Of a DNA stretch of 64,000 nt, positions 1-64,000 are shown in pieces; position 1 is the stretch's first letter; each line of letters starts with the position of its first letter. The notes beneath the pieces are model-generated. The model did no database searches, was not told the DNA's origin, and was given only the letters and a program-made list of their open reading frames with translations. The DNA comes from Ulota crispa (Eukaryota > Streptophyta > Bryopsida > Orthotrichales > Orthotrichaceae), in NCBI GenBank assembly GCA_963920765.1, contig OY987245.1:14586727-14650726 (forward strand), read 5' to 3'. The translations under genes were made by a program, and so were the position numbers.

Positions 1-830
1 ACACATGATGTGCCCAAAGAGTAACTTTAAGGTCCAACAATTTTCATAACTTTTGACTACATGGATCAAAAGTTATTGCATGGTATGTAGTTTTCTTTGT
101 TCGTTGGGTAGTTCATTTAAAAATAATTACATTTAAGAAATAAATAAATCAAATCTGGTTATTTAGATCTACATACACATGGAAAGCTTTGAATCGTTCC
201 ACTTTGATCAATGAGATGAAAGCTATGAGGAGATTTTGTTTGCTAGCAATAATGGATTCTTTACTCTAAAATAAAATTTGAAGTCCTTTATATTTTACTC
301 AATTTTCAATATTTTGGAAAAAAATAAAGCCAAAGGATGTAGGTTTTTTATGACAACATTACATCTGGTGGGATTGGCATTTTTCATTTCCATAATAAAA
401 TTATTAACAATTTAGTGTTTTGAATCATTCTCTGCTTCTTTCTACTTACTATTTTCTTCCTAAGTGCTATACAAGTCCAAATGATTTGTAAAATTTCAAA
501 TTTGTACCCAACTTTCCTTGCAAAATGAATCCAAAAAGTTACAACCATTTTGAAAAAAAAATCATACAAATATGACCTTGTGAAGTGCAGCTGCTTGGAT
601 TTTTGTAGAGACAAAAAATGGCCATTAGTCAATTCAAACTCAAATATCTAACAATCTACATGGTAAAAAATTCTGAATTTTTTTCCATATCTTGTGATAC
701 TAGTGTACTACAAGATCCCATGATTACATGTGTCCAAAAATATTTTTTTCTAAAATTTGGTACTTGTACTAAAAATCACAATTTTGGAGCGGTTTTGGTG
801 AAAACTTAGTCAAAAACCTTTAGGGGTTAA
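1..830. mobile_element. Partial fold-back element, TTAA-type
   Basis: Bases 1-260 match the arms of the fold-back element at 57881-59033 (ACACATGATGTG..., CAACAATTTTCATAACTTTT...). The end at 811-830 is CCTTTAGGGGTTAA, the terminus of the TTAA family. The left part lies outside the window. No coding capacity. Confidence 0.55.
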
Positions 831-1078
831 CTTTGGGCACGACGTCAATTCTTCACCTTGAATGACAAAGTCAACTATCCTTACTAGAGAGTGAGCAAAG
901 AGAGGGCTAGCTATTTTGCAAAATCTGCACCTCCTTGCTTGCTCTTTGGCGTTGAGACAAAAGGGGTCATATTTTGCTCATTATATTGTATACTACTGTA
1001 GGTTGAGAGCACATTCAACATGTCTGTGCTAAATCAATTAATTTTTGAGAAAAAATAATTTGGCATTTGCTTTTGTAA

Positions 1079-1318
1079 TTAACCCTTAAACGACCGAGGA
1101 GCCCTTTGCGGCCAATACAGTATTTCATGTTTTCTTGTATTTGGAATGCATCCACACCTTTACTACATTTGAGATCAACAAAGAAGTTAGAATATAGATC
1201 AATGCGGTTCTAGTGAGCTAGTCAAGATGTCAAATCAAAACTTTTTATTGGTAGCAAATGCCAATTATACGGCAGCATATTTACTATGCAATACGTAGAG
1301 CGGTCATTTAAGGGTTAA
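1079..1318. mobile_element. TTAA-flanked short element
   Basis: It begins TTAACCCTTAAACGACCG and ends CGGTCATTTAAGGGTTAA, giving inverted ends of about 18 bp with TTAA at both borders. The body is 232 bp, noncoding. Confidence 0.6.
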
Positions 1319-2170
1319 ACAAGATTGGGCACTTTCAGAAAAAGTTGTTATTATTTGGTATTCAACCAAATTTTTTAGTAGAATTAAGCCTTTTTCTAAG
1401 CATTAGCCACCTTCTTAAATTAGCCCTTGGTATAAAATTTGCAGTAGATTGAGCCCTCTTGGAATCAACCTTAAACTTCCATTGTTAGTTAAGCTTAATG
1501 TCTTTTATAATTTTTGGCATTTCAATTTTTTGATTTGTTTAACATTGGGCATTTTTGAAGAATAATTTATGAAATAATTGGGCAAAATTTTGAGGAATTA
1601 TTTTATGCCAAATCTGCTCTCAACCTACAATATACCATATAATAATATGTACACATTCAACATCGTATAATTGACATTTACTATCAATAAGAAGTTTTAA
1701 TTTGGGATCTCAAGTAGCATACTAAAACCTCTTTGATCTATTCTCCAGCTTTTTTGTTGATCTCACATGTAGTAAAAGTGTGAATCTATTCCAAATACAA
1801 GAAAAACACCTTGTATTGTACTAGTCCTCGCACACCAAACCAAATTAGCGGTTTGAAACAACATTTTGTAAAAACTACATGTGGATGCGTTTACTTTATG
1901 TGTAAAGGCAAATTCTTTGCCTTTGTAATTCCACTTTTTTGATTCTCTAAGCTCAATTTTTTGATTTTCTAAGCCTTTCTTTCTGGTTTATTTGAAATTA
2001 AACAAATTTAGAGTTCATAAACCAGTGTCTCAAACCTCCTGTTCTAGAATGATGGAGAGGTTATCTTTAGTAAAACAATAGATGAAACCCTGGAAAAGTA
2101 ATTGTCTCCTAGTTTTCCAAAAATACAAGTTACCATACTTCTTCATCCGTTTCAAACCATTTGAATGGTT
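1319..2170. other. AT-rich sequence without a recognised gene
   Basis: No convincing exon. Some phrases repeat elsewhere (TTGAGATCAACAAAGAAG near 1170 has an inverted echo near 1740), suggesting a worn fold-back element spanning about 960-1800. Confidence 0.4.
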
Positions 2171-2171
2171 T

Positions 2172-2317
2172 GAAAAACATGCAATAAATAGCTCAGTCAC
2201 AACAATTGCATGACTATAAAGCAACTATGAAACAATTGTGAAATGACTCAATACACTTGTGCAATTGTTGTGCAATTGTTGTGACTGAGTTGTTTATTGC
2301 ATGTTTTTCTTCTAGTG
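2172..2317. mobile_element. CACTA-like MITE, left end damaged
   Basis: The right end ...CATGTTTTTCTTCTAGTG is inverted to AAAAACATGCAATAAATAGC on the left. The interior is a hairpin of CACAACAATTGCA motifs. The left CACTAGAAG is missing. Same family as 12753-13003 and 57482-57633. Confidence 0.6.
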
Positions 2318-2319
2318 TT

Positions 2320-3530
2320 TGTTTTGGCATGTGTGGCCCCAACATCAAATTTCTAAGAGCATCTCCACTAGTCCCGGTTCTTTCAAAGTTTTCCATCTGT
2401 TCTAGCCAGCCCTCAAGTCCTTGACCTCCTCCATGCTTTTCAAAAAGGTGACTTTGCACACAACATGCCCCATGAATAATTAGTTGACCACTTATCAAGG
2501 AAAGTAGACAATAAAGTTTACCAAACTTAAGATGAATAGCACTAAACATTGGCTTGAAGGGCCCTTGCAAGAAACTTTCTAGAAAGGGTAGGAGGGGGTC
2601 TTGAGCAGAGAGGATCTGCAGTATTTTTCATCCATTTTGAGTGTGTTGGAGTCACCGATGGAGATGTTCTCAGAGACATTGTACACACCTCTCTGACTCC
2701 ATTACTTTCTAGATGGATTCTACGACAAGAAACTTGGTGCGCATACATGCATTTGCACGCGCGGCTAGCCACTCACATCCCCAACAAATACCAAGGTATC
2801 CAAGCATTAGGGGTTTTCAAACATAAAATATGGCCTTTGAGCTTCTCACTTCACGAGATCTCCTCTCACTAGTGAATTGTTTTCGTTCCCTCGCATGTGC
2901 CATGTGCAAAGTCTTAGACACCCATGAGTTTGCGGAAGTTTTTGCAAAAGAAGTTTTGGGGTTTGAGGATGCAGGTGAATGAGCTACACAAAGCCGCAAA
3001 GGTGAGTTTCTAGAGTTCACTCCTATCGTGAATTACCTTAGGAGTGAAGTCCAAAGGTGAGTCACCTCACAGTTCACTAGTGAATTCACCAAGGTGAATT
3101 GCAATGAGAGTCACCTAAAAAAGTTGATGTTTGAAGCCCCTTATTGCATCCTTCCAATATTGGAGGCATAGACTCAAATGCAATATTCATTAATTTGGGA
3201 CTAAAAGCCCATTTTGGGACTAAACTAAGTTTTAAGATAATCACCTTAAACCGAGCTCTAGGTTTAAGCAATGTGCCTTCACTTGAGAGGAATTTGCGAG
3301 GGACAAAATTTTAGTGGCTCAGGCTGAATCTGATACCTTTGAATTTGGTGTTTAAACAGTTTAAGGCAACTTTTTGGGTTTAAGGTGAAGTGCAATTTGG
3401 GAATCGTATTTTCCCAATTTAACAAATATGGCCTTTTCAGTGAATTGCCCTTTCATAATTTGATTGACGGAAGTAATAAAACATGTGGAGAGATGTCTCC
3501 ATTATTGGAGTAGATTCGTTGTGATAGGAC
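2320..3530. other. No recognised gene; low-copy-looking sequence
   Basis: Short ORFs on the minus strand up to 118 codons show no family resemblance. The motif GAGTTCACTCC/GGTGAGTC with TTCACCTTGGTGAATT recurs around 2990-3110. I see nothing else. Confidence 0.35.
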
Positions 3531-3536
3531 CCACAG

Positions 3537-3945
3537 GCTGCACATACGGCTGGGGCTAGATGGCATGCCACTTTGGCTGGGGCCCACGCCTGACACCGTG
3601 CCTAGTCCCCTGCCCGCACTATTTCTCATGCCCCTAAACTCTAGCCTTGCTCGTTTTATTTTTGAAACTTGTATTTGAGCCCTTTCACTTGTTGTTGTAT
3701 TTCTTGGAATTTGGTTAGTAACTAGTTCATGAGCACATCAGTGAAGGAACCAATTACTAACCAAGTTCCAAGAAACACAACAACAAATGAAGGGGCTCAA
3801 ATTACAAGTTTTGAAAACTGAACAAACAAAGCCAGAGTTCAAGAGTGTGAGAAATAGTTCAGACAGGGGACTGGACAGGGTGTCAAGCGCTGGCCCCAGC
3901 CAAAGCGGCATGCCATCTAGCCCCGGCTCTGCACGTACTACCGCC
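3537..3945. repeat. Inverted repeat with ~200-bp arms, GC-richer
   Basis: The left arm from GGCTGGGGCTAGATGGCATG is mirrored in the right arm (CATGCCATCTAGCCCCGGCT). The centre, near 3735, has TTGGTTAGTAACTAGTT and its inverse. The overlapping ORFs on both strands are a by-product of the inversion. Probably a fold-back or MITE element. Confidence 0.75.
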
Positions 3946-3993
3946 AGAGGTTCCATCCACGGCAGGCATCTCATAGCAATTGATTTAGATTCT

Positions 3994-4092
3994 TCCGATA
4001 TCGGAGAGGAGCGGTCCCTTCCATAACTGTATAATCAATCATTAATTCTAGAAAAAGATGACGTCTGTGGTGAGCCGCTCTCCGACATCGGA
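3994..4092. promoter_or_regulatory. Pair of palindromes TCCGATATCGGA and TCCGACATCGGA
   Basis: Two copies (3994-4005, 4081-4092) lie 46-144 bp upstream of the candidate TATA box, with surrounding GAGAGGAGCGG and CCGCTCTCC also forming an inverted repeat. The same 12-mer type, TCCGAYRTCGGA, recurs upstream of copy 2 at 55967-55978 and 56650-56661, with a 10-bp core at 55895-55904. Confidence 0.35.
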
Positions 4093-4137
4093 AGAGCTGC
4101 CATCATTGTGTACATCCTTGAAAGTGCATGGCCTGGG

Positions 4138-4145
4138 TATAAAAG
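4138..4145 (+). promoter_or_regulatory. Candidate TATA box
   Basis: TATAAAAG in a GC-richer stretch, preceded by two 12-bp palindromes (3994-4005 and 4081-4092) and followed by pyrimidine-rich sequence. It could drive a transcript that includes the exon at 5083-5215. Confidence 0.4.
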
Positions 4146-5082
4146 GGTCTTGAAATGTGCCGATTGCATCATTTCCAATCTCTTCTGACTGGCAATCCTA
4201 TCTGCATCCTTGCTCTCCGAATCTCAAAGCGGGTTAAATCTGCACCCTTGCTGGTAGACCCGACCGCTCCTGTATAATTTCTAAGTCTCGGCTGTCTTCA
4301 AATAGCACGTTGAGCTGCTGCTGCATTGATTTGGTGCGTGTTCTGTCAATTCCCTCCAGTTTCTTGGTCAATCATAGTTTCGCTGCTTCTGCTACTAACA
4401 CCATATTAGGTAAATTGGGAAAAAGAGTACATTCTGGGACTTTCACCATTTTTGTCATTATGTAAAATTTAGCAAATTACATAAGTTTCTTGTACAATAT
4501 TGAAATTTCAATGATTGCTTACAAGAATTTTAAATAATTTTCAATTTTGAGCTATAGCTATGCCTACTTGTATTGTATGTAAGATTGAGGTGGAGTACAA
4601 AATGGTACCTCCGTTTTTCCCAATTTACCTAACCCGGCAGTAACTGCTAGGCTCTTGTGCATTGTTCATTCGACTTCTCAAGCAAGTAGGATAAGTATTC
4701 TCGATTGTACAGCAGCACATTTTTTGATCAGTTGTGGATGGTCTACTTACTGGAGCACTGGTCACATTTCACCATGGTTCCGTATTTTGAGTTCCGCAAG
4801 CATTGGCGCGTTTCCCATGGAAGTATTCGTTTTTTTTTTAGTCTGTAGGTTGAGCTGGTTTGCTCGAAGCACATCGTCATCAAAGGCTAGCAACTCTGTT
4901 TTCTGATTGGAATTCATGAGAGTGCTCCTACTTTTCATTCTCTCAATTCATGCCTAGTTTCTTATGTGTGGATCACTTGCTTTTTGACGTGAATGGCTGT
5001 TTGCTCGCAGCATTGCTTGATGCGATGCCGAACAAAATGTGACAACCCAACATTCGGGCTCTAATTCTTTGTTTGTTTGCAG

Positions 5083-5215
5083 GTTTCGGTCGATCGAGAC
5101 TTCGCTTGAGCGATTTCCTGACGTTCAAATTCGACCTTCTCATGGGGCGCCCAGCGACTTTTTCGAGGATGCTATTAGAGGCCAGCTCGACAACTCCAGT
5201 AGGAGTTACCGCCAA
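5083..5215 (+). CDS. Internal exon of an unidentified gene
   Basis: A 133-bp stretch opens after a good acceptor (TTTGTTTGCAG) and ends at a good donor (CAA|GTGAGT). It is open in one frame and encodes 'FRSIETSLERFPDVQIRPSH' then 'GAPSDFFEDAIRGQ' and 'LDNSSRSYRQ'. It is GC-richer than the flanks and lies about 0.95 kb downstream of a candidate TATA box. I do not recognise the protein and found no matching neighbouring exons; repeat DNA begins at 5541. It could be a gene remnant. Confidence 0.45.
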
Positions 5216-5540
5216 GTGAGTGCTCCTGTTGGTATGCGCGATTGTGCCACTCACGTGCACAAAATCCTACAGTCCAGGGACCGGTTGATGAGCTCTACAT
5301 TTACTGAATAACGCGTTATTCATTAAATTGGGGAAAAGCACTGACCCAATACTAAATTTTGCATTTGTGAGAATACTTGGTAATTTGAAGTGAGTTTTTT
5401 TTAGAGTTCTTGTAAGGTATTACATCATTGATTGATGTAAGATCTTGAAAAAAACAATATTTTCTCTAAAGCACCCAAAAACTCTCAAAAATGAAACATC
5501 CAAAAGTCTCAATATGTACGCTTTTTTTCAATCTAATGAA

Positions 5541-5876
5541 TAAGGTAGGAGGCTCATAAATGGAGCATCTAAAGACTAAAACTGAATTTTGGGTAGGTGA
5601 AACTCCTTGAAATGATTTTTGATAAACTTTCCTTGAAAGACATTGCAAGAAGAATCGGCATCTAATTCAAGTTGTTTCATATTTTTTGGTACTCTGTGGA
5701 ATTGATAATGAATATTTGAAGTGGAAAGGCCATAGGGCTCTATAATGGAACACCTCCTCAAATGTACAGGAGCTGTACATTATTGAAGGATTATAAAAAA
5801 TAAGATATACAAAAAGAGTACATTTGAGGAGGTGCTCCATTTTAGAGCCTTCTCCAAGTTTGAGCCTCCTACCTTA
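5541..5876. mobile_element. MITE of the TAAGGTAGG family
   Basis: Ends TAAGGTAGGAGGCTCA and TGAGCCTCCTACCTTA are exact inverses. The interior includes CCTCCTCAAATGTACAGG around a short hairpin. Relatives lie at 13443-13773, 43019-43410 and 57327-57800. Confidence 0.75.
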
Positions 5877-6065
5877 GCGGGTTTGATGGCCGTCTAGAAC
5901 AGAGTCGAAAAGTCGTGAATTTATCTCAAATTGTCGTACTTCGCAGTTAGACTCGTCGACTTCCAAAAATTGCTGATTTGTAAATGATCTGGGCCGAGGA
6001 ATGGTGCGAATTGGGTACTAATTTCGAGGTTGTATTGATCGGTTGTGAGCAGAGGAGACGTCGCC

Positions 6066-6242
6066 ATGGAGTGGATCAAAATCACGGCAGTTCCACTTCT
6101 TGTAATGTTGGTTGGAGCTTTCCTGTGTTGGTGCACCAAGAGCATCGCGGAGGCGCGGAGGGTGAAGGAAGAGCTCGCAACGGCGCAGACGAAGGGCAAG
6201 ATTCACCGCGCCACATCGCCAGCGGTATCGCCACAGCTGCAG
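6066..6242 (+). CDS. First exon of an unidentified membrane-anchored protein
   Basis: The ATG at 6066 has a good context (GTCGCCATGG) and opens 59 codons ending in phase 0 at a strong donor (CTGCAG|GTGAGC). The sequence starts 'MEWIKITAVPLLVMLVGAFL', a single hydrophobic segment at residues ~5-24, followed by a charged stretch 'SIAEARRVKEELATAQTKGK'. This suggests a small N-terminally anchored protein. The next exon was not identified; TTAA-type repeats occupy 6285-6912. If the intron is not spliced, a stop follows four codons later. I do not recognise the family. Confidence 0.5.
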
Positions 6243-6284
6243 GTGAGCAACTAGTAACCTTACTCATACCCGAGCCGTTAACCC

Positions 6285-6912
6285 TTAACCCCCAAAGGGT
6301 CCTTGGGCCTCCAAGATATAGGTATGTATTCGTAGCAGATCGGGATACGCATGGTTTAGGCGACTTTGACTAGCGCTAGGTCACTTAAAGATGAGTCATG
6401 CAATTCCGCGATACGGCCAAGTGTCTAGTACGGCTTGAGTTGCTGTGGAGGCATGGTGGCCTCGTCGATGTAGAAATCAAGTACCGTACCTTACTGTATG
6501 CAAGTGCGGATACAAACCTCAACTTGTGGAGTTTGACACAATCTCTTCTCAAATAAAATGCACAATCAAATCTAGCTAGGAATTTCCTACAAGTCGTTAG
6601 TGTACACAAAAGTATGAAAATGCTGCAACATCCCCCAAATACCAGTAAAACAACACATTACGACCACAAAGGGCATTTGGGCCCTTTAGGGGTTAAACGT
6701 CACAAAAGCCCTCTGCAACCATATGTATGGTCATGTATACGTATTTGAGCTACTTTGAGGGCTCTCCAAAAAATTTATGCACCCATCATCATACAATCCT
6801 TTAGTATGTATGGTTGAGACACTTAATTTCTAGCTGATTCAAACTTCTGAATATTGGTTGCAACCGTATTTGGTACCGTAGCTCCAGAACCCAAGGGTCC
6901 TTCAAGGATTAA
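6285..6912. mobile_element. Two adjacent TTAA-bordered elements
   Basis: The first runs from TTAACCCCCAAAGGGTCC (6285) to GGGCCCTTTAGGGGTTAA (6696). A second, worn one follows to about 6912 and matches 34175-34407 (CATATGTATGGTCATG..., CAACCATACTTGGTACC-like body, end AAGGGTCCTTCAAGGATTAA). Confidence 0.55.
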
Positions 6913-7511
6913 GGATTTAGGGTACTTTAAGGTCTAGGAAAATTTAGGGTTAGTCTTTCAACAAGCTATCATAGAACGTTATTTTTGTGGTAAAAAATAT
7001 TGTAGAATGTTTTACATTAAAGGGCAAAATTACGGCTCATAGGATCCTTAAAAGGAACTCTAGACGATCCTAACTTGAAATTGTTTGGATGTGTTCCTAT
7101 ACATGTATTTGATGGTCCCAATCTCAACTCTCTCAAACTAACTCCTAAGCTAACATGTGAAAGGATTTGCTTGTGTAAGTGGCATTCACTACTCCACTTT
7201 GGGTTCAAAGTAAGTGGTGCTCACCTCAAAAGTAGGGGTCGACTTTGGAGACTGCTCGGGTATGTGGAAGCTTGGCCGGATTCAGAGCAAGACGTCTAGT
7301 GCTACTGGCCAAAAGCCGTAGTCCAGTGCTTCATTCGGTTGAGTTTGGAGGGAAGATTGTCATGTCATCATGGATTTGTCCGTCCGGTGCATGGTTTCAC
7401 ACTAGGCACTAGAAGTCCAGTGGAGGAGCACTTCTATTTCTTCTATTCTTAGTTGACATGATTTTGTCTTTACCTCACTTCATGTGAGAGGGAGTGTTTT
7501 GGCCGGCGGCC
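6913..7511. other. No recognised gene
   Basis: AT-rich at the start, more balanced after 7200. Short ORFs on both strands show no domain. Confidence 0.3.
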
Positions 7512-7549
7512 AAGATTTGGGGTCACCTTGGGAGGTGACCCCAAATCTT
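7512..7549. repeat. Near-perfect hairpin
   Basis: AAGATTTGGGGTCACC is followed after a 5-6 base loop by its exact reverse complement. The flanks GGCCGGCGGCC and CACCACCGACC extend it weakly. It is probably a tiny MITE or a fold-back footprint. Confidence 0.6.
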
Positions 7550-7750
7550 CACCACCGACCAAAACCTCTCTCTCAATTTTGGCAAAGAAAGCAATGATAT
7601 GGCATTTTTGTCAATTGGCAATCCGTTTCAATCTGAATGCTCTAGCAGCCTGAACCCTCCAGCCGACCAATCACATGCTCTCAAATCTTCTCCGGTTCCT
7701 GGTTTGAATCGGCCTTAGTTCTGACCCTTTTTGCTGAGGCAAGTCTGATT

Positions 7751-8080
7751 GTGCTCCAGGAGGTGACTCCGACTTCTGATTCGGTATGGCTCCAGATTTG
7801 GAGGGAGGGCTGGAGTTGTCACAACTGCAAGCACGTAGCAGAGAGATTGATCCGCACGCGAGCGCGTTCAAGGCTACACGCACGCTCGCATAAAGTGACG
7901 GCTTGCCACACCGTGCCAGACTGCGAGACTGAGGCTTCCTCCGACTTCGAAGGTCACGTGATTGCTGTAAATGGAGACGTATACAGTACCCTTACACACT
8001 GGTATACCCACCCTAGTGTTCGGGGAGAAATTGTAGCTTCTGAAATCCGGCATTTTCTAGGTTCGACAGTTTTTTCACTA
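7751..8080 (+). other. GC-richer island with a 128-codon ORF, no known product
   Basis: The stretch is much less AT-rich than its neighbours and is open in one frame (7751-8137), ending inside an adjoining repeat that starts with CACTACACCAGG near 8079. The protein shows no family I know. An alternative frame encodes a short helical-looking piece 'LELSQLQARSREIDPHASAF'. It may be a remnant of a gene end. Confidence 0.2.
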
Positions 8081-9150
8081 CACCAGGAAAAAATGGGTCC
8101 TAATCAAGTGGTTCTAATCAACACAAATATGTTCTAATTAACATTGACGTTATGTTCAAAATGTCTTATTGATCAAGATGTACAAATTAATCAAATAGGG
8201 GGTTTTAAACTTTCAAATATGACATTCCACACCAATTTCGATCATGTGAATTAGATTTGTGGACAACTTGGCCAAGTCACTTCATGAACAAGCCAAGCGG
8301 ACCTCTTAGGGGTTGTGACTTCATATTCAGAGGTGAATGACCACTTGTTCACAACCACTCATTCACTATTTAATTTAGATATTTGAATCCCCCTAATATT
8401 ATTGATTAGGGTCCTGTTTTCTTTGGTAGGTAACATACATCGGTTCTTTCTTGTAAAAATTCTAGACTTTGATTGCAATAAACTATACTTTGACTTTTTG
8501 GAGAAAAGGACTAGTTTTTGAATCTAGTTGTTTTGATTTATACCTGATTTTTTTGCAATTTCAATCAATTGACAATACACTAAAATGGCGGTTCTCCCCC
8601 TAGTACTGGCCCACCTTGGTCTACCATTTAAAGAATTAGTTAGCATTTTATAGCACTTGATTATCTTGATGTTTAACTCTTATGAAATCCCAAACAAGCA
8701 TATCAAATTTCAAGCCTAGAAAACCAAAACCTTATTTTTGGTGAATTGTAACATATAACTTTCCAGTTTTCAATCGATAGAAAAATATTGGTGATGATTG
8801 ATTGAAAAATATTGGGAAAGATTTTTGAGATTTGATTGCATAAATATGTTAGAAATATTTAAAACACATATTTTTCTTTAGCTTGTTAGAACAAATGCCA
8901 CTAAGTAATTAACAAAAATATTGATTTACAAAGAGTTTGGTGGGAGGTGTGGTATGATCAAATTTTGTAAGCCAAATGTCTTTGTTTTTTATCTAGTTTT
9001 TGGCAAAGTAAATGCATTACAAAAAAATAGGACTCAATCAACAATATTATCTTGATTTGGACCTCTTGATTAGGACATTTTGAACACAGTAGTGTTGATT
9101 AACTTAGGACATGTTTGTGTTGATTAGGATCACTTGATTTGGATAGATTT
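8079..9150. mobile_element. Long-terminal-inverted-repeat element, possibly CACTA-derived
   Basis: The left end CACTACACCAGGAAAAAATG leads into GGGTCCTAATCAAGTGG and TTCTAATCAACACAAA. These are inverted at the right as TTTGTGTTGATTAGGATC and CACTTGATTTGGAT near 9105-9140. The right CACTA end itself is not clear. No ORF. Confidence 0.5.
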
Positions 9151-12100
9151 TCTATTAATGATGTATCATTATGATCAATGATACAAATGTAATCACAATG
9201 TTTAAGCTAGATAACAAAATCTAACTACCTCAAAGATATCTATATTACAAAATTTGAATATGGTCATTCCAACATTGTAATCTTTGTTGAATTCATTTTG
9301 AAGTTTTATTGGAAATGTTTGTTTAAAGGAAAGATGTGCATGTGTATATTTCCTACACATTTATGCAATCATTTCTCAAAAATTCATCATTAGTTTTTTT
9401 CAAACACTTATTATGTAAAAGTATGGATTTTGTTTGAAATTTTTTACCAAAAATAGAGGTTTGGTTACCTAGAATTGAAATTTGGTATGGATTGCATAAG
9501 AAATAACTATTGTTGATACTAGATAAGAAAATGCCAATTGTTTTCTATAAAGTGCTAAGTTTATAAATGCTAGAACAAGGTGGACATATAATTGTGCAAG
9601 TATATTGTACACATGTGCAAACTCAGATTCCTAAACAACATTGTTTGCAAGAAATTTTGTTACATTACAAAGATGATATAACTTTCCCATAATAAGGTTT
9701 TTCTTTTGTATCATTGACCTCTTTACTCACTTACCAATGGAGTTGCAACTTTTCAGAATTTTGGCATTTTGAACTGTGTGAAAATTTGAGGCATTGATTT
9801 TTTATTTTTGGTATTCTTAATTGATTGACAAGGATCATAGAACAAACTATGTGCTCACTTTTTGAATATTCTAATTGTAGAAGTTGTATTATTTTTGCAC
9901 CCTTTAAATAGTGCCCTTTTATTGCTTACAAATGACTCAATTACACCATGATAGAAAGGTTATGTTGGTGTAAAAAGATTCTCTCATTATCTTGAACAAT
10001 AGAATTCCAAGAATTAGAGGCATTAAATCACATGATTGCAATTTAGAAGACCTTAAAATCATATTTCTTCCTAAGATGAATTCAAAGCACAAAATCAGCA
10101 TAATTTTCTGATCACATGGTCAAATGAAGAAAAAAAGCTCCTACAAAGTCATTAATTATAGGGTGTTTCTCTAAAAGGTCACAGTTGTTGGGAGTAACAA
10201 TCACAAAACTACCCAAATGTACGTGGTTCAAAAGCTTGAAGTAGTTGGGGGTGCCCAAATGTTTTTTGTCTTGCAACTATGTTTGTGTCCCTACAATTAT
10301 TACAAAATATTCATTTCATAAAGTACTTTAAACCTTCATCTATTTTGCATTTTGGATGATTTCTTGAGAATGGTCTTTTGATCTTGTTCTTGAATACTTA
10401 CTCTATCAATTCTCTATCTCCATTTGTTTCATGATTATAGTGCTTAAACTTTGAGAATTGGGGTGATTTTTGTCCTACCCAGGGTTAGGGAAATCAATTG
10501 ATGAACTTTGAAAAAAATAATGTCAAGTTAGCAAGAGGAAACCAAAAATATTTGCATCAATTCTAAGTCTCAATTGCAAGCATTTGTTCACAAATATTTT
10601 TTCAAAGTCCAAAATCACTAAAATATGTATAGTTTGGGTGTAAGAGATGCTAAAAAAGAGGCTTAGTGAAATATTTAATGTGCTTATACGCTCACAATAT
10701 TAACTTGAGGAGTCCTTTAATAATGCAATAGGGCACTCAAAACCTTGCTCAAAACTGTCATGCTAGTCACCCAAAACAATCACTTTGTCACCCATAACCA
10801 ATTTTTTTTATATTTGTCAATCACTAACACAATCAATCACTAACAAAGATCTTGGGCGTAGACAACGCCTATGAAGACACTCATAGAGAGGGGTGTCACT
10901 ACCTTACACAATGAAATTTTTGAGCATAGAACGCATGTGTCCAACAACCTCAAAATGCAACTAATGAAAAGGTATGGAGAATACAATAACGACGAGACAA
11001 TGACAATCCAAAACAAATTTCAAAATGAAGTCTAGTTCAAACTTTCAAAATGAAGCTGAAGTGCTAATGTCGTTGATGTGAAAGCTAGAGAAGAATGTTT
11101 TTCTTAATACTTAGAGGTATTGCCGCTCTAGTATGGAAATCACAGTCACTGTATTCATTGGCAATCTAACAATTTTAAAATAAAACAACAAATAATCCGT
11201 CATACGTTGCCTTGATCGATTGTCACAAAAAAACCCTCATAACTCTCATCTTATTAATTTTTTGAATAAAAAATTATCCTCAAAAACAAAAAAACTTTGT
11301 TCTTGAACTAGGAGGCAATGTGCGGGGAAGAATGTGTAAGTGGCCGGTTAAGATCCAGTAATTCTCAACTTCAACCGGTCTTGTGCATGCTTCATTTAAA
11401 CTAGTAATGATCATATATTGCATTGTATATAATTAGTCTAATTTGTAAATGCCAAGGCAGACGTTTTTTTATCCGATGGAGAACAGAAAACATTCTATAA
11501 GATGAAAAAAAGGTGTTTCTCACCTGATATTTTTACAATTGATCACGAAGATGTCGTTTGTTTTGGAAGCCAAAAAATAACCTCACTAAATACATTCATA
11601 TATTTTTTAGGTAACTCAAATTGTGAAAAGATTCAAAAGCACAATGTTAATCTCATGTTGTCCTTTTTGCAATTTTCATAAGGTCAACAATATGGTTGTT
11701 ACATTGGACCAATTCTAACCCGCCCGTCCGTCCAACGCAAATATAAATGGTCAAGGTACAGACACGTATACCTTTTTTCTTGTATTTTGTTTCAGTATGG
11801 GTTTAGAAACAACCTTGCACTTGCGCCAGAAACATCCACTTCTTGATTTTAGAGTGGACAACCACCCTATTTGGACTCGTCCGTCTGTTTGCTTGTCTTG
11901 TCTGAGAGCAAAATCTCACCCAATGTAACAACCCTGCAACATGCACTTTAAAATATTGTAACTTTGAAAAAAAAAATTAATGGGTGAGCATTTGCCAAGC
12001 CATTGTAAAGCACTATAAAGTAATTATAGAGGGGTTGGTCTTGGTGATTAGCCCAATGTTTAGGGGTTAAAAATATTAGACTTGTTTTTCTTTCTACAAT

Positions 12101-12752
12101 TCTAGATTTCAACCAATTTCTTTGTGTTTTAAACGGCTAACAATGCTCTCCATGCTGGTCATCCCCACACATTTTTAGGGGCATCAACAACTCGGAGACC
12201 AAGTTCAACATTTGGAAGTAGTTGCATTTGCATTGCTCCTCATCCCGTAATATTGCACATTTGTTCACCAAACAAATCCTTGCACTCCTGTTGCAAATCC
12301 CATCTTAGATCCAAGCACCGAAGAAAGTCAATTGCGAGTACTTGCAAGCTGGTGTTGAGAAGTTGCAAGTTATTATAAGCAACAACTCATTCAAGCAAAT
12401 GTTATAGGGAAAGTCCTAGTACATTGAAAAACAAGCAAATTTACCATCCAAGGAGATTGTTTGACAAGACCCTCTCCTGATCATATACTGTTGTGGTTGC
12501 ATTGGAGTCCTAAAAATATCTTGTTCTTCCGCACAACTAGCCCCACCAATAAAAATGAAGTTACCCTTCCATTCCATATCTTGGCTAAAGGACAAAGCCC
12601 TTTTTTTTTGTGAAAGTCACTAAAAACAACCACTTTGGAGGAATAAGTAGAAGGGTAGGAAAAAAAATTCTTTTGCAAATCTAATCGTAAGATCTTACCC
12701 TACATTATAGAAGGTACTTGTGGAGAAAAAATCAGCTCATTCTAGATGTACA
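9151..12752. other. Long AT-rich gene-free stretch
   Basis: No exon or known domain. A TTAGGGGTTAAA terminus-like motif at 12058-12069 marks an eroded TTAA-type element end. A few less AT-rich islands (about 11690-11940) have no coherent ORF. Confidence 0.35.
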
Positions 12753-13003
12753 CACAAGAAGAAAAACATGCCATAAACAACTGCCTAACTAAGTTACAAC
12801 AACTCCACAAACAACTGCTCAACAACTGCACAAACAACTGCTCAACAACTACCAACAAGTGCTAGACTACAAAATGGGCTCATTTTGTAGTCTTGCAATT
12901 GTTGGCAATTGTTGAGCAGTTGTTTGTGCAGTTGTTGAGCAATTGTTTGTGGAGTTGTTGTAACTTAGTTAGGCAGTTTTTTATGGCATGTTTTCTTCTT
13001 GTG
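12753..13003. mobile_element. CACTA-like MITE
   Basis: Ends CACAAGAAGAAAAACATGCC and GGCATGTTTTCTTCTTGTG are inverted. The interior is a hairpin of CAACAACTGC repeats. Flanking triplets are ACA and AGA, so the target duplication is imperfect. 251 bp, noncoding. Confidence 0.7.
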
Positions 13004-13442
13004 AGAGGAGTGAAATATTCACGTCTAAAGTGAAAAAGAAAGTTATTTTCCCTGCTGCCCAAAAACTTTTAGAAGCCTTTGACCACTCCTAAATGTAAAA
13101 AGAATGCTCTACGCAAAGTTGAGGTTTATTTTTTCCATGTAGAAGACCTAGTTAGGTAAGTGTGAAAAAAATTTCTAATGAATTGGAGTTGTGAACCATG
13201 CTTTGTAAAATCTTGCAATGCCCCAAAGCCATGAAATTTGCAAATACAATAGGTAAAATTGGAGGATTATGTAAAATGTAGAAATACAAATTACTTTGAT
13301 CCAAAAGGTAAAAATCAAGGAATCTTAGTCTACTACAACTTGGAAAAAAAGAGTAAAAAAACAACTACACAAAGAGCTCAAAAACATCAGGCATCAAATT
13401 CTACAAGGGGCAAAAGGAATGGAGGTTTGGGAGTTCCATACC

Positions 13443-13773
13443 TAAGGTAAGAAGCTCAAACTCCGTTAGGGCACTAAAATCACTCACCTCCCTAAAGGAA
13501 CTCCTCCGGTACATGTCCTTATTCATAGCCTTTCAAAAATGTACAATAGACATACATTTAAGGAAAAGATCCATTTTAGAGCCGTATGACCTTTCCACTT
13601 CAAAGTTTCATAACTAATTTTGCATTGTTCTAAAAAATTCAAAGTAACTTGAGTTAGATGCCATTTCCTCTTGTCTTTCAAGGAAAATTTACTAAAAAAT
13701 ATTTCAAGAAGTTTCACCTTCACAAAATTCAATTTCAGCTCTTAGATGGTCGGTTTATGAGCCTCTTACCTTA
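13443..13773. mobile_element. MITE of the TAAGGTAGG family
   Basis: Ends TAAGGTAAGAAGCTC and GAGCCTCTTACCTTA (imperfect). The interior resembles 5541-5876 and 57327-57800 (TTCAAAGTTTCATAACTAAT, CTTTCAAGGAAAATTT). Confidence 0.7.
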
Positions 13774-13799
13774 TCCATAAACTAATAATTCTCACTTAT

Positions 13800-14115
13800 T
13801 AATCAAAATTGAATGATTCAAAGCTTCCTACACATGTATAAGTCTAAAAAAACCGATTTCAGATTTTTATTTTTAAAGAATTAACATTTTAAAAAAGTTT
13901 TTGGGTTGCCTGCCAACCCCTATTTTTCAAAAATTTATGCATAACTTGTTCAATAAATGTTGGAATGAAGAAAAAATTAGATGCTTGTGCAAATCTTTGA
14001 ATATAGCAATCTTCAATAAAAGTTTCAAAAAATCACACAAAATAATTTAGCCAGGTACATGCCCAAAATCCCATTTGTCCCTTGAAGGGACAATGGTCTT
14101 TTAGCTCAGGGGTCA
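13800..14115. mobile_element. Half copy of the 28424-29141 fold-back family
   Basis: Matches the right half of 28424-29141 (CAAAGCTTCCTACACATGTA, GTTTTTGGGTTGCCTGCC, AATCCCATTTGTCCC). It ends at GGTCTTTTAGCTCAGGGG rather than the usual GGGGTTAA. Confidence 0.6.
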
Positions 14116-15784
14116 CACCTCCTTAACCTTGGATATCATGTGCAACAATGGGGTATTTAAAGGAGGGGTATATATCTTCTTCAAGGTAATTTTTTCCTCC
14201 CTATCTTTAGACAAAAAGCTACTTTTATGTATTTTAGGATACCATATATTTATTTCTAAATGGTTAGGGGGGCTTGTTATGGGGGCTAATTTTTGGCCTC
14301 CGTTCCTTTGGAAATTGCGGAGTACCAAAATCAAGCGCAAGAATGCAACAAAGTTTCTACCCAAAACCCTTATTCTCCAAGTGGAATATTGCAAAAACAA
14401 ACTAAACTCTAACTGTAGCGTCCACCACCATTTTCTTTTTGCAACCTACACCATAATTCTAAACATAAAAAGAACCCTAAATTGCTTCAAACAATCACAC
14501 AAATTTAAACCAGAAATCTTAACCGGATACTACAGAAGTAAAATAAAAACATAATAACTCTTGAACATCCTGAACCCCTAAATGCCCAAGGCACCAGATT
14601 TTGGTGCCAACAATATTTTGAAGTTCAATAAAACCTAACTAAGCTACTATTTTTAGTGTTTATTATTATTATTTTTTGAAGTCTAGTTTTAGCATCAAAA
14701 ACTTGATTTTGAAAATGATTTAATGTGAATTTTCTATTCAAGATTTTGTGCAAGGGTTTCCATTGTAATTTTGACTTTTTTAATGTTGAGAGATCATGAA
14801 AATGAACCTCAAATACACTAGATCTTGGAGAAAAATGTTCCCTAGAAATTCATTTAAAAAAATTGTAGAGTAGATTTTGAAAAGCCGTAATTGAATTGGA
14901 GTTATGTATGTTATGTCCTTTAACCTCATATTTTTTTGGTGACCAAATTTTAGATTCGACATGTGAAAAGAGGGTTGAAAGACTTGAAGTCATTTTTGCA
15001 GTTTTAACACCCTCTTGATCAAACATTATAATCTTTCAATCCATAAGTGGTATTGTTGTATTTTCTTTTCCTATGTGATACCTAACATATCTAGTTTGAA
15101 TTTGTATTGTTACAATTTAAAAAAAATTGATGCAACTTATCATAATGGCGGTTTTTTGTTTAGTTTAGAGCAAATTCCTAGAAGCTCAAAAAAGGCCTTG
15201 GGCATTTAGGAATTAACTGCCCTTATGATGCTTGCAAAACGCGTTGGAAGGTCAATTTTGATAAGGAGATAGCACAAAGACCATGAATTGCAAAAGGCCC
15301 CTAACTACCACTTTCATGCCTCTAGTAAGCGTATTGAACACAAATCCAAAAGCAATAAGTGCAGTGAACAAAAACCCAAAAAGAAAATAACCAGTAACAA
15401 AAATAGAAAGTGCTACTTCAACGTTGGTTGTACGTGCAATTAGAGAATTCTAAGAACAAAAATAACCTATAAGCTTATAGCACGGAAGCAAACTAAATTG
15501 CATATAAGAATCCAAAGTGCTTGAACCTTTAGCATCAATAAGAACCTAAAGCACATGCAAGAATCCAAAAACCTCAAATCCTTAGCAACAATAGGTTATT
15601 AGTGTTTCCAAAGTTTTTAGTCATATTCTTGCTAACAATGTTAGCATCCACGGCACATGTCCAACAAAACCCTAAAGCCTAAAAGATTTCCCTCCACTAC
15701 ATTTGAAAGTTGGATAGAAAATACAATATTTTTCATCCAAACTGGTCATACAATTATAATCTAACTCATCCTACTAAGCCCTTT
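14116..15784. other. No recognised gene
   Basis: The longest ORF (14129-14554, + strand, 141 codons) has a biased AT composition, an opposing ORF, and no domain. Nothing else supportable. Confidence 0.3.
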
Positions 15785-16200
15785 AAGGGGGATCCTATTT
15801 TCCCTACCCTATTTTTTTCTACAGTATACTGAAGTGGAGGTGTTATTCACTACCCTGTTTACATAAAATGAAGCAAGAGACATATTTTCAAATGCTATGG
15901 TAGATCTAACAAAAATATATAATTTTTCTCCAATGAATAAAATTGACTCTATTTCATCTCACCTAGTTTTCTAAAATTTCAATGGTCACCCCCCAAGCGC
16001 ACAATACTTCTTTTTTGTTATGCATGCATACAAAGGAAGAAGAGAAGTGACATGCACAACAAAAAAACACTTGAAAATTTTGGTCCAAGGGTATTTGTGA
16101 AATTTCTAAAGAAACATAAGCATCTATGAGAATATGGCAAACTTGAGGGGTATCCATGAAATTTTCCCATAAAATAATTTGCCAAATTCTTAGATGTCCT
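15785..16200. repeat. Worn repeats: inverted relative of 26765-26968, then half a Mutator-like MITE
   Basis: 15785-15965 (CCCTACCCTATTTTTTTCTAC, AATGAATAAAATTGAC) is inverted relative to 26765-26968. 15970-16190 matches the right half of the MITEs at 35440 and 37331 (TTTTGGTCCAAGGGTATTTG, GGGGTATCCATGAAATTTTC). Confidence 0.65.
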
Positions 16201-17699
16201 CCATGTATCAACTTTTCAAGACAAAGCCTATATTCATGCAGCCAAACTTCAAAATCATCTTTTTTCTATGCGTACTACATTTTGCAAGTGCTACAAGTGA
16301 ATGACAATTTTTATTGACAATTTGCAACGACAAAAATTGCATTTCCTCTTAAAGTTTTAAAGATCTCATGTTTCTTTTGGGATAATTTGAGATTATGGTG
16401 ACTTCTAAAAATGAGGAAAGATTCGTTAACTAACTACAAGTTGTGCTAAATAATGTTCAAACTTACACCATAAGTATAGATTATTTTGTACATATATATA
16501 CTGCAAACCAAATTCCTTATTCATCTACATCACTACATGTTTACAAACATGCTTATGCATCTCAACCTCAAATTTTGATAGAACACTCAATTTTCAAATA
16601 TTTTCAAGTCCGTCAAGTGCACTAAGAAACTTCAGAAGCTTCATTTGGTGAGCTTTGCTCAAAAGCAAAATAATTAGTATTACATGTCAAAATAAAGTGA
16701 GAACAACAACAAGCTCCTATGGCCAAAGTACTCCAAACAAATATGCCATTTTTTTGGGCACAATACTAGGAAAACAACTAGAAAACGCCCAATATGAACC
16801 AAAATCAACTCCATGATGTCCATAGACGAGCATACTAGTAGTTGCAGATCTCTCAAACTATTCATTTACCAAACAATCAATTTAATATCAATTTTGAGCT
16901 AGGTGAAAGACATATGCAAACGGTTTTGAGCTCTTCAAGAGCCCCCTACAAAGTCTTTAAAGGGTTTTGTAACAAACAAATCACTATTCCTCTATTTTTG
17001 TTCATCCTTTAAATCCAATGCAATCATGAAAATTATTTTGTTTTGTTATCCTTATTGGACAAAATTTATGGGTATAAATATACAATAAGACCATAAATTC
17101 TACTTTACTCTATTTGAATAGATGAGTGAAGTACTTGGATAGTTGTTAGTGAGTGCATTTACATATTTTATGGGTACAACGCCTTTATTTTATTGTTTTG
17201 GGTTGTGCATGTGACTTAGGTCCTTCATACAAGGTAGTGATGGGTGAGATGAGTGCCCTTTTCTTGTATTTAGGCTAGCCAATTAATAGTTTGGTTTGTC
17301 AAACCTTAGGGGCTCTTAGAGGGCTCAGAACTTTGCTAATGCCTATGGGTCAGACCGGGGGCCCTCCTTGTTTTTTTGCCCTTAGAGCAACTCTAGCCTT
17401 GCACTTCAAACTTGCCACTCCAAGAGATTACATCTATTTTTGAAAGGCCCTCAAAGTTCTTGCTCTCTAGTCATGCACTTCAAACATGGCCCTTACACTC
17501 CAAGCGAGCCCATAAATAGTCATTTGACCATGCACCAAAGGGAATATAAGATAAAGCTCACTAAAGTTAGGATGAATAGTGTTTTGAAGGGTCATTGCTT
17601 TGACACTCTAGAATGGCTCTAGAGTGCCATTAGAGAATTTTGAGGGGCCTTGAGCATTTATCATCAGTGCTTGGTGTTAGAGCCTGCCATTGCAAGGGT
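16201..17699. other. No recognised gene; contains a dispersed repeat
   Basis: 16970-17250 is similar to 48520-48760 (CCATAAATTCTA..TTTACTCTATTTG, GAAGTACTTGGATAGT). Otherwise AT-rich with no coherent exon. Confidence 0.4.
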
Positions 17700-20179
17700 G
17701 GAGAAGCTCTTAGAAGCATTTTTATAAACCATTGGTGACACTATCACGCTACCCATCATCTTGGATGACAAATAGCAATTTATCATCCTTGATGCTATGA
17801 AGCAATGCTTTTTTTTTGGGCAATTTAAGGCCCAGTTCCCCAAAAAAAGGAGGTTAGTTTCAAGCCTATAAAGAAAAAAGGGGGAAAGAAAATGCCAAAT
17901 TCTAATAGCGAAAATTGCATTGCAATCAAGGCTTCCAAAAAATTCTTGTCAAAAATTGAAAATCGATGCCATCACTTTAAAATTATTTGAGGTATTGTCT
18001 AATCCAATACCATGCAATAATTAAGTAATGCTAATGATTGTTTAGATATTTTCAAAAAAAGGTCAATGAATATTTTTTGCCTACAAAAAAAATCCCATGA
18101 TGCTGCAAAAATCCACGCAAAGGGGCCGCCTTCAACTCCAACCAAAAATAGGATGGAGCTTGCAAGCTACAAACCATTTTCAAAGAATGCCACACAAGCA
18201 TTGGTCGGAAAACCCAAAAAAAAAACCGTGTTGAATGCCCATTTCCATTGCACAAGTGAACGTCTTTTGGTGAGAATTTTTTTGTCTTCTTCTCTGACGT
18301 GGGTCCACCGACATGGGTTTGAAATGAGTTTCTCAAACGTATTTAGAATGCGTCAGTGAAACAAGTTCTCTTGTATGACGCATTCCCCCATTTCAAGCAA
18401 CTAATGAGAAGGTTCCATGTATGACCTCAAAAGGTGGTAGTAATGATGTGGGACCTTGGTGGTGAGATTTTGAAACTTTCTTGTGCTTTTAGTCTTTACT
18501 TGTATATTTTTGTCCATCCACATTCCTCTTAAGCATCTTGTTAATGAGAATGAGATTCCATGTGAACACAGCTGACGAACTGCAGGTGGACGTCCCGGTG
18601 AGAATGGGGGATGAGAAATCATTCTTGAACGACTTTTAGGACTTCGGCGACCTTCACGCGTAAAGTGGTCCGAATCCGGCTATGTCGCTGCTGTAGGGAT
18701 CCGTGCCGTGCCCGGGACTACAGTCGCCCCTGCCGTCATTGGACCATTTATGAGAATCTGGGGTATCTTCAGGGTGGGTTTGCCAGCTCCGATAACTTAT
18801 CGGTGAAGACGTCCCGCCCTGCTCCAGCTATAAGAATGGAAGATAGCTGTGGGCTCTTCATCACTTCAACCTGCAACTCGCGCTCTGGAGCGTAGGTGGA
18901 TGCCTGTATGGAAGCGTCGAAGCCTAGCTTGTTCTTGCTCCTAACTCTTTTGCTGGCAAGTGCCGCGTTTCGTTATCTGTGTTTGCGTCTCGTATTCTAG
19001 CTGGTTTGCACAATTCTGATGGGTTTATCATGGTGTTTATTCTTCTCTTGCAGTTTTCTGGGTGGTACTTCATTACTGAGAGAGATCGAGTGTTGTGGAC
19101 CTCTATGACGGTTGCGATTTGAGCTTCCATCTAGGCCGATCCAGCTCCGGGGTTGTAACCCCATTTACCGACAGTCCCACGCGGTTCTCGACATCGGCTT
19201 CTCGATCATTTACTTGGCAAGCGGGTAACAGTTTGAACGGCCTACGCTCTTTTGTTTGTACTTCTGTAGTGAATGTGTCGAGGCTTTTGTTTAGAAAGAC
19301 CTTGGGTTTTAGGGACCTGCCCCTTCACTTCGTGCTGGCTTGGCTGCGAGTGTGACCGCAGTTCTCCGATTGCTTTTACATTACGGAGTTCTCTCGCAGA
19401 ATTTGTGAAAGGAGACGAGATGATGGGAGATCCAGGCACTTCCGACACAACTGTACCGGACATACTTCCTCCGTGGAGTCCTGCGTTCTTTTCAGATGCT
19501 CCCAGGCCTGGCCATGAACCGAGCGCTCGCTCTTCCTCGACTGACCTCCATAGCCGACCTCCTCCACATCTTCAGTTGGATCACCACCCTGCTGTGTCAT
19601 TCAGGTACGCAAATATGAAGCAATATTGTTAAACCATGGTAGTGAGCAGACAAAGCGGTTGTGGATTGCATCCCGGAGTCAGGTGCCACAAGAAATCGGT
19701 ACAAAATGATGCGCTTGAAGCTCAGTAGCGTGATTTCTTGGGTACTTAGGGTGGAAACACCCATTGCCACCACAGCCCCATTCCCAACCAGTAGGGTGGG
19801 CTATTTCCACCATGAGCAAGGATAGGTGTTTTGGAATGCGATTTTTTGTCTTTTTCAAGGCTGAGGCTAGTTAAGTTATGTCAGATGTCTCAAAATGAGG
19901 TAGGAAGGAATGAACTGAAAGTAGTTTGACTAATATCGGAATTGCATACATCTAGACATTGACAATTGGCAATGGGTGTGGAACACATCTTGACTCCCAA
20001 AATTCATAGCAATTTCAGTTTTGCAAAGAAAATTATGAAAAAATTGTAATCCCAATGTTTCTTATCTTCCTGCATGGGAAAAATAATTTTTGCTTCAAAC
20101 TCTTTGTAGTTTTCTGCAGAATCGCTTAAGTTATCGGATATGGGTGCTTCCACCTTATCGCCCTTCTTTTCCCGAACAG

Positions 20180-23100
20180 GTATAACGGATCTGAGGAGTG
20201 GCGCAACCGAGATTCTCAAGCCGCATTTGGATCTTTCATCGGACACTGCAACGGGACAGACGACACGGTGGACCTGATGACAAGCGCTGGGGTTGGAGAA
20301 GGTGATCTATCACAGAGTATCACAGAGCAGTTTGAGCTAGAACGTGTAGCAATTCGTGATAGTGAGAGCATTGTTATTGTAATAATTCTTCACTACGTTT
20401 CAGAGATTGATTTGGACGACTCTCAACAGATATTTAGTTATCCGTGCGTGCTGTGACCGTGAGTGCAGATGATTTGCTTACGTACCCAAGAGGTGAAGCG
20501 GACGCCGTGACAATTACTGCAAGAGATCTAGAGGGTCTGCAGCCCGGGAAGTTTGTGAGTGACAACATAATCGACTTTTACGTGAAGTGAGTGATTTGGT
20601 CAGCAAGCTGTTTGTTGAGTTGTGCAAGTTGTTTGAATACTGTGGACGTTGATGTTTTGTGTACTCTCGATGTAATCGACCATCCTTGAGAAATTTGTTG
20701 GTATTTTGGAACAGTTATTGACTCTTGGCATAAGTCTTAGAGCTTTTGCTGTTGCCTACGAGGGTTTTTTTTGGTTTTGGACCGGCAGCTTCTCAGGCCA
20801 TATGGTAATTTTTAATGGTGCAAATATGGTCATACAAATATATTTAAAAGTGTAAAATTAGGCTGCAAGTATTTACATTTTGAACTTGTTAATTTTGACC
20901 AAATTTTCCTAAAATCAATGACTGGTATTGGAAGAATGAATTTTATGAAAAAGTGGGTTACAAAACCCAAAAATTTATAATAAAAGAGATGTTATCTCAA
21001 AGAAACTTAAAGGTGGCTTGATTTTCAAATAATATTACTCCACATGGCATGAAGACCACATTGTTTTTGCCTAAGTTCCAAATTGAATGGCTACAAACAA
21101 CAACTTTTTTATTTTTTAATGTGTGACAGGCATCTGACAGGCATCTGACATTTGGCACCATGAGACTATTTGTTCTTCATGTTTTTGTATAGGCATGTAG
21201 CTTGAATTTTTATTTTTGTAGCTTTTTGGCTTTGAAAAGCCTAAAAGAAAAATTCTGTTGCCTACTGTTGTTGCAGATACTTGAATTTAGAGATTCTATC
21301 TCAAGACTTGGAAAAGCAGCAACGAGTCCATTTCTTCAACAGCTTTTTCTTCACAAAGTTTTTAGAGAGCACTGAATTTGGGAGCAGGTTTTTGAGGGCG
21401 GTGGATTATGAGCAATTGCAGAGATGGATTGGGGATGTGAACCTGTTCGAGAAAGATTACATTTTTATTCCAGTCGTCCGAAGGTGGTTTTGCTTTTCCT
21501 TGTATCTCCTAGTGTTGGTTGCAGATTGTGAGATGTTTTCAGTTCTGTGTTTCAAGAGCGCGTTTGGTGAAGGATTTGCTGAACATTTATTTGACTCTTG
21601 AGATTGTAATGGCCACGTGGAGTGATACATTTACTGAGAATGTGGAACATGCACGTATGCTGGAAAGAGGCCTGTTGAGGGGCGCATATTCATGGTGAAT
21701 GTCTTTTTTGAACGGCAGATCACATTGGAGCCTTATCGTCGTTTGTCACCTTGGAAGGCTTGTTCCAAACACACTTGGTAAGGCAATATTTCTTAGCATG
21801 ATTGAGCTGCAATTAATTACGTTGTAGTAGATTGTTTGTTTGATTTATCCATGTTGATGTTTTTTGACAGGTGAGAAGGAGGGCGCACCTTGTATACTTC
21901 ACTTGGACCCGATGAAAGGAAAACATGAGTGCTTTGAAGATCAAGTCAAGGGGTGAGCCCCCTTTAGACAGATTTTTGTTTTGAGGGTAGTTTCACACTA
22001 TCGCTAACCAAGTTGAGAGGCAGTGGGATTGAGTGGCCAAATTTTGTTGAGAGATCAACAAAATGGGATGAAAATAGGTAATAAAATATTGTTTTTGACA
22101 CCTTTGGCTACCCCTAGTGTGAAGCCTCCAAAGGCCAAGTCCAAAGGTCAAGTTCAAAGGCCAAACTCTTGGCAATGAGCTTCCACGACCTTTCAACTTG
22201 AATGGTCATAGTGTGAAGCCTCCCAAGGCTAAACCCAAAGTCCAAAGTCATAACATTTATTAGGCCTTCCAAATCTAACGGCCAAGATCTTGTTGGCTTT
22301 TGTTTAATTTATGAAAAAGTTAACGACCTCTCAATCATAGTTTGGGTCTCCATTTTAGCTTGACCCAAACTTTTCTTGAGAGGCTATCGTTTTGGATGAA
22401 AAGACGTGTCATAGGGGACAAGGGACTACGAACTTTGGCCTCTCTTGTGATGGGTCAAGAGGCCAAACTCTTGATTTCTTGCAATCTGATTGGTGGAAAT
22501 TGTTGGCCTCTTGACCTTTGGCTATAGTGCGAAGCAGCTCTGAAAAGCTTGTAGACTTCTTGTGACATTGATGTTATAAGATTTCCATGAATTTCGTTTT
22601 CACAAGATTTGCCGTACTTTGAGAAAGTCATGTGAATGGATGTAGTCGCTAGGGTGTATGGTGGTTGTGAAGTGATAGTGTTGGACCTAGAGCGATTTGA
22701 AGAAAATTGGCATTAACTTGCTAAGTTGCAACGGATAGCACAGGTTGAAGATGCTGTAGGAACCAAAGAATCCGAAATGGGAAGTAATAGTCTGAAATAG
22801 TATTACTCTGATTGTGAGCTAAGCATGACTAAAAAATGGTTGTTACGTCTAATTACCGCGATAATTGTGTATGATGTGCAGTTTTTTACATCATGCATGT
22901 TTGGTAACGTTGCAAGGTGGGTGCCATCTGGGTGCATTACTTACTTTGAATAAAATGAAGAATGTACAAGCAAAGGTACAAACTCTCATGCCTAGCATAT
23001 TCATTAAATGATTTGACGGGTTTTGTTGTTTGATGCGCACTTGTTGTTCCTCCAAAAAAATTGACGTGGGGTGATGTGGTGGAATTCTCAATGAGCGGGT

Positions 23101-23230
23101 GGTCGTGGTTGCTAGGTTCCACAGCAAGACAATGGTTATGATTGTGGTATGTACGTCTTGCATTACATCGAAGTGTTCATGTCAAAGTGGACATTGAGTG
23201 ACTCAAGTTTCTATTCATGTCAAGGGGATG
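20180..23230 (+). other. ULP2/SENP6-7-like SUMO protease (peptidase C48) domain of copy 1
   Basis: The exons carry the C48 landmarks in order. 'ADAVTITARDLEGLQPGKF' and 'DNIIDFYVK' match the N-terminal substrate-binding segment. 'HFFNSFFFTKF' and 'WIGDVNLFEKDYIFIPV' match the SENP6/7-ULP2 branch. The catalytic His is in 'SHWSLIVVCHLGRLVPNTL', the Asp in 'PCILHLDPMKGKHECFEDQ', and the Cys in 'VPQQDNGYDCGMYVLHYIEV'. The spread over many small exons argues for a host gene rather than the intronless C48 genes captured by some Mutator or CACTA transposons. The middle exon between Asp and Cys is unrecognised; the matching stretch near 22547-22600 has stops in both copies. Confidence 0.82.
21985..22540 (+). 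mobile_element. PIF/Harbinger-like MITE inserted in copy 1
   Basis: Copy 2 has the uninterrupted site (TTTGTTTTGAGAAGCTTG on its coding strand, TGA at 53567-53569). Copy 1 has 556 extra bases there, flanked by TGA (21982-21984 and 22541-22543). The ends are imperfect inverted repeats: GGGTAGTTTCACACTAT versus GAGCTGCTTCGCACTAT. A 3-bp TNA duplication with G-rich ends suits PIF/Harbinger (Tourist-like) elements. The phrase TAGTGTGAAGCCTCC also recurs inside (about 22116 and 22209). No coding capacity. Confidence 0.75.
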
Positions 23231-23429
23231 ATCAGTTCACCAACCCAAATTTTGAGACGGAGGTTTCAGACAAACGCAAGCAAATACGCAATCAAATACA
23301 AAGGCTCATCTTGGAACATGGTGGAAGAATGCAAGGACATAATAACAGTCCCTCAGATGCTCAGGAAAAGTCTCTAGAGGAAGTTGGATTGGTGCAACAG
23401 TTAAGAGTGCAATGTGATTGTTCAAGGAG

Positions 23430-23955
23430 CTGTGCAAAGGAAACCAAAAGCAAGAAGTTTACACAAGAGGAAACGTCAATTTTGTTGAAGTGCATGCTTG
23501 ATGTTCGACAGTTTGGTATCAAGGATAAGCAAGGTGCTATGCGTTGGGATCTCATCTCCCAAGAGATCAACAAACGCAATGGTGGGCACACAAGGTCAGA
23601 TGATCAGTGTCGACACCGCTTTGATACTTTATTGAAGGCGTACAAGAAATTGGATTTTTTTTGCAAGAAGAGTGACAAGACGTTTGTGGAGATCTCAGAG
23701 GCTCAGAAGCTAGATTTGCAGTTGGCGACACCATTCAAGAAGGAGAATGAAGCATGGTTCAATGATTTGCGCACAATTTGTTGCCAACGGGCTTCTTTGA
23801 AAGGCAAACCAACAAAGCGTCAAAAACTCAAACGTGATGGTGATATTGATATTAACAAGCCTCAATTAAGTCATCCTGATTTAGTAGTGCAAAAACTAAT
23901 GCCTTCAGAGTCAATTGGAAGCGTGCATCCCAAGAAAGCAACATCAAAACAAGTT
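23430..23955 (+). other. Myb/SANT (trihelix)-like DNA-binding domain in the same exon as the protease Cys
   Basis: One open exon (23116-23955) runs from the protease 'YDCG' motif into 'KFTQEETSILLKCMLDVRQF', 'MRWDLISQEINKR' and 'TRSDDQCRHRFDTLLKAYKK'. That pattern (W..IS.EI, RS..QC..RF..LL..YK) is typical of the Myb_DNA-bind_4/trihelix fold. A basic patch, 'KGKPTKRQKLKRDGD', looks like a nuclear localisation signal. The exon ends at a strong donor (GTT|GTAAGT). Similar Myb/SANT domains also occur in ORF1 of PIF/Harbinger transposons, so a transposon origin of this piece is possible. No transposase is nearby. Confidence 0.75.
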
Positions 23956-24231
23956 GTAAGTTTGGGCTCATGTTGTGTTTAATGGAATGAGGGTAGTCAA
24001 TTTTGGTGAAACAAGAGATGATTTGTATGATTCAAATTATTGATCTGTGTGGAAATTGATTTAGTTTTATGAAACAAGGTTTTGGAGAAGTTGGTAAATT
24101 GCTTTAGAAGTTTAAGGCAGATGAGCATTAGAGTGAATTGCATATTCAATTTTCGGGAGTAGGAGGTGAATTGGTTGTGACACTAATATGATGTTTGTTT
24201 TCTTTTTTTTATTGGGTTTTGGATGATGTAG

Positions 24232-24420
24232 GCCATTCCGGGATTTGGAGCCCTAGACATAGAGTTGAAATGCACTCTTCTAAATATGATCCAAGTTTGT
24301 TCAATGAATACTTGGATAAATCAGTTTAAGGAGGGGATTGAAGAAATTGGTTTATTGGAAGGGATATGCAGGATGCTAGTGGTTGTGCAAGATTAAGATC
24401 TATTGGAGATTTGCAAACAT
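24232..24420 (+). other. Linker exon of copy 1 with premature TAA
   Basis: It begins 'AIPGFGALDIELKCTLLNMI' and ends 'LLEICKH' at a GTAAGC donor. The frame follows directly from the Myb exon (phase 0). Copies 2 and 3 have the same exon, with 'EQNPLEICKR' where copy 1 reads 'D*DLLEICKH'. The CAA glutamine codon of the other copies is TAA at 24394-24396 here. I recognise no domain. Confidence 0.7.
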
Positions 24421-24672
24421 GTAAGCACTAGTTACTAATGTATTGGGTTTGTGATTTTGGTGTGATTTGTATTGCTGGTTATGAGATCAAGCTTGTGTGT
24501 GCACATCTTTTTGCACAAATGGTCAAGAGTGCCTTTGATATGAACATAAATCATTTTGTTCTTGTTGATGTGTTTATTTCCTCATTGAATGGTATTGTGT
24601 GCTTCTTTACAAAATGGTTACGTGAATTATTGATGACTACTAAAATTGTGTGGCAATTTTTTTGTTGCTTAG

Positions 24673-25837
24673 GTTTATGAGCTAAGGAATCTTGAACTTG
24701 TGACCATGGTGGATTGCCCTCAAATGATCAAAAATACAAAATAAATGGAAAGATTGCCAAGGGATATCTTTGCCACGTTTAAAGGTGTTCAAGAAGTTTG
24801 GAGAGAAAGTGTTAAGGAAGAATCCTCACTTGAGGACTATTTGGAGAGTAACTTGTGGAGATGTCTTTGTGATGACGGTATTTCCATTGCAACAAATACG
24901 GGCTTTGATTTTATCAAATTGTCAAGAACTTGAGCATGTTGATTTGGGGAACTTTCCTGAGTTACGCTTCCTTCACATCCAGTGGTGTGAAAATTTGAAG
25001 AGTGTTGGAGGGTGGGAAGTTGTCCATAAATTGGGATGGATTGATATTTACAAATGCAATTCATACTATGAATTTCCTATTGTGCAATGCCTTCCTTCTT
25101 TGAAGGAGTTTTCCTATAGTAATTATCATAATCAAAACATGGATTGGCAATCAATCGACTTTAGCAAATGCGTCCCATTGCAAAGACTAAGAATGGAGCA
25201 AAATTGGCATTTGGCGGAAAGTATGGAACTTGGAGCATTGAAGTTTTTGGAAGTCTTGTCACTTCGTGGGTGTTTTAGACTTTTCACCATCCATGTCTTG
25301 AAAGGACTCCACACTCTTGCTAAACTTGACCTTTCTAATTGCAACACCTTGAGAAGGATTCCAGAATTGGGTTGTTTGAAGGCTCTTACTCACCTGAATA
25401 TGAGTTGGAGTGGTATAGTGGAGATTCCAAGTGTGGAGGCGTTGCATTTATTGACTTCATTGAACCTAAGATATTGCCTAGCTTTGGAAACTCTACCATT
25501 TCTAGGTCATTTGAAGGCATTAGCACATCTCAATTTGAGTTCAAGTGGCATTCAAGAGATCTTTGGCGTAGAGGACTTGATCAATTTGAAGACTTTGGAA
25601 TGCCAAGGATCAAAGTTGTTGAAGCTTCCTAAATTAGAACACTTGCCTCATTTGCAAGATGTAGAAATAAGGGATACACCTTTATCAAAAGAAATGCATC
25701 CATCAAAGCCTTTGTGTTGGATTACTCCTTTGAGTCATCCTTGTAGGGACAAAGGAATAATATTTGTAGATGATGTTAGTGATATTAGTGACACTGGTGA
25801 CCTTACTTCCAATGCCAATTCCTCCAGTGAGGATTGA
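24673..25837 (+). other. Leucine-rich-repeat exon of copy 1
   Basis: The first codons read 'VYELRNLELV' in phase with the linker exon, then meet TAA at 24742-24744 after a one-base insertion relative to copy 2. From about 24770 the original LRR frame is open to 25837. It holds roughly ten repeats of 22-24 residues, for example 'HTLAKLDLSNCNTLRRIPEL', 'KALTHLNMSWSGIVEIPSV' and 'INLKTLECQGSKLLKLPKL'. The end is acidic and Ser-rich (VDDVSDISDTGD). The repeat style resembles the C-terminal LRRs of plant NLR immune receptors, but no NB-ARC or TIR motif is seen in the window. Confidence 0.85.
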
Positions 25838-26055
25838 ATGTTGATAATTATTGTGGAGGCATTGAAATTGGAAAAGTGGTATCATGTCTATATTGTTTAA
25901 GTTTTTATGACAATGAACTTTGTTTAACTATAAATGTAGATTTTCAACGAAATAAGTCTATTATTCATATCAAATGTGGATAAGCTTTTGTATTAAAAAC
26001 ATCTAAACTAGCTTGTGATGAGGCTTTTGTACTTTTAATTGCTATGGCTTCATGG

Positions 26056-28419
26056 TAACCAATTAACTATTTTGCAAAAGAACTAGTGTTGCATAAGAGG
26101 TTTCTTTTGAACAAATCTACATAAAAGAAGCAAAATTAGCATGTTAAAAATCTGAGTAGGCACTCATTGCTTGGAAATGTTTTTGAGAACGTACTAAGCA
26201 AGATTGAAACCTATGTTGTACTTGCATTGGTAGCTCAATTACAAATTTATCATTTTGGTTGTAAAAGTTATTGAGTTCCATATGAACATTTTAATGGAAT
26301 TGTATTTTCATCAATTATTATGATATTTGAATGATGTGGCATTTTATGAGATATATGTTGATTAGTTGATTGGACATATAGTTGTCCTAATTTTCAAAGC
26401 ATTGTGTATTTAAAATGTAACAATTTTAGATCCAAAAAACTCACCATGATGAAAAAGGAAATCACTTCATTTCTTCCAATTTATTAGCTTGCCAAGAAGT
26501 ACACATTACAAGGGATTTGGACCCAAGAAAGAGCCCCTTCCTCCAAAACCATGGGAACTTTGGGAACACTTTTACATAGGCAGTTTGCACCAGTATGATA
26601 TGGCATTGAGGCGACTATGTCAAATTGTATTATTTAATTATTAAAAATATATATAAATATATACACAAAAAATATATTAAATTTTCAAGACTTTTTTTAT
26701 TTTTTATTTTTTATTTTTTCAAGATTTCTATGCAAGTTTTAATCTTTAGTTACTATTGCATTCTCAAGGGAGGGAGGTGACTCTCCAATTTTTAGTAAAC
26801 CATGTGAGATAAAAAATAAGGTCAATTTTATTCATTGGAGGTAAATTTTATACTTTTGTTAGAAATACCATAGCATCAAAAATATGTTCATTACTTCATT
26901 ATATGTAAAATAGGGTGGTGAAAAATGCCTTCATTTTAGAATTCTGTAGAAAAAAAATAGGGTAGGAAACATAGAATCCTCTAGAAAGTGTTTAGTAGGA
27001 TGAGTTTGATTATTATTGTTTGATAGGTTTGAATGAAAAATAAAGTACATTCTGTCCAAGTTTTGAAAAGAATGGAGGGAAGTTTGTTTAGAATTACTTA
27101 GACAGTTGGGTAGGAGCGTGGGAGGGTCTTGCCTGCGTGAATTGACTGTTGTGAGCCGCAATGTAGGGTTTGTTTTTCAAGTAGCAAAGTAAGCTTAGGG
27201 TTTGTTTGTAAACTCTTCCCCATTGCTAGCAGCTCTCTCGCATTGTTTTTCTCCCTTCTTTTTTTTGGCAGTTTTACATTTCCTGCTCCGCCTTACAGCA
27301 GGGGCTCTCCAAATCGTTCTTCCTTGGGTGCCGCACGGGCAACCGTGCATCATTCAAAGCACAAGCAAAGACGCCTTCCAAGCTTACATTTGCTTTTTTC
27401 ATGTGTGTATGTTTTGTCATCCAAGCGTTTACATAGTCGAGTGGACCAAAAATGGTGGATAAAACCTCATAAAAGGTCCATAATTTTGAGATTTTTGCAA
27501 GTATGGATCACAAAGTGTTTTTTTTCCTTTATACAAATATGTGCATTATAAAAAAAAAACCAAGTCCATGTAGCCATTAGGAAGGCTTTTGCAAAAGAAA
27601 AAAATAAACTAAAACAATGTTAAAATCATTAAGACATTGCTGCCTAAACATTCAACCTTAATTTGGACACTAAAAAGTCCATAGCTTTTATTTTATATCA
27701 CTTGTCTAAAATTATAACATGTTTTTGAAATACTTAAAAGATGCTAAATCACATATGTAGTCCCTATGTACGCATTATAGCTAACTTGATACATTATGTC
27801 TATCATTTTCATAGGATGCTGTGAATGGGAGAGTCCAAATATATGCATTGACAAGTCCCTTATTTCTTATATTATCAATTTTAACAAACATTGGTTACAT
27901 ATTTTGTTTTATGAACAAGTATAGAATATATTCACTAATTTAGGATGTTTCCAAGCTCTTTCTTCTATAAGAAATAAGCCATGCAATCAAAACATGTTCT
28001 TGAAAATTGAATGGGACACACATTTTGGTCCAGCTGACCATGCATCCACCCATCTGCTGTCACTTTGGAACCCTAATTTTTTGCTTAAAATTTACTATTT
28101 TAAGAAACTAATGATGTTTTCTCATTTGAAAAGATTGCATTTTTGAAGTTTATGATAAAATACAATATGTTTTTAACCAATCTTACCAAATTTTAAAATC
28201 TATGAATAAACTTTGTAATTTTGGTGAGTATTAAATGGTAAATGCTTCTAAATTCACTAAATAAATATCCAAAACTTTTTTTGATTGTTTGACTATATGG
28301 ATAATTACAAAACATCATGATTTGTGTTTTCTCTTTTAAAGCACACTTCATCAAAATTACATAAATATTATTTTATAATACATTAATGTTTTACCCTTAC
28401 CCCCTTGGGCATTTAGGGG
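26056..28419. other. Gene-free stretch with low-complexity and repeat DNA
   Basis: 26620-26740 is an A/T simple stretch with repeated TTTTTTATTTT. 27190-27460 is less AT-rich with AGGGTTTG motifs like plant 5'UTRs and an 86-codon ORF starting 'MFVNSSPLLAALSHCFSPFF', without a recognised family. 28090-28417 is inverted relative to 41385-41720. Confidence 0.35.
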
Positions 28420-28423
28420 TTAA

Positions 28424-29141
28424 CCCCTAAATGACCAAGTATCCCCTTAGGCGACAAATGGGATTTTAGGCATGTACTTATGGCTAAACTACTTTGTGTG
28501 ATTTTTTGAAACTTTTATGGAAGATGGGAATTCAAAGATTTGTGTGGGCATCTAGTTTTTTCCTCATTCCGATATTTATTGATGAAGTTAAAAAAAAATT
28601 TATGAGAATTTTTGTTTAGCGGGCAGCCCAAAAACTTCTTTAAAAATTTCATTTTTTAAAATAAAAATTTGAGGTTAGTTCTTTAGACTTACGTATATGT
28701 GGGAAGCTTTGAATCATTCGATTCCAATGGATGAGATGAAAGTTATGAGAAGTTTTAGTTTGCAGGTAGGTGTGGAAAATCTCAAAACTATGCCTACACG
28801 CAAACTAAAACTTCTCATAACTTTCATCTCATCCATTGGAATCAAATGATTCAAAGCTTCCCACATATACGTAAGTCTAAAGAACTAACCTCAAATTTTT
28901 ATTTTAAAAAAATGCAATTTTTAAAAAAGTTTTTGGGTTGCTTGCTGAACCAAAATTCTCATAAATTTGTTTTTAACTTCCTCAACAAATGTTGGAATGA
29001 GGAAAAAACTAGATGCCCACACGTATCTTTGAATTCCCCATCTTCCATAAAAGTTTCAAAAAATTACACAAAGTAGTTTAGGCATAAGTACATGCCCAAA
29101 ATCCCATGTGTCCCCAATAGGGACAAGTGGTCCTTTTGGGG
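28424..29141. mobile_element. Fold-back element flanked by TTAA
   Basis: TTAA at 28420-28423 and 29142-29145. The ends read CCCCTAAATGACCAAG and GGTCCTTTTGGGG, followed inward by inverted GGGGACAAATGGGAT-type sequence. The two halves are inverted almost entirely, with the centre near 28785 (AGTTTTAGTTTGCAGG / GCAAACTAAAACTTCTC). No transposase. Confidence 0.7.
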
Positions 29142-29145
29142 TTAA

Positions 29146-30470
29146 AGCATCATATTACACTAGTACAACTTGAAAACTTGTTGTATTGTACATAAAAATC
29201 CACTTTAGTGCTTTTTTAGTCTTGTGTGTTTTTTATTACTTCTTACATTAAAGTTTTGAGATTCAAAATCAACACAAATAGCAATTTAAAAGATACAAGA
29301 TATAGAGTATTACAATGTATCTAAATAATTGCAATGTAGAAGTTGGTGACCTAGAGAGTTGCATTCTTCATTGACTTGAAATATTAAGAAAATCAATCAA
29401 TTGCTATCTTCTTCTTTGTATTAGCCCAAAGTTTGGACAAAAGAATAAGTGACAAGGCTTTTGGTTATGTTGTGAAAGGAAAATATCAAATGCAAGGTAT
29501 CTATGAACAAATAGTCTTCTAGATGCAATTTTATCAACTAAATCATATCAATTTTGACAAGTAAATTATAATGAATTTGTTCTTTAAGAAATGTGATAAT
29601 TGAACATTGATGTATTGCCTAGTGATATAGTGTAAAAGATGCAGTTAGATATGTGCTAGTCACTTGTCACATGATAGTTTATGGATATGGAATTTAGAAA
29701 GAAGAATAAACTTTGGCCTAAATGAGGCCTTTTTTTTGTCATTTTTAATTTGTAATTAACTATAAGTTGTATCTAACTAATTTTGGAGTACACAAAATCT
29801 AGAATTAAAAATCCATATGCAAAATATCAATAGAGTTTCAAATGTGTTACATACATATATGCAAAATAGTGGGAGATCTATACAAAATATGGAGAAATCT
29901 ATGCAAAACTTGAGAGGGCAATGGAATGATTTAAGAGGTCTTTGCAAAACAATAGGAGATGTCATTTACATTATACAAACATAATCCAAAATTGCACAAA
30001 TAATCCAAATTTAGTTTAATACGACATTTAATTCAATGAATGTTAGTTTGTTACTATATAGTGCTTAAACATACTCATGCATGTTTGATCAAACACAAAA
30101 AAGTAAAAGCAAAATACAATTCAATTAAAGGCTAGTAATTTTCACTTCTACCCAATTAGTTCTTAATCTTATTGAAGAAGATAATTTATGAAACTTATCC
30201 ATTGAGTTAAAACAAAAGTTAGTTAATGTTCAAAACAATAAAGATAAATAATGTAGTTTCCATGTTTATGCAAACACATCAACTTTGACAAATATTCTTG
30301 AAGGAATGTGTAATTTACAAAATCAAGGTCTATGATTATGACATCCTTCTCCATTTCTCTTTTGTGTTTAATTACTATTTTCAGTTTTTATTCATTATAT
30401 TTAAATAAAATTTCATGTAATAAATAAACTATCAGTTTATTTTCCTAAATATGATCAATATTTTTTATTT
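29146..30470. other. AT-rich gene-free stretch
   Basis: Around 29810-29960 there are imperfect repeats of the motif ATGCAAAAT/CTATGCAAAAC. No exon recognised. Confidence 0.35.
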
Positions 30471-30883
30471 GGGAATTGATATGTGTATCACACCCTTTCA
30501 ACTACTGTACCACACCTTTGAGGTAAATTTTAGATTTCTACTATCAAAAAGCTAAACTTCAAAATTTGGTATTTAGATTTGGATTTAGAGATCTTGATTT
30601 TGTCTAGAATTATAAAAATGTTCTAATTGAATACCACCCAATGAAAAAGTTTAACCATTTTTATGAATACAAGTAAAAGTAATATTTTTCCCCCTAGCTA
30701 TACTTTGTCATTGGGTGTTGTTCAATTATAACATTTTCCTATGGTTCTAGACTAAATGACAATCTCTAAATCCAAATCTGAATTCCAAATTCTTAAATTC
30801 AGCTTTTTGATGGTAGAAATTTAAAATTTATCCCAACAGTGTGATACAATAGTTGAAAGGGTGTGATACACATATCAATGCCC
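30471..30883. mobile_element. MITE with long terminal inverted repeats
   Basis: GGGAATTGATATGTGTATCA at the left mirrors TGATACACATATCAATGCCC at the right. Arms extend about 180 bp (CACCCTTTCAACTA, CTATCAAAAAGCT). Flanked by TTT on both sides. 413 bp, noncoding. Confidence 0.75.
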
Positions 30884-31186
30884 TTTTTATTTTTGTTCAT
30901 ATATAAATATATATTGAGTTGAACATTACTTTATCAACATCAATTGCACATAATTATGCATATTTAAAGTGAAAAATAATATTTTTTTACAAATAAAACT
31001 TTTACTTTACTAAAGACCTATAAATTATCTTTGTAGATAAGATATCTTTATTGTCTATATTGAATGCATTGTTATTGATATAAGTTGCAAGTTTTTGTGT
31101 TATTAAATATACAATAATATAAAAATGAGGGTTCCAGTAATAAAACAAATTTTATACAAGAGGCTGCAACATGGCACAGGTTATTG

Positions 31187-31360
31187 CACTAGAAGAAAAC
31201 GGTGTTTTTTATAACAGGTTTTTTTGAACGTCCACTTGTTTTTATGTTATGATTGATGTTGAAACTAACATCTTAATGTTATGTTTGACGTCATTGTTAA
31301 CATGAAAATAAGTGGACGTCCAAAAAAATCCATTATAAAAAACACGGATTTCTTCTAGTG
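31187..31360. mobile_element. CACTA-like MITE with TTG target duplication
   Basis: Starts CACTAGAAGAAAACGGTG and ends GGATTTCTTCTAGTG, with a near-perfect hairpin throughout (TTGAACGTCCACTTGTTTT / AAAATAAGTGGACGTCCAA). Flanked by TTG at 31184-31186 and 31361-31363, the 3-bp duplication expected for CACTA elements. 174 bp. Confidence 0.85.
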
Positions 31361-31363
31361 TTG

Positions 31364-31990
31364 GTGGATTAAAACTAAGCTTTCCTACAACGTTGATTAC
31401 AATGTTGATGAAAGATCAAGCCAAGATTCCATTATCATTATTGTTGAACAAGAAGGCGTAGAAAGCTTAGTTTTGGTACCAAGAAGCATAGTTCTAGAAT
31501 TTGTTCGCACTCCACTAATATATGTACAATAAAAAGAAAAAATGCTCGGGGAGTGCACTATATAGGGTCTTTGTGGGTAACATGTGTGCAAGGTCCTATA
31601 AAAGGGGGGCTATGTAGGTAAATTATTTGAATTTTCATAGAGCTATCTTTACCTAAATTTCTAAAATGAAGGCATTTCACATACCCTGTACTTCATTTTG
31701 AAAAAAAAAAATTCATCTTTTTTTGTACCCTATGTTCATTATAAATACATAATGACATGTGAAGAAATTCATCCACTAGTTGTAGAATCAATGACATTCA
31801 TTGTTAGAGTTTAGGCGTGCAAACATTGAACCCTGCACTTAGAGTGGCTTATGGCTTGCACTTGTAAACACAAAGTTCACTTGATTCATCATGAACTCAT
31901 TTACAACACTTGTCAATTAGCCATCGAGCAATGTGACTAAAAAATAACCTAAATGTACTAATTGTGCCTACACAAGAAGATAATGTTAAC
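31364..31990. other. No recognised gene
   Basis: AT-rich. A short piece at 31655-31700 resembles the repeat at 26900-26940 (AAAATGAAGGCATTT). Nothing else seen. Confidence 0.3.
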
Positions 31991-32855
31991 TAAGGTAGGA
32001 GGCTCTAATTTGGTCCAAGACTCTAATTTGGTACAACTCTAAGAAGGGTTGACATGTTACTTCAAATATTGTCATTGATGAGTTAGGTGCGCTTAGCAAA
32101 TTAGGTTAACTTGCTAAGCCGACATAACTCATCAATGACATTAATAGATATTTGAAGTAACATGTCAGCCCTTCCTAGAGCTGAACCAAATTAGAGCCTT
32201 AGACCAAATTAGAGCCTCCTAGGATGAGAGTACACTAGAGGTGTACCACTGTCAACACAATTTTTACTATATTTAGTGTCTAAAAACACATAAAAACACT
32301 AAAATATGGAATAAATTTTGTGAAAAACATTGTTTGGCAAAAAAATTAGCCATTCTAGACCTAGTTGCAATCATTTGGGATCTTAAACACAATTAAGGAA
32401 AACACATTTTTTCACAAAATCATTCCTTGCCAAAAAACAAGCAAAAAATTAGCATTATTTTTGTAGGTATTTGAAAAATTTGTGATGTATTTAGAAATTT
32501 GAATGCAAATTTGGACAGAAGAGCCATGGATGTCTTTTGTGAAGTAAGGGCGGAAGAATGTGATTTCTCCAAGTCCAAAATTTTTGTACTTTTCCATGAT
32601 TTTCTAGTACTTTCTAGTATTGTGACATTTTAATAATGGTCCACAAAAGTACAAATTTAACAACTTAAAATGTTTTTGTTAACAATTTTAATTATAATTC
32701 TATGTACTAAACACATATAGTTAATAGGAAAACAAAAAAATCTGAAAAAGCCCTTTAAACTTTGATATATTTCAAGTACAAAATCATGTTTACCTCCATT
32801 TTTGGGTTGTACACCTAAAGTGGTATACCTCTAGTGTACTCTCACCCCCTACCTT
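31991..32855. mobile_element. Nested MITEs
   Basis: The inner element 31996-32221 has exact inverted ends (TAGGAGGCTCTAATTTGG / CCAAATTAGAGCCTCCTA) and sits right behind TAAGG. The outer element continues with ATGAGAGTACACTAGAGGTG at 32224 and ends with the inverse CCTCTAGTGTACTCTC plus CCCTACCTTA near 32855. Confidence 0.65.
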
Positions 32856-33346
32856 AACCCCTAAACAATAAAGCTTGCATCAATTAATTCCCATCTTACC
32901 CCAATACCGTATCTCTAAACCGCATGCTTGAACAACACATGGTGTCTTGATTGCCCATAAATAACCATGAAGAAGCTGCTTAACACAGGGCATTGGATCT
33001 TGCTTTGGATACCTGCAAGAGTAATAACCATGAAAAAAAAACCTAGACCTATAGCCAAGAAAAGTATTGGTTTTTTATTTCTTATTTTAACAACCCTATA
33101 GTAGAACTAAAAAATATGTAATACTGATTAATAAACACTACCCTTCATTACTTATAAGGGCCCAAATCCTATTAAAGTCTAGCTTCTTTATTTCCAAGCC
33201 ATGTCAAAAATTTAGGACCAAGATAATTAAAATAACCCTTCATTTGATTGCACCGTGTACCAAAAGAAAACGAGGAGTACACTCCCCAAGAAAAAATGAG
33301 GTGGTGAGGATTGCCTCAAAGAAAGTCATATTACATCCGGAAAAAA

Positions 33347-33516
33347 CGGTCAGTTTGATAAGACTTCAAAACTTCTTCAAGAGATGATCGTGCTATTTTG
33401 ATGTCTTCTCCAATCCTTGCCACCGATGCATCGGTCAGTTTGATAAGACTTCAAAACTTCTTCAAGAGATGATCGTGCTATTTTGATGTCTTCTCCAATC
33501 CTTGCCACCGATGCAT
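33347..33516 (-). repeat. Exact 85-bp tandem duplication in last exon of the kinase gene
   Basis: The units 33347-33431 and 33432-33516 look identical base for base. The upper unit ends exactly at the splice acceptor of the last exon. Because 85 is not a multiple of three, the second unit is read in a new frame. The ending inferred for the unduplicated gene, 'SYQTDRFFRM', becomes 'SYQTDRCIGGKDWRRHQ...' with a stop at 33377. Confidence 0.93.
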
Positions 33517-36500
33517 CTAGACGCAAGTATTCGAAAGCAATCAATAACTGATTTAGACAGAAACTCGAACACCCAAACCTTTGGAGCAACAAAAGAAAGC
33601 AGGAGGAAGAAACTAACCTAAGGAGCTGAACTTCATTTCAGGTCGGATAAACCCCAGGACTACAACAACGACATCTTTGCCATAGAAGTTGATTTCATAA
33701 TCGTGTAGGATGTGCACTTCCTACAAAACGTCCAGTAGAATACCATAAGTCAATACAAGTTATAAGACTTTAGACACATTTTAGATGATAAATTTTGTGA
33801 ACTTAATATACCATGTTGATAGCTTTACAATTTTAGCATATCAAACCATAATTCGTGTACTGAAAATATAATTAATATATATTCTTGATGAATTATCACT
33901 ATTGAATGCTTCTAAATTGATTCGAAAATGATTTATGAAGATTGATTGTATAGATGTCTACTTATCATCATGCTTAACGTCATTTTAAAGTCAATATAGA
34001 GGTGCTTGGATAAGGTCAACCTTTGTAAGAGAAATGTTTGGATAGTGTCAAGGTCCTCATGCTCTTTTTTGTGTTTTGGAGTAGTTGAATGGAATGTTCC
34101 TTTAACCCTTAATTTTTTCAACCATTTTGAAGGAGTTTTGGACCTCAATTTTGTAAGTTATGAAAGGGTGAAGCTTAACCCCTGAACATCCCAAACGCCC
34201 TTTGCGACCGTACGTATGGCCGTATGTACAGATGTATTTGAGCTATTTTGAGGGCTTTCCAAAAAAAAATATGCATCCACCATCATACAACCCTTCAATA
34301 TGTATGGTTGGAACACTTGATTTCTAGCTGATTCAAACTTCTGTATAGTGGTTGCGATTGTATTTGGTACCATATCTCTAGAGCCCAAGGGGACATTTAA
34401 GGGTTAAAGAATGATGAGTCATTTTTAGGCCATAGTAACCGTAAGATCTTATAGAGAGCCAAGTCTTTATCATCTCTGCAAAGTTTGATTTCAATCCAAG
34501 GGTTTAATTGGAAGATTATAACAAAAATGTAAAAGGTACTAAAAGGAAACCAATGTTTTGGAGTAGTTGAAATTGTGCTTTGATTGGCTCTTTTGGACAC
34601 ATAACATTTTAAAAAGTTGGCATCTTATGCTCATTCTCAAGGTAATCAAGTTCCACACGCATAGAAACAAGTCTTGTATTTTTAGGGTAAAAAATGAGTG
34701 AGAAAATGTTCTTGCAATAGTGACCACTTTACCCTTAAATTTCAAAAACTGTGAGTAAAGTTGAAGACGTTCACAAATCTAGGGCCAAAATTTAACACTA
34801 CAACTCCAAGACCACCCATAGTTTGAAAATTTCTGTAAATTCAATGGTGACTCTTCTTTTAAATTTGAAAACACCCCTACATAGCTAACTTGTTTATCTT
34901 TCAAATGAGTCAAAGTTCAAGTGACTCTTCACATTCCTAAGGTCATAAATGGCATTGCTAAAAACCGATCAACCCAATTTGGGTCGATGAAAAATTTAAG
35001 GGTTAAAGTCAATGCTTGGATATGATCAACAATTTTTTCTCTCCCAAAGCATTGACCTTATCCAAGCACCACTGTATCCCCAAAAAGCTGTGAAAGTCGA
35101 AAATTAGAGCATATTTGCATATTACTCTAAAACCTTGCAGGCATTCAGGGGTGGGTCGAGGTTCACATCACAAACATTGTATGTAAGGGAAAAAGGCTTA
35201 CAAGGGAAAACTTACAACAGAAATAGCATCGCTGTCAGCGAAAGTGGGACGATTTCCAATGTTCATAACCATCTTATGAACTCCAGCATCTGGACCTTCT
35301 CCCCTCACTTGCACCCATCCAAAGTAGACACCTTTGGGAAGGCCTTGTATTTCCTTCGAGAGTTCTTCGGGACTGAGATTTGCTGATTCAAAGACCCAGA
35401 AACAAATAAGTCTTGCACAACATGGAGTTTAATAAAAAGGGAAAATTTCATGGATACCCCCGAAGTTTGCAATAATTTCATAGATACCCCTGCTTTTTCA
35501 GATATTTCACAGATACCCTTGGACCAAAATTTTCAAGCGTTTTTTTTTGTTGTGCATGCCATTGCCCTTTTCCCTTTGTGCGTACACTACTTTCTTGTAA
35601 TGCGTGCGCACAAAGGAAGAAGGGAAGTGGCATGCACAGCAAAGAAAATACACCTGAAAATTTTGGTCCAAGGGTATTTGTGAAATTTCTGAAAAAGCAG
35701 GGGTATCTATGAAATTATTGCAAGCTTCGGGGGTATCCATGAAATTTTCGCTAATAAAAATACGAAGAAAAAAGAGAAAGCGAAATGACAAGCTCTTGGA
35801 CCAAAAATAATAATCGAAGGAATAACAAGGGAAGTAAAGTTATGCTCACCTGTAGGAATGCCCATTTGCTTGCTTCCGCGGCCAAATCCATACACCACCT
35901 TGGCCAAGGCATAAAGAGGAAACTCACCAATATCTGCTCTTGAAACAAGAGGTCAAAGTTTCAAGTTTAAAAGATATACTGCATAAGCTTGAGAAGCGAA
36001 GAACTAGAAGTATTCGATGTCAAAGGTGGACTGACAAATAACACATACCTGAATAGTCGATCGCTTTCTCTGTTTTCCTAACAGATTCATTGACCTGTGA
36101 CGAGCAAGCCAGTCACTTAATACAATGTAAGAGTAGGCAAAAGAAACTGAGTTGAAAAAGTTACATGCAAAAGTACAGCAAAACACAACAAAATAAGAGT
36201 TGATCGTAACCCTGACAAAACAATGACCAACCAATGCTTACCTCAAGAGCAACAAGGTACGCTGAGGAATCACTCTGAAAGCTGACAGACTACATTGGCA
36301 AACCATTTATCATGCTTTGCAGTTCCTCTAGTTCAGGAAGATAACGCAGGAGAATGTGCGGATACATTTCTCGATAAGGTGCTAAAAAGTCGTTCCCATA
36401 GATTTGAATTATCACCACCCTTGCTCCTGCAATTTCTTTGTGTAAGGTTTCAAGCATGAAACAAACTTGCAGTTCAAAGAAATCTTGCCTCGTCTAAATC

Positions 36501-39500
36501 AATGCCGCCTTTGCCACATATCAACGTATTACATCCGCGCAAAGGTAGACTCACTCAATAGTATGATATGCAAAGCCCAGAAGCAAGCGTCAAAATTACC
36601 TTGAAAAAGAGAAATTTACAAGACATTCATTACCAATAAAACTAACGTCCTTTCTGAAAATTGACAGACATTAGGCAATAAATGTTATAAACTAATACAA
36701 GTCGAGATTCCTTTCGAGCTCTTTTCCAGATACCTTTCAATCGTCTACCAAGATAAAGTTGAGAGGTAATTTTGCAAATCTAAATATAATCGCAGCTTCA
36801 TTACATTAGGGAAGGGACATTTCAATTCTAATATATAATATTTGAACAATAGCAAACTTACCCGTCCTACAGCGGCTGATGACAGAGTCGAACAAGGTGG
36901 AAGCTGAGAAAGCCATGGCAGGCGAGTGACCAAGGAAGACAGCATCATACATCCCCCAAGAGTGAGGTAACTTTTCCACATTCCCATGCCAGCAGCGGAT
37001 CGCATCATCCGAGGCCTTGATGCTGGCTAGCTCCAGCAAGGACCAGTGTGCCACCACCGTGTTCACTCCCAAGCTCCTCAGAAGTGGCACTAGAGAAATA
37101 CATCCTGGCCCCACCAAGGCATTGGATCTGAGAGGGGATTATATTCACATCCGTGAAACAAACCGAAGACTCAAACTAACAGCAATTCTCTTCCAGAAAC
37201 TGCATAACATTCTTTAGTCATTCAAACACTATACTCTTTCTATATACAGATGTTTAGGTTTGGCACTGAAATAGCGCTTGCCAGCCACAAACCTAGACTA
37301 AAGATGAGTGATTGAAACCTAGTGATTCAAGGGAAAATTTCATGGATACCCCTGAAGTTTGCAATATTTTCATGAATACCCCTGCTTTTAAAAAAATATC
37401 ACACGTACCCTTAGACCCAAAAATTTAGGCATCTGTTTTGTTGTGCATATCACTTCCCTTCTTCCTTTGTGCGCATGCATAACAAGAAAGAAGTAGTGTG
37501 CGCACAAAGGGAGAAAGAAGTGACATGCATAACAAAACAAAGGCCTGAAAATTTTGGTCCAAGGGTATTTGTGATATTTTTGAAAAAGCAAGGGTATCTA
37601 TGAAAATATTGCAAACTTCAGGGGTATCCATGAAATTTTCCCATAATTTCAATGATACAAACAACCAAGATGAAGCCTAGACACACTTCCAAGAAAGTTA
37701 AGTGATCAGGAAGGAAAGCATCGGACGAATAAAGAAACATTTTTCTCAGAAAACTTCGATGAAGCAACTAACATTGAAGCACATCTTTCATTAAATGAAA
37801 CAACCCTTTGTAAAATAACAATGTGTACACAAGTACCTGAGCTTACCCTTTTTCCACTAAGCCTGCTGCAACGACCTTCTTTATCCAGTCCGGCGGATCG
37901 TTCTTAGCCTCAAAGAACTCTCCAGTCTTATCAAAGAAGCTCTCGAGAATCTGGCTATGCTCGACCTGACCTGCTTCGGATGCTCCAGACACGGACGTTC
38001 ACGATCCACGGACAACAAATTGCGCCTTGCTTTTCTGGAAAGATCAACACAGGACGTCCAAAAGAAAAAGAAAAAAATCTATCAGTAACACAAAACATCT
38101 CATCGTTACAACGTGTACTTTATTTACAGTCCGATATACTTCTTTGTAGGTTTAGTATTTTTCAAAAACAATGTCTTCATGTACCTTTAGATGAATAAAA
38201 CTAGAAATACGTTTTACAAATACACAGTAATCCCAAGCTCTCATCTCAAGCCACTTCTTGATTGACTCAACATTCACTCAAAACTAAAACCACCTACACT
38301 AACTATCATAAATAGCACTAAGTGCACCGAACGGTTTAAAAGCAATGGAGGTAGACGACGCTGACAAGAAAGAACAACAGAAAGATTCGCATCGTGAGGA
38401 ATGCGCATCACAGAGCATGCCATTGCCCTTTAGTAGAAATTCTACACTAAATAGTGCATTTTTAAGTTGCCTCGACAATTGGAAAGTTACCTTATCATTC
38501 ATGGTTAGGCCACTACTTAATTGGACGTGCATTCAACTCTCTAGGTTTTGGGATTTTGCATAGTTTACAACTTAGACATCGCTAGTTTGTTTTAAGAAAC
38601 TTTGTTGTTATTGCTAGGCTCCTTTTTAAATTGTTTGTTGCAGTAATTCTTGACAAACTAAATTGTAATATCAGTAAGTAAGTACTTACATTGTGTAAAA
38701 TGTTGAGAAATTAGTGTTGAGCAACCTAAATGCACTATTTCGTGTAGAAAAACTAGCGACAAATCGATTTGCCATTCACAGCACCTACTACGCCACACTA
38801 AGTTATAACCATTTTTCTCTCAAAGACATGAACACAAAGGTTGCTACGAAACATTGCTCACAGCTCACAAGATGATGATGTTGTTTATACTATTCGTATG
38901 CACGATCAGTGTCACCATCACCATAGCCAGAAGACTAACCCTTCCTGTCTGTCGGGGAGTTATGACCATGCCTCCAGGTTGCGAGGTTTCCCTATCTTCT
39001 ACAACATTACCATTCTCCGTTGCTAGTCTGCTGCTTACATTCCTTTGATTCTCTTTCCTGGTAGCCCTGATTCTGTGTCTCCTGTAAGCCAGACAGACAG
39101 AGCCGATCCTCGTTAAGCCCCGTGCGCACCAACCAAACAGCAAGTACACCTAAATAAATTAGTTACTAACACTCCAGTTGATCTCATAGGCGCTACCTAA
39201 TTAGCGGCTTGAAAATAACCAGGTTCGCCTCTACAATTCCATTACTAAACCCTAACCCTAGCTACTCACCATTCCGCCTACAGAGCATAATCCTCACTTC
39301 CAAATTCCATTGACAACACTTAAAAAAACTGCACTAGTTGTCAATTGCATGTTTTAAGGAATTTGTGATTTACATCAAAAAAGGAATACTTGTTTGTGTT
39401 ACAAAAAGGCTTATGAACACGAATGCAAGCAAGCATTTGGAAAAAAACGCACTTATCCGTGCTTGAAGGTATGGTCTCGCCACCTCGCTTGTCAAGTCCA

Positions 39501-39643
39501 AAAGGATTCCATCTGCGTGGGACAGTAGTGATCTCTCCAAGTGATTTGCAATTGCAGTGAGCAGCAGCAGCATCAATCGAGACCCTGTGCCGAGGATTCC
39601 AAACCAAGCTCGCTCCTCCAATTGCTAAGAGCTCCATCAGCAT
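33377..39643 (-). CDS. Methyltransferase-like / riboflavin kinase fusion gene, broken by one in-frame TAG
   Basis: Nine exons join in consistent phase on the minus strand: 39643-39484, 37970-37847, 37127-36862, 36426-36242, 36094-36049, 35933-35850, 35382-35216, 33720-33618 and 33516-33377. All introns are GT-AG. The model gives about 424 codons. Residues 1-53 resemble a chloroplast transit peptide (basic and Ser/Ala-containing, few acids); this exon was chosen because its donor phase fits the next acceptor. Residues ~54-250 resemble SmtA-type SAM methyltransferases and the rest is a riboflavin kinase, which phosphorylates riboflavin to FMN. Codon 229 (36290-36292) is TAG where the family alignment continues through 'LP-M-*-SVSF'. 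No Met upstream of the kinase core offers a separate start. It could be a recent pseudogene, a sequencing error, or a gene making only the 228-residue product. Domain calls are firm; the single transcript and the first exon are inference. Confidence 0.7.
34175..34407. mobile_element. TTAA-flanked short element
   Basis: TTAACCCCTGAACATCCC to GGGGACATTTAAGGGTTAA. The body matches 6697-6908 (CGTATGGCCGTATGTACAG; CACCATCATACAACCCTTC). It lies in the intron between the last two long exons of the kinase gene side. Confidence 0.6.
35440..35751. mobile_element. Mutator-like MITE with 9-bp target duplication, in a kinase-gene intron
   Basis: The arms are inverted (GGGAAAATTTCATGGATACC / GGTATCCATGAAATTTTCGC), with a centre rich in AAGGAAGAAGGGAAGTGGCA. 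Flanked by TAATAAAAA on both sides (35431-35439 and 35752-35760), a perfect 9-bp direct repeat as made by Mutator-like transposases. It lies in the intron between 35850 and 35382, so splicing need not be disturbed. No ORF of its own. Confidence 0.85.
36242..37970 (-). other. SmtA-like methyltransferase-fold domain (exons 2-4 of the fusion gene)
   Basis: The exons encode 'EHSQILESFFDKTGEFFEAK', 'DPPDWIKKVVAAGLVEKG', then 'VGPGCISLVPLLRSLGV' (the motif I region), 'NVEKLPHSWGMYDAVFLGHS' (motif IV-like) and 'GARVVIIQIYG' (late strand). This order is that of class I SAM-dependent methyltransferases of the plant SmtA-like type. The glycine-rich loop lacks the usual leading acidic residue, and the strand-2 acidic residue is replaced around 'VVAHWS'. 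The fold is therefore recognisable, but catalytic activity is doubtful. The TAG at 36290-36292 falls about 18 codons before the domain's natural end. Confidence 0.65.
37331..37642. mobile_element. Second Mutator-like MITE of the same family, in another intron of the kinase gene
   Basis: Nearly the same length (312 bp) and sequence as 35440-35751, with ends GGGAAAATTTCATGGATACC and its inverse. The target duplication is not clear (TTCAA shared). It lies in the intron between 37847 and 37127. Confidence 0.8.
38872..39048 (+). CDS. Possible small secreted or membrane peptide inside intron 1 of the kinase gene
   Basis: The plus-strand ORF from the ATG at 38872 begins 'MMMLFILFVCTISVTITIA', a convincing signal peptide. 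A short middle with two Cys ('LPVCRGVMTMPPGC') follows, then a hydrophobic C-terminus ('LPFSVASLLLTFL') like a GPI signal or second membrane segment. It lies opposite to the host gene, in a locally GC-richer stretch. It is only about 58 residues and may be chance. Confidence 0.2.
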   Translation: MMMLFILFVCTISVTITIARRLTLPVCRGVMTMPPGCEVSLSSTTLPFSVASLLLTFL

Positions 39644-39649
39644 CAGCTT

Positions 39650-40630
39650 GGCAGGGGGTAGCCTCTAATTGAATTACGCCTCGCTCATCCCAAACCCTAA
39701 TTCTCTTAAACCCTCAACTTAGAAGCAGAGTGTATCACATTTCCTCTGCAACCACAAAATTGGCTTCAGCAAATAATCACTTCATGGATTCGCTGGCTGG
39801 CTACGTGAACGCAACTGAACTGGGGCTTGAGAAGACCTAATCCACACACACACGACTGGTGCATTACTCTGCTGAGGAAAATCGATGGATGGCATGCAGC
39901 TTGAGGAACACTGGCAGAATTGAAATGAAATGAAAATGTATGGCGAGTCTTACATCGTTGGAACCGGGGAACGGAAGGTGCAATTGCAAAGCTTCGGATT
40001 CTGTAGCGTTGATAATATATTTTTATTTTTCTTGCAATTCGGGGGCAAGACGAGACGAGGAGACAACCAAAGCCAGTAACTTACTTTTGGTGGAGACGAC
40101 GACCCATTCAAAAGCTTTTGGGAGATCACGTTCACCAGCTGGTGGCGGAAGCGTACACACGTTCCCCAACTCTTCCAACGGTAAGGTATGCCCAAAAGTG
40201 ACACTTACCTTAGATATGGTAATTGGGAGGGTCTGTTGAAAAAATTGGCATGTACTTATCAGGAAATGAGCACTGATCCAAGCAAAAATAATATCGGAAT
40301 TTTCTGAGATTGTATGAATAGATTATGAATTGTTGAATGTAACTCCCTAAATTGACCTATTGTGAACACTTGGACTCTTGAAAAAGTGACAACAAAAAGA
40401 CCATGTCATGACAACAAAAAGGTCATGTCACATTCAATCATAAACAACTACCTACACAATTTATGTTTCTTTATGTCAACTTGCATGTTTGATTTAGGTG
40501 CATGTGTGTCTTGTTTAGGTGCAAAAGTGTTACTTTTAGGTTTAATTTTAGATGTCACTAAATGGCTGGTGTCACTTATGGGTGTACATACCTTGATTGT
40601 TAGGGGGGTTGCCCAAAGTAACAATTTCTC
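39650..40630. other. Upstream region of the kinase gene and gene-free DNA
   Basis: 39650-40200 is less AT-rich and could hold the promoter and 5'UTR of the minus-strand gene starting at 39643. No clear TATA box was picked. Short ORFs on both strands show no family. Confidence 0.3.
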
Positions 40631-40631
40631 A

Positions 40632-40765
40632 AAAAAATCTTTAAAATCTCTAAAGTCTTTAAAATGTCTAAAATGTCTAAAATGTCTATAATCTCTAAAA
40701 TCTCTAAAATCTCTAAAATCTCTAAAATCTCTAAAATTTCCAAAATTTCCAAAATCTCTTAAATC
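40632..40765. repeat. 9-bp minisatellite (TCTCTAAAA)n with variants
   Basis: Around 14 units, mainly TCTCTAAAA, TGTCTAAAA and TTTCCAAAA. Because the period is three codons, the minus strand reads Arg-Asp-Phe and His-Phe-Arg triplets in a 161-codon ORF (40933-40448). The plus strand reads Leu-Lys-Ser/Cys triplets. Nothing suggests it is a real protein. Confidence 0.85.
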
Positions 40766-40769
40766 TCTA

Positions 40770-43018
40770 TAATGTGGAGGAACTTGATCAGATAGTTGGA
40801 AATAGTTGAAATGTTTAACTCCTAAAGTGCCCAAGCGGGTGGGTTTTGTCCATTGAATAACAAAAAAATATATAGGATGCCAAAAAAGAACCATAATTTT
40901 TTGTTTAATTAGTTTTTCAAACTGATCATGCACACATGGTCTATCATGAAAGGCAAAAAAATAATCCCACTAAATGCACACATCTTTTAAGTCACATGAA
41001 TTGAGAGAAGATTCATAAACATGGTGTTGAGTCTCATGCTATCCTTTTTGCAATTTTCGTGAGAGCAGTATGCATTACTGACTCTTGCAACTTTTGAAAA
41101 TAGTTCATAATGTGTGGGCAATTGTTCCACCATTGTAGTGCTATTGTAATGTTACTATAGGCAATCACAGTGGCCAACTAAATGTTTTTGGGGTTAAAGT
41201 GGAACTAGGCATATATAAAAGAATAAGGGCCACTCAAGGATTTGTTAAATATTAGAAATGACAATCTTATAGATTTGTTTTTTTTTAACTAGCTAGTTTA
41301 GAAAACTCATTTTTTTTGTTTTTTTGGTCTCATTGATAAGTGCAATTTTCTGTTGATGTTCAACACAAATCAACAAATTTGTGTATAACCCATAAAGGCC
41401 CAAGGGGGTAAGGGCAAAACATAGATGTGTTATAAAATGGTACTTTTGTAACTTTGATGAAGTTTGCTTCAAAAGAGAAAATAAGAATCAAAATATTTGG
41501 TAATTATCCATACAATCAAACACTCAAAAAAAGTTTTTGATTTTTATGTAATGAATTTAGAAGCATTTACAATTCAATATTCACCAAAATTACAAATTTT
41601 ACTCATAGATTTCAAAATTTGGTATGATTGGTTAAAAATAGAAGTTCTATCCTAAACTTCAAAAATGCAATCTTTTAAATGGAGAGAACATCATTAGTTT
41701 CCCAAAATAGTAAATTTTACAACACCAACAAATATTAAAGTGTTCGTCTTTGAAAAATTCTCCTTAGTGGAGTTTAGCTAGGATTGACATGATTCAAGTT
41801 AAGTTGGAAAGTAGACTGAATTTTCTATTACAAAAAAAAACATGTTTTTTTGAAGAAATCTTTTTTTGTCTCAAGCAGCCCAAAAAAACGGGCAACGACC
41901 AGAAAATGGTCAATTGGGCGCTTAGGGGTAACATCAACAAAAAAGTGCACTCATCAATACAACCAAAACAAAAGAAAAACATAGTTTTTTACTAGTGTAG
42001 TTGTCTACTAAGTTATTAGATGCAAATATTCTTTGTTATTTTGTTTGCTGTAAAATAAGACATAATCTTTGTAAATTTTCTTTTAGAATATTCATCCAAA
42101 TATTAGCAAATACGTTAGATTTATTGCTTAAAAAGTTTGTTTATAGATAACTTTATTAGAAGAATGCATGTTATTTCTTATGTCAAACATGCCAAAGCAA
42201 GCATAAGCATTTCCTTTCTTTTAACATAATTTTCACATTTTAAATAGTGCCTTGTCACAACATTTTATTTCATGTCATATGTGGTCTCATATTTTATTTT
42301 CACACATACTAATTATATTCTCATTTTACTCTCTTTTTTTTATATGTAATTCATGTTTTATTGTTCTTTTTGTTAAATTTTCATACATCAACAAGATTCA
42401 AATATGTTAGGTATGATGAGTACATGGTGTTCATTTGTTGGTTTAATTTTTGTTTGATTTTCAATTTTGTATTGCATTAGAAGTATGTATGAATATTTTT
42501 ATTGTCAAGTAGTTTAATTCTCACATTGTCAATTTACTCTTTCATTCTAGTCATATATATTTTTAATTTCAACTGTTAGATAATGGCGTTAATTTTTAAT
42601 GCTCATAAAATCTGTCCAATTTTTTTATTTAAGTAATATTAGTCACATATACAAGTCAAAGTTAGATCATTTCTATAGTTTTCAAGTACACATTGTTTTT
42701 TAGATTTAGGTAATAATTTGCACTAAATAATTTATTTGAACATGATATTATATAAATTATCAAATTTTAAATGGGTCAAATTTTGTTTCAATTTATGTGC
42801 TTAGCAAAGAGCTTTGTATTTTAAATAGCTTTAAAAGAAATAACAAGTACTAGACTGCTATTTGAAAAATATATGGTTATACTATTTAACCAGTTTTAAT
42901 TAAGTAAATGAATGATTCTTTCATCATATTAAAAAATACATAAAAAATCTTGACTTCAAAAAGTTTCAAACAAAATTCCATGATAGACATTAAAATTACA
43001 AAACAATGAATTTGATGT
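40770..43018. other. AT-rich gene-free stretch with a dispersed repeat
   Basis: 41385-41720 begins ATAACCCATAAAGGCCCAAG and is the inverted relative of 28090-28417. The rest is strongly AT-rich with no exon. Confidence 0.35.
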
Positions 43019-43410
43019 TAAGGTAGTACACTTGAAAATCGTTCGCTATTCTGAAATGGTGCACTGGTGGTTCTTACATTAGCCTCTTACAACTCATTGA
43101 ATGCATGAAAGAAAATTTGTTTTTAATTGCAAGAGCCAATCATTCTCCTTGCTTTCTCAAATCTCTTCACAACTTGCAAGTGAACGGTTCTTGGAAGGTC
43201 TAAGGTTAATAATAGGGACCTATGACACATGCACTTTGAGAATTCACAAGTAACTCAAAAATGCTTCAAAAATTATGAAATGACTTGTGTTGCATTTAGC
43301 ATCTATTTCTCTTTGTCTAAAAAATGAACTAAAAATCCTTCCATCCACAAAAAGACCACAAAAAAGAGGAATGAGCCCTTAGATGGGCAGTTTTCGAGCG
43401 TACTATCTTA
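43019..43410. mobile_element. MITE of the TAAGGTAG family
   Basis: Ends TAAGGTAGTACACTTGAAAA and TTTTCGAGCGTACTATCTTA are imperfect inverses. Confidence 0.55.
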
Positions 43411-46400
43411 CAGCTAGTGGAGTTACCAATAGTCTTCAACAAAAAGTAAATAAAATATGTTACCAAAAGAAATAATAAAAGAAGAAGATTTGAAAAACTT
43501 CTTTTACAAAAATCTAATTTTTGTTAAAAATTAGTAAAAGTTTGTTTATGCTTCAAAAAGATGTTTTCATTTTTCATTATTGCTATTATCATTTACAATT
43601 TGTACATTGCTTTTTGAAAGATATTAGTGAATCAATCTTGGAAAAATACAAATTCTACTAGTTTGAACAAAAAAGGAGCAACAAGACAAATAAATATTAG
43701 TGTATTCTCAAAAAATAAAGAAATGACAACTTTTCAATTTGAAAGGACTTTTAACTAATTCACCTTTTCTAAATTTGTTTATTAGAGTCTATTCAAATAT
43801 ATATGAGCTGTTCAAAATTGAACTTGCAATTTTATCAAATTGACTCAATCAAATGGACATAAAGAGACAACTATACCCTAATCACACTTAGAAAACCAAC
43901 TATGACTTAAATTTAATATTTACATATTTACATAAACAATTGCCAAGTTGTTGTGATTATCATGTATATTTATGATTATTATATCAACTTGGATTATTGA
44001 TAATTTATATATAAAAATGAAGATTGTAGAAGCTAGAAGAACCTATCAAAATGAGTGAATTTTCAAGTGTCTACAAAATATGATAATGTTACGATTAAGT
44101 TGCATTAAGGAAGGGTGGTGAATTAATTCTTAAAATTTATGAATTACAATTTTTTTCATAATATATTGTGAACATCAATAGCCATTCTATGTTCAATGAA
44201 CTTGTCAATAAACTATTGACACAAGAAACAAAGCCACAATATTGATTTGTTGATATTTATTAATTTACATCCTTGACCATAATTTATAATATAATTAAGT
44301 TTAAGGATCAATGGGAAGAAAATATAATTTTTGGTTATTGTGAATTAGTGAGTGCTAATCTAAACCAAGGCTATTGCCATAATTAATGGCTACTTGTAAT
44401 TCTTATTTTAACTGTTACTAAATCTAAGTAACTGATTATAAAATAATTGCCATGATAATTGACAATAGACACTACGATGTGAAAGGCTACCGTATCATTG
44501 AGAAAACCCACGTTTACATTTTTGTTGCTAAAATTTCATATCATTGCATTTTTGTGAGATTGTACTTATAAGTGACCGTCGTAAGGATTGTTGCACATAC
44601 AATGTCATTTGTTGAGATTAATGTATTTATTGCATACTTTCATTCACATTAATGATTAAGCTTTCCAATTAAAGTTAATTTTGCCTCACATTTTACTTCA
44701 GTAGAAACAATAAACAACTCACTTTTTTCAAATTTTCTTTTTTTGCCTAAGTTGCTTTGAAAATTCTATATAAGATTCACTTTTCTTAACCCCTAAACTA
44801 CCAAGGCCAACTTCTGTCAAAAACCACTCAGAACTGTCCTATTGATGCGTTCATCAAAAATTTCAATAAAATGTTGTTCTTGAATATCCAATCAATAAAT
44901 CTTGTAGTGCACTTGTAGAAAAATAGTCACTGAAAATTTTGTGATATTTAACCATACGGATTGAAAGTTATGAGCATCTGAAGGGAAAAGTTTTTTTTTT
45001 TTCCCCTTTGTGCCCAAAACTTTTAGATGGCTTTGACCACCATTTGCTGATTTTTTTTGCACTACAGACCTTGAAGTTGTAATTCATCTATAGGTAATCA
45101 AGTTAGACCTTTGTACACCAATTTTCATGGCAATGAAAGACACGGAACATATCCCAAAAAATATTGCAAAGCCACTATCATTAGAAAAAGTATGAACCTT
45201 GCACAAGGCCCTTAAGAATGGTCTCTCTAACATTTATTGGGCCTAGAGTGGGTACATTAAAAGCATGTGTGAGTCACAATTTCTTAATTATTCTTCTACT
45301 ATTGTACACAATCATAACTAGTGTTACCCTCACAAGTACTAGGCTAAAGGTTTTAATGTAGAGAAAAAGGACCATGGTAATATGTACATGTAATTGTAAT
45401 GCCCAATGAAAATTGGACTTGCTAAAGTGAGCCATGATTGTACTCATAGTCATAGTAGGGTGTAAGGAATTTATTTTGTCCCAAAGTACAAATTAAAACA
45501 ATTAAGGAGACCCCTTGAAAGGAGTTCTTAGGGGCCGTGTGGAGGGCTCATATTTTCTCTAATGATGACAAGTTTTGCAAATACATTATGACATTTTTGA
45601 GTGAAGTTTCCCACCACATGTTTTTAGATATGGAAAATCCAAATTGTGTATTTGAAAATAAACATGTACTACAAATGTAAAAAAAAAATTAAAAAGCTCA
45701 TAATCTCTAAAATTTAGAAGCTCCCAAAGGCCTATCTGACTTCCTAATTGGAAATGAAAAGGGATAATGACAAAATAACAAGGACCACAAGAGCAACATG
45801 TGGCAATCCCTCCTTGCTCTCCCCCTCCAAAATGGTCTTTGTATTATTATTAAATCATACATACAATGTTGATGCCCAAAAATCACAATCACAAGTGCAG
45901 CTATTTGATAATTCACAAAGTTCAAGTTTGTTTCACATCAATAACTAGCTATTGTAGTTCAAGAAAAAACCTTTCCAAAACATTGTCACAAATATGAAGT
46001 AAAAAGAACTTTGCAAACTCGTCATGAGTTGAATTTAGTACTTTTTCAATAATTTATACAACGACTTGGTTTACTTTACAATGCTGTCTTCTAAACTTTC
46101 GAATGTTTTAAAAATATTTGTTTCAAATCTATTGACAAAGATTTGCTTAATACAATGATAAATCCAGCTATACAAAGTATGATTTATCAAAGTCTAGATT
46201 ATTCTTTATAAGTAACAATTTGCTCCTTTTTTTTATTTTGCTTTGTCCTACATCATTAATTTTTTTGAAAATCAAAGGTATTTTTTAGACCATATGAAGT
46301 TGGTCACAATAACCAAATACAACTTCAATTTCGTTGGAAGATTTGTGAACTAACATTCTAGTTTCAATTGGTGTTATGTGAGTTATAGAATCTGAATCCA

Positions 46401-47521
46401 TGGATAAGTCGATAGTTGTAAAACATCAAGAATCTAAGTTGCACATGGCAAGAGTATTAGAAGATCAAGTTGCCAAGCACCAATGCTCATATGGGCTAGA
46501 CTATTCATACAAATTGTCAAAATAAAAAGTATGCTTGTCATTTATGCACTTTCAGTGCTAGTCTATAAATTGACATTTCTTTTAGTTGAATTCAACAAGT
46601 ATGAAAAAGAGAGGAGTTGTAATTTGTGAGACCACAACAAATCAAGGATAAAGTGGGTACCTCCCAACTAAATTTTTCCATGTACTTTAAATGAGATTCA
46701 ACAAATCAAACATTCTAAAATATTTGAATTTGTGTTGCATAATTTGGTTCTACCGGCATACAAAAAAACCAAAGCTTTTTAGATATAATTTTGAAATTAT
46801 TCTACGCCAACCCTATACTTTTGCTATGGTATTTTGAAGGCTCTAATTTTCTACCAACCACTCCATAACAATTCCAAACACATCTAGATTTTCACCATGA
46901 TAGCTTCCCTTAAATTCTTCACTACCTTGTCATATATCTATTTATGGACGCATAAAACAACAACAATCTTGATAAGTTGGTAAAAATAACTAATCTATTC
47001 TTTATGCAATGCTCCATAGTTTAAAACGCCCTCACTATCATGGCTTCAATTTTGTGTCAAGAAGATTGTTTGAAATACATAATTGTCAATGTGGGCTTTT
47101 GGAGATTAGTGCTCTTATTATAAGAAAATAAATAAAAAAACAAGGGTGTTGGCATAGAATTCCAATAATTTGCATATGCAATTTTTTTCAAGGTTTAGAT
47201 TCTATATGTCATTAGTATAAAAGTTCATTGTTTCACAACCCACTCCAAAGAAGTTTTGATTTGAGTGGCTAAGGCAAAAAATGTGCTTACAAACATTTTA
47301 GTGCACCACACTATGAAATCTTTCAAAAATTATTTTTGATGCATTGAATTGGAAGTTTGACAAAATAAAATTGAAAGTGGTTGATAAAGCTTAGGTTTCA
47401 TAGTCATTTGATTGTGTAGCATGATTGGGAACTCATAGAATGCAAAATAGTGATTAAATATTTGTTAAAATTTTGAAGAAATTTTCCACATTAGCAAAAT
47501 TTTGAACTCTCCAAAAGGCCC
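43411..47521. other. AT-rich gene-free stretch
   Basis: No exon, RNA gene or coding-like composition. CTTAACCCCTAAACTACCAAGG at 44788-44809 is an isolated terminus of the TTAA family. Short opposing ORFs near 45750-45940 look accidental. Confidence 0.35.
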
Positions 47522-48449
47522 TTAACCCCTAAAGGACCATTGTCCCTACGGGGGACAAATGGGATTTTGGGCAGGTACCTATGGCCTCATTTTTTGTCCT
47601 CATTTTTTGAAATTTTTTTGAAGATAGAAAAACACATTAGCTTTTGGGGAATATGATTTTTATTCCAATTGATGCCATGGAGAAAAAGTTATGCCCAAAT
47701 AAGCACAAATTTGGGGACTAGGGGCAAGCAAAAAAAATTCTTATAAAAACTTGAAAAAAAAATTTAATTTTTTTTTCTCATAGATTATAATTTTTTCTGC
47801 ACATGAAGCTTTGATTCATTCCAATTGGACTAGTTATGAGAAAGTTATGGACAATCTTGTTTTTTGGGCAACTCAAGCATCTTCTTGAAAAAATAACTTG
47901 TAAACTTCATTTTTGAATGCAGGTTTAACATTTTTTCAAAAAAAATTGTTGGAGTGGGTGAAGTTTGCTTTCTAGAAAAATCTCACCATTGGGATTATTG
48001 CGTTTCAGTTCCATTGCAAGGTTATTAGCAATTTTAGTTTTTGTTCAATCTCATACCTTCTTCTACCTAACGTTTTTTTAAAGAATGAAAATTAGGTATT
48101 TTTTAAAAAAAAATTTCCCAAGATTCCCGACTCAACTTCTCACCATGAAAAAATAGAATTCCAAACTCTGTGGTGCAAAAATTTTAAGTTGAAAATGTTC
48201 AAAGTTTAAAAATCTAGCCAAGCATGGTGCAAAAAAAGTTTTTTTTACACTTTAAATGCATATATCTTCCAATTTGTGAGGTCAAAGTTCTTGAGATTTG
48301 TATGACACATTCTTATAGTAGTCTAACACAAGATCCTACAATCAAATATGCAAAATGCATGATTTTCAAACTTTTTTACTCTTTGCCATAGAGGTGGCAA
48401 TTTTGAGTGTCTTTTGACAAAATAAAGGCCATGGTCCTTTAGGGGTTAA
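47522..48449. mobile_element. TTAA-flanked element
   Basis: TTAACCCCTAAAGGACCATT at the left and CATGGTCCTTTAGGGGTTAA at the right. The left interior (CCCTACGGGGGACAAATGGG) matches the 28424 element. About 920 bp between borders, with no ORF of note. Confidence 0.65.
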
Positions 48450-48798
48450 GAAGTCTCAAGAAGGATAAAAAAAGGACCCCAAGATATGTACTTATTACAA
48501 AAAAAAATCACTGATCCTGTATTTTTGCCCACCCTTTGAGTTCAATGCAATCATGAGAATTATATTAATGTGCCATCTCAATAGGACAAAGATGTGGGTA
48601 CACTAGAACCATAAATTCTATTTTACTCTATTTGTATACATGATTGAAGTACTTGGATAGTGACTAGTGAGTTCATTTTACATATTTTATCAATGTAATG
48701 TTTTTTTGTATTATTTTAGATTGTGCATGTGGATAAGGTCTTTCATACAAGGACTAGATTACCATTTTCTATTCATGGTTTCTATGATTTATAGTACC

Positions 48799-49678
48799 CC
48801 TCAGTAAGTTTTCCTTTACACCTATTTTGTTGTTTAAAAAACTCTATAAAAGATAGAGTAATTTAAATTTTTGTGCTTTGTATTATGGTTTTGTAATTCT
48901 CATGCAGTCCCAATCAAGCATATCAAATTTTAGTTCCAAAAATAAAAAACCCATTTTTGGTGAAATGTTTCATGTTAAAATTCATAGTATTACATGAAAA
49001 TTGATTGAAGAAAATTGGTGATGAATTTTTGAGATTTGAATGCATGGGTATGTAAGGAACATTCATATGTACCTTTCATGTTAAAACATATAGCTTTGAG
49101 TTACAAAAACATGATCTACAAAGAAATCAATGCAAAATCAACTTGGGGTGTGGTAGGACCAAAATTTGTAAAATAGATATTTCATTATGAAAATCATATT
49201 CTGCTATTTGACTCATACACCATGATTACATTTGTACCTTTGAGTATGAAAATGTAAACACTTAGCCAAAAGCTAGTTGGAATATAAAGATATCTATGTT
49301 ACAAATTTTGGTCCTACCACACCCCAAGTTGATTTCGCCTTGATTTCTTTGTAGATCATGTTTTTGTTACTTAATGCTATTTCTTTTAACATAAAAGGTA
49401 CATATGAATGTTCCTTACATACCCATGCATTCAAATCTCAAAAATTCATCACCAATTTTCTTCAATCAATTTTCATGTAATACTATGAATTTTAACATGA
49501 AACATTTCACCAAAAATGGGTTTTTTATTTTTTGGAACTAAAATTTGATATGCTTGATTGAGACTGCATGAGAATTACAAAACCATAATACAAAGCACAA
49601 AAATTTAAATTTTACTCTATCTTATATAGAGTTTTTTAATAGCAAAATGGGTCCGAATGTAAACTTACTGAGGGGTAT
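48799..49678. mobile_element. Fold-back element with ~385-bp arms
   Basis: The left arm (CCCCTCAGTAAGTTT, ... GGGGTGTGGTAGGACCAAAA) is mirrored almost base for base by the right arm (TTTTGGTCCTACCACACCCC ... AAACTTACTGAGGGG), around a spacer of about 100 bp. Related single arms occur near 8690-8830 and 60510-60780. No coding capacity. Confidence 0.85.
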
Positions 49679-50249
49679 TGTACAATAGGAAAGTCATACG
49701 AGGTAAAGCCACTTCACACACTTTCTAATGTACTTGTCTTATGCTCAATAAATGTTAAGAGTGTCAAATCTTAAGGGCCTTGTAGAGGGTTCATATTTTT
49801 GCTAATGCATTGCTTTGTTTGATATTTTTCATATACTAATCTTTGATTCTTCTATATGGACATAGCTGATTCTATTATCAATAACATAATATTCATTAAT
49901 TTGGGAAAAGACCCAATTTTTGAACTTTTGGATTTTGTGTTTTCGATCGAGATTTCAATAAACACTCTTTTGAAGATTCACAAAAATGTTTGTAAATTAT
50001 TATTATAGAGCCATGGCAATAGAGAGCACAAAAGTTATAGCAAATATTTTTTTAGATATTTTTAATATTGAAGCTCATTTTACGTTTGTTATGAACAATA
50101 GATTTATTCAATTCAAAATCTACACTTACAATTGAACAAGGTACAATGTATTAAAAAAATAAAAAGAAATGACAACATAATTCCAATTTGAATAATTGCA
50201 CAATCATTGTCATCATTCAATCCTCATCACAAGAATTGGCATTGGAACT

Positions 50250-51394
50250 TCAGTCACCAGTGTCACTACCATCACTGACATCTTCTACAACTATTATTCC
50301 TCTGTCCTTACCAGGATGAATCCAAGAATTTTTCCACCATGAAGGGTTTGATGGATCCACTTCTTTTGATGAATCCATTTCTTCTGATAAAGGTGTCCAC
50401 TTTGTATTTACCCACTGCAAATGAGGCAAGTATTGCAAGTTGGGAAGACTCTTCAAGTTTGAATATTCACAATCTAATGTCTTCAAATTGATCAAGTTTT
50501 GTACGCCAGGAATATCCTCTATAGAAGTTTCTGCCAAATTAAGATGAACCAATGCCTTCAAATCACCTAGAAATGGTAGATTTTTCAAACTTCTGCAACA
50601 TGATATATCCAATGAGGTCAATAAACACAATGTCTCTACACCTTCAATGTCGACTATACCACTTCCTCTCATATTCAGGTGAGTAAGGGCCTTTAAACAA
50701 CCCAATTCCCGAACATTTTCCAAGTATTTGCATCCACTAAGGTCAAGTTTAGCAAGAGCATGCAGTCCTCTCAAGCCACAAATGGTGGAAAGCTTGTCGC
50801 AAAGTTTCAACGTCAAAATTTCCAAGAACTTCAATGATTCAAGTTCCATACTTTTCCACATATGGCAGTTCCCATATATTCTTAGACTTCGCAATGGCAT
50901 GCATTTGCTGAAGTCAAGTCAGCTAAATGCATATCGATTTGGTTATCAAGATACTCGTCAAAGGTAAACTCTCTTAAAGAGGAAAGCCATTGCACATCGG
51001 GTATTTCACTGTACCTCCTGCAATCGGATATCTCAATCGATCCAAGCTCTTTGACAGCTTCCCACCCTCCAATACTCTCCAACTTTCCACAACAAGAGAT
51101 CTGAAGGCAATGCAACTCAGGAAGGTCTCCCAAATTCAATTGCTTAAGTTCTTGACATCCATATAAATTCAAAACCCTTATTGGAAACATCGTCGGCGCA
51201 AAGTAATCTCCACTAGCTGCTCTCCAAAAAGTCCTCAAGTGAGGATTCTTTCTTAACACTTTCTCTCCAAACTTCTTGAACACTTTTAAACGTGTCAAGG
51301 ATATCCTTTGGTAATCCTTCCATTCATCCAAATCTTCGATCATTTGAGGACAACCCACCAAATTCACAAGTTCAAGATCTCTTAGCTCATAAAC
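50250..51394 (-). other. LRR exon of copy 2 with 5-bp frameshift
   Basis: It begins 'VYELRDLELVNLVGCPQMIE' and contains 'DEWKDYQRISLTRLKVFKKF', then repeats such as 'HALAKLDLSGCKYLENVREL' and 'CLLTSLDISCCRSLKNLPFL'. A duplicated AAGTC (50911-50920, plus strand), absent in copies 1 and 3, moves the first part into an early stop at 50882. The second part is open from 50900 to 50250. The acidic tail ends 'VVEDVSDGSDTGD'. Confidence 0.85.
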
Positions 51395-51467
51395 CTAAAC
51401 AACAAAACATTTTGCCACACAAAGTTAGAAGTAGTTATCAACATTCCAGGTCACTGTTTTGTAGAAT
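51168..51467. repeat. 300-bp tract identical to 62342-62641
   Basis: I compared the two printed stretches base by base and saw no difference. Substitutions resume immediately on both sides (51167 and 51468). It covers the start of the LRR exon and most of the preceding intron. Confidence 0.92.
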
Positions 51468-51647
51468 TGAGTGCAATACCAATCAGTGAGGGAGGAAACG
51501 CATCAACAAGAACAAAACAATTCATGTTCATGTTACAAGCGCTCTTCACTTGTGCAAAGAGACGTGTAAACACAAGCATGCTCTCATAACCAACAATACA
51601 AATCACACCAAAATCACAAACCCAATATATCAGCAGCGTATACTTAC

Positions 51648-51881
51648 ACGTTTGCAAATCTCCAATGGATTTTGCTCGTGCACAATTGCCAACATCTTGC
51701 ACAACTCTTCCAATGGAAAATTTTCTTCATTCCAATTCTTCCCATCTGTTTTCCAATCATCCCAAAATGGTTCCCACCGATTCATTGAACCAGCTTGGAT
51801 CATATTCATTGAATCAGCTTGGATCATGTTCAGAAGAGTGCATTACAACTCTATGTGTAGATCTCCAAATCCCGGGATGGC
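51648..51881 (-). other. Linker exon of copy 2
   Basis: It starts 'AIPGFGDLHIELQCTLLNMI' after a CAG acceptor and ends 'EQNPLEICKR' before a GTAAGT donor. It is longer than in copies 1 and 3 because of extra residues after LLNMIQ, including a near-repeat of 'NMIQADSM' as 'NMIQAGSM'. It is open throughout. Confidence 0.7.
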
Positions 51882-52192
51882 CTGCATCATCCACCACTCA
51901 ATCAAAAAAAGTAAACAAATATTGTAATAGTGTCACAACCATTTCACCCCTCTACTCCCAAAAATTGAAAATGCGATTCACTTTAAGGCTCATCTGCCTT
52001 CCCGCTTGAAGCAATATTTTTACTTCTAAAGCAAAGCACCAACTTCTCCAGAACCTTGTTGCATAAAATTTAATCATTTTCCACAACTATGGTAACAACA
52101 CAAATTAATAATTTGAATCCTATAGACCATCTCTTGCTTCACCAAAAATGGCATACCCTCATTTCATAAACACGACATGAGCCCAAACTTAC

Positions 52193-52762
52193 AACTTGTT
52201 TTGAAGCTGCTTTCTTTGGATGCACACTTCCAGTGGGCTCTGAAGGCATCGGTCTTTGCACTGCTAAATCAAGATGACTTGATTCAGGCATGCTGATATC
52301 AATACCACCATCACATTTGAGTTTTTGACGCTTTGCTGCCTTGCCTTTTAAAGAAGCTTGTTGGGAACAAATTGCACGCAAGTCATTAAACCATGCTTTC
52401 GTTAATGGCGTCGCCAATTTCATACTCTTCTTCTCAGCATCCGTGATCTCCCCAAACGTCTTGTTTTTCTCCTCGCAAAAATCATTCAATGCCTTGTACG
52501 CCTTCAATAAAGTATCAAAGCGATATCGACATTGATCATCTGACTTTGAATGCCCACCACTGCATTTGTTGATCTCTTGGGAGATGAGATCCCATTGCAT
52601 ACAACCTTGCTTATCCTTGATACCAAACCGGCCAATATTGAGCATGCACTGTAGCAAGACTGAAGTTTCCTCTTCTGTAAACATCTTGCTTTTGGTTTCC
52701 TTTGCACGGCTCCTCCAGCATTTACGTTGCGTTCTTAACTGTTGCACCACTCTAACGTCCAC
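52193..52762 (-). other. Myb/SANT-like domain of copy 2
   Basis: Open from 52762 to the donor after 52193 (GTT|GTAAGT). It carries 'MFTEEETSVLLQCMLNIGRF', 'MQWDLISQEINKC', 'KSDDQCRYRFDTLLKAYKAL' and the basic patch 'KGKAAKRQKLKCDGG'. The surrounding exon order is the same as in copies 1 and 3. Confidence 0.75.
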
Positions 52763-52891
52763 TTAAGGTATTTCTTGAAAATTTGAGGGGTTGCTATCAA
52801 GATCATTCGTTCTTCCACTATGTTCCAAGATGAGGCTTTGTATTTGATTGCGTTTGTCTGAAACCTCCGTCTCAAAATTCGGGTTGATGAA

Positions 52892-54852
52892 CTAATCACC
52901 CCCTTGACATAAAAGGAAACTTGGGTCACCTGACGTCCACTTTGACAGAAACACTTCAATGTAATGCAAGATGTACATACCACAATCATAGTTGTTGCCT
53001 TGCTGTGGAACCTGGCAAAGATACCCACCTTCAGAATGAGGATTCCACTGCGTCATCTCACATCGAATTTTGTAGGAAAGACCATTGTGCCTCAATTGCA
53101 AGATGTCTAAAATCATTTCAGGAGTATGCTAGGCATGACACTTTGTACCTTTGGTTGTACATATTTTAAGTGATCCAATGCATCCACATTCAATTTGCCT
53201 CCATCTGTGATAATCTTCAGCCCTTCTTGACGTAGAAAGCTGCACATTGGACCCACTTACCACATTCATTGTGCGTAGCAAGATCATTTCTTAGTGCAGC
53301 TCAATTTGCAATCAAAAACGTCCCGTACTCCTTCCATTTGAGATTCTACAATCGCAACGACACCTTCAGCGGTAGTCGTTGCAACTTAGCAAGTCACTAC
53401 CAGGATTCCTTATATCACTCAAGGTCTAACTCTATCACTTCACAACCACCATACACCCCAGCCGCCACATTGAGCCTTATGACTTTCTCAAAGTATTTCA
53501 GAATTGATAGAAGTGAAATTCACGGAAACCCTATAGCATCAATGTCATAAGTAATCTACAAGCTTCTCAAAACAAAAATCTGTCTGAAGGGGCTCATCTC
53601 TTTACTTGACCTTCAAAGCACTCATGTTTCCCTTCCATCGGGTCCAAGTGAAGTATACAAGGTGAGCCCTCCTTCTCACCTGTCAAAAACACATCAGCAT
53701 GGATGAATCAAACAAACAATCTACTACATCATAACTGCAGCTCAATCATGCTTAGAAGCATTGCCATATCAAGTGTGTTTGGAACAAGCCTTCCAAGGTG
53801 ACAAATAACAATGAGGCTCCAATGTGATCTGCCATTCAAAAAAGACATTCACCATGAATATGCGCCCCTCAACCGGCCCCTCTTTGGCATACATGCATGT
53901 TCCACGTTCTCAGTACATGTCTCACTCCACGTGGCCAATACAATCTCAAGAGTCAAATAAACGTTCAGCAAAACCTTCACCAGACGAGCTCTTGAAACAC
54001 AAAAATGAAAACATCTCACAATCTGCAACCAACACTAGGAGACACAAAGAAAAGCAAAACCACCTTCGGACGACTGGAATAAAAATGTAGTCCTTCTCCA
54101 ACAGGTTTACATCCCCAATCCACCTCGGCAATTGCTCATAATCTGACACCGTCCTCAAAAATCTGTCCGCGAACCCAATGCTCTCTATATACTTTGTGAA
54201 GATAAAGCTGTTGAAGAAATGGTCTCGTTGCTGCTTCACCGAGTCTCGAGATAAAATCTTTAATTTCAAGTATCTGCACCAACAGTAGTCAACAGTAAAA
54301 GCTCTCAGCCAGGAGTCAATGACTGTTCTAAATTATCAACAGGTTTCTTAGGAAATAAGGCCAATTGCATCGACAGTACACAAAACATCAACGTTCACAG
54401 TATTCAAACAACTCGATAACTCAACAAACAGCTTGCTGAGAACCAAATCACTCACTTTACATAAAAGTCGATTATATTGTCACTCACAAACTTCCCGGAC
54501 TGCAGACCCTCCAGGTCTCTCGAAGTAATTGTCACAGCGTCCGTTTCGCCTCTTGGGAACGTAAACAAATCATCTGCACTCAAGGCCATAACACACACGG
54601 CGGACTAAATATTCATTAAAAGTCTTCCAACTCAATCTCTTGAATATGGTTAAGAACATGTACAATAACAATGCTCTCACTACCACGAATTGCTACACGT
54701 TCTAGTTCCAACTGCTCTGTGACGGATCACCTTCTCCAACCCCAGCGCTTGTCATCAGGTCCACCATGTCAGCCGTCCCGTTGGAGTGTCCGATGAGGGA
54801 TTCAAATGCGGGTTGAAGAGCTTGGTTGCGCCACTCCTCAGATCCGTTATAC
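52892..54852 (-). other. ULP2-like SUMO protease domain of copy 2
   Basis: Readable motifs are 'DAVTITSRDLEGLQSGKF' with 'DNIIDFYVK', 'HFFNSFIFTKY', 'WIGDVNLLEKDYIFIPV', then His in 'HWSLIVICHLGRLVPNTL', Asp in 'PCILHLDPMEGKHECFE', and Cys in 'VPQQGNNYDCGMYILHYIEV'. The frame is closed by TAG at 52892-52894, where copy 1 has CAG, just before the segment leading to the Myb domain. A protease-only product is conceivable, but two lost splice donors upstream make it unlikely. Confidence 0.78.
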
Positions 54853-55894
54853 CTATTGGGGAAAAGAAAGGCGATAAGTATCCAAAGAATCACGCTTCTG
54901 AGCTCCAAGCGCATCATTCTGTGACCATTTCTTGTGGAACCTGACTCCGGGATACAATCCCCAACCGGTTTGTTTGCTCACTGCCACGGTTTAGCAATAT
55001 CGTTTCATATATGCGTACCTGAATAACGCAGCAAGAAGGTGATCCAACTGATGATATGGAGGAGCTCGGCTATGGAGGTCAGTCGAGGAAGAGGGTGCGC
55101 TTGGTTCATGGGCAGCCATGGGCGAGTTTAGGAAGAATGTATCCCTACCCGGACGAGGCAGCTCCAGTACAGTTGTGTCGGTAGTGCTCAGATCTCCCAA
55201 CATCTCGTATCCTTCCATGAATTATGCGGGACTACACTCAGCAATGTAAAATCAATCAGAGAACTGCGGTCGCACTCGCAGCCAGAGCGTCCAAGACGCT
55301 CCTCGGGGACGCTCCTCACCCAGCACAAACTGAAGGGGCAGGTCCCTAAAACCCAAGGTCTTTCTAAACAAAAGCCTCGGGCCCTCGACACGTTCACGAC
55401 AGAATTACAAACAAAAGAGAGTATGCCATCCAAGCTCTTACCCGCTTGCCAAGTAAATGAGCGTCACGGCACGAACGAGAAGCCGATTTCGAGAACCGCG
55501 TGGAATAGTCGGTAACTACGGTAACGAGCCCGGAGCTGGAGCGGCCTAGATGGATGCTCAAATCGCAAGCATCATACAGGTTCACAGCACCCGATCTCTC
55601 GATCTCTCTCTAATGAAGTGCCACCCGAACAACTGCAAGAGCAGAACAAACACCACAATACTCCCATCAGAATTGTGCGAACCAGCTAGAAAACGAGACG
55701 CACACATAGAAGCTAAGCAAATGGTATAGCGAAGAGCGGCACTTGCCTGCAAAAGAGGTAGGAGCAAGGACAAGGCTTCGACACTTCCACGCAGGCATCC
55801 ATCGAGACTCCAGAGCGCGAGTCGCAAGTTGAAGTGATGAAGACCTCGCAGCTGTCTTCCATTCTTATAGCAGGAGCAGGGCGATATGTCGACA

Positions 55895-56661
55895 CCGATA
55901 TCGGAGCTGCCAAACCCCACCCAGCAGATAAGAAGTACCCCAGATTCTCAGAAATGGTCCGATGACTCCGATGTCGGAAGGGGCGAGTGTGGTCCCGGGC
56001 CCGGGACAGATCCCTACAGCAGCGACATAGCCGGATTCAGTAATGCGAGCTGCTGGTAGGCCCTCGCTTCGCAACACATTGAATAAGGTAGAAATACCGA
56101 AAACGGTTAGTGACCAGTGGTCTTTTTTTCTGCACCAAAGTGTCACTTGTTCCCTCCACATTGGAGTAAAATTGGAGGGATGGAAGTCTAGTGGTGGAAA
56201 CTTGCACTCTAGTGTCAAAAAAAAAAAGGTCCACTGACCACTACTTGGAGAACTAGATTGCTCTAAAACCAACATTAACTGCATTTGAAAAAGTTTCTGA
56301 AATATTTTAAGAAGATGCTATTTCCTTGCGTTTGATTGGTTCACACTTATTTCGGAACAAGGTACTAGAGATAGCCGTTTAAGGTGCACTTATGAAACTA
56401 GAATTGGTCCAAACCCTAAATCCACATTTATATTGCATAAAATATTCATTCTTGAGTACATTTTTTTTTCTTTTTTGCAATCTTCCTTATCCTTGTTCCT
56501 CCACAGATTGAGCATAATTTCTCAAGAAATCCCCATATCATACAGGCTAAAGTGGCTTATTTTAACCGTTTATGGTATTTCTACCATCGCCGGAAAGGTT
56601 GACCTTTTCCAATGTGGTCAAAGCGGTAGCAGACGCTTCATCATCGACCTCCGATGTCGGA
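55895..56661. promoter_or_regulatory. Palindromes of the TCCGAYRTCGGA type upstream of copy 2
   Basis: CCGATATCGG at 55895-55904 and TCCGATGTCGGA at 55967-55978 and 56650-56661 flank the presumed 5' end of copy 2. The sequence is GC-rich compared with the window. Copy 1 retains only a degenerate form (TCCGATAACTTATCGG near 18788). Confidence 0.35.
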
Positions 56662-57000
56662 GATCAAAATCGGAGAACGGAGATCGGAGCTGCAAACTCA
56701 CTGTCCTCGGGATTCCGGGAGTCTGTCGGATAATGTAGGACCACTTTACGCGTGAAGGTCGCCCAAGCCTCACCAAAGTCATAAAAGTAGCTCACGAATG
56801 ATTTCTGATTTTTTTCCGTCACAACATCAAGGATGATACACTTGTTTGTCATCCAAGATGATGGGTAGCGTCACCAATGGTTCATGAAAATATTTCAAAC
56901 CTTGAACATGGATGGGTGACGGTGCCTGCCCTTGTACAATGGTCTCTACTAAGGGTATCTTCTACAGCACGCCTTCCAAGTCCTGGAAAAATGAGGTTTC

Positions 57001-57326
57001 ATGGGGAGAACGACCCGAACCTTCATGACGTGGCTTGATGTTCTCCTGTAACCCTGAACCTTTCGAGACTTGCACCTACATTATAACAAATCGCACGGGT
57101 ACACCTGGCTACAAAGTGGGCTCATGCATGAACAATGCTTGGGAGGGACCGTGAAGGGTGCCTAGAAAAAGCTTGAATTTGACGGGAACAAGGCTCAATC
57201 TGAAGGCCCTGCAACCTACATAGGGACTCATTGAGTGCTGTTGGAGACTTGAAATGAGACTTGAAACGCGAAAGCTGTTATGGCTAGGGAGCGCGGGGAT
57301 GTTTTGGCGTGGTGCAGGAGATGCTC
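57001..57326. other. No recognised gene; less AT-rich
   Basis: The stretch 56900-57320 is closer to balanced composition, but all frames are broken by stops and no domain is seen. Confidence 0.3.
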
Positions 57327-57800
57327 TAAGGTAGTGTACTCATAAATGGACCATATGAGGGCTGAAACTGCAATTTTGAGAGGTGTAACTTCTTGAAATA
57401 TTTTTCAATAAATATTACTTGAAAGAAAAGAGGAATTGACATCTAACCCAAGTTATTTCATATTATTTGGAGCTTTCTAGACACTAGAAGAAAAATGGCA
57501 ATAAACAACTAAGTAATTTAGTTGTTGTGTAGTTATTGTGACCATATGTAGTCGTTTCATAGTTGTTATATGGTCACAATAATTGCACAACAACTAAATG
57601 ACTTAGTTGTTTATTGCCGTTTTTCTCCTAGTGAGAATTAATTATGAAATTTTGAAATGGAAAGGTCATAGGTCTCTAAAATGGTTTACCTCCTCAAATG
57701 TACACTACAGATCTGTACATTTTTGAAGCCTATGAAAAAACAACATGTACAAATTCAAGACATTTGAAGCAGGTGAACCATTTTAGAGCACACTACCTTA
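57327..57800. mobile_element. TAAGGTAG-family MITE carrying a nested CACTA-like MITE
   Basis: Outer ends TAAGGTAGTGTACTC and GAGCACACTACCTTA. Within it, 57482-57633 (CACTAGAAGAAAAATGGCA ... TTTTTCTCCTAGTG) is a hairpin MITE flanked by AGA on both sides. Relatives of the outer element at 5541 and 13443 lack it. Confidence 0.8.
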
Positions 57801-57880
57801 GAGTACTTTGAATTGGATAAAATTTGCAAGATTGCTAACAAAATTTTCATGTGGCTAAAATGTAAACTTGTCGATGTTAA

Positions 57881-59033
57881 TCCCTAAAGCCTTTAGTAGC
57901 ATATTTTGGCAACATAGCAATTTTAGGCAACTCACTAGAAATGGGTTTTTCATTTTTTGTTCTTTGAAATCTTCATACATGATGTGTCCAAGGAGTTGCT
58001 TTTAGGTTCAACAATTTTCATAACTTTTAACCCATTAACATCTAGTCAACCATTTCCTGGTCGATTTTGACTCTTTTGAGTTTGTAGAGAGAGCATGTCA
58101 AGGAATTTGATGACGTGGCAAAGAGGACAAGTTTGGGGAATTAGAAAGTGAAGAGTTTAGAACAATAACCAAGTCAATCTGAGGTGGCATGTGCCTAGAG
58201 GGTTGAAAATTTTAAAAAAGTACTGGTTGAAAATACATCAATAAATGCAAAAGGATAGCCATAACAACTAAAGAGTGAGCATAATTCATCATGCATAACA
58301 CTAAACCTTGCAAGATGATTCCATATGTACAATCAAATCTGTGGTACACATCTGTATTCAATAGTTTTATAATTTGCCCCAAATGGCCATACAAAGGATT
58401 GCCCACCCCCAAAATTGACCACATACGTTAATGGGTTAACTCCATGGTACAAAAGTTATTGGATGTTGTGTAGCTTTCTTTGCTCATTGGGTAGCCTAGG
58501 TAGCTCAAGAAACTTCTTTAGAAATTACATTTTTTTTACAAGAACCAAAATTGGTTCTTTAGATTTATATATGTGGGAAGCTTGAAACATTCAATTTTGA
58601 TTAATAAGATGAAAGTTATGAGGAGTTTTAGTTTGCGGCTAGGTATGGTTTTGAGAGACTCCATACCTACCCGCAAACTAAAACTTCTCATAACTTTCAT
58701 CTCACTGATTGAATTTGAATGACTCAAACCTTTTGATGCATACATAATTCTAATAAACCAATTTTTTAAAAAATTTAAAAAAATGTAATTTTTAAAGAAG
58801 TTTTTTGAGCTGCCCTTGCTACCTGACAAGCAAGGAGAACTACATATCAATGATATCATGCAATAACTTTTGAACCATGAAGTCAAAAGTTATGAAAATT
58901 GTTGAACCTTAAAGCTATCCTTTGAACACATCATGTCTACAAATTTCAAAGAACAAAAAATTGAAAAACCCATTTGTAGTGAGCTACCCAAAATTGCTAT
59001 GTTGCCACAAAACACTGCTCAGGGCTTTAGGGG
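57881..59033. mobile_element. Long fold-back element with a TTAA-type insertion inside
   Basis: Arms are inverted from TCCCTAAAGCC...GCAACATAGCAATTTTAGG to CCAAAATTGCTATGTTGCC...GGGCTTTAGGGGTTAG. The centre, near 58650, is a strong hairpin (TTTTAGTTTGCGG / CCGCAAACTAAAAC). The left arm is split by the 405-bp element at 58031-58435. A relative fills 1-830. Confidence 0.8.
58031..58435. mobile_element. 405-bp element with TTAA duplication, piggyBac-like ends
   Basis: It begins CCCATTAACATCTAG and ends CATACGTTAATGGG, flanked by TTAA at 58027-58030 and 58436-58439. The right arm of the host fold-back (near 58880, inverted) and the relative at window bases 45-70 show the site without the insertion (ACTTTTGACTWCATGG). 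The insertion therefore duplicated exactly TTAA. No transposase. Confidence 0.75.
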
Positions 59034-59039
59034 TTAGGT

Positions 59040-61189
59040 TTAAAATCTTAACTTTTTAGCAGTGTTTTTAGCTACTAGTGCTTAAATTGAAAATCATTTT
59101 TGGGATCACTAGTCTCTACAATGGTGTGGCACGTGCCCACCATTATGATATTGTTTTTTAAAGTTGCAAAAGTCAACAATGCATGGTGCCCTCATGAAAA
59201 CTGCAAGAAGGGTAGCATGGGACCTAATGCCGTGTATTTGAGTCTTCCATTAATTTAGGTCACCTAAAAACATGAGTGTGTTTGGTGAGGTTGTTCCTTG
59301 TCCTTCATGATGCACCATGTATTTATGATCACTTTTATAAAAAAATCAAGTGAAAAACAACCGTTTTATGTAGTACATAGTGTTTTTTTGGTAACCAAAG
59401 GACATTTTTTGTCACCTTTGGTGTTTAGAGGTTAGGCCTAAGCACCCATTCCATTTTCACCAATATTAGGGTTTTGGAAGACCTACAACTTTGATGCATC
59501 GTATCTTAGTCAATCACATGATTTACAAAAGTGGTAAAAAAAAAATGGAACACCCATTTTGAAAACAGCTTGCAAAATTTAAGAACAATTGACTATGGGA
59601 GATGGGAGATCATAACATTTGATCAAACAATATGTGATGGCAAAATCTTATTTTTTGGCAAGTAGTTGCTATTTAATGATTTTTATATGAATCTATAAGC
59701 CCTTGTTTCATCTAAATTTTTGTAAGTAGCAAGATTAGATGTGCATGCACACACTTACAAATTATTGAAAAGTACTCTTTGTTTTATGTTATGTATTAGG
59801 CTTTCAAACTGCTATTACACAAAAAAAATGATGACCAACAAAGTCGGTAAGGGTTGCCATGACAAGGGTTTTGAATATTCTTGAACCCTTGCTAGCAAAT
59901 TACTTGCTACCTTAAAACACACATAAAGAAGCTTGCAAGGAATATTGACCAATTGCAGCTTGTAAGACCCTGCTTGCCACCACACCTCCTATGGTGTATC
60001 ATCCAATCAAGGCTTTTGAGGCACTTGTACAACATTTAACTTGCCTTGTCATTACTTCACTTGCATAGATCACTTGAGTGCTTTCATGATTGTAGTTTAT
60101 GACATAATCAAAAAATTAGATCCAATGCCTCAAACAATGCTTTGAATCTTGTGGGGACAATTTTTGGGCCTTCATGGCGTTTTGGGGTTAATCCTTAAAC
60201 ATCTTTGAGGCCATTTTGTGGCATTTGGACGATTGAGTATTCATTGTTGTGGACATTGGAATAACTTTGCTTCTAATCCAAGATTTTTTTGGGACATAGA
60301 TAAAGTCCTAGAGAGAAAGTTGTAGTCCTCTTTTTTATAATTTTCTCACTCAACTAGTACTTTACTAAATCTAAAACTACTTACATATTTGAAAAGCCTA
60401 GAATAAGGAGACAATTTTGTTAAAGTTTGATGTAGATATAATTAAGAGAAGTGTTAGAATTTTTTTTTTGGAAAGAACATCCAATTATGATTCAAATGCT
60501 TTTAAGATCCTCATGCAATCCCGTTCAAGCATACCAAATTTCAGTCATTATAAATGAAATTCCTATTTTTGGTCAATTATTATGAGTTGAAATCATGGTT
60601 TTACAAGAAAGTTGATCAAAAAACATTGGTGATGAATTTTTGAGATTTGATTGCATGGAAGGAGACATCCATACGCACATCTTTCTTTCAAACAAATATT
60701 TCCAAAAAGTTTCAAAATTTCTTCTATAGAGACTTGAATGTTAGGGTGATTATAACCAAATTTAGTGAAACACATATTTCTTCATGAAAATTAATTTTTG
60801 CTTGCAACTTTGGGTCTCTGAAAAGCACCTTGCGGTTGTCAAAACATCACCAAATTTGGCAGCAAGTGAGTTACTTGAAAACCAAACCCCTTGCCTAAAT
60901 TTCATTAAAAGGAACCTCCTCCAAGGCATGAATTTGTGCATCTAAATTCCTTAGACCCCCTCAAAACTAGCCAATTTTTGCATAATCAACTGTACTTTGA
61001 CTATTATAATTTCCAAAATGGTGCGGTCAAAAGTTCTGCAAATTTTTAGTTGAGTGCATCAAGCACCCATTTTGCTATTTTAGCGGTGAATCCTTCCTAC
61101 TCTAAGTTCACAACTTAGGGCGTACAATGTTTTTGTGCATGGTCCCATTGGCCTCATTTTCTCAATTCCACAGTGGGCGCTCACGGGTT
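59040..61189. other. Gene-free stretch
   Basis: 60510-60780 resembles an arm of the 48799 fold-back (CAATCCCGTTCAAGCATACC, GGTGATGAATTTTTGAGATT). No exon elsewhere. The match to copy 2's 3' flank starts at about 61190. Confidence 0.4.
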
Positions 61190-62341
61190 AAGAGCACAAA
61201 AGTTATAGCAAAAGCTTCTTTAGATGTTTTAATATTGAAGCTCATTTTACGTTTAGTAGGAACAATAGATTTATTCAATTCAAAATCTACACTTGCAATT
61301 GAACAATGTACAATGTTATTAAAAAACTAAAAAATAGAGAGATGACAACATAATTCCAATTCAATAACTGCACAATCATTGTCATCATTCAATCCTCATC
61401 ACAAGAATTGGCATTGGAACTTTTGTCACTAGTGCCACTAATTGCTAACATCACTAGTGTCACTATCATCACTAACGTCATCTACGACTATTTTCCCTAT
61501 GTCCCTACTAGGATGAATCCAAGAAATTCTCCACCATGAAGGGTTTGATAGATCCATTTGGTATGAAAACGCTGTGCATCTTACATGCATCCGCTGCAAA
61601 TGTGGCAAGTGTTGCAAGTTAGGAAGTCTTGACAACTGTGACCAAGAACAATCTAATGTCTTCAAATTGATCAAGTTTTGTACGTCAGGAATCTCTCATA
61701 TGCCACTCGATCTCAAATAAAAATATGCCAGTGCCTTCAAATCACCTAGAAATGGTAGATTTTTCAAACTTCTGCAATAGGCTATATCCAATGAAGTCAA
61801 TAAACACAATGTCTCTACACCTTCAATGTTGACTATACCACTATCACTCATATTCAGGTGAGTAAGCACCTTTAAACAACCCAATTCCGAAACCTTTTCC
61901 AAGCCTTTGCATCCACTGAGGTCAAGTTCAACAAGAGCATGCAGTCCTCTCAAGCCACAAATGGTGGAAAGGTTGTCACAATAATTCAACTTCAAAATTT
62001 CCAAGAACTTCAATGATTCAAGTTCCATACTTTTCCACATATGGCAATTTCGATATATTCTTAGACTTTGCAATGGCATGCATTTGCTGAAGTTAGCAAA
62101 ATGCATATCGTTTTGTTTAATACCATACTGTCCAAAGGTAAACTCTCTTAAAGAGGAAAGCCATTGCACACCAAGTATTTCACCGTACCTCCTGCAATTG
62201 GATATCTCAATCGATCCAAGCTCTTTGACAGCTTCTCACCCTCCAATACTCTCCAACTTTTCACAACAAGAGATTTGAAGGCAACGCAACTCAGGAAGCT
62301 CTCCCAAATTCAACTGCTAAAGTTCTTGACATCCATATAAT

Positions 62342-62641
62342 TTCAAAACCCTTATTGGAAACATCGTCGGCGCAAAGTAATCTCCACTAGCTGCTCTCCA
62401 AAAAGTCCTCAAGTGAGGATTCTTTCTTAACACTTTCTCTCCAAACTTCTTGAACACTTTTAAACGTGTCAAGGATATCCTTTGGTAATCCTTCCATTCA
62501 TCCAAATCTTCGATCATTTGAGGACAACCCACCAAATTCACAAGTTCAAGATCTCTTAGCTCATAAACCTAAACAACAAAACATTTTGCCACACAAAGTT
62601 AGAAGTAGTTATCAACATTCCAGGTCACTGTTTTGTAGAAT
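62342..62641. repeat. 300-bp tract identical to 51168-51467
   Basis: Partner of the tract in copy 2, in the same orientation, about 11.2 kb away. Flanks in the same exon and intron differ at several percent of sites. Confidence 0.92.
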
Positions 62642-63354
62642 CGAGTGCAACACCCATCAGTGAGGGAGGAAACGCATCAACAAGAACAAAACAATTCATG
62701 TTCATATTACAAGCGCTCTTCACTAATGCAAAGAGACATGTACACACAAGCATGATCTCATAACCAACAATATACATCCCACCAAAATCACAAACCCAAT
62801 ATATCAGCAGCATATACTTACACGTTTGCAAATCTCCAACGGGTTTTGCTCTTGCACAATTGCTAGCATTCTGCATATCTCTTCCAAATTACAATTTCTT
62901 TCTTTCCACATGTCTAGATAGTATATTTTCCAATTATCAGTTGAACAAGCTTGGATCATGTTGAGAAGAGTGCATTTCAACTCTATGTCTAGGGCTCCAA
63001 ATCCCGGAATGGCCTGCATCATCCACCACCCAAACAAAAAAAGCAATCTAACATTGTATTAGTGACACAACCATGTCACCCCATACTCCCAAAAACTGAA
63101 AATGCAATTCACTCTAAGGCTCATTTACTCTCCCACGTGAAGCAATACCAACTTCTCCAAAACCTCATTTCGTAAAATCAAATCATTTTCCACGATTCTA
63201 GTGAAGACATGGATTAATATTTTGAAGCATATACACCATCTCTTGCTTCACCAAAAAAAGCTACCCTCATTTCATAAACACAACATGAGCCCAAACTTAC
63301 AACTTGTTTTGAAGCTGCTTTCTTCGGATGCCCACTTCCAATTGGCTCTAAAGG

Positions 63355-63535
63355 CATCGGTCTTTGCACTGCTAAATCAAGATGACTTGATTCAGGCATG
63401 TTGATATCAATATCACCATCACATTTGAGTTTTTGACGCTTTGAAGGCATTAGTCTTTGCACTGCTATATCAAGATCATGACTTGATTCAGGCCAGTTGA
63501 TATCAATACCACCATCACATTTGAGTTTTTGACGC
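63355..63535 (-). repeat. Tandem duplication of about 96 bp in the Myb exon of copy 3
   Basis: The exon encodes the segment 'KRQKLKCDG.IDIN.PESSH' twice in a row, each followed by 'AVQRxMP'. Copies 1 and 2 have it once. The reading frame is kept. The units differ at several positions, so this is older than the 85-bp duplication in the kinase gene. It doubles the basic, nuclear-signal-like patch. Confidence 0.8.
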
Positions 63536-64000
63536 TTTACTGCCTTGCCTTTTAAAGAAGCTCGTTGGGCACAAATTGCGCACATATCTTTAAACCATGC
63601 TTCCATTAATGGCGTACTCAATCCCATACTCGTCTACTCAGCGTCCGTGATCTCCCCAAACGTCTTGTTTTTCTCCTCGCAAAAATCATTCCATGCGTTG
63701 TACGCCTTCAATAAAGTATCAAAGCGGCGTCGACAATATTCATCTGACCTTGAACGCCCACCACTGCATTTGTTCATCTCTTGGGAGATGATCCCAACGC
63801 ATAGCACCTTGCTTATTCTTCATACCAAACCGGCCAACATCAAGCATGCACCGTAGCAAGTCTAACGTTTCCTCTTTTGTACACTTCTTGCTTTTGGTTT
63901 CCTTTGCACGGCGCATTGAGCATTTACATTGAGGTCTTAACTATTGCATCACTCCAACATCCTCCGGAAGCATTTCTTGAAAATTTGAGGGATTGCTATC

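Follow-up and report, generated by a model that had tools for sequence, protein, structure and literature searches.

The stretch of DNA analysed here (‘the window’ in what follows; 64,000 nucleotides, positions 14586727–14650726 of contig C4 in a Ulota crispa genome of 274.8 Mb and 157 contigs) holds three copies of a single gene, the last of which runs out beyond the window’s end. Using the exon that carries the protease cysteine and the Myb/SANT domain as a query against the genome, we find that they belong to an array of six copies on C4, spread over ~147 kb; the counts from this search are lower bounds, so at least six copies exist. As placed by the six-copy alignment, copy 1 occupies C4 14606146–14612563 on the forward strand, with the others on the reverse strand: copy 2 at 14636943–14641929, copy 3 at 14648115–14653129 and, outside the window, copy 4 at 14672332–14677220, copy 5 at 14718899–14724629 and copy 6 at 14747760–14752764. 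The inversion of copies 2 and 3 relative to copy 1 is seen both by repeat search and in the alignment. Ten other open reading frames of the window, picked from 72, gave no Pfam match at E ≤ 0.01.

Alignment of the six copies resolves the gene into ten exons, with boundaries common to the copies. Exons 3–8 encode a C48 protease of the ULP2/SENP6-7 type, exon 8 also encodes a Myb/SANT domain, exon 9 is a linker, and exon 10 encodes leucine-rich repeats (LRR); the order protease, Myb, linker, LRR, which the first-pass annotation had described for this place, is borne out by Pfam matches to C48, to C48 together with Myb_DNA-bind_4, and to LRR, respectively. Working downstream along copy 1 (window coordinates, forward strand), exon 1 (19420..19604), placed by the alignment and by its GT donor, is an N-terminal segment of low constraint with a putative start codon. 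An in-frame stop lies just upstream of this exon in copies 2, 3, 5 and 6, which makes it probable that coding begins here, and the start of the feature moves from the 18836 originally proposed to a coding start at ~19420. Exon 2 (20180..20301) is likewise placed by the alignment, as is exon 3 (20469..20586), where the C48 domain begins (..DNIIDFYV|K) and whose donor position is common to a ULP2-like gene on contig C9, described below. Exon 4 (21277..21483) gives a Pfam C48 match of 3.7e-07 within 21284–21484; exon 5 (21719..21777; catalytic His, SHWSL) and exon 6 (21871..21952; catalytic Asp, LHLDPM) rest on alignment and spliced translation; and exon 7 (22882..22975) is open in all six copies in the phase of the model. 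Exon 8 (23116..23955) is open and encodes, in one piece, the catalytic Cys (VPQQDNGYDCG), the C-terminal helix of the protease, the Myb/SANT domain and a basic stretch, KRQKLK; the single open exon running from the Cys motif into Myb is thus confirmed, with Pfam matches to C48 (1.3e-06) and Myb_DNA-bind_4 (2e-10) in 23116–23982. The linker, exon 9 (24232..24420; alignment and spliced translation), contains an in-frame TAA at 24394–24396, and exon 10 (24673..25837) has a one-base insertion and a TAA at its codon 24 (24742–24744), the LRR being open only in another frame (24728–25837). Of the proposal that copy 1 reads in phase into the LRR, then, the part that stands is the fit of the junction phases; the reading itself is broken by the TAA of exon 9 and by the frameshift and TAA of exon 10.

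On the reverse strand, repeat search and alignment recover the same full order in copy 2, and Myb, linker and LRR in copy 3, as first described. In copy 2, exons 1–7 (53149..55203; alignment) carry the protease and have lost the donors of exons 5 and 6; exon 8 (52193..53011; exon search and alignment), with the Cys and Myb, has a TAG and a TAA inside it; exon 9 (51648..51881; alignment) has one stop; and exon 10 (50217..51394; alignment), the LRR, is frameshifted by a 5-base indel. The part of copy 3 inside the window begins with the Myb part of exon 8 (63301..64000), which has a frameshift and stops and continues beyond the window end, the protease lying just outside, followed by exon 9 (62822..63013; alignment) and an LRR exon 10 (61389..62568; alignment) with stops.

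Across the nine introns of all copies taken together, the canonical GT is found at 50 of 54 donor sites and AG at 53 of 54 acceptor sites. Copies 1, 4 and 6 each retain all 18 canonical sites, and the five losses fall in copies 2, 3 and 5; the conservation of donors and acceptors noted earlier for three copies therefore extends over six, with losses confined to broken copies, and six copies with conserved junctions rule out a chance adjacency of the domains. Spliced in phase, copy 4 gives 1009 codons and copy 6 gives 1036, neither with an internal stop, so that the check named beforehand, an intact locus spanning the three domains, finds two such loci. Copy 4 lacks 9 residues where the protease domain begins, leaving copy 6 as the only one with a full protease. 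Copies 1, 2, 3 and 5 are excluded from the count of intact genes, and a three-part copy open end to end within the window is rejected, given the stops and frameshifts of copies 1–3. In copy 5, exons 8 and 10 are broken, the latter holding a 744-base insertion, and one donor and one acceptor are lost. Copy 1 is open through exons 1–8, so that a protease–Myb protein could still be made from it; its LRR frame runs for 365 codons without a stop despite a synonymous distance to copy 6 of 0.40, and the loss of its reading thus looks recent. With four of the six copies broken the array is decaying, and a birth and death of copies can be read from the sequences themselves.

The protease of copy 6 matches Pfam C48 with 89.1 bits (cut-off 20.7; 4.7e-25) over positions 2–192 of the 217 in the model. 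Its best PDB matches are to SENP7 (6.7e-26 and 1.1e-25), followed by Ulp2 (1.2e-13) and the ULP1-type SENP2 (3.9e-12); on this ranking of matches it is of the ULP2/SENP6-7 type and not the ULP1 type, as had been suggested. The segments SHWSL, LHLDPM and YDCG, which correspond to those with the catalytic His, Asp and Cys of C48 and SENP proteases, are present in copies 1, 4 and 6. The ULP2-like gene on C9 shares exon boundaries with the array after ..DFYIK, on either side of the ..PVNQR exon, and just ahead of HWSL and of VPQQ, with identical split codons at these boundaries when the sequences are compared by eye. It apparently has one extra intron, ahead of the C-terminal helix; the sequence of this helix (..AKRLVIQKLILEL) is similar to ..EKRSRIQSLILEH, found in exon 8 of copy 6. 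In 10 kb around this gene we find no Myb or LRR match to copy 6 better than E 0.5. Given the shared intron positions and the retained helix, the protease half of the array probably derives from a ULP2-type gene by copying at the level of genomic DNA, with its C-terminal helix kept ahead of the Myb domain.

The Myb/SANT domain scores 41.3 bits against Myb_DNA-bind_4 in exon 8 of copy 1 and 30.1 bits in copy 6 (cut-off 27 bits); by sequence, no structure in the PDB matches it at E ≤ 1. Among the matches found, the only one to the Cys–Myb exon off the array is a frame on contig C6 (32% over 101 residues), and the 10 kb around that frame hold no C48 or LRR match to copy 6 better than E 0.77. The basic KRQKLK stretch lies downstream of the domain, and copy 6 has a 96-base in-frame block with a second such stretch, a segment that copies 3 and 5 have as well; these stretches are putative nuclear signals.

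At the C-terminal end of the gene, the LRR frame of copy 1 (24728–25837) has a best Pfam LRR match of 1.5e-15, and the matches are to models of the R13L1/DRL21 type, with 9.8e-13 for copy 6. Relatives of this LRR outside the array often lie beside NB-ARC domains: among the matches listed, for which 107 of 253 candidates were scored, 13 of 29 such loci are within 10 kb of an NB-ARC, against ~0.4% expected at a random place. In sequence, the LRR of the array thus resembles the type found in this genome’s NLRs. Membership of the NLR family is nonetheless rejected, as the NB-ARC is missing from copy 6 (none in a Pfam scan at E up to 0.1, which also returns no TIR or RPW8 domain) and, with 54 NB-ARC matches found genome-wide, the one nearest to the array lies at a distance of 2.2 Mb; the absence of NB-ARC reported in the first-pass annotation is upheld on both counts. 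A C-terminal SIM-like motif was dropped as evidence, one being found where shuffled sequences gave 0.42.

Several features of copies 4 and 6 indicate that the open frames have been maintained as protein. All nine exon indels between the two are multiples of three, as against 4 of 18 in their introns. When the frame of copy 6 is allowed to drift neutrally in 1000 simulations at 8% substitution, approximately half the intron distance between copies 4 and 6 (0.161), it acquires a mean of 9.9 stops and is never stop-free (0/1000). Taken by part, the LRR is stop-free in 2.2% of runs, exon 8 in 4.5% and exons 1–2 in 57%, so that an open N-terminus does not by itself demonstrate coding. Estimates of dN/dS (Nei–Gojobori; the six pairs of copies 1, 2, 4 and 6, with broken copy 2 included and copies 3 and 5 omitted) are 0.30–0.59 for protease exons 3–7, 0.46–0.64 for exon 8 and 0.80–1.61 for exons 1–2; the protease and Myb exons look the most constrained. 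Between copies 4 and 6, exon 9 stands at 1.06 and the LRR at 0.92 (0.98 when trimmed), and the LRR of copy 1 gives 0.73 against either copy 4 or copy 6. With copies 4 and 6 open through all ten exons, frame-preserving exon indels and protein-like selection, the proposed joining of a ULP2-like protease, a Myb/SANT domain and an LRR in one family holds, and at the level of the gene model the three-part family is real.

Where the LRR changes is also informative. Over its 12 repeats, copies 4 and 6 differ at strand positions 2, 4, 5 and 7 in 5, 7, 8 and 6 repeats, respectively, whereas positions 1 and 3, which are hydrophobic, differ in one repeat each. For copies 1 and 6 the corresponding counts at positions 2, 4, 5 and 7 are 8, 11, 10 and 8 of 12, with changes off those positions also high (11/12 at position 10; 8/12 at position 12). 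Nonsynonymous change per site between copies 4 and 6 is 0.265 at the exposed positions chosen and 0.043 in the rest of the repeat region; synonymous change is raised there too (0.176, against 0.080 elsewhere). The surplus of amino-acid differences on the LRR face of these two copies is plain, but the comparison with synonymous change tests it weakly. The contrast of nonsynonymous with synonymous change gives p values of 0.05 (copies 4 and 6) and 0.019 and 0.020 (pairs with copy 1) for a first set of positions that was chosen after the alignment had been seen, the pairs moreover not being independent; for a strict xxLxLxx set it is not significant (p 0.27–0.52). These patterns support protein-level selection on the LRR, and they suggest, short of showing, positive selection.

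Our preferred explanation, which we hold to be about evenly poised between right and wrong, is that the array encodes a nuclear protein of ~1,040 residues from a tandem family, in which a SUMO protease of the ULP2/SENP6-7 type is joined to a Myb/SANT domain and a variable LRR, the latter recognising a partner that controls or directs the protease. The predicted protein would be nuclear; the Myb/SANT domain would place it on chromatin, where the ULP2-type protease would strip SUMO; and the variable LRR face may bind a fast-changing partner, from a pathogen or from among the host’s own variable targets, which would in turn control or direct the protease. By analogy, such a protein might act much as integrated-domain receptors do, with a SUMO protease as the output in place of the NB-ARC switch. 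The more specific version, which we offer tentatively and regard as somewhat doubtful, is a plant recognition protein that has no NB-ARC and acts through deSUMOylation at chromatin: the Myb/SANT domain would position the protease on DNA, and a diversifying LRR of NLR type would sense the partner and gate or aim it. We infer catalysis, DNA binding, nuclear location and any immune role from sequence.

The nearest rival to this explanation again has one three-domain gene, its LRR serving as a scaffold or substrate-binding arm of a specialised chromatin deSUMOylase with no immune part. That the strongest constraint falls in the protease and Myb exons accords with such an enzyme, as does the weakness of the LRR diversity test, and the published passages drawn on here give a nuclear location for the ULP2-like SPF1 and SPF2 of Arabidopsis. 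An array of copies in birth and death sits less easily with it, such arrays being more usual for recognition genes, and the same is true of an LRR that varies between copies 4 and 6 at exposed strand positions whilst keeping its hydrophobic ones; we consider this rival unlikely, if worth taking seriously. A bleaker interpretation makes the whole array a relic, with copies 4 and 6 young pseudogenes that have yet to gain a stop and no protein made today. Stops or frameshifts in four of six copies, the residues missing from the protease of copy 4, and dN/dS values near 1 between copies 4 and 6 in the N-terminus, exon 9 and LRR all lean that way; against them stand the roughly ten stops expected in the frame of copy 6 under neutrality and the exon indels in multiples of three, most intron indels being otherwise. 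Open frames and indel pattern together show past constraint on copies 4 and 6, as distinct from present expression, and we judge a relic distinctly unlikely.

The remaining rivals concern how the parts came to be joined, or whether they are. Were C48–Myb and LRR two adjacent genes, separately transcribed, one would understand why exon 8 of copy 1, left unspliced, reads on to a stop within ten codons, and why the ULP2-like locus on C9 and the Myb locus on C6 (10 kb each) are without further parts at E < 0.5. Set against this are the donors of exons 8 and 9 and the acceptor of exon 10, kept in all six copies, the acceptor of exon 9, kept in five, and the lack of any in-frame ATG before codon 19 of exon 9 in copies 4 and 6; furthermore, intron 8 measures 276–311 bases and intron 9 252–253 bases across the six copies, lengths that make an intergenic gap unlikely, and separate genes are in our view improbable. 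A gene-capturing transposon (Pack-MULE or KAONASHI-like) that joined and spread the three pieces has precedents, MULE-borne C48 genes being known in plants (parts of PMC6117577) and Zf-BED genes of cotton joining C48 to a transposase-type domain (parts of PMC9296551). In the present case, all close copies among the scored matches fall within a single array of ~147 kb, the intron positions match those of an ordinary ULP2-like gene, and homology extends beyond the gene by distances that differ from pair to pair, each block ending at a different place. The nearest relative of copy 6 moreover changes along the gene: it is copy 2 over exons 1–5 and copy 3, 4 or 5 from exon 6 until midway through exon 10, beyond which copies 2 and 4 are about equally close. 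Such patterns are better explained by segmental duplication, with exchange between copies, than by a transposon whose ends are fixed, and capture of the three pieces by such an element seems to us very remote.

Compared with known systems, the array shares with NLRs that carry integrated domains an LRR like those of this plant’s NLRs and the form of an array with broken copies; it differs from them in combining C48, Myb and LRR without the NB-ARC switch, copy 6 having neither TIR nor RPW8. Peptidase_C48 and Myb_DNA-bind_3 are each among the NLR integrated domains given in the portions of PMC4759884 drawn on here. A gene model named RPW8-RPW8-RPW8-Peptidase_C48 in the part of PMC5039405 consulted likewise brings C48 together with an immune-type domain, although as a single model whose name includes neither Myb nor LRR. 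The ULP-like KAONASHI proteases of MULE transposons are also amplified plant C48 genes; as described in PMC6117577 (in part), they are transposon-borne and distant from true ULPs, whereas here a ULP2-type protease sits in a segmental array. In the literature searched, which leaves out most subscription journals, we found neither a C48–Myb–LRR protein nor Peptidase_C48 together with Myb_DNA-bind_4. If intact copies are expressed, one polypeptide would combine the removal of SUMO with DNA binding and with recognition by an LRR, and the preferred explanation, if true, would provide an immune-type architecture minus the NB-ARC switch, with a direct path from recognition to chromatin; copy 6 renders the idea testable.

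The array also illustrates domain gain by a ULP2-type gene. The fusion of a catalytic domain to divergent sequences is stated, in general terms, to be a route to new SUMO proteases in the sections of PMC11371177 available, which limit an SPF-like ULP2 clade to bryophytes, lycophytes and ferns, that is, to non-seed plants; a term search of the main text of that paper, to the extent covered, returned no ‘Myb’ and no ‘leucine-rich’. With the plant ULP2-class proteases (SPF type and SPF-like) and human SENP6/7, the array has in common the C48 domain, ULP2-class structure matches and the His, Asp and Cys segments, and with the C9 gene of its own genome the intron positions of the protease. It departs from that class in adding Myb/SANT and LRR after the catalytic domain, in forming a local array of six copies, and in running from the Cys exon into the C-terminal helix without an intervening intron.

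Across the six-copy array of ten-exon gene models that combine a C48 protease, Myb/SANT-like domain and LRR, introns 1, 3 and 6 of copy 1 (window 19605-20179, 20587-21276 and 21953-22881, + strand) exceed those of the other five copies by about 410-570 bases; the extra length probably represents insertions. In exon 8 of copy c6 there is an in-frame block of 96 bases that doubles the basic KRQKLK stretch, and the block is also found in c3 and c5. The latter, a broken copy lying outside the window, carries a 744-base insertion within its LRR exon, as well as about 5 kb of additional sequence in its 5' flank, beyond which homology with other copies restarts at C4:14729986.

Within the window, an inverted repeat at 48925-49545 (256-base arms of 94% complementarity, 109-base spacer) looks like a foldback or MITE element. 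A second inverted repeat lies at 28627-28936 (144-base arms, 91% complementarity, 22-base spacer), and another relative is present near 58582. An 85-base unit is perfectly duplicated in tandem at 33347-33516, and a 122-base repeat occurs three times: at 16057-16178 and, with 81-82% identity to that copy, at 35640-35761 and 37531-37652; the peptide ENFMDTP appears in similar form in frames close to the first two of these.

Elsewhere in the genome, C5:22187433-22193927 holds a very long LRR frame. It runs for 2264 codons, and the segment MHDLWHDF close to its start is NLR-like; the nearest match to NB-ARC, the switch domain that defines NLRs, is 533 kb away.
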